This document shows positions 1 to 32,821 of a stretch of DNA of 32,821 bases, piece by piece. The stretch is from a virus. Numbering within the stretch: the first letter of the stretch is position 1; each line of letters begins with the position of its first letter. Under the pieces are notes generated by a model. The model saw only the letters and a program-made list of their open reading frames with translations. It had not been told where the DNA came from and made no database searches. The position numbers were made by a program, and so were the translations under genes. The stretch lies in the IMG/VR virus record IMGVR_UViG_3300042197_004933, positions 1 through 32,821 of that record. The stretch is one strand, 5' to 3'.

Positions 1-1233
1 TCATTGTTTTACCAATTCTAAGACGTAGCGTCCTTTGTCAGCAAATCCTAAATTTCTAGTGTACTTAAAACCTGAAAATGTAGATTGCAAGTAACCTACC
101 AACTCTTCAAGCGAACTAAACGACCATCCTGTCGTGTCGATCCAGTGGCCATTGACAGGCTGCTTTCCGTTTTCAACGAGTCTGGTCTCTATGATTATTC
201 TATTGCAAGACTCCACTATCTTCTTTGCGTTTACTTCTGGCTGTCTGGTGTGATGAAAAACCGAGAACAGCATGATGGTGTCGTATTTGTCTAATTTTTC
301 GACATAATCCAAATCCATGCAGGAGTATTCGATGTCTTTTCCTATGATGTTGGAAACCATCTTTGCTCCGACGACAATGTGAGGATCGTTATCGACTCCC
401 GTGACTTTGCAACCTCTGTCGTGTAGATACTCACACAGGAGACCTGCATTACATCCTACGTCAAGTACTCTCTCTCCGTGAGAAAACGCTACAGTGTCCA
501 AAATCTTGGAACGAGTGTCCAGACTTCTCGAACCAATCGCTACAACGTCTTTAGTCTGAATCGTGTGATATATTCCACTTTGGCTATTTGTCGTCTTTTG
601 AAGCTTGAAGACCGACGTCTTAGAAAGATCTAATGCATCGTCTATAAAAATTCTCGGGAAATATTCTCTTGCGGCGCTTGGAAAGTGTCTTAACCAATTT
701 CCAAAACCATATCGATCTTTGTCGTCTTTGTCACAAAAAGCAAAGAATTCTCTATTGGAAGAATCGGTCAAGTCTTTTGACAAATTGAGAGACTGATCGT
801 AGTCTATCAAAACGCAAATTCCTGTGTTTGGGTTAAATCTGACATTTGACGGCTTTATGTCACCTTGATAGACGCCAAGTTTCTTCTGCTCTATTATCGA
901 CAAAGCTAAGTCAAACAGTGAGTAATTCTCATTGCTTTCACAATATTCTTCGATTATGTACTCCAAAGTCTCTGGTAGTTCTCTTCCTGTCTCTATCGCA
1001 AGGAAAGACTTGAGGACGATTCCGTGTTCATATACTTTGGGGCAAGACTGACATCCTCTGCTGTTGAGGTATGCCATGGTTTCGAACTCTTCTTTTAGTG
1101 TCTTTGCCTTCCTTGGATTTACTAGGATAGGAACTTTTAGGAGATATCTTCCGGTCGCGTCTATCGATGTGACTGTTTCTCTTCTGTCGTTCAAGAAGAA
1201 CTTGTTAAAACTTAAACTATCAATGAGGCTCAT
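1..1233 (-). CDS. Kinase-methyltransferase fusion, WbdD-like (domains in reverse order)
   Basis: A 410-residue protein with two catalytic domains. The N-terminal half is a protein-kinase-like fold: Lys33 in YLLKVP, Glu49 in the presumed alpha-C helix, catalytic loop GDIKPSN with Asp125, Lys127 and Asn130, and a DFG-equivalent LIDYD at Asp144. The C-terminal half is a class I SAM methyltransferase: motif I VLDVGCNAG at 257-265, acidic GVDND at 279-283, and SVFHH at 324-328. An ATG at 1350 exists, but the ATG at 1233 is preferred: it overlaps the upstream stop (ATGA) and has AAGGAA about 8 bases upstream. The same activity pair occurs in WbdD, which phosphorylates then methylates the end of O9a polymannose; there the methyltransferase comes first. 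Being last in a glycosyltransferase operon supports glycan capping, but this is inferred. A small-molecule kinase/methylase is an alternative. The stop codon lies on bases 1-3, so the gene is complete. Confidence 0.82.
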   Translation of the reverse strand: MSLIDSLSFNKFFLNDRRETVTSIDATGRYLLKVPILVNPRKAKTLKEEFETMAYLNSRGCQSCPKVYEHGIVLKSFLAIETGRELPETLEYIIEEYCESNENYSLFDLALSIIEQKKLGVYQGDIKPSNVRFNPNTGICVLIDYDQSLNLSKDLTDSSNREFFAFCDKDDKDRYGFGNWLRHFPSAAREYFPRIFIDDALDLSKTSVFKLQKTTNSQSGIYHTIQTKDVVAIGSRSLDTRSKILDTVAFSHGERVLDVGCNAGLLCEYLHDRGCKVTGVDNDPHIVVGAKMVSNIIGKDIEYSCMDLDYVEKLDKYDTIMLFSVFHHTRQPEVNAKKIVESCNRIIIETRLVENGKQPVNGHWIDTTGWSFSSLEELVGYLQSTFSGFKYTRNLGFADKGRYVLELVKQ

Positions 1234-1904
1234 AAGTCTGTTCCTTTCGCAAGAAGGACTCTGTTGGGTTGACCACTTGCAGTCAAGCCAAATTCCAAGA
1301 CCATCTTCTCGTCTAGATGTCTTGACAGAAGATTTAAATCGTGAAAGCAACCGAACCTCTTGTCGTAGTCGTCAAAAGCCCAAATTGTGTTTTTGTGTGT
1401 TCTGGGAAGAATAGAAATGAAGTCTTCAACTACGGCATAGTGATCATGAGACCCATCTATCCAGCAAAAGTCTACTGTGTGGTCTAACTTGTCTCTTAGA
1501 GCGCTAGACATCTTCAGAGAATCTCCTAAGAAGAATTCTAGGTTCTTATATTCACCAAAGAGACTGTCTCTCTCGTCCTTTATGTCACATGTAAAGACTC
1601 TAGAGTCACTAAATACGTGAGAGAATATTATCGACTGCATTCCTTGAGCGGTACCGACTTCAACGAAGTTTCTCATAGAGAGTCCTTCTGAGATGGCGAC
1701 GTCAGCGACGTGCACCAGCATTTCAGGCCTTTTCATGAGACCTTGAATTATGTCATTTCTCTTCTCTTCTTCAAAGATCATGCTATTGTTTAGCTTCTGA
1801 TTCTGTACCGATAAGCTGACTCTGTTCCACAAAGAAGTACATGCCTCTCTGTGATCTTTATTCATGTTCTCAAAGGAATTGGCGCACTTCTCAAAAAAAC
1901 TCAT
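1230..1904 (-). CDS. Class I SAM-dependent methyltransferase (Methyltransf_24-like)
   Basis: A 224-residue single-domain Rossmann methyltransferase. Motif I is FVEVGTAQG (80-88). The acidic residue after strand 2 is in TCDIKDE (105-111). WIDGSHDH (148-155) and WAFDDYD (175-181) are typical of the Methyltransf_24/cephalosporin hydroxylase-like group, in which the Asp/His cluster often binds a metal. The start at 1904 shares one base with the upstream TAA (TAATG) and has a GAGG site. It overlaps the kinase-methyltransferase gene by four bases, so the two are probably translationally coupled. Its operon suggests sugar O-methylation, though no acceptor can be read from sequence. It resembles the protein at 28866-29462 in the IDGxH and DDY motifs. 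Confidence 0.82.
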   Translation of the reverse strand: MSFFEKCANSFENMNKDHREACTSLWNRVSLSVQNQKLNNSMIFEEEKRNDIIQGLMKRPEMLVHVADVAISEGLSMRNFVEVGTAQGMQSIIFSHVFSDSRVFTCDIKDERDSLFGEYKNLEFFLGDSLKMSSALRDKLDHTVDFCWIDGSHDHYAVVEDFISILPRTHKNTIWAFDDYDKRFGCFHDLNLLSRHLDEKMVLEFGLTASGQPNRVLLAKGTDL

Positions 1905-2263
1905 TACGACCTCTTCTTTACTTCATAAATGAAAATGGGTGCAAAAGGAGTACCACTGAACATAGTTCCGAGCATCGCGAGCTCTTTCGTAGTCACATTC
2001 TCAAGCTTAGCTCTTTTATCAAAGATGTTTGGATCAAGCTCTTCTCTGTCGTTTATCTTTACAGAGTCGTAGTACATTTGTGCAACAAGATTTGCAGCTT
2101 CGTTAGAAAGCGGTATCTCAGACTCTTGAAAAACTTCAACGATACAATTGAATATGTCTGCATAGATGGAGATGCAAGTTGATGAAGTCAGTTTACTTTC
2201 TTTGTGAACTTCTAGTTTTGAGACTAGAAGTTTGCTAAGTGATTCGTGGATCTGTTTCTTCAT
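1904..2263 (-). CDS. Small hypothetical protein in glycan operon
   Basis: A 119-residue protein of unknown function. It is predicted to be mostly helical, with no signal peptide, membrane segment or recognised catalytic motif. The most distinctive part is the C-terminal stretch TTKELAMLGTMFSGTPFAPI (about residues 91-110), which looks like a conserved core. The ATG overlaps the preceding glycosyltransferase stop (ATGA) and has a strong GAGGT site 4-5 bases upstream, so expression is well supported. Embedding between sugar-transfer genes and methyltransferases suggests an accessory role in the same pathway, but its size and lack of motifs would also fit an unrelated phage protein carried in the operon. 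Confidence 0.72.
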   Translation of the reverse strand: MKKQIHESLSKLLVSKLEVHKESKLTSSTCISIYADIFNCIVEVFQESEIPLSNEAANLVAQMYYDSVKINDREELDPNIFDKRAKLENVTTKELAMLGTMFSGTPFAPIFIYEVKKRS

Positions 2264-3159
2264 TTTACCTCACAGATAGACATGAGTGCCTCTGTATAGA
2301 GCGAGGCGACAAAGCCTATGTCAATATTAGACTGTATATCGTTCTTGTATGTTAGTTCAGGATTTAGCGGAGGTGGTCTATAAAGTTCCAATGGAGACAT
2401 GTCCCACTCAATATCTTGTACAATCGTAGCATTCTGTCCTGCTACTTCTTTCGTTCCTCCCGATGAAGACACCACTATGTGACAACCGCTAGCTCTTGCA
2501 TCGACGACGACATTTGGACAATGATCTAAAAATGCAAGGTGTAAGAAAACTTTTGATCTCTTGTACAGAGATATGCACTTATCCCATGGAAGATGTCCCG
2601 CATAGAGTATGCGAGAGTCTTTGACAATATAGTCTGGGTTTTCTCCTGCTACGACTAGACATGCATCTTTGGGAGCTTTCTCCAAAAAATATCTTACATT
2701 TTCCTTAAGACGCTTGTGAGGTCTCCAAGAAGATGAGCACGACCACACTTCAGAGAACTTATCAAGTTCTGCTGCCTGCATGGGAGATATTTTGTCGAGA
2801 CACTTCATACATGTTCCATTGTTTATCACAACAGAATTCTTGGCAATACCGAAGTACTTCTCTGTCAACGTCTTATTGAATTGAGACTGAAATATTACGA
2901 TATCAGACAGTTCATAAGACCTTCTTAGAGGCTCATTCAGTGCTTTCCAATCTTGTATTGTATTGAAATAAATGCCATCAAGCCTGAGTGCCAAGGGAGC
3001 TAATTTTCTGCTAGCAGCTATAAAAGAAAGCTGAACATCTGGTTCTTCTTCTACGAAACTGTGAAGTCTAAGATTTTCTATCTCTAGCTTTAAACGTTTA
3101 CCAAAAGAATTCGGCCCCGACGAAGAATTCAAATTGACATTGTCTAAGAGTATCTTCAC
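2260..3159 (-). CDS. Glycosyltransferase, GT4-like (GT-B fold)
   Basis: A 299-residue GT-B protein. The N-terminal acceptor-side domain has SGPNSFGKRL (14-23), a glycine-containing loop usual in GT4 enzymes. The C-terminal nucleotide-sugar domain has LVVAGENPD (168-176), ILYAGHLPWD (184-193) and a donor-binding segment at 213-241 (HCPNVVVDARASG, then SSGGTKEVAG). The usual donor-site Glu is Asp220 here, an odd but conservative change. The start is GTG at 3159, overlapping the previous stop as GTGA, with an AGGT-type ribosome site about 8-10 bases upstream. At about 300 residues it is shorter than common GT4 enzymes (350-400). Donor and acceptor sugars cannot be deduced. It lies in the coupled operon 5833-1. 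Confidence 0.85.
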   Translation of the reverse strand: MKILLDNVNLNSSSGPNSFGKRLKLEIENLRLHSFVEEEPDVQLSFIAASRKLAPLALRLDGIYFNTIQDWKALNEPLRRSYELSDIVIFQSQFNKTLTEKYFGIAKNSVVINNGTCMKCLDKISPMQAAELDKFSEVWSCSSSWRPHKRLKENVRYFLEKAPKDACLVVAGENPDYIVKDSRILYAGHLPWDKCISLYKRSKVFLHLAFLDHCPNVVVDARASGCHIVVSSSGGTKEVAGQNATIVQDIEWDMSPLELYRPPPLNPELTYKNDIQSNIDIGFVASLYTEALMSICEVK

Positions 3160-3899
3160 TTGACAAAACCTCGTTCTCTTATTCTCTCTGCAGACATTTT
3201 TTGTCTGTGTGACCTCTCGTTATTGAACACAAACTTATTGGTAAGATCAATGTTGTAATGGTAACCAAGAATAGGAACAAAATGTAACTTCTTTCCTTCT
3301 AGAAGAGACAGATGCATCATTGGAAGAAAAATAGCTTGATCACATGCAATCATAATGTATTCACCGTTGTCATCTCGAAAATTGGCATCTGGGACTTTCT
3401 TGAGTTGACCGCATCTAAAAGTTTTCAAATGACTAGATACCCATGGATGCTGATAGACAGTCTGCCCTGGTTTCAAGTTCATAGGACCAGATATGTTTTG
3501 CGTCGTGTAGCTCCACCTTTGTGCGGTCCATGCTACTGCAATGTCATCTTCTTGATAGACTTGGTTTAATACAAAAAGTAGGTCGTTCTCTGTCAACCAG
3601 TCTCCTCCATCAAGTCTGCAAACTACGTCTTCGTCGTCAATGTACTTGATAGAATTGAGAGTATTTCTAACTTCACCTTGCTTTGTTTCGTTGTCAACGA
3701 GAGTGAATTTTTCCCTGTTCTTTTTTGGAAGAGAGTCACAGATTTCTCTTACAAGATTTTCTGTGCCATCGGTCGACATGTCGTTTATTAGAACAGCTCT
3801 CCAGTTGTCATAACTCTGAGACAGCATGGAAAATATTGTTTTTTCTATGTCTTCTATACAATTGAAGTATGGAATTACGAAAACGAATTTATTGATCAC
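3156..3899 (-). CDS. Glycosyltransferase family 2 (GT-A fold)
   Basis: A 247-residue GT2 enzyme. The first strand FVFVIPYFN (5-13) runs directly from the start, INDMSTDGT (38-46) is the nucleotide-binding turn, and CRLDGGDW (94-101) holds the DxD-like metal/nucleotide site. HPWVSSHLKTFR (151-162) is the acceptor-side motif seen in many GT2 enzymes. The start is GTG at 3899, giving a GTGA overlap with the upstream stop. No later Met would preserve the first strand. The ribosome site is weak (AAGAAAG), so translation probably depends on coupling to the fused glycosyltransferase. There is no membrane segment, so the enzyme is presumably cytosolic. The sugar is unknown. Confidence 0.88.
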   Translation of the reverse strand: MINKFVFVIPYFNCIEDIEKTIFSMLSQSYDNWRAVLINDMSTDGTENLVREICDSLPKKNREKFTLVDNETKQGEVRNTLNSIKYIDDEDVVCRLDGGDWLTENDLLFVLNQVYQEDDIAVAWTAQRWSYTTQNISGPMNLKPGQTVYQHPWVSSHLKTFRCGQLKKVPDANFRDDNGEYIMIACDQAIFLPMMHLSLLEGKKLHFVPILGYHYNIDLTNKFVFNNERSHRQKMSAERIRERGFVK

Positions 3900-5833
3900 G
3901 ATTCTGCTTTCTTGAAAAGAAACAGCTGAGTCATGTAAGAAGGTTCATTCTTCTTCAACTTCACCCAAGGCGTGGGTTTATTGAAGTCTATTCTGTCATG
4001 AAAGATCCAACCACCCATTTCATTTTTCATCCTAGCAGCCATGTTTCTAATCTCGTCGTCACTGACGTCCGACCACTTCTTGTCGAAGAACTTGTTGTTT
4101 TCAGGAACATCTTCTTGCACTTGATTATAGAGACTAGTCCAATGTTTTGACCAGAAATTCTTGTATGTGTGAATCTTTCTCTCTAGATCGTACCAAGAAT
4201 AGTGATAAACGCCTGGTACGTTCTCAACGACATTATTCATCCAATTTTCGTATGCCACTAGAGCATCCTTGTTCCCCATGAGAGCATGCCGGCGAGCATT
4301 CTCCACTTCATTGTTGTAAAAAGTAACATACGGAACGTTCTCTAGAGTATCGGAGTAGATGTAGTCGTCTCCGTCAGATCCAGCAGAGTACATCGTACCT
4401 TCAGCGTCAAATCTTCTATGACTTTTTGGAAGACCATGAGTTATCTTTGGATTATTTCTGCTGAGACGCCATTTCCATGGATTGACGTCGACTCTAATTT
4501 TGTCACTTCCACCCCAATACTCTATTACAGGAAGAGCTATGAGATCGACTCCTTTGGGGAAATTTTTTGCTAGATCTATTATCTTCAGTGCGTCGTCCTC
4601 ATGGACAACTTCGTCAATGTCTACTTGCCAACAGAATTCTCCTGTGCACTTCTTTCTCGCTTCTGCTTTTTGCTGACCGTTGAAGAGAGCAAATCTCTTG
4701 TCATCCCAGTCTCTGGTGAACTGGAATGGTTTTACTCTTGGATCTATCGACTGTATCTCTAGAAGACGCTCCCATGTACCGTCTGTAGACCCTCCGTCTA
4801 CAACTACAACTTCATTACAGAAAGCTAAGAGAGACTTAATAGACTGCTCCCAAGGATATTTCTGCTCTATGCAATTTCTGGTCTGTGTATAACCGCTTAT
4901 TGTAGGTTTGTAGTCCATTATTTTACTAATTGCCTTCCAAAAAAGATCAGGTGTCGTCGACAGATAGTCTTCTATCAAAGATACGTCATCTGTCGAGAAC
5001 CATTCTTCATCTTTATGTTGAACATGTTCATTTATGTGAAGCTTGCATCCAAGAAGTTTAGCTTCTATTACCATCCTTGGGCAAGTGTCTCCGCCCGATG
5101 GAAGATAGACAAATCCTTCCGATGTTGCCAGCTTGGCTAGCAATTTTTCATAGGGGACGTCCCAGACCACTTCATAATCTTTTTTGTTGACTTCACACCA
5201 ATTCTTTGCCGACTCGAATCCTTTCACCCAGGACTGAGATCCTAAGACAATCCAGCCTTTTCTGTCCTCTATCTTCACTGTCTCTCTCAAGACTTTAAGC
5301 ATTCCGAGAGTCTTCTTGGAAAAGACAGAAGACAGAACAATGTTGTCTTTTTCCGAGAGGAAAGGAAAGAGTGTGTGGTACTTTTCTTTCTGTTTCTCCG
5401 ACATCCACCATAAAGCTTTTGAACCGTAGTAGAAAGCTGAAACTAACTTTCCATTCATTTGTTCGTGACAGTCGCATTTCTGACCGGTAGCGACTTCATG
5501 TTTTTCTGGGGACCTGAACTTGCAGTACTTGTAATCGTACTCTAGGATTGAATACTTTATGTTTGCAACGATGCTTGGTATCAGCTCTGGATTAAGTTGA
5601 GAAAAATTACCAAACAACCAGAACTTCCCTGCTCCTTGTGAGAGTGCTGCAAGGTTAACATTTCTTGAATGTAATTTCTGTATTTTGAAGGGTGACTCGG
5701 AGATTATTGACTCAGAGGTCATCTCTGCACCTCCTGCATAGTCTTCTACAAAAAGATCAGCTACAAAAATTACTTCTGCATTATCATCGATGACTTTGTT
5801 GGGATTAACGAACACACTGTCAGAAAAATTCAT
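3896..5833 (-). CDS. Bifunctional glycosyltransferase: GT-B (GT4-like) domain fused to GT2 domain
   Basis: A 645-residue protein and the first gene of the minus-strand glycan operon. Residues 20-300 form a GT-B-like domain: VIFVADLFVEDYAGGAEM (21-38), GWIVLGSQSWVKG (193-205) and donor-site segment PSGGDTCPRMVIEAKLLG (245-262). From about 311 a GT2 domain begins, with TISGYTQTRN (311-320), VVVVDGGSTDGT (342-353) and a DxD motif in QVDIDE (Asp405, Asp407). The C-terminal ~150 residues are rich in Trp, Tyr and Asn and may form the acceptor site. An unusual Cys/His patch (Cys104, His112, Cys120, Cys122, His123) could bind metal. One polypeptide with two transfer activities would add two successive sugars. 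The start at 5833 lacks a strong ribosome site. Confidence 0.85.
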   Translation of the reverse strand: MNFSDSVFVNPNKVIDDNAEVIFVADLFVEDYAGGAEMTSESIISESPFKIQKLHSRNVNLAALSQGAGKFWLFGNFSQLNPELIPSIVANIKYSILEYDYKYCKFRSPEKHEVATGQKCDCHEQMNGKLVSAFYYGSKALWWMSEKQKEKYHTLFPFLSEKDNIVLSSVFSKKTLGMLKVLRETVKIEDRKGWIVLGSQSWVKGFESAKNWCEVNKKDYEVVWDVPYEKLLAKLATSEGFVYLPSGGDTCPRMVIEAKLLGCKLHINEHVQHKDEEWFSTDDVSLIEDYLSTTPDLFWKAISKIMDYKPTISGYTQTRNCIEQKYPWEQSIKSLLAFCNEVVVVDGGSTDGTWERLLEIQSIDPRVKPFQFTRDWDDKRFALFNGQQKAEARKKCTGEFCWQVDIDEVVHEDDALKIIDLAKNFPKGVDLIALPVIEYWGGSDKIRVDVNPWKWRLSRNNPKITHGLPKSHRRFDAEGTMYSAGSDGDDYIYSDTLENVPYVTFYNNEVENARRHALMGNKDALVAYENWMNNVVENVPGVYHYSWYDLERKIHTYKNFWSKHWTSLYNQVQEDVPENNKFFDKKWSDVSDDEIRNMAARMKNEMGGWIFHDRIDFNKPTPWVKLKKNEPSYMTQLFLFKKAES

Positions 5834-5892
5834 ATCTTTTCATCTCTGGGTCTTTATTTAAGCTGAAATTACAGTTATCAGGAGAAATGTAT
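5834..5892. promoter_or_regulatory. Divergent intergenic region between glycan operon and plus-strand genes
   Basis: This is the only gap from which both the leftward glycan operon and the rightward 5893 gene can be transcribed. On the minus strand, CTTAAATA (5862-5855) matches the T4 late box TATAAATA at 6 of 8 positions and lies about 21 bases before the start at 5833. On the plus strand, GGAG at 5881-5884 is a ribosome site. It is 2 bases from the ATG at 5887 but 8 bases from the ATG at 5893, which favours 5893. No clear plus-strand -35/-10 pair was found. The late-promoter reading is weak. Confidence 0.35.
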
Positions 5893-6411
5893 ATGAAGAA
5901 AAGAGTTGCTCGTACAGTTGCAAGGTCTTCTCCTGAGTCCAAAAGAACAAAGTCTTTTGAAGCGCTCGACGACATTCACAGCAAGATAGTCAATAGTTCA
6001 GCTCTCAACGGTGGGTTCGATACGCTGCTGTACAAGATAGACAAGATAGAGCAAAGTCAGGGACAACTGGTCAACAAAGTCGACAAAATACACGATGCGA
6101 TCTACGATCCAAGTGAAGGTATATTCTCTCGTCTGAGTGAACATAAGATTGAGAATAACGAAAAGCTTAGCGAAATTTCTCAAGAACTAGTTGAGCTTCA
6201 TGCCTGGAAGAAGCAAGTGGAAAAAGAAGAGCAGAAAGACGATGAAACTGTAGGTCAGGCTGTCAAAAAATTAAATCAGTTAGAGTCGTCTGTCGACGAT
6301 CTGGTCAAGAACAAGAAAGACGTTTGGACTGTTGCCAAGTGGTTTCTGGCTGCGATAGGCGGAGGTTTAGTAACTCTTTTCTTCAAGTGGTTCGAGACAA
6401 AGTTGAAGTAG
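5893..6411 (+). CDS. Coiled-coil protein with C-terminal membrane anchor
   Basis: A 172-residue protein. After a basic N-terminus (MKKRVARTVARS), residues from about 30 to 140 form a charged helical region with heptad-like spacing (repeated KIDKIEQSQ, KVDKIHDA, LNQLESSVDDL), probably a coiled coil. A single hydrophobic segment near 150-165 (WFLAAIGGGLVTLFF) is followed by a short basic tail. The layout resembles XhlA/hemolysin-type phage membrane proteins that work alongside holins, and also generic tail-anchored spacers. No holin or endolysin is nearby, so a lysis role is only a possibility. The start at 5893 is chosen over 5887 because of ribosome-site spacing. It opens the rightward block. 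Confidence 0.7.
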   Translation: MKKRVARTVARSSPESKRTKSFEALDDIHSKIVNSSALNGGFDTLLYKIDKIEQSQGQLVNKVDKIHDAIYDPSEGIFSRLSEHKIENNEKLSEISQELVELHAWKKQVEKEEQKDDETVGQAVKKLNQLESSVDDLVKNKKDVWTVAKWFLAAIGGGLVTLFFKWFETKLK

Positions 6412-6448
6412 ACTTGTTCATTTTCATACAAGGTACTTAAAATGAATC

Positions 6449-7579
6449 GTGGTCAACAAGGAAGAAGCTCTAAGGCAGGCTAAGAAATTTATAGCAGAAA
6501 ATTTAGCTGTAATTCTAAGTTTAGACTGTACTAATAGTACTGCTAAGACTAGAAGAAGACTACAGCATCTTGCTTCTATAAGAAATGGGACTAAAGAAGT
6601 CCAGACAATCTATGAAATGGTTCTTACTGCTGCAATCAGAGCTGAAAAAGTTTCTCCTCAGTCAGGAGAGATTCTTCTGAAGATGTTTGTTGGAGAGTTT
6701 AACGGGCTGTCTACCGTTCTTCGAACAAAAAACGATGTACGTAATCATCTGAGAGCTCTCTCTCTTTCTCCTAAATGTCTAGGCATCTTAGAAGAGACTT
6801 TGGAACTCTGTACAGTTAATTCTAAAATATCTTTAGGCAAGTCTTCTTCAGATAATTCTTACATCGAAGTCTTCGAAGGCTATACCTTCAAAATTAAGCC
6901 TCTGCTTAAGTCTAACAATCTTGTATTCGAAAAACCAAAAGTTGCATGCATCGATGGTTTCATTGAAAATGTATCAGAATTGCATCATCTTCTCTTAGGA
7001 CTCTCAGAGACAAAAAGTACCTGTCTATTGTTTGTCCGCGGTGCCTCAGATGAAGTGACTTACACGCTCAAGACAAACATAGATAGAGGAACTGTTTTTG
7101 CATATCCTTATGTAGTTCCCTACGACCTAGAAAATGTGAATACTCTCGTAGATATTGCTGTTGTATCTGGTACCGATGTTGTCTCTACGACAAAGGGAGA
7201 ACTAATCAGTACAGTTACTCTTGACAAACTAGGATCGATCCAGTCGGCTGCATTCAAAGACGATATGATAACCATGAAGAACTTTACAGCACGCCGTGCT
7301 GTGCAAGAGCACGCAAAAAGACTCAAGAAAAATATGGAAGACAGACAAGAAGTGACAGAATACATGTCCAACAGACTTAAGTCTCTATCTTCAAGCAGTG
7401 TACAGATAAACTTGTCAGAAGACATAAACTTCTATTCCAATACTCAACAGCTAGATGAAGGAATTCGTCTTATATCTGCTTTTATCAGCAACACATACAG
7501 CCCTATCGACACAGCTAATTTTTTTTACGCTTCTGTGCAAAAAACGATAGAGAGTATGAGTTCTGTTTACTTTGAGTAG
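6449..7579 (+). CDS. Divergent, shortened GroEL-like (Cpn60) chaperonin
   Basis: A 376-residue protein. Residues 139-278 align by eye with the GroEL apical domain: IEVFEGYTF (139-147) matches VVEGMQFDRG; KVACIDGFIENVSEL (164-178) matches the strand and helix after PFILL; TCLLFVRGASDEV (191-203) matches PLLIIAEDVEGEA; DIAVVSGTDVVS (235-246) matches DIAILTGGTVIS; VTLDKLGS (256-263) matches ATLEDLGQ. Residues 281-345 resemble the second intermediate-domain helices. GroEL is about 548 residues. Here the GPKGRN and DGTTT ATP-binding motifs are absent and the C-terminal equatorial half is missing. ATP-driven cycling therefore seems unlikely; it may be a folding platform or a partner of a host or phage chaperonin. 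The start is taken as GTG 6449 because the better-placed ATG 6442 is in another frame. Confidence 0.7.
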   Translation: MVNKEEALRQAKKFIAENLAVILSLDCTNSTAKTRRRLQHLASIRNGTKEVQTIYEMVLTAAIRAEKVSPQSGEILLKMFVGEFNGLSTVLRTKNDVRNHLRALSLSPKCLGILEETLELCTVNSKISLGKSSSDNSYIEVFEGYTFKIKPLLKSNNLVFEKPKVACIDGFIENVSELHHLLLGLSETKSTCLLFVRGASDEVTYTLKTNIDRGTVFAYPYVVPYDLENVNTLVDIAVVSGTDVVSTTKGELISTVTLDKLGSIQSAAFKDDMITMKNFTARRAVQEHAKRLKKNMEDRQEVTEYMSNRLKSLSSSSVQINLSEDINFYSNTQQLDEGIRLISAFISNTYSPIDTANFFYASVQKTIESMSSVYFE

Positions 7580-7599
7580 AAATTTTTTATCATTTGATC

Positions 7600-7818
7600 A
7601 TGAATACAGTCGATAGAGTTACAAAAGAAGTCAAGATAGTTGTTGACAGTGCAAAAGATTCGACACTGTCGAACGTGATTAAGTACATCAGAGAAAACTC
7701 TTTGCAGTTGACTGACAATCAAGTCAGCGGCTTGATTAACCTTATAGGAATTTCGATAGATGAAGGTTATCAGAGGTCTGTAACGACATTTCAAAATTCC
7801 GTTAAGAAATTTGTGTAA
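7600..7818 (+). CDS. Small hypothetical protein
   Basis: A 72-residue, probably helical protein (MNTVDRVTKEVKIV at the start, then LTDNQVSGLINLIGISIDEG in the second half). A TTG two codons upstream is possible, but the ATG at 7600 is more likely; neither has a clear ribosome site. Its TAA shares a base with the next ATG at 7818 (TAATG), which supports a real, coupled gene. No family recognised. It sits between the chaperonin-like and zinc-ribbon genes. Confidence 0.6.
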   Translation: MNTVDRVTKEVKIVVDSAKDSTLSNVIKYIRENSLQLTDNQVSGLINLIGISIDEGYQRSVTTFQNSVKKFV

Positions 7819-8291
7819 TGAGAGGGCAGCGTCATCTCCTGAAATGTAGGTGCGTTCTTCCACAATACAAAGGTGTAGTAAGTCCTCCTACACATCATTT
7901 CATTGTATTCTCTGTCGTCAACGACGACGACACTGTGAAGTCAAAGTTTGCCCAATGCAACAACTGTGGAATCATCCATAGAGTAACCGACATTTGCACG
8001 TCTGAGATCATGCCAGGAAAAGAAGCGATGAGTTCCATCGTCAAAGTTGAGGACATCAAACTTTCACTTCCGCCTAATCTAACTGATATACTCGAACGCA
8101 ACAATTGCGACCTTGCCACCTGGGAACAAGCTCAGTTTATCCTCGAGGAAAAACAGTGGGGAAACTTCGTGATCCTAGCTCAAGAAGAAGAGTCTGGTAC
8201 GAAGCAAGGGAAGTATGTTAGGATCATGAGTGAGACCTTCTTCAAAGTGGAGTCATTCTCCAGAGAAGAAGTCGCAGTACCATCGGAGTAA
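7818..8291 (+). CDS. Zinc-ribbon-like hypothetical protein
   Basis: A 157-residue protein with two Cys knuckles: KCRC (Cys10, Cys12) and CNNCG (Cys47, Cys50), with His26, His27, His54 and Cys60 nearby. This is consistent with a zinc ribbon of about 50 residues. The C-terminal 100 residues are acidic, with no known catalytic motif. The KCRCVLPQYK and QCNNCGIIH elements look like a conserved phage family of unknown function (a recollection, not tested). The ATG overlaps the previous stop (TAATG). Base composition shifts from AT-rich toward GC-richer within the gene, after about 8090. Confidence 0.7.
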   Translation: MRGQRHLLKCRCVLPQYKGVVSPPTHHFIVFSVVNDDDTVKSKFAQCNNCGIIHRVTDICTSEIMPGKEAMSSIVKVEDIKLSLPPNLTDILERNNCDLATWEQAQFILEEKQWGNFVILAQEEESGTKQGKYVRIMSETFFKVESFSREEVAVPSE

Positions 8292-8293
8292 AC

Positions 8294-8542
8294 ATGTCAG
8301 AGATATACGGACAACTGGAGTCTGAGAAGCTGGCCGCAGACAATAAGGTGGCCCACGAGATAGTTCGTGAGATCAACCACTTCGGTATCAGTGACCGGCA
8401 ACGATGGCTCATCATCTACTATCTCGGTCTAGAACTTGAGAATGTGGAAGAGATGAAGGAACTCACAGGTTTCGTGAAGGAGTTCAAGGGGTCAGACCTC
8501 TTCATCTCCAAGATCTACGGCGCAAACGAAGGAGATGAGTGA
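8294..8542 (+). CDS. Small hypothetical protein
   Basis: An 82-residue helical, acidic protein without a recognised domain. A GGAG ribosome site is provided by the last codons of the preceding gene, and its TGA overlaps the next ATG (ATG at 8542, as TGATG). The compact packing and GC-rich codons match the ClpP and helicase genes downstream, so it probably belongs to the same transcription unit. No function is offered. Confidence 0.65.
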   Translation: MSEIYGQLESEKLAADNKVAHEIVREINHFGISDRQRWLIIYYLGLELENVEEMKELTGFVKEFKGSDLFISKIYGANEGDE

Positions 8543-9141
8543 TGGGAAGACAAGTTACAAACTCCGCGAGAGTTACCAGCAACAAGAGTAACAGCGATGA
8601 ATCATCCACGACCATGGGCATCGCGATGGGAGATTCTCAACGCCTCGTGGTCCTCCATGGCGAAGTCAACGAGGCATCCATCTCGCTGGTTGTTGCCCAG
8701 TTGCTTCACCTCGCATCGCAAAACCACAAGCCCATCCACCTCGTGATCTCTACGTATGGCGGATCGGTGGACGAGATGTTCACACTATACGATACCATCA
8801 AGTTCCTCCCATGTCCAGTCCACACCATCGCGCTTGGAAAGGTGATGAGCGCAGGAGTACTTTTGCTCGCAACAGGGGCTAAGGGAAAGAGGATGATCGG
8901 TCGAAATGCTCGAGTGATGATCCATCCAATCTCCGGTGGAGTTGGTGGAAATGTTTTCGAGGTGATCAATGAGTCCAAGGAACACAAGCGCATGCAGGAC
9001 CAGATGGTGGATGCTATCGTCCGTGAGACTAAGGGTTCTAAATCGGAAATCGAGAAGATCATGAAGTCAGGTCACGACTTCTACCTCCTTCCAGAGCAGG
9101 CTGTTAAGCTCGGGATCGTGGACAAGATCATCGGTGACTGA
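8542..9141 (+). CDS. clpP: ClpP-like serine protease
   Basis: A 199-residue ClpP/crotonase-fold protease with an intact catalytic triad: Ser103 in GKVMSAG, His128 in MIHP, and Asp179 in GHDFYL. ISTYGGSV (69-76) is the ClpP oxyanion/handle loop, and the ending EQAVKLGIVDKI is typical. The first ~30 residues, rich in Ser/Thr/Asn, extend beyond the core. The start at ATG 8542 has GGAG at 8531-8534. Some phage ClpP-like enzymes mature proheads, while others resemble the cellular housekeeping protease. The setting beside a helicase rather than capsid genes favours a role in remodelling proteins of the infected cell, or supplying subunits for host Clp ATPases, but this is inference. No ClpX/ClpA partner lies in the window. 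Confidence 0.92.
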   Translation: MGRQVTNSARVTSNKSNSDESSTTMGIAMGDSQRLVVLHGEVNEASISLVVAQLLHLASQNHKPIHLVISTYGGSVDEMFTLYDTIKFLPCPVHTIALGKVMSAGVLLLATGAKGKRMIGRNARVMIHPISGGVGGNVFEVINESKEHKRMQDQMVDAIVRETKGSKSEIEKIMKSGHDFYLLPEQAVKLGIVDKIIGD

Positions 9142-9165
9142 CACCTGTGCAAACTGTACCTCACG

Positions 9166-9174
9166 TGGTATAAT
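9166..9174 (+). promoter_or_regulatory. Extended -10 promoter for the helicase
   Basis: TGGTATAAT is a perfect extended -10 element (TGn plus TATAAT at 9169-9174) in the 44-base gap before the helicase. The hexamer 17 bases upstream (TGTGCA, 9146-9151) is a poor -35, as usual for extended -10 promoters. The expected start point, about 7 bases after the box, leaves a leader of only about 5 bases before the ATG at 9186. Confidence 0.6.
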
Positions 9175-9185
9175 GTCAGGCCAAC

Positions 9186-10835
9186 ATGCCTAAACATGAC
9201 TACGTGAGGTATTTTCCATTTGACCGTATCCGACCCGAACAACGAAAGGCGATCGAGTTCGCTCTCGATTCTTATGAGTCCGGCAAGAAGGCTGTTCTCC
9301 TAGAAATGGGAACGGGGACGGGAAAGTCCGCCACAGGCATCTGCATCGCCCGTTACATGGAGGCACACGCCCCTGTGATTAAGGATGAGGAGGGGATGCC
9401 TCTCACCGGTGCATATGTGATCACCACCCAGAAGATCCTCCAGGAACAGTACATGGATGACTTCGGGCCTCAATCCGGACGAAACCTCATCCGCACCATC
9501 AAGTCAGCATCCAACTACCGATGCAAGCACTACTCCGATAATTCTTGTTCTGAATCGAAGCGGTTGCTTCAGAAACTCGGTAAACAGGTGGCCGGAACGG
9601 ACTTCGCGAAGACCTGCAAGAACGAGTGCACGTACTCTCTAGAAAAACAGGACTTTATCGAGTGTCCAATCTCCATCACGAATTTCTCCTATTTTCTGGC
9701 GGAGACCACGTACGCAGGAAAGTTAACTCCTCGAGCCCTCCTCGTGGTGGATGAGTGCCACAACACGGAAACGGAGCTGGGCAAGTTCATCGAGGTGAGT
9801 TTCTCTGAGAAGTTCGCTCGAGATGTTCTCAAGTGTAAGATACCGAAGCTGGACACCCAGGAGGCCGTTCTCGAGTGGGTGAAGGGCCCGTACCGCAAGG
9901 CAGTGAATAAGTACGTTAGAGAGTTGGAGAAGAACCTCGTGAGGCTCTCAGATTCTGAAGGCCAAGGTGAGTTCTCGAAGCAGTACGAGATGCTCGAGAA
10001 GCACACCGGTAAGATCGATCAATTCATCGAGGTATATAACCCAACCAATTGGGTGATGAATGTGGCCTATCCTCAGGAGGGCAACAGGAGAGGTGCTCGA
10101 AAGTTTGAGTTCAAACCTGTGGATCTGGGACCATACTCACAGAAGGTGTTCCTTCGATCTGGCGCTCGAACACTGATGATGAGTGCCACCGTTGTGGACC
10201 ACGAGGTGTTCTGCAAATCCATCGGCCTAGATCCTGCCGATGTTGCCTACCTCCGCATCGGATCTCCCTTCCCGGTGGAGAATAGGCCGGCCCACTACAT
10301 TCCTGTAGGTTCTATGGGCAGAGATGCCATCGATAAGACCCTTCCGGTGATGGCCGAGGCGGTCAAGATGATACTCGACAAACACCCGAATGAGAAGGGA
10401 ATCATACACACGAGTAACTACAAGGTTGCCAAGTACCTCGTGGAGAACGTAAAGACCAACAGGTTCCTCACGCACGAGTCTGGCAACAGGGACGAAGTAC
10501 TCAAGTTCCACGTGACTTGCACCGAACCTACTGTGCTCCTGTCTCCCTCAATGATGGAGGGAGTCGACCTCGCAGACGATGCCTCTCGTTTTCAGATACT
10601 CTGTAAGGTTCCTTTCCCATACCTGGGTGACCTCGTGATCAAGAAGAGGATGGAGAAGGACAAGATGTGGTACCCCTACACAACTGCCAAGTCAGTAATC
10701 CAGGCCTTCGGTCGATCCATCCGAAACGAGAAAGACCATGCGGTTTCCTACATTCTCGATGCTGACTGGGACAGGTTCTACTCTCGGAATCTCCACATGT
10801 TTCCACAAGAATTCAGGTCATCCTTCGTCAAATAG
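9186..10835 (+). CDS. XPD/DinG-family superfamily 2 DNA helicase with Fe-S cluster
   Basis: A 549-residue helicase. Walker A GTGTGKS is at 42-48, and motif II is DECH (189-192) in LLVVDECHN. Between them lies a Cys-rich insertion with Cys113, Cys121, Cys144, Cys148 and Cys160, the place where XPD, DinG and Rad3 hold a 4Fe-4S cluster. TLMMSAT (329-335) is motif III. Motifs V and VI appear as MMEGVDLADD (456-465) and QAFGRSIRN (506-514). Enzymes of this family unwind DNA 5' to 3' and act in repair or resolve D-loops and R-loops. In a phage this suits replication-linked recombination. The start has an extended -10 promoter just upstream but no strong ribosome site. Codons are GC-rich throughout. 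Confidence 0.93.
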   Translation: MPKHDYVRYFPFDRIRPEQRKAIEFALDSYESGKKAVLLEMGTGTGKSATGICIARYMEAHAPVIKDEEGMPLTGAYVITTQKILQEQYMDDFGPQSGRNLIRTIKSASNYRCKHYSDNSCSESKRLLQKLGKQVAGTDFAKTCKNECTYSLEKQDFIECPISITNFSYFLAETTYAGKLTPRALLVVDECHNTETELGKFIEVSFSEKFARDVLKCKIPKLDTQEAVLEWVKGPYRKAVNKYVRELEKNLVRLSDSEGQGEFSKQYEMLEKHTGKIDQFIEVYNPTNWVMNVAYPQEGNRRGARKFEFKPVDLGPYSQKVFLRSGARTLMMSATVVDHEVFCKSIGLDPADVAYLRIGSPFPVENRPAHYIPVGSMGRDAIDKTLPVMAEAVKMILDKHPNEKGIIHTSNYKVAKYLVENVKTNRFLTHESGNRDEVLKFHVTCTEPTVLLSPSMMEGVDLADDASRFQILCKVPFPYLGDLVIKKRMEKDKMWYPYTTAKSVIQAFGRSIRNEKDHAVSYILDADWDRFYSRNLHMFPQEFRSSFVK

Positions 10836-10836
10836 G

Positions 10837-10864
10837 TTTACTTTGTAGAAGGTAGCCATATATT
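10837..10864 (+). promoter_or_regulatory. Sigma70-type promoter candidate for the Hc1-like gene
   Basis: TTTACT (10837-10842) and TATATT (10859-10864) are separated by 16 bases and lie in the 55-base gap after the helicase stop. An AGGAGGT ribosome site (10873-10879) follows, 11 bases before the ATG at 10891. With the terminator at 11099-11131 this would make a stand-alone transcript for the small basic protein. Confidence 0.5.
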
Positions 10865-10890
10865 CCTGAATCAGGAGGTCACATTAACAA

Positions 10891-11094
10891 ATGAGTGATA
10901 ACCCAATTGCATCGAAGTGGAATGAGTTGAAGGCCCTAGTTGAAGCTCTCGAGGCCGATGTTGCCAAGAACGCAAAGGGCGTTGCGGCTGCTGGTGTCCG
11001 TGCCCGCAAGGGTCTTCGACAGCTTCAGACGAGTGCCAAGGAGCTCGTCAAGCTCACGCTAGAATCTGATAAGTCTAAGAAAGAAGACAAGTGA
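10891..11094 (+). CDS. Histone H1-like (Hc1 family) DNA-binding protein
   Basis: A 67-residue protein with the Hc1 pattern: WNELKALVEALEADV (11-25), a Gly/Ala segment GVAAAGVRARKGLRQL (30-45), then AKELVKLTLE and a Lys-rich tail. Bacterial Hc1-like proteins, known from Chlamydia and from many Bacteroidetes, are helical hairpins that bind DNA nonspecifically and compact it. It has its own candidate promoter, the best ribosome site in the window (AGGAGGT) and a strong terminator, so it may be highly expressed. Possible jobs are condensing phage DNA, silencing or restructuring the host nucleoid, or helping packaging. Codons are GC-rich like the neighbouring helicase. The family call rests on pattern, since the protein is short. 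Confidence 0.72.
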   Translation: MSDNPIASKWNELKALVEALEADVAKNAKGVAAAGVRARKGLRQLQTSAKELVKLTLESDKSKKEDK

Positions 11095-11098
11095 AAAA

Positions 11099-11131
11099 GG
11101 TGAAGCTCCGTGAGGAGCTTCACCAGTTTTT
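11099..11131 (+). terminator. Rho-independent terminator
   Basis: A perfect 11-bp stem (GGTGAAGCTCC, 11099-11109, pairing with 11114-11124) with a GTGA loop is followed after AG by five T residues (11127-11131). It begins 4 bases after the Hc1-like stop and lies just before the next gene's ribosome site. It is the clearest terminator in the window. Confidence 0.92.
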
Positions 11132-11140
11132 GAGGTCAAC

Positions 11141-11428
11141 ATGAACATGAGAGCAAGATCAGTTGTATTAAGAGAAATAGCAAGACTAAATCTTGATCCA
11201 AAAGAAGCTTATGTGTCTGGAAAGAATGGATCTCTAGTTCCTAAGAAAGTATCTAAGAGTGAAGTTAAAGACGAAGCTAAGGGCAAGAAAAAAGAAAAGT
11301 CTGAAGATGTAGAAGCTCAATCAGAGTCGGACGCTAATGAACAATCTCCGCCTGAAGAGGTGGAGCCCATTGAGCAAAAGAAGCAGAAAGCTCCACCTCC
11401 CAAGAAGAAGAAGACTGCTACTGAATGA
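11141..11428 (+). CDS. Lysine-rich low-complexity hypothetical protein
   Basis: A 95-residue, highly charged protein. The first 30 residues look foldable (MNMRARSVVLREIARLNLDP). The remainder alternates Lys-rich and Glu-rich low-complexity stretches and ends with PPPKKKK, so it is probably disordered. A GAGGT site (11132-11136) precedes two nearby ATGs (11141 and 11147); either could be used. Its codons are AT-rich, unlike the GC-rich gene just before the terminator. Its last 11 bases overlap the convergent sigma-like gene. A nucleic-acid-binding or scaffold-like role is possible but unsupported. Confidence 0.6.
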   Translation: MNMRARSVVLREIARLNLDPKEAYVSGKNGSLVPKKVSKSEVKDEAKGKKKEKSEDVEAQSESDANEQSPPEEVEPIEQKKQKAPPPKKKKTATE

Positions 11429-11684
11429 AGTTTCTAATCTTCTGGTAGATGTTTTTCTCAATCTGACAAATACGCATTCTCGTCAGGCCGTAGATCTTAC
11501 CTATTTCATTTAGGGTTAAAGGTCCGGCCTGAGTCGTTATTATCATGCAGTTCTTTCCTTGAGCATGATCAAGCCACTGTTTGCAAGACTTTCTCTCGCA
11601 CACGCAGTTGTATTTTTCTACTGCCTCAAAGCAAGTCTGGTTTATGATATTCAACTTTATTTTTTTCTCGTGTGTGTTGCTCAT
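11418..11684 (-). CDS. Sigma-70 region 4-like mini-protein with Cys cluster
   Basis: An 88-residue protein. Residues 54-88 read as a sigma region 4.2 helix-turn-helix: GPLTLNEIGKIYGLTRMRIC (54-73) followed by QIEKNIYQKIR. The pattern matches the RpoD -35-recognition helix, including the TRxRxxQIEK signature. The N-terminal half has Cys18, Cys27, Cys29, Cys34 and Cys46 (NCVCERKSC at 26-34), a possible zinc site. Regions 1-3 are missing, so it cannot be a complete sigma factor. It may redirect host RNA polymerase as a partial or late sigma factor, or act as an anti-sigma or repressor. It is the only minus-strand gene between 5893 and the end, facing divergently from PhoH. Confidence 0.78.
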   Translation of the reverse strand: MSNTHEKKIKLNIINQTCFEAVEKYNCVCERKSCKQWLDHAQGKNCMIITTQAGPLTLNEIGKIYGLTRMRICQIEKNIYQKIRNFIQ

Positions 11685-11744
11685 AGATCTGTGTATGATA
11701 TTTTAGCAAGGAACAGCTTTTGTATAAGTTGCGACTGAAACCAC
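11685..11744. promoter_or_regulatory. Divergent regulatory gap between sigma-like gene and PhoH
   Basis: This 60-base AT-rich gap separates two outward-facing starts (11684 minus and 11745 plus). On the plus strand, TATGAT at 11694-11699 and TATAAG near 11722 are -10-like. On the minus strand, TGCTAAAAT (11708-11700) resembles an extended -10. None has a good -35, and PhoH has no clear ribosome site. A sigma-like regulator beside its own promoter would allow autoregulation (inference). Confidence 0.35.
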
Positions 11745-13151
11745 ATGAAGAAAACATACGTCCTTGACACCAACGTCCTCCTAAGCGACCCCAACTGCCT
11801 TAACAACTTCCAAGACAATGATCTAATCATTCCAATCCTCGTTCTGGAAGAACTGGACAAACACAAGGGGAGATCTGACGAAGTTGGTCGAGCCGCTCGA
11901 GAAGTCAACAGGATCCTCGACAAGATAAGCGAGTCTGGTTCACTCAAGGATGGTGTGTCTCTTCCTCCTGGAGGAACACTTAAGGTGATGTCATCTCCTA
12001 CAGGATACAGTGCCCTCCTACCACCAGAGCTTGTCCTCGGGTCATCTGTGGACAACATGATTATTGGATTCGCCTTGATGCTCCGAAAGGAAGTACCAGA
12101 AGCAATCCTCGTGTCTAAGGACATCAATGTTCGTGTTAAGTGCTCCTCTCTTGGACTTGAAGCACAGGACTATCTGTCAAACAGGGCCACTGATTCTGCG
12201 GAACACCTCTACACAGGCGTGAAGGTTTTTACTGTTCCTTACGAGACGGTGGAGATGTTCTACTCTTCCCGCGAGTCGATCCACGTGAACAATGTTACTT
12301 CTGAAAAGCTATACCCAAACCAGATCGTAGTGATCAAGTGCGTGGACCCAGACGGAAACACCATCAAGTCTGCGATCGCCCGTGTCAAGGGCGACATGCT
12401 CCACCACCTCAGAAAAATCGATCAAGTCTTTGGTGTGAAACCAAGGAATAAAGAACAAACATTTTCTATCGAACTCCTGATGGATCCCAGCGTCAAGCTG
12501 GTGACCCTCACGGGCAAGGCAGGCTGTGGTAAGACCCTCATCGCCATCGCGGCCGGCCTCGAGCAGTTAGAGGCCATGGGCAACGAAGGACCATACCAGA
12601 AACTCATTGTGTCACGCCCGGTCCAGCCGGTCGGTCGAGATATCGGATTCCTTCCAGGCACTCTTGCCGAGAAGATGGAACCGTGGATCGCTCCCATCAG
12701 GGACAACCTCGAGTATCTCCTCAGCAGCAAGACTGGAAAGAAGGGTAACACACGCGGCAAGAAGCGAATGGATGAGCTTGCAGGAGGAAGCGGAACCTCG
12801 GGTCTCAGCAAGGATCCATTCCTCGAGTTAATGCAATCGAAGGGCCTCATCGAGGTGGAGGCCATCACCTTCATCAGAGGTCGATCCATCCCCAACGCCT
12901 TCATCATCATCGATGAGGCACAGAACCTCTCAATGCACGAATTAAAAACCATAGTAACTCGTGCAGGTGAAGGCACGAAGATCATACTCACAGGAGATGT
13001 GGAACAGATTGACAATAATCATGTCGATACATTCACAAATGGTCTCACACACGCTGTAGAGAAGTTTAAGGATCATGACATCTCTGGGCATGTCACTCTT
13101 TTGAAGGGTGAGAGAAGTGAACTTGCCACATTGGCTTCCAAGATTCTTTAG
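11745..13151 (+). CDS. phoH: PIN domain-PhoH ATPase (PhoH2-type)
   Basis: A 468-residue fusion. Residues 1-150 form a PIN nuclease domain (YVLDTNVLL with Asp8, ILVLEELDKH with Glu35 or Glu36, and LVSKDINVR with Asp126). Residues 240-468 form a PhoH RecA-like ATPase with Walker A GKAGCGKT (257-264), Walker B IIIDEAQN (387-394) and LTGDVEQID (415-423). This architecture is that of bacterial PhoH2, where ATPase and PIN parts act as RNA unwinding and cleavage modules. PhoH is common in marine phages, though its role there is unsettled. Codons are GC-rich through most of the ATPase domain but turn AT-rich near 12421-12480 and again after about 12940. Confidence 0.93.
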   Translation: MKKTYVLDTNVLLSDPNCLNNFQDNDLIIPILVLEELDKHKGRSDEVGRAAREVNRILDKISESGSLKDGVSLPPGGTLKVMSSPTGYSALLPPELVLGSSVDNMIIGFALMLRKEVPEAILVSKDINVRVKCSSLGLEAQDYLSNRATDSAEHLYTGVKVFTVPYETVEMFYSSRESIHVNNVTSEKLYPNQIVVIKCVDPDGNTIKSAIARVKGDMLHHLRKIDQVFGVKPRNKEQTFSIELLMDPSVKLVTLTGKAGCGKTLIAIAAGLEQLEAMGNEGPYQKLIVSRPVQPVGRDIGFLPGTLAEKMEPWIAPIRDNLEYLLSSKTGKKGNTRGKKRMDELAGGSGTSGLSKDPFLELMQSKGLIEVEAITFIRGRSIPNAFIIIDEAQNLSMHELKTIVTRAGEGTKIILTGDVEQIDNNHVDTFTNGLTHAVEKFKDHDISGHVTLLKGERSELATLASKIL

Positions 13152-13163
13152 TGAGGTTACAAC

Positions 13164-13190
13164 TTGACTCACTGCCATAATTTGTATTAG
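13164..13190 (+). promoter_or_regulatory. Weak promoter candidate before the structural gene block
   Basis: TTGACT (13164-13169) and TATTAG (13185-13190) are 15 bases apart, in the 46-base gap between PhoH and the first virion gene (ATG 13198). The spacing is short and the -10 is poor. CATAATTT (13176-13183) matches the T4 late box at 5 of 8 positions. A promoter is expected where early-type and structural genes meet, but the sequence support is modest. Confidence 0.3.
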
Positions 13191-13197
13191 ACGAAGA

Positions 13198-14712
13198 ATG
13201 AGCGGAATCTTAGACAAAAAATCAAGAATAATAGATGCCATGCTGACTTCAGATGGCAGACGCCAGATGGCAGAAGGAACGTTTGAAATATCTTACGTTA
13301 CTTTTACTGATTCTGGTGTATCGTATGAGCTTGATGCAGAGAACGGTCATCAAGATCCAACTGATAGAATCTATTTTGAAGCTTGTAACTTACCTCAAGA
13401 TCAGATAACTTTTGAGGCTGACGACGAGGGAAAGCTTTTGCCTCTCAAATCACAAACTGTGAGAGTGAGAGTGCCTGATAATGTGTCGAACATAAAAGAA
13501 AAATACACAGAAGCAACTCTCAATGCAGGAAGCATAACAGCTTACAACTACAACAGCGGTCCTAGAGTAAAAGCATCTGATGTTCCAAGCAGTAAACTTT
13601 TAGAATATATCACGCCAACTGGAAATGCAATAAACAACAACGGTTTTGTTTATTCCAATAACACAGGCAACTTAACAGCATCAGTACTGCTTTCGACCTC
13701 ACTCATCGCAGGAACTTACAGTGCGCCTACTCCTGGTGCGGGAGCTCCTTACATCGCATATGTCGGAATACAAGGCGGATCCTCGGGCAAAGATATTGCT
13801 ACAGCCATTTCCGGAGCTATCGAAACATTTCGAATTGCCGGAGGTCCAAATGTAAGAACAGAAGTCAATAATAATTCTGTCTATCTCTTTCCCAATACCA
13901 GTGTTAATTTTAATCTATCAAAACTATATCCAATCAATGTTCTCTTTAGCGGAACCAACATAAATCCTATCACGGTCGACCAACCTTCCGTCGGAGGCGT
14001 TGTACTAAAAGACGAGATAGTCAATGCTGACTTCGCCTCTCAGATAAGAGGAATATTGACTTCTTCTTTTGACAACTTTCTAGATCTTCAGACACTTGCA
14101 TCTGTGAATAGAGTCTTTGAAGATCAAGATTTTGTTTTGTCAAATGACGAATTGAATTTTGACATAGGGAGAATAAATCCAAACATTTTCAACACGCTGA
14201 AAGGTGTGGCTACACCTGTCGACTCAATCAAATCAATCTTCAACGATGAGAAAATGAGTCATCTTGAAAACTTCATGTACCTCCCACCAATCGTGAAAAC
14301 TTCCGACACTGTCTTACCAGACAAGACGGACTTGCAGAGCTTGAGACCTTACTTTCTCGGAGACTATCCTTCTTGGGGTGATAATGAGAAAAAATTGACC
14401 TATTCGTCTTTAATGAGTGAAATGAGAGATTTTGAAAATGTCAAAGCTGACATAACTTTTGACAAAACTTCTATCTCCAACAACGTAATAGGACAGTTCT
14501 TTGAGGTAAACAACGAGTACGTCAATAAACTTGACGTAGTAGACTTTGGAATCATTCAAGACGATACCCAAGCAGATAATACGTCTTCAAAGAAAGTGTA
14601 CTTCGTAGGAAAGACTTACTTGGACAATCGTGGCACAGTTTGCTTTGTCAACATGTTCACTCTTATTTTCTCTAAAGATGAGAGAAGTGAAAGTGAGGAT
14701 ATCACACTATGA
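13198..14712 (+). CDS. Virion structural protein (shares N-terminal domain with 23818 gene)
   Basis: A 504-residue protein opening the structural block. The first ~45 residues (GILDKKSRIIDAMLTSDGRR, then a segment ending with a VSYEL element) parallel the start of the 242-residue protein at 23818. DRIYFEACNLPQDQITFEAD (about 57-76) is a motif I associate with virion proteins of T4-like marine phages. A central Gly/Ser/Asn-rich insertion (roughly 125-260) may be an exposed domain. It ends in a four-base ATGA overlap with the next gene. AT-rich codons set it apart from PhoH just upstream. Baseplate, neck or tail location cannot be decided. Confidence 0.75.
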   Translation: MSGILDKKSRIIDAMLTSDGRRQMAEGTFEISYVTFTDSGVSYELDAENGHQDPTDRIYFEACNLPQDQITFEADDEGKLLPLKSQTVRVRVPDNVSNIKEKYTEATLNAGSITAYNYNSGPRVKASDVPSSKLLEYITPTGNAINNNGFVYSNNTGNLTASVLLSTSLIAGTYSAPTPGAGAPYIAYVGIQGGSSGKDIATAISGAIETFRIAGGPNVRTEVNNNSVYLFPNTSVNFNLSKLYPINVLFSGTNINPITVDQPSVGGVVLKDEIVNADFASQIRGILTSSFDNFLDLQTLASVNRVFEDQDFVLSNDELNFDIGRINPNIFNTLKGVATPVDSIKSIFNDEKMSHLENFMYLPPIVKTSDTVLPDKTDLQSLRPYFLGDYPSWGDNEKKLTYSSLMSEMRDFENVKADITFDKTSISNNVIGQFFEVNNEYVNKLDVVDFGIIQDDTQADNTSSKKVYFVGKTYLDNRGTVCFVNMFTLIFSKDERSESEDITL

Positions 14713-17396
14713 CTACTATCGTTGAGAAGAGAGAAGAGAGAGAGAGTCAGAATGAAATTCTCAGGGTAAATCCCGATACTTTTGCAGAGTTACTATCGGA
14801 AATCAAAGAGTCTGATAGGAAGCTTTATGAATTTGAAGTGACTTTTTCTCTAAACTTGACAGATTTGAAACTGCTTGAAAAATATGACAGAGTTGAAATA
14901 ATCGTCAAGAAAGTAGATGACGTTGGATCAAATGTGTCTTCTAACTCGAGAAATTCGAACTACGAGGATCAGAAGAATTATTTTAGTGACGACAAGGAAA
15001 ATATCATCGTCACTAATCTACCAAGTGACGTTAAGGACAGGCTTTTCTCTGCTTTCAATATGGCTTACTTTAAAGAAGACTCTGAAAACGTTCTTGCAAA
15101 ACAAGATGTCTCTGTAAAGCCTTATATCCAAGACGCGTCTCTCAATCAATACAGCTATGTAGAACTGGCTGCACCCGAGTTCTTAAAATCTGCCGTTAAA
15201 GAAGAGAAGAAGAGAAAGAGCAAGCCCTTGCAAGAGAAAATTGATTCTTTTGCAAACAACATTGTCTATAGAGTCAATGAAGATGTGTTCGATCCTACTG
15301 CTCCTCTTGGAGATCCAAACGTCTTCAGGCTCAACTCAGAAACATTAGACAAAAATCTATTTGAATTCACAAATGAGACAACTGCTTTGGGAAAACCAAG
15401 ACTTTACACAGACATGGTAAAGTACTTTTTGAGAAGTGTAGATCTCAGCCCGGATGATTCTAAAATAACTAAGTACGTAACACAGAGAGTGGTTAAGAAC
15501 CTTTCTTACGTCGATGTCAAAGAGAAAATTTTCCTTCAGATAGACGCCGGCAAAGAAAATCTGACAATTACTTTCAATCTTTACAAGTCTGACTCAAGAT
15601 CATCAGACGAGAGTCTAACAATACCTTTTCAAGTATCTAAGCACATTGAGGCTTATGACAGTGTAACTTCTCCTCCCGAAGTATCAGCACAGCTTTTGAC
15701 TAGTTCAGACGGTCAATTAAGTCAAAATCAAGGAAGAAGATACTCTGTTTCAATATCTGATACGGACAAAAGAGGGAAAGTAAAGTCCTTCAATCTCTAT
15801 CTAAAAAACGTCTTTCAGAACGGAGTGTGCTCCAATTATCAGAAGGCTAAAGACGGAAGTGTAAAAAACGACAACAATGTCAATTTTTTCCAAATTGATA
15901 CAGTCACAGAACTTTCTCTTTTGAGAGTCGTACCAGTCGATGTCAGGAACAGAGAATTAAATGTCTTCACAAACGTGGTCTTAGGACCAGGTTACGAATC
16001 TTTTGGTAGTTTTTGTTTGATTGCTTCTCATTCGGGTAACAACTTGATGAAGATAGAAACAATCAATTTGCCCGAAGGTGCACTTGAAGTGAGACTTCTT
16101 AAGAGAGACTGTACAGACAACTTCGATAATCAATTCGAAGAAGTTCTAGTCCAAAACATAGCATCCAGAAATACTTCCAACATAACTTTCATGGATTCTC
16201 AAGTGAGTGTAGGCAAGACTTACGAATACTATGCTGTTTGCTCTGTTCAGTCTAAGAACACTTTACAGTTAAGAAAAGTCTATTCCAATTACGCAATGTT
16301 GAAAAACATCAGTACGTCACCGCTTAACGATGCTGTGACCGTCGAAGTAAAAAACAAGTCTACTGTTCTAAATGATTCTGGAGGCGTCGACGTCTCTTTC
16401 GAGATAAGCACATTCGTTCCAAAGAGCAAAGATGAGAAAATAACAGACTTCTTAAAGCAAGAAGTTGGTCAACTCTACGATCAATACTTAAACACCCTGT
16501 CGACAACTTACAACCAGTCTCCTCTTGGAGACAACAATTCCGTCTATTCGAATTTATTCATACACGAAGTAGTTAGAACAAATTTGGATACAGGAGAAAG
16601 ACAAGTATTTGATCTTGTTCCTAATGGAATTTTTAGAGATGACCCTGGAACAAGAGCTTCTTCTAGAGTATCTCCTGTCGATCCGCAGAATTCCTACACG
16701 TATCATGTCTTTACGTACAGGAGGAATCCACTTACACTCTTTCCTAACTACATTGCCAAAGGAATAAAAGATGGGTATGAGTGGTTTTACTATCCCTACA
16801 AGTGGAAAAATCCTAAGTCTATTGAAGGAAAGCTATACGCAGACGATCCTGAGTCAGGAAAAGCTTTGATAGAAGAGCATGAGAGTCTAACAGTCGACGC
16901 CTTTGGACTAACAAGTTCTGTCACAATAGATGCTTTTTACAAAACTAGACAATTACAGCAAATCTCTGCCAATAGAATCGACAGAAACACAATTAAGCTT
17001 TCTTGGCAAACTAAAAATTCTTCTCTTGGATCTTCAAGCGAAGATTATGACTGCTTTGTAGTTATGAAAGTCGTAAATGGCGTAAAGAGCTTTGTGGGAA
17101 GAACACACAAGAATTACATCTATCATGAGCTATCAATCGAAGACGTTGGGTCTGTCTATTACATCATCGTTCCATTTTTGAGAGACTTAGACATAGCAGG
17201 AGCTTACTACTCCAACAGCATACTTGTTGAACCTGATGGAATAGCAGAGAAATCAAAAATACCAGAGACAACGGTGTCACAAAACAATTCCTTGAGAGGA
17301 ATCCCTAATTCAAGCTTTTACAGTAAAATCTCAGAAGACTTAAGTCTTGAAATGATGCAAAAGAAGCTCATAAGTAGTCAGAGAATCAACGAATAA
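14709..17396 (+). CDS. Large virion structural protein with fibronectin III-like domains
   Basis: An 895-residue protein of unknown exact role. The N-terminal third is charged and mixed alpha/beta. Two later parts look like beta-sandwich modules: about residues 430-560 (VRLLKRDC, ending YSNYAML) and about 750-850 (KLSWQTKNS, YDCFVVMKV, VYYIIVPFL), the latter with the typical fibronectin III strand pattern. Such modules are common in phage tail and baseplate proteins. It lies between two structural genes, starts by ATGA overlap with the first, and is followed 11 bases later by the 1414-residue gene. It has no signal peptide or membrane segments. A baseplate or tail-fibre network role is inferred from position. 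Confidence 0.7.
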   Translation: MTTIVEKREERESQNEILRVNPDTFAELLSEIKESDRKLYEFEVTFSLNLTDLKLLEKYDRVEIIVKKVDDVGSNVSSNSRNSNYEDQKNYFSDDKENIIVTNLPSDVKDRLFSAFNMAYFKEDSENVLAKQDVSVKPYIQDASLNQYSYVELAAPEFLKSAVKEEKKRKSKPLQEKIDSFANNIVYRVNEDVFDPTAPLGDPNVFRLNSETLDKNLFEFTNETTALGKPRLYTDMVKYFLRSVDLSPDDSKITKYVTQRVVKNLSYVDVKEKIFLQIDAGKENLTITFNLYKSDSRSSDESLTIPFQVSKHIEAYDSVTSPPEVSAQLLTSSDGQLSQNQGRRYSVSISDTDKRGKVKSFNLYLKNVFQNGVCSNYQKAKDGSVKNDNNVNFFQIDTVTELSLLRVVPVDVRNRELNVFTNVVLGPGYESFGSFCLIASHSGNNLMKIETINLPEGALEVRLLKRDCTDNFDNQFEEVLVQNIASRNTSNITFMDSQVSVGKTYEYYAVCSVQSKNTLQLRKVYSNYAMLKNISTSPLNDAVTVEVKNKSTVLNDSGGVDVSFEISTFVPKSKDEKITDFLKQEVGQLYDQYLNTLSTTYNQSPLGDNNSVYSNLFIHEVVRTNLDTGERQVFDLVPNGIFRDDPGTRASSRVSPVDPQNSYTYHVFTYRRNPLTLFPNYIAKGIKDGYEWFYYPYKWKNPKSIEGKLYADDPESGKALIEEHESLTVDAFGLTSSVTIDAFYKTRQLQQISANRIDRNTIKLSWQTKNSSLGSSSEDYDCFVVMKVVNGVKSFVGRTHKNYIYHELSIEDVGSVYYIIVPFLRDLDIAGAYYSNSILVEPDGIAEKSKIPETTVSQNNSLRGIPNSSFYSKISEDLSLEMMQKKLISSQRINE

Positions 17397-17407
17397 CAAG
17401 GTAATCT

Positions 17408-20400
17408 ATGTCAAAATCTTTTAGACAAGTAAGCGGAACATCCTTGAGTTCTCTGACACCACAGACTCAGCTGAATTCAAGTCCGGTAACACCTGCAATT
17501 CCTACGGTAACACAGCAACCTGTGGCAACAATTTCAGAAGCTTTGTCAGGCGTGCAAGGAATATCATCAGCAAATTTCAATCAAAATGCCCTAACACCAG
17601 TTGGAAATTCTTTCTCCAGAATACCCAATCCTTTTTACACACCTACAGCACCTGCATCTTTGGTTTCTTCGATAATAACGTCACCAAATTTGTCAGTCAA
17701 TGTACCTGCAATTACAGCCGACTTGTACACGCAGCTGACTGGACAAGAACAGCAGTTTTCTAATTCGACAAACTTGGAATCAGGTCAGACAAACACAGCA
17801 AGTCAAAGACTATTTACAAATCTAACAGGTTTGTCTGACAACAAGCCTTCGCTAGTTTTTACATCAGAGTTTATTCCTCTGTATGAAGACAGCTCAAAAA
17901 AGAACACTACGGGAAATTCTCTAAGTCTCAAAGAAACTGCCAAGATTATTACAGCAAAAACGGCAATTAGTTTGCTTTCTCAAAGTTCTGGAATAAACGA
18001 CGTCATAATACAGAACAAGCAGCAGATACTTCAGTTTGTCTCTACTGAGAATAATTTTACTGATAGACTCATGAGTGAGATTGGCAACGTTTACGATGCT
18101 ATGAGTCTAAAGAGCTACATCACGCCTCCGAACTTCTTTCCGAATCAGCGCCTCAGGTTTGAAAAGATACTTCTTGACTCAGGCTACAGCCAAGAAAACA
18201 TATCAAAATACACAGAAACAAAGCTCTGGAAGCAAGTTTTGATTGAAGTAAAGAAGTCAGTTTCTACTCATACTAACTTCCTTATAGACGAGTCGTACGC
18301 AAGGAGAGACGTAGAGAATGATGATAGCAGTATCTATCTTTCGGACATTGAGAGACCGCCGTCTTCACTCTTAAAACTTTGGTTGAATCCGCTGCATGTT
18401 GTCGTTCCAAGCAGTCTTGAGATAGTAGATACAAGAAAAATAGAGACGAACAGACTAGCAATAAGAAACTTAGAAAAAGGCCTCTACATAAATCTCCCGT
18501 TCGCAAACTCCCCAACCAGCGGTAGAGTCTCTACAGTGAATTCTCAGTCGGGAGGACTTGGACTTAGCAGATTTGCGCTTGAAGAGATTGAATTGATAAA
18601 CTCTTCTGACGTTTTGGATCAATATGAGTCGACTGGAAGAGACATTAATGTCTCTGCAAACGCAGTCTTAAAGGAAGCAATTTATTCCTCTTATCTGTTA
18701 GATCAAAGCAACATTTCAAAGCTTTCTGAGTACGGTTACCAGCCTTCTGTCTCGGGAGATAACTTTGCCGTTTGGGATCATTTGATCGGTAGATTCTCTA
18801 AAACAATTTTTGAGTTCCCTACGAATCCTATTGGTCAAGGCAAAGCCTTGTCGTCTCTATCGAATGCAATTCAAGCTTCAGATAATCAGGTCTACAATGT
18901 TTTAACTTTTGAGAAAAACTTTGCTACTAACGCAACACCTGGTTCTTACTATTACGTTGACAGCACTGTTTCTTCAAAAGACGGAACGACCGTAGACACA
19001 TCTAGACTTAATAGTCTGACTAGACTTCTTGAAGTTTCTCAAGAGACTCTAAAGACTGTTTATGAACTTTCAGGATATGAAAGTACATTCTTTGGAGACC
19101 ATAGAGCTTTTAGACCAAAAAATGTTTCTGAAGAACTTGACTTTTTTTCAATAGTCTACAAGCTTTCTCAAGTAACAGATCTCTATAAAAAAGTTCTCGA
19201 CGTGCAAAGTAATTTCACAGAGACTTTTTTAATCAATTACGATAAGATGACTCCTTCTGGTCCATATTCACAAGTTCAGTCAGATGACTACGTTAACGTT
19301 AGATTGGCATCTCTCATATGTAAGTGCACTGTTCAACCCATAGACAGCACCGTTGCAATATCGGCAAACTTAAAGTCTTATCTCTTCTTGTTCTTAATGA
19401 GCAAGATTGTGATCGAGAACACTCCAAGCAATGATCCATTGATTAGCACAATCAACACGCAGAGCACACTCAGCACCCTAAAAGAAAAAATAGTCAATAG
19501 CCTAACCAGGACCAATCAAATAATAACAGAAAATAGATGGAGGGAGACCATCAACAGGGGTCTTGGATATTCTTTGGATCAGACAACATTTGTGGATCCT
19601 GATTTGGAAAGCATTTCATTTACTGGATTTTCTGTCGGAGGAGCTCCGATTGATCAGACTCTCATTGATCTTCAAAGAGCAAGACAAGAAATAAAATCCA
19701 TGTCGGATACAGGCAAGGCAAACTACAATGAGGCAGTAAAGAAGAGACTCTTTGGCGGAATAGACACACAGAAAGGTCTGTGGAAGGTCATCTATGACTT
19801 AATGACGTCCGTTTACAACAATTCGATTATCTTCTCTCAAGAAAAGACAGGTTATACCGGTCTAGACAAAACAGCCTTCATGTATGGATATTTTGACATG
19901 CTCATGAGAATAGTTGCGTCTCAGACTCCTGAGAATTTTTTAGGATCGTACACTTACACTAACACTGTTATTCTAAGAACAACTGTTGGGAGTGGTACTA
20001 GAAACGTAAGAACGGTAGAAAGCAATCTCGCTTATGTAGAAAGAGGTTTGCTTGTGCAAGAAGCAACTCCTGTCCAAGTTATCAATTACTTTAACAGGGA
20101 GCATTTTGATAGAAATGAAGATGCTTATCTCGTCTCCAAGAGACTCAAGCAGTCAGTTGCAAATCATCGGTCGGAGTCGACAAACATCAAAAATCAATTA
20201 GACATTTTTAGGTCTTATATGAAAGATTTGTCTGCAAGTCTGGTGAAATTCAAGACATTTGTGGAACAAAGTTTGACACAGCAGATACAGAAGCTCTCTG
20301 CAATCTACTCTCAAGACAACGCCCTAGATGCAAACAAAAAGAGAGACCTTCTCAACATCTCGCTCACACCAGATCAGGTCAAGCTTCAAAGATACATAAT

Positions 20401-21652
20401 GTCTGAAATTTGTGACAGAATCACGGGTAGATCAGACTTTGACACTCCCACAGATCCTCAACAGATAGTGGATGTGACGAGGGCACTTGAAGACAGACTT
20501 AGAAAGATACCCTCCTTCTCGGACTTCCCAGAAAATTTTTCTAACTTTCTCCCTGTAAATGAGTTTGATCTGTTCTCATACTCATTACTCTCTTCTTTTT
20601 TCAAGTCTAATCAGTTCTTGAGGATAAAAGGAAACAATAAGAAGGTGATGTCTGTCGGAATCCCGCCACAGATGTTTAGATTCTTGTATTCTTCGAATGA
20701 CCCTACACTGTCTTCTTCTCCCCTTAAAAGAATTGTAAAGATATACATTTGGAAGATAGACAGGCTTCACCCCGAGATAGTCTACAAGCCTGTAGTTAGA
20801 CTCTTTGAACTTGACAGATATCCCACTAGAGTTCTCAACAATTGGGATCAAAATGTTCTTATGAATGATGATTTTAACTTGCTCTCCATGCCATCGAAGT
20901 ACGTCACTTCTTACGGCGGAGTCGTCTTAAGCAACAACTATTTGCAAGCTTTTCCAATAGGCGTTTACGGTAACTCTTTGACTGAAGAAGAAAAACGTCA
21001 GATCTATGCTAATCATGCCGTAAGTTTTCTCTCAGAAGAGTATATCAGATGGTTCACAGACAGTAGATTCGATGAGACAAGATACGACAACTACACGCAG
21101 CTTGACAACAGAAGCATTTCATCGGAGCAGCTTGTCGCATCCATTCCTTACATTTCTGCTCAAGCCCAGGCTTCTCCTGCAGCTTCAGTCGCAGCCAGCA
21201 TAATCGATCCTACAAGCGGACAAGCTTTAAACCTTCCTGTAACAAATTCTCCATCACCGGCAAGTGCCACGCTTAGAGACAGCGTAAGAGAAAGACTAAG
21301 CAGACTTGATCCCAATTCAATAATACAGATCGATCTCACAGAAACACTGAAGTCTTTCTTTTCAAGTGAAACTTTCTTGATCAGACCGTTAAACTTCTAC
21401 AGAAAAATTTCATATCCAAAGAAGTTCGACAGAGTCTTCAATATGATAATAGACCCAGATGACTTTTACGTAGACGAAACAGTTACGAAGACATCGGACA
21501 TTCAAGCGCTTAAGAACATAGGAGTACTTTCTGGAGGTCCTGCTGGTGGCGTCAATACCAACCTGCCCTATAAACACAGAGATACACTTCCGCAAGACAT
21601 ATCGTTCGACGAATACTTTGTGACAGTAGCTCCTTATGACTACAACCTCTGA
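17408..21652 (+). CDS. Giant virion protein (1414 residues), unassigned
   Basis: The largest protein in the window and not recognised. The N-terminal ~100 residues are low-complexity, rich in Ser, Thr, Pro, Gln and Asn. The middle is mostly helical, and residues about 910-1040 (encoded near 20130-20520) look coiled-coil-like (RLKQSVANHRSE, SLVKFKTFVEQSLTQQIQKL). A second Ala/Ser/Pro-rich linker lies near 1245-1290, followed by a C-terminal folded part containing IDPDDFYVDE. An AAGGT ribosome site precedes the ATG. The neighbours are virion genes with fibronectin III modules, so this is probably a baseplate, tail or internal head component. No peptidase, lysozyme or polymerase motif was found. 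Confidence 0.68.
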   Translation: MSKSFRQVSGTSLSSLTPQTQLNSSPVTPAIPTVTQQPVATISEALSGVQGISSANFNQNALTPVGNSFSRIPNPFYTPTAPASLVSSIITSPNLSVNVPAITADLYTQLTGQEQQFSNSTNLESGQTNTASQRLFTNLTGLSDNKPSLVFTSEFIPLYEDSSKKNTTGNSLSLKETAKIITAKTAISLLSQSSGINDVIIQNKQQILQFVSTENNFTDRLMSEIGNVYDAMSLKSYITPPNFFPNQRLRFEKILLDSGYSQENISKYTETKLWKQVLIEVKKSVSTHTNFLIDESYARRDVENDDSSIYLSDIERPPSSLLKLWLNPLHVVVPSSLEIVDTRKIETNRLAIRNLEKGLYINLPFANSPTSGRVSTVNSQSGGLGLSRFALEEIELINSSDVLDQYESTGRDINVSANAVLKEAIYSSYLLDQSNISKLSEYGYQPSVSGDNFAVWDHLIGRFSKTIFEFPTNPIGQGKALSSLSNAIQASDNQVYNVLTFEKNFATNATPGSYYYVDSTVSSKDGTTVDTSRLNSLTRLLEVSQETLKTVYELSGYESTFFGDHRAFRPKNVSEELDFFSIVYKLSQVTDLYKKVLDVQSNFTETFLINYDKMTPSGPYSQVQSDDYVNVRLASLICKCTVQPIDSTVAISANLKSYLFLFLMSKIVIENTPSNDPLISTINTQSTLSTLKEKIVNSLTRTNQIITENRWRETINRGLGYSLDQTTFVDPDLESISFTGFSVGGAPIDQTLIDLQRARQEIKSMSDTGKANYNEAVKKRLFGGIDTQKGLWKVIYDLMTSVYNNSIIFSQEKTGYTGLDKTAFMYGYFDMLMRIVASQTPENFLGSYTYTNTVILRTTVGSGTRNVRTVESNLAYVERGLLVQEATPVQVINYFNREHFDRNEDAYLVSKRLKQSVANHRSESTNIKNQLDIFRSYMKDLSASLVKFKTFVEQSLTQQIQKLSAIYSQDNALDANKKRDLLNISLTPDQVKLQRYIMSEICDRITGRSDFDTPTDPQQIVDVTRALEDRLRKIPSFSDFPENFSNFLPVNEFDLFSYSLLSSFFKSNQFLRIKGNNKKVMSVGIPPQMFRFLYSSNDPTLSSSPLKRIVKIYIWKIDRLHPEIVYKPVVRLFELDRYPTRVLNNWDQNVLMNDDFNLLSMPSKYVTSYGGVVLSNNYLQAFPIGVYGNSLTEEEKRQIYANHAVSFLSEEYIRWFTDSRFDETRYDNYTQLDNRSISSEQLVASIPYISAQAQASPAASVAASIIDPTSGQALNLPVTNSPSPASATLRDSVRERLSRLDPNSIIQIDLTETLKSFFSSETFLIRPLNFYRKISYPKKFDRVFNMIIDPDDFYVDETVTKTSDIQALKNIGVLSGGPAGGVNTNLPYKHRDTLPQDISFDEYFVTVAPYDYNL

Positions 21653-21663
21653 AGGAAAGAAAA

Positions 21664-23703
21664 ATGCCCATAATAAACCCAGCATTATCTAGTCTAGCAA
21701 CAGGTGGATCGTCAGATGGAAACAATGCTTCGTCTTCCTCGACAGTTTTTGCTCCTACCGCTTCTCCTCCGAGGTTTTCTGCGAGCAAGATGTCGTCTGT
21801 GTCAAACTCTCTCGATGAAGTCAATGTACCTGAAGTCTCTGAACAAAAAGCATCTTTTGTCTACAACTTTTACACAAGAGACGAAAGAGTAACTTTGCCG
21901 ACAACAAAGTCGTCTAGAGGAACGAGTCTTCCGATGGACAAGATACCAAGATACGTTTCTCTATCTTGGAAATCTCCAAAAATTTCTGACTATCAAGTCA
22001 CTTTACAGAATTACATCAGTCAAGTCCCGACATCAATAAGTGCCTCCGCCAATAAGATAGTGTCGGAAGACAACTATTTTAATCCTGGTTACTTGACACA
22101 CACGTTCTCAAATGTCGATCAGATCGAACAAGGGTCCACAGACCTTGAGAACTTTAACAGGATGTGCAGATATGAGTCTGAAGGATTGTTTAACATGGCA
22201 AAGTTTCAGATCAGACAGATCTCTCTTCAAGGAACTAATAATTCTTCGACTTACGGTGATTTCTTAAATGAGCTGTATAGTCAATACACCAACTTGATAA
22301 ACTTTCCTAAATCTTCACTTGGGCTGAGAGTAATTGATGATAGGAACAGAGAGGTAGTTGACAAAGATGATCTTATAAGCACTGTGGCTAATTCTCTTAA
22401 ATTGAACATGAAGATCAACAAGGCTGTAATACCTGACATTTTCAACAGCTCAAGAGAAAAAGGAGTACCAAGTAACCTAAGCGCACTCAAGACATTCTAT
22501 TCAGAGAGTGTCCAAGGAAACTTCACAAACAACAGAAACAGTGTCCTGTACCCTGTCTCTTCTGGTGCACCAATAAAGTCATACCAGAGTCAACCTGTCA
22601 AGCTGATAGGTTACATAGTTGACAGATATAGGGTCACTACATCTGGTTTTAGAAAAGAAGAAACATTCTACATAGAAGACATATCAAAAACTAATCTCGA
22701 TGACCCAGGTGTACTTTACGGCTACGCATACGTTTACACAGTTAGAGTCGTCGCAAGCATACAAATGCTCGCTTACAATAGTGACAAGACCAAAGTAAAT
22801 TCCTCTATCATATACGTTAGTTCTCGTCCCGTCTCAGTACCAGTGGAGTGCTTCGAATACGCGCCTCCGCCGCCACCGACGAATCTAAGATTTACTTACG
22901 ACTATAAGAAAAAGAACGTAGTCGTTATGTGGGACTTGCCCATCAACAGTCAGGCTGACATAAAACAGATACAGGTTATGAGAAGAAAGACTATAAAAGA
23001 GCCTTTTGAGTTAATAGCACAGTACCACTTTGACAGAACTGAGGTAGGATCAAACGGCCTAGAGTCTTACAAGACTTACGAGAGAGTCGACGGAAATAAT
23101 TTAAAGAACTTGCGGCTGGAAGACAGGTATCTCGTCATACAACAACCAGAAGGCGTGGACCCAGAAACTCCTGCAACACATCACGTCGACAAAGATTTCG
23201 TTGTAGACACAGAGTTTTATGAGTCTTCGAAGTACATCTATTCTGTTTGTTCGATAGACGCACATGGAATGATTTCTAACTACTCATCACAACATGAAGT
23301 GACTTTTGATCCGTACAAGAATAAGTTGGTGACTAAACTGATCTGCGAGTCAGGAAGCCCTCGTCAGTATCCTAACTTTTATTTGAAAGCCGATGCTTTT
23401 AAGGACGTGATTAGAGTTCAAGGAAATAATGCAAGAAAAATGACTGTGTATTTCTCTCCTGAGTTGCTTCGAATAAAAGACGACAGAAATGCAGAGTCTC
23501 TCGTTGTTTCTACAAAGAATAGCACAAACAGAGACCCTTATTACCTTCTACAGATGATAAACTTAGACAACCAAAAATTGCAACTTCTCAAGATAAACAT
23601 TACAGACAATGATGACAATTTAAGTCTCATGAATAGGTCTGGTGTGACCGGGATGTCGATGATCAACAGCACAATTGCAAATACGTCAAGATTCTTTAGG
23701 TAA
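21664..23703 (+). CDS. Virion structural protein with fibronectin III domain
   Basis: A 679-residue protein. A Ser-rich N-terminus leads to a mixed domain, then PPPPPTNLRF (about 400-409) begins a clear fibronectin III module: VVVMWDLP, IKQIQVMRRK and, after an insertion, YIYSVCSIDAHGMISNYS. The Pro run followed by a Leu-Arg strand and the Trp-containing B strand are classic. The C-terminal 140 residues are beta-rich. GAAGGAAAG is the ribosome site, 11 bases after the previous stop. Such proteins decorate tails or baseplates and may help binding to cell-surface polysaccharide. The gene ends at a 114-base gap, the largest inside the structural block. Confidence 0.74.
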   Translation: MPIINPALSSLATGGSSDGNNASSSSTVFAPTASPPRFSASKMSSVSNSLDEVNVPEVSEQKASFVYNFYTRDERVTLPTTKSSRGTSLPMDKIPRYVSLSWKSPKISDYQVTLQNYISQVPTSISASANKIVSEDNYFNPGYLTHTFSNVDQIEQGSTDLENFNRMCRYESEGLFNMAKFQIRQISLQGTNNSSTYGDFLNELYSQYTNLINFPKSSLGLRVIDDRNREVVDKDDLISTVANSLKLNMKINKAVIPDIFNSSREKGVPSNLSALKTFYSESVQGNFTNNRNSVLYPVSSGAPIKSYQSQPVKLIGYIVDRYRVTTSGFRKEETFYIEDISKTNLDDPGVLYGYAYVYTVRVVASIQMLAYNSDKTKVNSSIIYVSSRPVSVPVECFEYAPPPPPTNLRFTYDYKKKNVVVMWDLPINSQADIKQIQVMRRKTIKEPFELIAQYHFDRTEVGSNGLESYKTYERVDGNNLKNLRLEDRYLVIQQPEGVDPETPATHHVDKDFVVDTEFYESSKYIYSVCSIDAHGMISNYSSQHEVTFDPYKNKLVTKLICESGSPRQYPNFYLKADAFKDVIRVQGNNARKMTVYFSPELLRIKDDRNAESLVVSTKNSTNRDPYYLLQMINLDNQKLQLLKINITDNDDNLSLMNRSGVTGMSMINSTIANTSRFFR

Positions 23704-23817
23704 GTTTTTGGTGATCATTTAAACGCTTCGCGTTTGCTGTATGATTCTGTGGAATGGAAAACAGTCAAAAACAGAACGTAGTCATAATTACAACGTTAGA
23801 GAATCGATAGAGGAACT
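23704..23817 (+). promoter_or_regulatory. Intergenic region with hairpin and -10-like box
   Basis: The gap contains a perfect 6-bp inverted repeat AAACGC-TTC-GCGTTT (23721-23735) followed 4 bases later by TATGAT (23740-23745), a good -10 hexamer without a recognisable -35. The hairpin is not followed by a T-run, so it is not a standard terminator. It could be an operator or an attenuator-type structure at an internal promoter. An AGGA ribosome site (23811-23814) serves the ATG at 23818. Confidence 0.4.
23754..23810 (+). CDS. Possible 18-residue leader ORF
   Basis: An ATG at 23754 opens 18 codons (MENSQKQNVVIITTLENR) ending in TAG just before the ribosome site of the 23818 gene. It lies downstream of the TATGAT box and would be the first ORF on that transcript. 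There is only a weak GTGG upstream, so translation is uncertain. It may be chance. Confidence 0.2.
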   Translation: MENSQKQNVVIITTLENR

Positions 23818-24546
23818 ATGGGATATCTTGACCACTCGACCAACAACATAATTTTAGACGCAGTTTTGACTGACTATGGTCGACAGAAGTTAGCTTCTGC
23901 TAACAGTGCTTTTAACGTCACAAGCTATTCGCTTGCTGATGATGAAGTCGATTATGGTCTCGTGAAGAGATATGGTAGGACAGTTGGCAAAGAAAAGATA
24001 GAGAAGAACACACCCATCTTTGAAGCCCTAACAAATCCAGAAATTGCACTAAAGTACCGACTCATTGGGAGGGAAAACTCAGGAGCAATTTCGTCTGTCT
24101 ATCTTCCGCAACTTAAGCTTTCTACGGGAACTAGCATAGATTTCACTGATAATTCTGCAAAAAGATTTAGTGTAGACTTGCTTTGGAAGGGGCAGGCTTC
24201 TTCATCGTCAATTCCTGTGGAATTCATACAGAAGTCGTACGAGATAAAGATATCGAGTAGATTCTTTAACATCACCGGCGCCTCGAATGGAAGTATTGAT
24301 TCGCCATCAACTGCAGTCAACAGAGTCAATGCAGGCGACCCCAACAGGATGGCCGTCTATACGCTTTCAGGAACAGGGACTTCTACTTCCATTGAACTCA
24401 CTGTGGTTCCTCTAAACATAGACGCAACGACTCTTTCGATCTATGGCAAGCTGCAAGGAACGAAGCGAAAGATAACAAGCTACGTAAAGATAACCGGCCT
24501 GACGCACGGTTGTTCAGTCGACATCCCCATCACATACACAGCATAA
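23818..24546 (+). CDS. Virion structural protein, conserved N-terminal module
   Basis: A 242-residue protein. The N-terminal ~80 residues (GYLDHSTNNIILDAVLTDYG, then a YSLADDEVDYGL element and GRTVGKEKIEKNTP) resemble the start of the 504-residue protein at 13198 and, from memory, a widespread virion family of T4-like marine phages. The C-terminal 130 residues are beta-rich, with repeated Ser/Thr, consistent with an Ig-like sandwich (IELTVVPLNIDATTLSIYG). The ATG follows an AGGA ribosome site. It is followed 20 bases later by the 437-residue gene. Neck, sheath-terminating or baseplate roles are all possible. Confidence 0.75.
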   Translation: MGYLDHSTNNIILDAVLTDYGRQKLASANSAFNVTSYSLADDEVDYGLVKRYGRTVGKEKIEKNTPIFEALTNPEIALKYRLIGRENSGAISSVYLPQLKLSTGTSIDFTDNSAKRFSVDLLWKGQASSSSIPVEFIQKSYEIKISSRFFNITGASNGSIDSPSTAVNRVNAGDPNRMAVYTLSGTGTSTSIELTVVPLNIDATTLSIYGKLQGTKRKITSYVKITGLTHGCSVDIPITYTA

Positions 24547-24566
24547 CTTAACGGAAAAGAACTAAG

Positions 24567-25880
24567 ATGGCCATATCAAAAGACGTAAGACCGGACGACA
24601 AGGTAGTTACTAGGTCTTTCCTCAATCAGTTAATTGATGTTCTCTCAGAAGACATAAGCTCTTCTATATCGAGAAGAAAATATCAGGTCTTCGTGACAGG
24701 CGGCGTGGGCCCAGGCGTGACGTCATCACTCTTTCAGACGGTGTATGACCAAGACTTCACACTTCAGACTGCAAACCCCGTATTTGACATAACTTTTGGA
24801 CTCGCTGCACCCGATTCTATCAACAGCAGCGGTAATCAAAACACAGCAGGATCAGCTGCCAAGATAAAAATAGCTCAAGCAGCTAACGGCGGAAATTTCA
24901 TATATCCTAGCAGTTCAATGATGATGAGAGAGAAGACTGACGTGTATGGTCAATTTGCTCAGTCGCTTCTTGGAAACAGAAAGTCAATGTTCACAAGAGT
25001 GAACAATACAAGCAATCCTTCTTCCACGACAGTCGACATCGATGCGGCTCTCTTCATAGCCTTCAAGAGACTCTTTTCTAGAGACGAGATAAAGCGCGAG
25101 ACTTTCGCTCTAAGATTTTTCACTTCAGCGTCTTTCGTTTCTACTAATACCAATGCTACATTCGGTAATCCAAACATAGACTGTCCGCCTGCAGATGAAT
25201 CTTATGGCGTAACCAACCTTTATGTCAACTCAATATCGGGATCTTCCATATTCACTGACGTAGGATCTTCAGGCCAGAGGCTGACAGAAGTTGGAGGACA
25301 GTTTGGTTATCTCGTCAATGCTTCAAATCCAACTAGAACTGTTGGATCGATCTTTTACAATCACGGAATAGTTGTACTAGACGCAGCCGAGATAACTTCT
25401 GGATCTCAGTTCATGTCTGGGACCATATCTGCCATGCATCCACTCGGGACAACGATACTGGGAGGCGCCATGACTGAAACGTCTGGCACAGCAAAATTAA
25501 TACCAGACCTAGTCTGCTCAGGAAGCATGGACGATATCTTGGATCACTTCTGCTATGCGAGGTTTGGAACAGGCGCATTGACTGCAATGACCTTCCAGAA
25601 CGTAACAAACATTAACTCTTCACTCATATTCGTGAGAGCTCTACCTGGAGATTTCAATTACTCCTCAAACCCCACTTATGTTCAAGCTACAGGAGACACA
25701 GGAAGACTCACGATATACGACGACACTTTACCAGATGAAACTCAAGAGCCGTTTACATACATCACGACAATTGGTCTTTACGACTCAAGCGGTGGTCTCT
25801 TGGCAGTTGCAAAACTCAGCAGACCTGTTGAGAAGAACCCGGGAAGAGACTTGACTTTTAGAGTTAGACTTGACTTCTGA
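24567..25880 (+). CDS. Virion protein with C-terminal domain shared with the 25902 gene
   Basis: A 437-residue protein, rich in Ser, Thr, Gly and Asn and probably beta-structured apart from a helical start (VTRSFLNQLIDVLSEDISSS). Near residues 255-266 VGSIFYNHGIVVLD matches VGNIFYDEGVVVIK in the next protein. The C-terminal 40 residues (FTYITTIGLYDSSGGLLAVA, then KLSRPVEK and FRVRLDF) match the next protein's end. This paired layout suggests two related outer components of one structure, such as tail-fibre or whisker proteins. A GGAAAAG ribosome site precedes the ATG. All codons are AT-rich, including the shared C-terminus. Confidence 0.72.
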   Translation: MAISKDVRPDDKVVTRSFLNQLIDVLSEDISSSISRRKYQVFVTGGVGPGVTSSLFQTVYDQDFTLQTANPVFDITFGLAAPDSINSSGNQNTAGSAAKIKIAQAANGGNFIYPSSSMMMREKTDVYGQFAQSLLGNRKSMFTRVNNTSNPSSTTVDIDAALFIAFKRLFSRDEIKRETFALRFFTSASFVSTNTNATFGNPNIDCPPADESYGVTNLYVNSISGSSIFTDVGSSGQRLTEVGGQFGYLVNASNPTRTVGSIFYNHGIVVLDAAEITSGSQFMSGTISAMHPLGTTILGGAMTETSGTAKLIPDLVCSGSMDDILDHFCYARFGTGALTAMTFQNVTNINSSLIFVRALPGDFNYSSNPTYVQATGDTGRLTIYDDTLPDETQEPFTYITTIGLYDSSGGLLAVAKLSRPVEKNPGRDLTFRVRLDF

Positions 25881-25901
25881 TGGTCCTTTATATGGAGTTT
25901 C

Positions 25902-28421
25902 ATGTCAGTCATTCGAGTTACTAAAAATGATATTGAGTCATTCACAGTTGTAACAACACCGAGCAGAAGCTATATTTCTAGTTCTGTCTTGGGAGTCACT
26001 GGCTCCATAAAAGTCTTTCCTCGTCTTTCTCCTACCGAGAAAGATCAAGAAAAATCTTTCTTGTTCAACGACACAAATTCCTTGGCAACTGTCGAGACCA
26101 ATTTCGACAGTCAGTGGAACTTGATAAACGAGAGCTCAAGGACAAAAAGGCAGTATTCAGAGAGCATTGTTGGTCCTCTTGAAAAGTATTTGAGCATAGT
26201 TTCGGCAACACCAACCAGAAAAACTCAGACTCTTGACATAGAGAGATTTACTCCTACCACGAAAGTAACCAAGTATACTCTGATAAAGAATAACATCAAG
26301 CAAAATTTGATGCGTTATTACAGTGTTGAGTATCCTTCAGCTAATTGGTCGTACACTAATTACAATTCTTTGAATTTTTTCACTGCTTTCAATGGATCAA
26401 CTCAACTTGTTCCTACGTCTTCAGTTTTGCTCTATCCGAACTCATACGACAGTGAGCTACCTGTTCATGAAGGTCATGTGTCTGGTTCTTATTGTTTGTC
26501 AGGCGCATTTAGCTTTGACTTCTACATAAATCCAAGGTACAAAGAAGACGGAATAGATGCGGGGCACTTTAAAGCAGGAACAGTGTTTCACCTCTCTTCT
26601 AGCTATGCGGTCTCTCTTGTCACAGGATCTAAGAAAGATGCCAACGGTTATCCCGAAGGCTTTAGGTTACAATTGCAACTCAGCCACAGTGCTGATTATC
26701 CACCATCAAAAGTTTTACCGAGCAGCTATCCTCACGACTTAGTTTTTCTCTCAGAGGATAACTCTCTCTTCTTCAACAAGTGGCATCACGTAGTGATTAG
26801 GTGGGGAACTAATCTGGTCAATGAGGGAACAGGATCTTTTGTCATCGACAGTGTGGAAAAAGGAACTTTTGTAGTGCCCTCAGGTACTGTAATGCCAAAA
26901 ATATTTGCTTCGGCAACGTCACTTAATCCCGACGTTCTTTGCATTGGCAACTTCTATGAAGGGAAAAACACAGGCACATCAGCACAGTCACTTTTCTTTG
27001 GAGTGAGACCCGCTCGTAGAGATGGACTCGATCAACTAACCAGTGATAATGCTCTCGACGCTCCCGTTTCATCTTCTTTTAGACACCCTCTCAAGGCTGA
27101 AGTCCACGATCTTGTCATAAGACGAAGCTACATGTCTGATGAGGAAATAGCACTCACGGGCTCCATAGGCGTAGGAACTGACGCCTTGAACAAGAAGAAT
27201 ATTGCATTCTGCGTACCTCCTTTCTTTGTTGAAAAAACTCCAATAAGAAGACTGGTAGGAGATTATGGCGGAATATTGCAGACACCTTTCTTTGAAATAG
27301 ATGGAAGCACTGATGATCCCTTTAACGTAGCCATGGCATTTGGAGTGAATGGCCACTACATCAACTTAGAGAATTTCACAAAAGACTTTGCAACAGGCAG
27401 ATTCCCCAGACTTCTCCACTTGTCTGCTTCTGCAATAGACTACACTACACAGGCAGAAGAAGCAAACGTATTTCTATACAATGACGGGCGTGTCGCAAAG
27501 AGAAACTTAACCATACTTCCATGCGATGATGGCAATTTCACTCCTAATTACTCGTTAATAGAGAACGAAAGCTTCTACAATAGATTCTCTGATTCATACG
27601 GAAATTACGACTACAGTTTGATCAACTTGGACAACTTGATCACGGCTTCTTCTCTTATTTCTGGTGGAATTGGAACTAATGGGCCGAGTGATTATGTCAC
27701 TCAGCTTTACGGCCCCAATGATGAACAGCCCGGTCTTGAACCAGGATCAGCATATAAAAGTTACATAGCAGCAGTTACTGCTTCAATATCTTCTATATCG
27801 TCAGACGATGAATTTAACAGAGGAATTCAGCGCGGAGCTCCTGCCACGATTTATCAGAGAACTCTCGATCCTTCTTCCAACCAAGTGACTTTCTTCAATA
27901 TAAGCAATCTCTACTACGGCAGGAGAATACTTCCGGGTTCTTTTGTTCTAAAAGATTCTTCCATGTCAGGATCACATGGTAAAGTGAAGATAACTCTGAG
28001 AGACGACTACGCAGGTAACCTTTATAGAGCCGATTCTGATTCTCCTCACGCAACTCAAAATTCTGTCGGTAATATTTTCTACGATGAGGGCGTAGTGGTC
28101 ATAAAGAGCCCACACCTCTACTTCTTTGGAAAGAATCAATACGAATTGTCTTTTAAGGGAGTTCAAAACATATACACGCAAAAGTACGAGATAATAGCTG
28201 GAGCTGGCCTTCTAAATTCTTCATCCAACGTGTCATACATTGAGAACGAGAGCAGTCTTAAAGCTTCTAACAATCCTAAAGATACTGACAAGTTCGTTTA
28301 CATCTCCGGCCTCAACTTCCACGACGAGAACATGAACGTGGTGGCGAAGGCCCGGTTGGCGCAACCCATCATCAAGAGGGAAGGCGACAAGATCCTCTTC
28401 AAGGTCACCTTCGATTACTGA
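25902..28421 (+). CDS. Large virion protein with LamG/concanavalin-like domain, probable adhesin
   Basis: An 839-residue protein. Residues about 160-355 form a LamG/concanavalin A-like jelly roll: AFSFDFYINPRY (202-213), FRLQLQLS (254-261) and the signature NKWHHVVIRWG (292-302). Such domains bind glycans in fibres and spikes. Later, VGNIFYDEGVVVIK and the last 40 residues (FVYISGLNFHDENMNVVAKA, then FKVTFDY) are shared with the 437-residue neighbour. Base composition switches sharply at about 28300, close to where the shared C-terminal motif begins: 21/60 G+C in 28141-28200 against 36/60 in 28321-28380. The TGA overlaps the next ATG (TGATG). A TGGAG site precedes the start. Confidence 0.76.
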   Translation: MSVIRVTKNDIESFTVVTTPSRSYISSSVLGVTGSIKVFPRLSPTEKDQEKSFLFNDTNSLATVETNFDSQWNLINESSRTKRQYSESIVGPLEKYLSIVSATPTRKTQTLDIERFTPTTKVTKYTLIKNNIKQNLMRYYSVEYPSANWSYTNYNSLNFFTAFNGSTQLVPTSSVLLYPNSYDSELPVHEGHVSGSYCLSGAFSFDFYINPRYKEDGIDAGHFKAGTVFHLSSSYAVSLVTGSKKDANGYPEGFRLQLQLSHSADYPPSKVLPSSYPHDLVFLSEDNSLFFNKWHHVVIRWGTNLVNEGTGSFVIDSVEKGTFVVPSGTVMPKIFASATSLNPDVLCIGNFYEGKNTGTSAQSLFFGVRPARRDGLDQLTSDNALDAPVSSSFRHPLKAEVHDLVIRRSYMSDEEIALTGSIGVGTDALNKKNIAFCVPPFFVEKTPIRRLVGDYGGILQTPFFEIDGSTDDPFNVAMAFGVNGHYINLENFTKDFATGRFPRLLHLSASAIDYTTQAEEANVFLYNDGRVAKRNLTILPCDDGNFTPNYSLIENESFYNRFSDSYGNYDYSLINLDNLITASSLISGGIGTNGPSDYVTQLYGPNDEQPGLEPGSAYKSYIAAVTASISSISSDDEFNRGIQRGAPATIYQRTLDPSSNQVTFFNISNLYYGRRILPGSFVLKDSSMSGSHGKVKITLRDDYAGNLYRADSDSPHATQNSVGNIFYDEGVVVIKSPHLYFFGKNQYELSFKGVQNIYTQKYEIIAGAGLLNSSSNVSYIENESSLKASNNPKDTDKFVYISGLNFHDENMNVVAKARLAQPIIKREGDKILFKVTFDY

Positions 28422-28825
28422 TGCCGGTCGCCAAGAAGAAGCGAAAGAAGAAGAGGAGGGGCCATTACATCCGTGGCACCTACACCTCTCCGATCGCCGG
28501 TGAGTGCAAGTTCCGTTCTGGGTGGGAGTATAAATTGATGATCCACCTCGATGCGAGTCCCGATGTGGAGTTTTGGTCCTACGAGAAGACAGTGATCGAA
28601 TACGTGTCCAACGTGAGGACAAAGAAGATTCGTAAGTATTATCCAGACTTCCTCGTGAGGTACAGAGATGGGCGTACCGAACTCATCGAGGTGAAGCCTA
28701 AGAGAAAACTCGAGCAGGCTGTGATCAAGAAGAAGATGGCCGCCGCCCTGCTGTGGTGCGCTGAACACGGTATGACTTACAGAATAGTCACAGAAATACA
28801 ATTGAAGGAATTAGGTCTGTTATAA
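28421..28825 (+). CDS. TnsA-like nuclease, probable T4 gp4-type head completion nuclease
   Basis: A 134-residue PD-(D/E)xK enzyme. After a Lys/Arg-rich start come Glu36 in FRSGWEYKLM, WSYEKTVIEYVS (52-63), Asp76 in RKYYPDFLV, and Glu90-Lys92 in LIEVKPK, followed by LEQAVIKKKMAAAL (97-110). The spacing is that of the TnsA N-terminal catalytic domain. T4 head completion nuclease gp4 belongs to the same fold group and trims or processes packaged DNA at head-tail joining. Since the gene directly follows virion genes and no TnsB/C partner exists here, the phage role is favoured over transposition. Codons are GC-rich except for the last ~50 bases. Confidence 0.82.
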   Translation: MPVAKKKRKKKRRGHYIRGTYTSPIAGECKFRSGWEYKLMIHLDASPDVEFWSYEKTVIEYVSNVRTKKIRKYYPDFLVRYRDGRTELIEVKPKRKLEQAVIKKKMAAALLWCAEHGMTYRIVTEIQLKELGLL

Positions 28826-28865
28826 GAAAGTTTTACTGGATCATCTCTGGGTTAACAATCCATCC

Positions 28866-29462
28866 ATGGCATATCATGGTTACATACCTGGAATGAAAGG
28901 GTACCTAAGCGAGATAACACATCCTAGAGTGTTGGAGATAGGACTAGACAGAGGAGTTACTACCATTCCGGTAATAGCTTTCATGACACGCTTTCATAAG
29001 ACTTTTGATTTCTTAGGAATAGACGTGCTTCTTCAAGAATCATTAATCATCACTCTCAATAATTTGGATCTGAAGCAAGGACATAATGTCAGCTTAAAAC
29101 AAAAGAACAGTCTGGAAGAGATTCCGGAAATTGTTAAAAGAGGAGAAAAATTTGATCTCGTTTTGATCGATGGTGACCACAACTATTACACTGTCGCAGA
29201 AGAACTGCGTCATCTCAACGACATTACTCATGACAAGAGTCTGGTTATCATAGACGACTATGAGGGAAGGTGGTCAGAAAAAGATCTTTGGTATTCCGAC
29301 AGAGAAGAATACAAGAAAGTTGAGATCGCAACAAAGTCTATCACTACTGACAAGCACGGAGTAAAACCAGCAGTCGACGAATTCTTGGATTCTAATCCGC
29401 AGTGGTTTAAGTCGGCACCGATACATGGTGAACCTGTCGTCTTGTCGAAGAGAAAATTGTAA
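28866..29462 (+). CDS. Class I SAM-dependent methyltransferase-like protein
   Basis: A 198-residue Rossmann methyltransferase. Motif I is VLEIGLDRG (22-30), the post-strand-2 acidic residue is Asp53 in GIDVLL, and LVLIDGDHNYY (98-108) and VIIDDYEG (127-134) recall the Methyltransf_24 group and the operon protein at 1230-1904. The C-terminal 60 residues are charged and may form a lid. The substrate is unknown: glycan, small metabolite and protein are all possible. The AT-rich gene is wedged between GC-rich nuclease and resolvase genes, so it looks like an insertion relative to them. The start lacks a good ribosome site. Its TAA overlaps the next ATG (TAATG). Confidence 0.78.
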   Translation: MAYHGYIPGMKGYLSEITHPRVLEIGLDRGVTTIPVIAFMTRFHKTFDFLGIDVLLQESLIITLNNLDLKQGHNVSLKQKNSLEEIPEIVKRGEKFDLVLIDGDHNYYTVAEELRHLNDITHDKSLVIIDDYEGRWSEKDLWYSDREEYKKVEIATKSITTDKHGVKPAVDEFLDSNPQWFKSAPIHGEPVVLSKRKL

Positions 29463-30022
29463 TGTCAAATCTCGTTCTAGGCCTCGATGTGTCCACTTCC
29501 ATCACAGGAGTGTGTGTGGTGGATCCTGATTTGGAACCTGTTAACGGTGCCAACGTCGCTTACCTCGATCGAATCGAGTTCAAGAAGTGTGTGACTCTAT
29601 GGGACAAGGCCGATCGCGTCAAGTCCGAATTGCTCCTCCTCAAGACGAGGTTTCCATCTGTGACTGCCTTCGCCCTCGAGGAGCCACTTCTTGGATTCTC
29701 TAAGGGCATGAGTTCTGCGGCAACCATCACCACGTTGATGCGATTCAACGGCATCGTCTCGTACATCGGACGAGAAGTGTTCGGCCTCGAACCCACATAC
29801 ATCTCGGCGGCATCGGCTCGAAAGCTGTGTGGAGTGAAGCTGCAGAAGACCTCGGTGGCCGGCATGCCACACAAGGAGCAAGTCTTCAAACACATGTGCG
29901 AACACGATCTTTCACACGTTCAGTGGCCTCTCACTCCGAAGTCGGGTGCAATCGTGGGATGGTCGAGGGATGCAACGGATGCCTACGTGATCGCCCGGGC
30001 TGCAGGCCTCATGAACAAGTGA
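29462..30022 (+). CDS. RuvC-like Holliday junction resolvase
   Basis: A 186-residue RNase H-fold protein with the RuvC acidic set: Asp9 in LGLDVSTSITG, Glu73/Glu74 in FALEEPL, and Asp170/Asp173 in SRDATDAYVIA. ISAASARKLCGVKL (114-127) resembles the DNA-contacting segment of RuvC. Such enzymes cut four-way junctions formed by recombination-dependent replication, clearing branches before packaging. In T4 this job is done by the unrelated endonuclease VII, so a RuvC-type enzyme would be a substitute. It starts by a one-base overlap with the methyltransferase stop and is followed 24 bases later by the primase. Codons are strongly GC-rich. Confidence 0.88.
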   Translation: MSNLVLGLDVSTSITGVCVVDPDLEPVNGANVAYLDRIEFKKCVTLWDKADRVKSELLLLKTRFPSVTAFALEEPLLGFSKGMSSAATITTLMRFNGIVSYIGREVFGLEPTYISAASARKLCGVKLQKTSVAGMPHKEQVFKHMCEHDLSHVQWPLTPKSGAIVGWSRDATDAYVIARAAGLMNK

Positions 30023-30029
30023 ACAGGGG

Positions 30030-30035
30030 TATGAT
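30030..30035 (+). promoter_or_regulatory. -10-like box before the primase
   Basis: TATGAT lies in the 24-base gap upstream of the primase GTG (30047), with 11 bases between, the same spacing as the helicase promoter. There is no credible -35 and no TG extension, so this is tentative. Confidence 0.25.
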
Positions 30036-30046
30036 ACTGTTTTACT

Positions 30047-31036
30047 GTGGCCGTCTTCAGCATCAGTGATAAACTTCTGTTCATCGAGTCCGTGTTCGGC
30101 AAGGGTCACCTCGCCGGCAACGGACGGAACTTCGATGTTCGGTGTCCCATCTGTGCACCCTCCGATGTCACGAAGAAGAAGCTTGCCATCAAGACGGATG
30201 ATGACCGGTGTCACTGTTGGGTGTGTGGATTCAAGGCGAGGAACCTCGTTCCCCTCATCCGAAAGTACGGTACGCCTGGGCAACTGGCGAAGTACAAGGA
30301 GGTCCTCGGGATCGCCGATGGTGGCACAGGCGAACTGGTCACTGGCGAGAAGGTGGAGGAACAACGCCTCGAACTTCCCGGGGACTTCTGCCTCCTGCCC
30401 CTGGCAAATCAGAACGATCCTGACGTGAAGGCGATGTGGAGGTACCTCTTCGGCCGCGGCTTGACAGAACGTGATGCGTGGTACTTCAAGTTTGGCATCT
30501 CCAACGAACCTCGGTGGAAGCGGCGGGTGATCATGCCTTCCTTCAACTTCAAAGGTGAACTTAACTACTTCACGGCCCGTGCGATCGATAAGGACAGAAA
30601 GCCCAAGTACGACAACCCAGAGGTGGACAAGAACCCCATCATCTTCAATGAGATCAACATCGACTGGACGAAGCGGTTGGCACTGGTGGAGGGTCCATTC
30701 GATCTCGTCAAGTGTCCGGACAACACCACAGCACTCCTCGGATCCGACTTGGACGAGAGACACGAACTCTTCAATAGAATCCTCCTCAACAACACGCCAG
30801 TGGCCCTCGCCCTCGACGGAGACATGTGGGACAGGAAGACTCCGAAGATCGCGAAGAAACTCCAGGAGTATGATGTTGACGTGCAGATAGTAGATGTCCG
30901 TCCGTGGGGCGACCCTGGTTCTATGTCCCGCGCGGAGTTTGAAATCGCCTTGAAAGAAGCACGCTACCTCGACTGGAATGACAACTTCCTCATCAAGCTC
31001 AATCGCGTCATTAGCACGTCATCTCTGGGAATGTAG
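30047..31036 (+). CDS. DnaG-type DNA primase
   Basis: A 329-residue primase. The N-terminal zinc finger is CPIC (Cys33, Cys36) plus CHCWVCG (Cys57, Cys60). A DnaG-like core follows, with RRVIMPSFNFKGELNYFTAR (159-178) and KPKYDNPEVDKNP (185-197). The TOPRIM domain has Glu215 in LVEGPFDL and Asp257/Asp259 in LALDGDMWD. At 329 residues it is close to T4 gp61 (342) and lacks the C-terminal helicase-binding domain of bacterial DnaG. It would prime lagging-strand synthesis. The start is GTG at 30047; an in-frame stop at 30032 excludes longer forms. No ribosome site is obvious. GC-rich codons match the RuvC-like gene. Confidence 0.92.
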   Translation: MAVFSISDKLLFIESVFGKGHLAGNGRNFDVRCPICAPSDVTKKKLAIKTDDDRCHCWVCGFKARNLVPLIRKYGTPGQLAKYKEVLGIADGGTGELVTGEKVEEQRLELPGDFCLLPLANQNDPDVKAMWRYLFGRGLTERDAWYFKFGISNEPRWKRRVIMPSFNFKGELNYFTARAIDKDRKPKYDNPEVDKNPIIFNEINIDWTKRLALVEGPFDLVKCPDNTTALLGSDLDERHELFNRILLNNTPVALALDGDMWDRKTPKIAKKLQEYDVDVQIVDVRPWGDPGSMSRAEFEIALKEARYLDWNDNFLIKLNRVISTSSLGM

Positions 31037-31051
31037 CGAATACTTAGAGAC

Positions 31052-32068
31052 ATGCGTTCAAATATCCGGCCTGTCATTTCAGAGGCCAAGCTCAGGAAGA
31101 TCATCCGTGAGGAGCTCACGAGGCAGTACATCGTGCAAGAGAGTCTCACTGATGACGCCAAACAGGGCATCATCAAGTTGACCAAGGCTGTGAAAGACAA
31201 GATCAAGGGAAAGGCCAAGGAGCTTGCAGCAAAGATCTCAGAGGCAATGGCAACTTTCAAAAAGATGCCCAATGAACTTAAGTCTCTAGTCGATGCAATC
31301 AAGAAAGGCATGAAAGAGTCAGGTGAGTCGATAAAACTTGATGACACATTGAAGGATGCTAAACAGTTCGGAAGCACCGATTTTAAGAAAGTCGCCGAAG
31401 AAGATTTTGAGAATCTCAAGAGCAACGCAGCGAATCTCTCGAATGCCAAGACAGAAAGTTTACTTAAACTGAACTCTTTGCTTCTCGTCGAAGGACTCGA
31501 TTCTGAGAAGTCGCTATTGAACGAGAGCATCATTGGTATAGTTGGCATGGGTTTGGCAGGAATGGGCTTTCTCCCGATGCTTTTCAAAGCCTTGTCCAAG
31601 GTGGCCACGTGGTTGAAGCTACCAAAAATTGCATCAGCAATGGAAAAAGCCGAACACTTCTTTCATAAGATCGAGGAAGACGTCATCGACTTTATCGTAC
31701 CCGATAAGTTCTCATATAAGGTCTATCTGGCCCTTCAAGACACCCCCTTCAGCTCAGGTCTCAAGTTGAGTGCCGGAGACGACATCGTCTCCTTTGAGGA
31801 TTACACCTCTGATAAGGCTATGGCGTACGAGAAACCGGGGAAAGAAAATGAGCATCCGAGAAGCGTCAGGTCAAAAGTCGATGGACTCATCTACAAGGGT
31901 TTACTCATCTTCTTCTTGTATGAAGGTATACAGGGAGTCCTGCATTCAGGAGCTTCCATGCTTGGAATCCTGGAGGGAAGTGCCTCGGCTGTCAAGGGAG
32001 TTGAACTTGCAGCTGCAGCCGAAGAGATCGCCGTCGCAGCTCGAGCAGCAGCTAGAGCAGCTGTGTAA
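31052..32068 (+). CDS. Membrane-associated hypothetical protein
   Basis: A 338-residue protein with no recognised enzyme domain. The start ISEAKLRKIIREEL (9-22) is an amphipathic motif that, from memory, recurs at the N-terminus of varied phage proteins. Helical, charged residues 30-150 follow. Two hydrophobic segments, about 160-178 (IIGIVGMGLAGMGFLPMLF) and 279-298, suggest membrane insertion. The C-terminus (318-338) is an Ala-rich helix. Base composition switches within the gene: 33/60 G+C in 31081-31140 falls to 25/60 in 31381-31440. It lies between primase and SbcD-like genes. A virion-internal, ejected or membrane-anchoring role can be imagined but not supported. Confidence 0.65.
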   Translation: MRSNIRPVISEAKLRKIIREELTRQYIVQESLTDDAKQGIIKLTKAVKDKIKGKAKELAAKISEAMATFKKMPNELKSLVDAIKKGMKESGESIKLDDTLKDAKQFGSTDFKKVAEEDFENLKSNAANLSNAKTESLLKLNSLLLVEGLDSEKSLLNESIIGIVGMGLAGMGFLPMLFKALSKVATWLKLPKIASAMEKAEHFFHKIEEDVIDFIVPDKFSYKVYLALQDTPFSSGLKLSAGDDIVSFEDYTSDKAMAYEKPGKENEHPRSVRSKVDGLIYKGLLIFFLYEGIQGVLHSGASMLGILEGSASAVKGVELAAAAEEIAVAARAAARAAV

Positions 32069-32070
32069 CT

Positions 32071-32099
32071 TATACACACTCAGTGTTTTAAGCTACAAT
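32071..32099 (+). promoter_or_regulatory. Sigma70-like promoter candidate for the SbcD-like gene
   Basis: TATACA (32071-32076, 4 of 6 to TTGACA) and TACAAT (32094-32099, 5 of 6 to TATAAT) are 17 bases apart. The expected start point falls within a few bases of the ATG at 32108, implying a very short or absent leader, and no ribosome site is visible. Confidence 0.45.
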
Positions 32100-32107
32100 T
32101 TAGTGAT

Positions 32108-32821
32108 ATGCTTAGAATCGCCCACACGGCGGACATCCACATTCGTGCACTGTCCCGCCACGACGAGTACAGACAGGTCTTCAAGGCGTTCATCGAGGAC
32201 TGTAGGTCCCAGGCGGTGGACCACATCTTCATTGGTGGCGACATCTTCCATACAAAGGTGACCGGAATCTCACCGGAGTACATCGAACTCCTCACCTGGT
32301 GGTTGACCGAGATGGCGAAGGTGGCACCCGTCCACATGGTCCTCGGTAATCATGATGGAAACCTTGTAAATTTGTCTCGACAGGATGCTGTCACACCCAT
32401 TGTGGAAGCGATGGCCAACCCACGTGTCTTCCTCTATAAAAAGTCAGGTGTCTATAACTTCACACCAGGATACAACTGGTGTGTATTCTCGTGCTTCGAT
32501 GAAGAAGGCTGGAAGAACGTCTCTCCTGTTCCTGGCGACGTCAACATCGCGACCTTCCACGGCCCTGTCAGAGGATCTGTGACTGAGACAGGATGGGACA
32601 TCGATGAAGAGAACATCACGGCAGATTACTTCAAAGATTACGACTTCTGCATGCTTGGAGATATTCACAAGCAGCAGTTCCTCGGCTACAGGGACGGTAA
32701 GCCTTGGATAGGCTATCCTGGGACACCGATTCAACAGAATTATGCCGAAGAATTGAACCACGGTTACTATCTCTGGGAGATAAAGAATTCTTCTGATTGG
32801 TCTGTCGTCAACCGTCCACTT
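32108..32821 (+). CDS. SbcD/Mre11-like nuclease (T4 gp47 type), truncated by window edge
   Basis: An open frame of 238 codons running off the end of the window. Metallophosphatase motifs are in order: HTADIHI (6-12), GGDIFH (about 44-49), LGNHDGN (about 79-85), ATFHGP (around 153) and LGDIHK (around 186). These are the metal ligands of the SbcD/Mre11/gp47 family. The partner is normally an SbcC/gp46-type ATPase, expected just downstream. Together they resect DNA ends in recombination-dependent replication and can degrade host DNA. The 5' part is GC-rich and the last ~180 bases AT-richer. Family length is typically 300-400 residues, so roughly a quarter to a third is probably missing. Confidence 0.9.
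   Translation, partial: MLRIAHTADIHIRALSRHDEYRQVFKAFIEDCRSQAVDHIFIGGDIFHTKVTGISPEYIELLTWWLTEMAKVAPVHMVLGNHDGNLVNLSRQDAVTPIVEAMANPRVFLYKKSGVYNFTPGYNWCVFSCFDEEGWKNVSPVPGDVNIATFHGPVRGSVTETGWDIDEENITADYFKDYDFCMLGDIHKQQFLGYRDGKPWIGYPGTPIQQNYAEELNHGYYLWEIKNSSDWSVVNRPL

Follow-up and report, generated by a model that had tools for sequence, protein, structure and literature searches.

A large gene cluster for building sugars is present in an aquatic bacteriophage, and the window, by which we mean the whole 32,821-nucleotide stretch analysed here (IMG/VR record IMGVR_UViG_3300042197_004933), contains the start of the operon. The best explanation of the whole, to which we assign a probability of about one half, is that this is a glycan operon whose product would receive a methyl-phosphate cap from a kinase-methyltransferase fusion, with a phage structural protein as the most likely acceptor. 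The gene content, homology, conserved catalytic residues and genomic contexts reported below are observed directly; we infer the reaction, the formation of methyl-phosphate and, most of all, the identity of the acceptor.

Organization of the phage glycan cluster

The six cluster genes of the window all lie on the minus strand with their reading frames intact, and neighbouring genes overlap by 4, 4, 4, 1 and 4 bases (Table 1). This confirmed the layout described in an earlier sequence-only reading, including its three glycosyltransferases, with which Pfam agrees. The 645-aa protein combines a GT-B-like N-terminal domain, which has no Pfam match, with a GT2 C-terminal domain; it has at least 134 viral relatives, and matches in L096, L097 and L099 are restricted to its N-terminal half. 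The 119-aa protein had no match in Pfam or PHROG and is represented by 45 homologous sequences in its alignment. As the gene block recurs in the same order in several other viral contigs, it reflects more than chance, and this synteny rules out misassembly as its origin. The gene for the 224-aa methyltransferase lies directly upstream of the fusion gene in all other fusion-bearing phage contigs.

Table 1. Cluster features and their positions in the window
Feature	Position	Strand	Remarks
Two-domain glycosyltransferase, 645 aa	3896..5833	-	Operon's first gene; C-terminal GT2 by Pfam
GT2 glycosyltransferase, 247 aa	3156..3899	-	PF00535, E=1.7e-15
GT-B (GT4-type) glycosyltransferase, 299 aa	2260..3159	-	PF13692/PF00534
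119-aa protein, no assigned family	1904..2263	-	Conserved in many phage loci
Methyltransf_24-type methyltransferase, 224 aa	1230..1904	-	PF13578, E=8.9e-12
Kinase-methyltransferase fusion, 410 aa (P0001)	1..1233	-	Kinase ~residues 1-212, methyltransferase ~213-410
Kinase half of fusion	598..1233	-	K33, E49, D125 (YQGDIKPSN), N130, D144 (IDYD)
Methyltransferase half, WbdD-type phosphate pocket	4..597	-	Y222, R236, R241, H327, H328, K400

While six is the correct number of cluster genes in the window, the cluster itself runs past the window edge. The IMG/VR contig L001, which is 100% identical to the window over the shared 9,542 bp, extends it by about 12 genes, giving an operon of about 18. Beyond the edge lie further glycosyltransferases and nucleotide-sugar enzymes, as well as genes for a PIG-L deacetylase and a WbqC protein. 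In total the operon encodes seven or so soluble glycosyltransferases, an NDP-sugar dehydrogenase, a CapD-like dehydratase and enzymes of the GMD and GDP-fucose-synthase types. No membrane segments were predicted in any of the 18 cluster proteins.

The kinase-methyltransferase fusion

The N-terminal half of the fusion falls under the Pfam detection level (APH, E=0.07). As a Foldseek search with the whole fusion was dominated by the methyltransferase half, the kinase half was modelled alone using AF2 (pLDDT 87). Nearly all of the best 50 PDB matches listed were protein kinases (CMGC, CK2, CK1, Pim, GAK and RIO2), and the best profile match was CK2 alpha (E=0.0018). K33, E49, D125 and D144 are invariant in all ten aligned fusion sequences and N130 in eight, being replaced in the bacterial members L101 and L107. 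Judged by these residues and the predicted fold, this half is a real kinase with a eukaryotic-protein-kinase-like fold. Identity as an aminoglycoside kinase, an outcome that the sequence-only reading had named as refuting it, is ruled out by the fold and profile matches, and a pseudokinase reading of the phage members is unlikely given that their catalytic residues are kept. The catalytic loop of L101 has T and D in place of K127 and N130, and that member may therefore be inactive or altered.

Comparison with WbdD placed D125, N130 and D144 in register with the catalytic residues D351, N356 and D369; the catalytic-loop alignment had P=5e-4, versus 0.17-0.59 for InaA and four unrelated proteins. 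The WbdD substrate residue W355 corresponds to Ser129 in the phage fusion, and no counterpart of WbdD Y230 was identified in the phage kinase, where the alignment omits that stretch, suggesting that the acceptor site of the kinase differs from that of WbdD.

The C-terminal half is a class I methyltransferase by Pfam, and aligned with E. coli WbdD using hhalign with E=1.6e-10 across 137 columns. UbiG scores as high, making the score alone uninformative about kinship with WbdD, and we therefore used the residues of the WbdD phosphate pocket to separate the two. All six WbdD pocket residues examined (Y16, R31, R36, H132, H133 and R203) are kept: Y222, R236, R241, H327 and H328 of the phage protein are invariant, while position 400, whose assignment to R203 rests on a global alignment, is K or R. 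The control methyltransferases UbiG, CmoB and CmoA keep two, two and one of the six, respectively. In WbdD, mutation of Y16, H132, H133 or R203 abolishes methylation while phosphorylation is retained (PMC3482155). The sequence-only reading had described the catalytic residues of both halves as intact, and the conserved pocket supports the proposal of a WbdD-like activity pair, kinase first, in a phage glycan pathway. Phosphorylation of a glycan followed by methylation of that phosphate is, on these sequence grounds, a well-supported prediction for the fusion. Kinship with WbdD looks close for the methyltransferase half, whereas the kinase half is only distantly similar, such that the suggested separate assembly of the pair fits the kinase half but not the methyltransferase half.

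The fusion shares its pair of activities, a kinase and a class I methyltransferase, with WbdD of E. coli O9/O9a and K. pneumoniae O3 as judged by sequence, but the two differ in architecture. WbdD (708 aa) is ordered methyltransferase, kinase, coiled coil, whereas the 410-aa phage protein is ordered kinase-methyltransferase, ends after the methyltransferase and contains no coiled-coil ruler. The wbdD locus of E. coli HS includes WbdA and Wzm/Wzt, neither of which is present in the phage cluster. Domain order, lack of a coiled coil and gene neighbours rule out membership of the WbdD family, and the phage fusion is best described from its sequence as working like WbdD without being a WbdD. Chain-length fixing, which the sequence-only reading had noted for WbdD, is not supported here, because the WbdD domain order, the ruler, Wzm/Wzt export, a polymerase partner and any multi-pass membrane protein are absent. 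A second comparison is provided by ORF6-N of K. pneumoniae O7, an independent methyltransferase-kinase fusion that produces a methyl-phosphate end group (PMC11231755), the same group predicted for the phage fusion. Its kinase is closest to the aminoglycoside-type AmiN, whereas the phage kinase is protein-kinase-like, and its order is methyltransferase-kinase-CBM-coiled coil rather than kinase first.

Relatives in phages and bacteria

Five more distinct phage sequences (43-64% identical) and four bacterial MAGs carry fusions with the same domain order; among the phage contigs, L006/L012 and L008/L011 are near-identical pairs. In the fusion tree the phages group as a single clade (support 97/97) beside the bacterial L106. 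The fusion, GT4, 323-aa glycosyltransferase and WbqC genes co-occur in phages and are reordered in L106, with L098 lacking GT4 and WbqC in the stretch covered. As searches of samples by order, class, phylum and family yielded four bacterial members in all, the fusion gene is rare in bacteria. Neither the kinase half nor the 645-aa protein had relatives among cultured phages, and plasmid matches were limited to the generic methyltransferase.

In two of the bacterial relatives the kinase-methyltransferase is joined to a TPR-GT41 protein O-glycosyltransferase, and two are located within flagellar clusters, with one relative showing both features. L100 is a TPR-GT41-kinase-methyltransferase fusion that adjoins FliW and flagellin-like genes, L107 is a kinase-methyltransferase-TPR-GT41 fusion, and L101 lies in a cluster with flagellin, ManC, GMD and FlbT. 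The TPR-GT41 parts of L100 and L107 are of the general type of the alphaproteobacterial FlmG, a TPR plus GT-B enzyme through which flagellin is glycosylated in the cytoplasm and whose description names neither a kinase nor a methyltransferase domain (PMC7591256); the phage cluster contains no GT41 gene.

Proposed pathway and glycan acceptor

We propose that the GMD, GDP-fucose-synthase-type, CapD-like and NDP-sugar dehydrogenase enzymes would make nucleotide sugars, that the PIG-L deacetylase and WbqC would modify an amino sugar, and that the soluble glycosyltransferases would join the sugars. The kinase half of the fusion would then phosphorylate a glycan hydroxyl using ATP, and the methyltransferase half would methylate that phosphate using SAM, so that the glycan ends in methyl-phosphate as it does after the action of WbdD. 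By analogy with the cytoplasmic glycosylation of flagellin, the glycan would be placed on a structural protein of the phage. Of the three acceptors named by the sequence-only reading, a virion protein is most likely by this analogy, favoured by the GT41 fusions and flagellar clusters of the bacterial relatives, with DNA and the host surface less favoured possibilities. A large tail-fibre-like gene directly precedes the operon's first gene in 17 relatives. The near-identical contig encodes a 2293-aa Thr-rich collagen-like fibre in which 233 of 418 triplets end in Thr; it is an attractive acceptor that we do not claim, as none of the other contigs, which are partial, showed it, and no acceptor candidate was common to all the phages. 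A parallel is offered by mycobacteriophages, in which phage-encoded glycosyltransferases modify capsid and tail proteins (cited in PMC12619734).

O-antigen loci often contain GDP-fucose-type genes, and the cluster could instead remodel the LPS or capsule of the host, for example to block superinfection, with the fusion capping that polysaccharide. WbdD itself works on an O antigen, and the L106 locus encodes a PglK-type ABC transporter (flippase) with PIG-L, WbqC and CapD-like genes, which points to a lipid-linked glycan in that bacterium. We nevertheless regard this as unlikely: the phage cluster lacks an initiating phosphoglycosyltransferase, a flippase, a polymerase, an ABC exporter and a ligase, the phages yielded neither a polysaccharide flippase nor a polysaccharide polymerase, and no protein with at least three predicted membrane segments occurs in the six viral records examined, although a host exporter could still be borrowed. 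Capping of a glycan on hypermodified phage DNA, in which sugars are borne by hydroxymethylated bases, seems quite improbable. Among 11 large viral records that contain the 645-aa glycosyltransferase, six encode a thymidylate-synthase-family enzyme, and the five of these enzymes examined carry Asp in place of the substrate-binding Asn (A[YN]D[IV]P), as in dCMP hydroxymethylase. Such an enzyme is, however, missing from the other five and from all nine records of the kinase set, which are fragments and include the window and its near-identical contig. The ties of the bacterial relatives to protein glycosylation also argue against DNA, and the deoxysugar, amino-sugar and fibre-adjacent genes fit a protein or surface glycan better. 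Glycosylation of phage DNA is in itself established, in T4 and in RB69 (PMC6024577).

The kinase half could also phosphorylate something other than a glycan, either a protein or a small-molecule precursor, while the methyltransferase acts on a sugar hydroxyl or amine. The match of the kinase fold to protein kinases and not to known sugar kinases, the lack of conservation of WbdD's kinase acceptor residues and the equal score of UbiG against the methyltransferase core are all consistent with this. Retention of the complete phosphate pocket argues against it, and the two halves have remained joined in phages as well as in bacteria, pointing to successive steps on a single substrate; we therefore give it little credence.

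Among published kinase-methyltransferase systems, the methyl-phosphate caps we found are O-antigen chain stoppers (E. coli O9a/K. pneumoniae O3, and K. pneumoniae O7). The literature searched yielded no methyl-phosphate on phage glycans or glycoproteins and no phage system of this kind, in agreement with the sequence-only reading. If the methyl-phosphate capping of protein glycans is correct, WbdD-type chemistry extends to protein glycosylation through the phages and the GT41-fused bacterial relatives, and virion and flagellin glycans should carry a mass signature of +93.98 Da. We tentatively extend this to a mobile capping module, common to phages and a few alphaproteobacteria, that would add methyl-phosphate to cytoplasm-made protein O-glycans, on flagellin in bacteria and on tail or fibre proteins in phages; this would be a post-translational modification without description in either setting in the literature searched. 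It would also be only one among several interchangeable decorations of highly variable phage glycan islands, in which sister phages encode carbamoyltransferases. The surrounding islands suggest that glycan decorations are swapped among phages much like O-antigen genes among bacteria, with consequences for how phages evade recognition or bind their hosts.

The kinase-methyltransferase fusion and its relation to WbdD

Relatives of the 410-aa fusion were sought by a degenerate kinase-motif scan and by alignment-based searches, which covered samples of genomes, the phage genomes being partial. Phage carriers were found at loci L087 (on the same contig as L005), L006, L012, L008, L011, L098 and L007; as L006/L012 and L008/L011 are near-identical pairs, these represent five distinct phage sequences besides that of the window, and the gene pair, which the sequence-only reading had suggested seeking in other phages, does recur there. 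The fusion is also carried by four bacterial metagenome-assembled genomes (MAGs; L100, L101, L106 and L107). In the family alignment, K33, E49, D125 and D144 of the kinase half and the SAM motif, H327-H328, R236, R241, Y222 and R402 of the methyltransferase half are invariant. AlphaFold2 models had a pLDDT of 89 for the whole fusion and 87 for the kinase half alone, and the best matches that Foldseek listed for the kinase half were nearly all protein kinases, rather than the aminoglycoside or small-molecule kinases that the sequence-only reading had named as the competing structural match. A ten-sequence tree, which includes some long branches, placed the phage fusions in one clade (97/97) with L106 adjacent and the GT41/flagellar members outside. 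In L101, a member from a flagellar cluster, the kinase no longer has the Lys and Asn of its catalytic loop (GDLTVAD) and is possibly altered or inactive.

To compare the fusion with WbdD, the kinase-methyltransferase that caps the O antigen of E. coli O9a/O9, we used the protein of E. coli HS (locus tag ECHS_RS10775), whose gene is flanked by wbdA and wzt. Profile alignment of the methyltransferase halves spanned 137 columns, including the N-terminal cap (E = 1.6e-10), while UbiG scored equally to WbdD against the fusion but across 83 core columns only. Given this parity, it is the pocket residues rather than the score that set WbdD apart from UbiG. Of the six residues named for the WbdD pocket (PMC3482155), the fusion retains all six, whereas a forced global alignment gives two in UbiG, two in CmoB and one in CmoA; R203 corresponds to a K/R at position 400, a match that depends on global alignment. 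Around the catalytic loop, the two kinases could also be aligned (P = 5e-4, versus 0.17-0.59 for the controls, InaA and four unrelated proteins). Despite these shared features, the fusion differs from WbdD in its reversed domain order, confirming the earlier observation that the kinase comes first, in having no coiled coil, and in carrying Ser in place of W355. Based on these differences, the fusion fails as a member of the WbdD family, and its chemistry is best described as probably WbdD-like.

The gene cluster and variable glycan islands

All six genes of the cluster lie on the minus strand with successive overlaps of 4, 4, 4, 1 and 4 bases, so that the tight coupling initially described involves real genes; the fusion starts with an ATG at 1233, and the GT2, GT4-type and methyltransferase assignments are backed by Pfam. 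The 32.8-kb viral record also encodes phage-type ClpP, DinG-like helicase, PIN-PhoH, TnsA-like nuclease and calcineurin-like (SbcD-type) phosphoesterase genes, and a second Methyltransf_24 gene lies amid nuclease and replication genes, distant from the cluster. IMGVR_UViG_3300047481_002212 (L001/G001) is completely identical to the window across 9,542 bases and extends the cluster with a putative methyltransferase-like protein of 201 aa, two additional glycosyltransferases, a CapD-like dehydratase, a PIG-L deacetylase, WbqC, GMD, a GDP-fucose-synthase-type epimerase, an NDP-sugar dehydrogenase, a PD-(D/E)XK nuclease and another two GT4 enzymes. Beyond these lie genes whose products were interpreted as T4-like baseplate components and as a collagen-like fibre of 2293 aa.

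Coordinates of the genes discussed
Record	Positions	Strand	Feature
Window	1-1233	-	410-aa kinase-methyltransferase fusion
Window	1904-2263		119-aa protein
Window	3896-5833	-	645-aa two-domain glycosyltransferase
Window	28866-29462		Second Methyltransf_24 gene
L101	9965-11293		Fusion relative in a flagellar cluster
L028	18973-20616		NodU-type carbamoyltransferase (PF02543/PF16861), sister island
L062	19708-21417		NodU-type carbamoyltransferase (PF02543/PF16861), sister island
L074	4376-9811		Fibre-like protein
L003	195-7076		2293-aa collagen-like fibre

Relatives of the 645-aa glycosyltransferase occur on at least 134 viral IMG/VR contigs (loci L013-L092 among them), some in records of 190-324 kb, and gene content downstream of it is highly variable among loci. 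This arrangement suggests that island interiors are exchanged in the manner of O-antigen loci, with the 645-aa enzyme as the anchor. Among loci having the 119-aa gene and sufficient downstream sequence, the fusion is present in 2 of 31 and other islands carry carbamoyltransferases instead, from which the fusion appears to be one among several exchangeable decorations, the NodU-type enzymes representing a putative alternative to it. The 119-aa protein itself is conserved within glycan operons in 45 phage sequences and matches no known family.

The acceptor of the glycan

The sequence-only reading had proposed virion protein, DNA or host surface polysaccharide as the acceptor. The evidence that follows favours protein but does not prove it. 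The bacterial contexts, drawn from MAGs, include a single TPR-GT41-kinase-methyltransferase protein adjoining FliW and flagellin-like genes (L100), the order kinase-methyltransferase-TPR-GT41 (L107), and a fusion gene neighbouring flagellin, ManC, GMD, sulfotransferase and FlbT genes (L101). Flagellin is glycosylated in the cytoplasm by FlmG, a TPR and GT-B enzyme (PMC7591256). In the fourth context, L106, an ABC transporter lies in a glycan locus, and the GT4, GT, WbqC and CapD-like genes of this locus share 28-34% identity with their phage counterparts. Simple hydropathy predicted no membrane proteins in the phage cluster and no proteins with three or more membrane segments in six records examined. 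Lastly, among 30 relatives with a same-strand neighbour upstream of the operon's first gene, that neighbour is a large fibre-like gene in 17 and PhoH in 10, fibre-like calls being made by composition and, for L035, by an S74 domain. DNA may instead be the acceptor, since certain large sister phages (G1103, G1104, G1110, G1111 and G1113; L130-L134) encode thymidylate-synthase-family enzymes in which Asp replaces the substrate-binding Asn, a change that we take to mark the hydroxymethylase type and to suggest nucleotide hydroxymethylation.

Two fibre proteins have further features. The C terminus of the fibre-like protein of L074, encoded immediately upstream of the 645-aa glycosyltransferase homologue, weakly matches a BclA_C-like domain (E = 9.5e-5), falling short of the curated cut-off. 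In the 2293-aa fibre, encoded on a contig 100% identical to the window in their overlap, Thr occupies the third position in 233 of 418 triplets, a pattern reminiscent of O-glycosylated collagen-like proteins.

Follow-up and report, generated by a model that had tools for sequence, protein, structure and literature searches.

Intronless homing with co-conversion of the flanks is established in T-even phages, for SegF and other endonucleases and with marker exclusion, in the accessible part of PMC2988022. The locus described here resembles T-even homing in that free-standing endonuclease genes lie near conserved genes and the flanks are replaced around the site. It differs in that the T-even process was shown by crosses, whereas the present one is read from sequences, and in that it leaves a long-lived change of composition within a virion gene, even where no endonuclease remains. 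Nuclease genes at the boundaries of genetic exchange have also been described already, in the accessible part of PMC10448857; as there, endonuclease genes of different classes at one locus stand beside essential genes, at the edges of exchanged regions. The types in that report are T5orf172 and IPA-HNH and the islands exceed 10 kb, whereas here the type is TnsA-like/NUMOD3, the tracts measure 0.5-1 kb and the edge falls inside a coding gene; its main text, so far as accessible, holds no mention of NUMOD3, composition or a breakpoint (PMC10448857). F-CphI is likewise a free-standing phage homing endonuclease on a nuclease fold that has another role too, and it carries an Endo VII motif where the tail-junction type here carries the PF08722 TnsA-like domain (accessible part of PMC6083498). 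Among open papers judged by title, no description of TnsA-like phage homing endonucleases was found, and open papers likewise gave none of a NUMOD3/Vsr homing type or of endonucleases beside hypervariable tail fibers. Apparently new are a seam that persists inside a gene as a change of composition, the use of a pair of paralogous gene ends, and the presence of a TnsA-like type at the site. A composition switch inside a gene would thereby be linked to a named process, which offers a possible way to find old homing events in genomes that now have no endonuclease. The end of a virion protein could also sit in another recombining pool than its body, and this matters for phage phylogenies.

The DNA analysed, called the window, is a stretch of 32,821 nucleotides from a virus. 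It holds an 839-codon gene (25902-28421) preceded by a 437-codon gene, and the features of the locus are summarized in Table 1. The GC3-rich block that spans the end of the 839 gene is probably a gene-conversion seam at a homing-endonuclease hot spot, where the adhesin gene meets the gene for the head-closure nuclease. The latter gene matched phrog_218 (head closure, E 2.3e-25) and PF08722 (E 3.9e-18), and its product is a predicted head-closure TnsA-like nuclease, labelled gp4-like after T4. The PF08722 domain presumably has the PD-(D/E)XK fold, so the TnsA-like type may sit in a listed homing-endonuclease family. Among the genes further right, the RuvC-like and primase-like names were given by eye, without a Pfam match, and the sbcD-like gene matches PF00149. 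The slot between the gp4-like and RuvC-like genes (28866-29462) has variable cargo. It holds a methyltransferase in the window, while L002 carries a patatin-like gene and L004 two other ORFs; in seven phages of the close group defined below there is only a 40-nt gap.

Table 1. Features of the tail junction and of related sites in the window
Feature	Coordinates	Strand	Remark
Body of 839-aa virion protein, with predicted LamG/pentraxin-like jelly-roll	25902..28292	+	GC3 0.39, to codon 797
Conserved C-terminal tail, codons 798-839; putative left arm of seam	28293..28418	+	GC3 0.90 over the last 42 codons
GC3-rich block: tail and most of next gene	28287..28759	+	two-state scan
Junction, overlap TGATG of adhesin stop and next start	28419..28423	+	endonuclease genes here in relatives; empty in window
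Predicted TnsA-like head-closure (gp4-like) nuclease gene; putative right arm of seam	28421..28825	+	phrog_218, PF08722
Paralogous tail, end of 437-aa gene (24567-25880)	25752..25877	+	no composition switch; endonucleases after it in relatives
Stretch replaced in near-identical phage L001, with GIY-YIG gene inserted	31945..32707	+	putative conversion tract, tapering ends

The codon composition of the 839 gene was analysed along its length. The tail holds 38 GC-ending codons of 42, against 17.2 +/- 3.0 expected for the same amino acids under body codon usage, a level reached in 0 of 20000 simulations. A free change-point scan placed the switch 44 codons before the stop, and 0 of 500 permutations were equally strong; these results bear out the sharp switch near the gene end that an earlier note on this DNA had reported. 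That note had also held that the motif alone is GC-rich, which was wrong. A two-state scan of the codons of all window genes gave a single block that runs through the stop codon and so takes in most of the next gene too, a downstream half that had been missed, as had the homing-endonuclease-like genes described below. The neighbour's copy had been described correctly as not GC-rich: the 437 tail has a GC3 of 0.43, equal to that of its own body, and the 437 gene has no change point (LLR 1.2, matched in strength by 437 of 500 permutations).

The switch was then compared across relatives. When viral contigs were searched with the 839 protein, 28 loci were obtained, of which L001 is 100% identical; the close group of 12 consists of the window and L002, L004, L006-L010, L013, L016, L017 and L021. 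Over the 11 relatives of this group, aligned GC3 was 0.37 for codons 781-797, 0.83 and 0.90 in the next two seven-codon sets, and back to 0.47 at the last seven tail codons; in their gp4-like gene it was about 0.6-0.8 over codons 1-120 and <=0.30 after that (the last 14 codons or so). When the 12 genes were scanned separately, the strongest change point lay 36-50 codons before the stop in nine (window 44, L006 42, L008 48, L009 44, L010 42, L013 36, L016 50, L017 42, L021 45). It lay elsewhere, and not at the tail, in L002, L004 and L007, which speaks against a homing seam. Body and tail of one history and one composition, the case named beforehand as contrary to a recombining tail, were found only outside the close group, where a GC rise near the stop was present in 0 of 6 relatives tested; in one outsider, L005, the change found 16 codons ahead of the stop lowers GC.

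Selection on codons or on the nucleic acid, by which GC-ending codons would be needed in the tail and at the beginning of the next gene for accurate translation, coupling or an RNA element, is improbable. The near-invariance of the tail protein (close-group identity 0.99-1.00 over residues 798-825) and the occurrence of the switch in many phages would suit it, but within any one region GC3 is near-equal for invariant and variable residues, and it remains low in those body stretches that reach about 0.9 identity, so that the effect is regional. The synonymous codons of the tail vary (mean identity 0.60, 66 pairs), and such selection leaves the conflicting trees given below unexplained. Accuracy-driven codon choice was ruled out, as neither the equally conserved body stretches nor the equally conserved 437 tail is GC-rich.

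In the close relatives the structural genes upstream are GC3-low while the gp4-like, RuvC-like, primase-like and sbcD-like genes are GC3-high, hence the tail matches the right-hand genes in composition. Tail GC3 goes with these genes in most phages and only weakly in L004 (0.55), L007 (0.48) and L013 (0.55). The contrast, present in all genes measured on either side in the close group, would also be expected if GC3-poor structural and GC3-rich replication modules of different ancestry simply met inside the adhesin gene, through ordinary homologous recombination via the conserved tail DNA, with endonucleases as incidental settlers in a tolerant gap. Such a module boundary is unlikely.

The histories of the two parts were compared in the same 18 phages, and the tree of the body conflicts with that of the tail plus gp4-like gene. 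In AU tests, for groups chosen after the trees were known, the tail and gp4 data rejected all four body clades tested (L009+L021, p 0.005; L016+L017, 5e-41; L006-L009+L021, 2.6e-7; L002+L013, 4e-4), and the body data rejected three of four block clades (L006+L016, 4e-4; L017+L021, 2e-6; window+L002+L004, 3e-5). The fourth, window+L004, survived the body data (p 0.19), which counts against a homing seam. The gp4-like sequence of L013 entered the gp4 comparisons, trees and AU tests without its first 40 codons or so. The body and the tail with its nuclease gene differ in history.

The pair L006/L016 gave the sharpest example. Codon identity at shared residues was 0.27-0.42 in the body, 0.84 and 0.81 in the tail halves, 0.61-0.88 in the gp4-like gene and 0.55-0.58 in the next (RuvC-like) gene, for which L006/L007 gave 0.37/0.56 and L016/L017 gave 0.47/0.55. 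The bodies are at synonymous saturation though the tail/gp4 block is common to both, and nucleotide identity rises from 0.67 to 0.90 on passing from the ten-codon bin that starts at 790 to the one that starts at 800. The difference between the gp4-like and RuvC-like genes indicates that the tract ends, which is contrary to a simple module boundary. Compared with codons drawn at random according to regional usage (66 pairs), synonymous identity was in excess by 0.058 for the body, 0.132 for the tail and 0.099 for gp4; the tail value against that of the body points to an exchange that is real and mostly not recent. The same modest excess is in keeping with a module boundary, since most exchange would be old. 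The nearest relative of the window block is 87% identical and no near-identical donor was found among the relatives, a point against a homing seam.

The role that had been proposed for the tail is that of a constant virion-docking anchor on which unrelated adhesin bodies would be swapped upstream. The ends of the 839 and 437 proteins are alike (hhalign probability 98.2, E 3.7e-14), as was also seen in a search of the window's own record (E 5.5e-6). The likeness that had been noticed in the last 40 residues or so is real, but the match spans the last 90 columns, and the shared module is therefore about twice the length first stated. The 839 model has a mean pLDDT of 78 and pTM of 0.76 (the 437 model, mean pLDDT 67), and its tail forms a C-terminal element of three strands, 798-807, 813-826 and 831-838. 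Foldseek matched the 839 model to 4dqa (E 1.1e-7) and pentraxins, with TM 0.13-0.19 by query length, and to LamG-like phage proteins; the matches were otherwise only of jelly-roll lectin type. The model thus contains a predicted jelly-roll of LamG/pentraxin type, which fits a surface-binding protein, and the adhesin identity is plausible; the matches to toxin lectin domains indicate a shared fold at most.

A docking anchor would be in accordance with an end of about 90 residues on two different virion proteins, with its distinct beta element in the model, and with the finding that other phages, among them RM378 and the Flavobacterium immuto phages, have proteins that match part of the 437 protein (22-40% coverage). 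This explanation is nevertheless very improbable. All 34 aligned 839 relatives have homologous bodies (39-71% identity), so no wholesale replacement is seen; close relatives differ instead in the tail and the next gene. What had been called a recombination anchor does mark a seam with a separate history and composition of body and tail, but the piece that moves is the tail with the downstream nuclease gene (L006/L016; L009/L021) and not the body.

Searches for the family elsewhere gave little. The full 839 protein had no match in annotated phages, the 42-residue tail alone had none at E 1, the tail alignment against species genomes gave 114 pattern matches of which 0 were confirmed, and the 437 profile had no match among solved structures at E 0.1. 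The 437 relatives in three annotated phage regions are hypothetical proteins, which in immuto adjoin tail fiber and tail spike genes.

In several relatives an extra gene lies directly after the 839 tail stop and before the gp4-like gene. In unique loci where a tail is succeeded by an ORF, a full-size endonuclease-like gene follows the 839 tail in 8 of 55 (L002, L009, L010, L014, L017, L064, L094, L097; two fragments, L073 and L075) and the 437 tail in 8 of 44 (L010, L014, L073, L075, L083, L086, L087, L097; two fragments, L076 and L085). The loci counted had been gathered via the adhesin or its tail and not via an endonuclease, duplicate and near-duplicate loci and five short-match loci (L032-L036) were left out, and the full-length matches of a search with the endonuclease were all contigs already in the locus set. 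A C-terminal TnsA-like domain (PF08722) is present in 12 of the 16 full-size genes, usually with NUMOD3 repeats, the rest being GIY-YIG or HNH. PF08722 occurs with PF07460 in L002, L009, L010 (437 site), L014 (both sites), L017, L064 and L094; at the 437 site of L075 and L087 NUMOD3 is absent or sub-threshold, and PF08722 was assigned to L086 from its 87.5% identity to L087. GIY-YIG genes are those of L010 (839 site) and L073, and HNH is found in L097. With known nuclease and DNA-binding domains, the tail-junction genes are predicted to be free-standing and homing-endonuclease-like, and PHROGs has endonuclease families of similar architecture (phrog_15427).

The genes are strongly concentrated at the two tail junctions, which argues against incidental settlement at a module boundary. 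In a Pfam search of 50 whole records, 13 of the 25 NUMOD3 ORFs over the cut-off stood at tail junctions (counted by hand, with tails approximated at 87), and these junctions make up about 3.6% of the 2.91 Mb searched; 6 of the 12 ORFs away from them come from one 340-kb record. The same 50 records, when searched for GIY-YIG, gave most matches elsewhere and 2 ORFs at tail junctions. Both searches covered 50 of the 56 unique loci.

A junction endonuclease as a fresh copy of the gp4-like gene was rejected, the nuclease domains grouping apart from the main gp4-like clade in a tree with several weak branches. The 437-site endonucleases of L010 and L014 nest within the 839-site clade (96/88). Between these two phages the 437 tail with its endonuclease is 0.72-0.88 identical, and most of the flanking sequence on either side about 0.55.

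Other results on occupancy are less favourable to a homing seam. The window has the seam and no endonuclease at the junction. The switch is as strong in empty phages (L008, L016, L021 and the window) as in occupied ones (L009, L017), so the presence of an endonuclease does not track it; a switch without the gene in the window and others is what a module boundary would give, and a lasting boundary of two gene pools could also be kept up without endonucleases. A second seam was sought at the 437 tail, and neither a switch nor a synonymous excess was found there (excess identity 0.045, compared with 0.070 for the body of that gene).

Occupied and empty alleles of one site were found, at the junctions of L009/L021 and others and, for L001 and the window, at the sbcD-like gene. 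L001 and the window have 0 mismatches over 17902-31944 (14,043 nt), then seven in 31945-32047, and diverge after that. The L001 insert carries a GIY-YIG gene (PF01541) and lies 3.6 kb from the 839-gene seam; beyond it the sbcD-like gene has about 300 nt at 56-78% identity and about 300 nt at 86-96% before identity returns to 100%. Over the first 95 codons of this gene GC3 is 0.39 for L001, against 0.72 for the window. L024 and L021, both contigs of another sample, have counterparts of the inserted segment at 97.7% and 91.3% identity respectively, which argues against an assembly accident. A single homing-type event, gain or loss, is the evident origin of this composition switch within a coding gene, judged from the aligned pair; as a natural record of one such event the pair is unusually clean, and its tract ends can be measured. 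An insertion accompanied by local replacement in this very phage is not expected of a mere meeting of modules. The arms measure roughly 110 and 600 nt for the L001 event and roughly 130 and 340 nt for the window block around the junction.

In a second comparison, of the occupied L009 with the empty L021, body identity is 96-100% until about 1 kb ahead of the adhesin stop; from about -1000 on, it is about 80-90% through the tail, the gp4-like gene and the next gene. The left tract of this pair is about 950 nt and not about 126, contrary to what a homing seam bounded by the tail would give. Replacement of a flank that ends in homologous sequence is clear for L001/window, at another site, and for L009/L021; the window's own block has a separate history and a composition edge only.

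Endonuclease cutting as the cause of the window block is inferred from these patterns, and the steps would be as follows. In a co-infection, an endonuclease would cut an endonuclease-free relative near the junction, and the donor would serve as the template for repairing the break. The left repair arm would be the tail-coding DNA of about 126 nt, the best conserved stretch on that side, and the right arm the nuclease gene. The donor tail and nuclease gene would be copied in, with or without the endonuclease gene, so that the tail-coding DNA would belong to the right-hand recombining pool (GC3 about 0.6-0.7) and not to that of its own gene (about 0.4). A wider and more tentative reading, which we regard as possible but doubtful, is that a homing endonuclease lineage of the same TnsA-like family as the phage head-closure protein uses the coding sequence of the tail on two paralogous virion genes as a homing arm, has moved between both gene ends, and has placed the end of a virion gene in another gene pool and base composition.

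Some minor features were also observed. At the junction the TGATG overlap of the window corresponds in L021 to a short leader, TAG GTTTAGCC ATG, and in the occupied L009 the endonuclease gene ends TTTAGCC ATG; the target leader may have been lost in the window. The 437-type proteins of L083, L085, L086, L087 and L094 run on for 12-14 residues beyond the tail, and in most of these phages an endonuclease gene or a piece of one follows directly; this extension may be an insertion scar. Elsewhere in the window, a second GC3-rich block (0.69) at 12240-12938 lies inside the gene of a PIN plus PhoH protein (11745-13151), is GC3-poor on both sides and has edges that are not exactly those of the PhoH domain; it is possibly another seam. 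The region 8199-11149, with Clp protease and helicase genes, is GC3-rich between GC3-poor regions, and positions 1-5833 carry a cluster of glycosyltransferase and methyltransferase genes on the minus strand.
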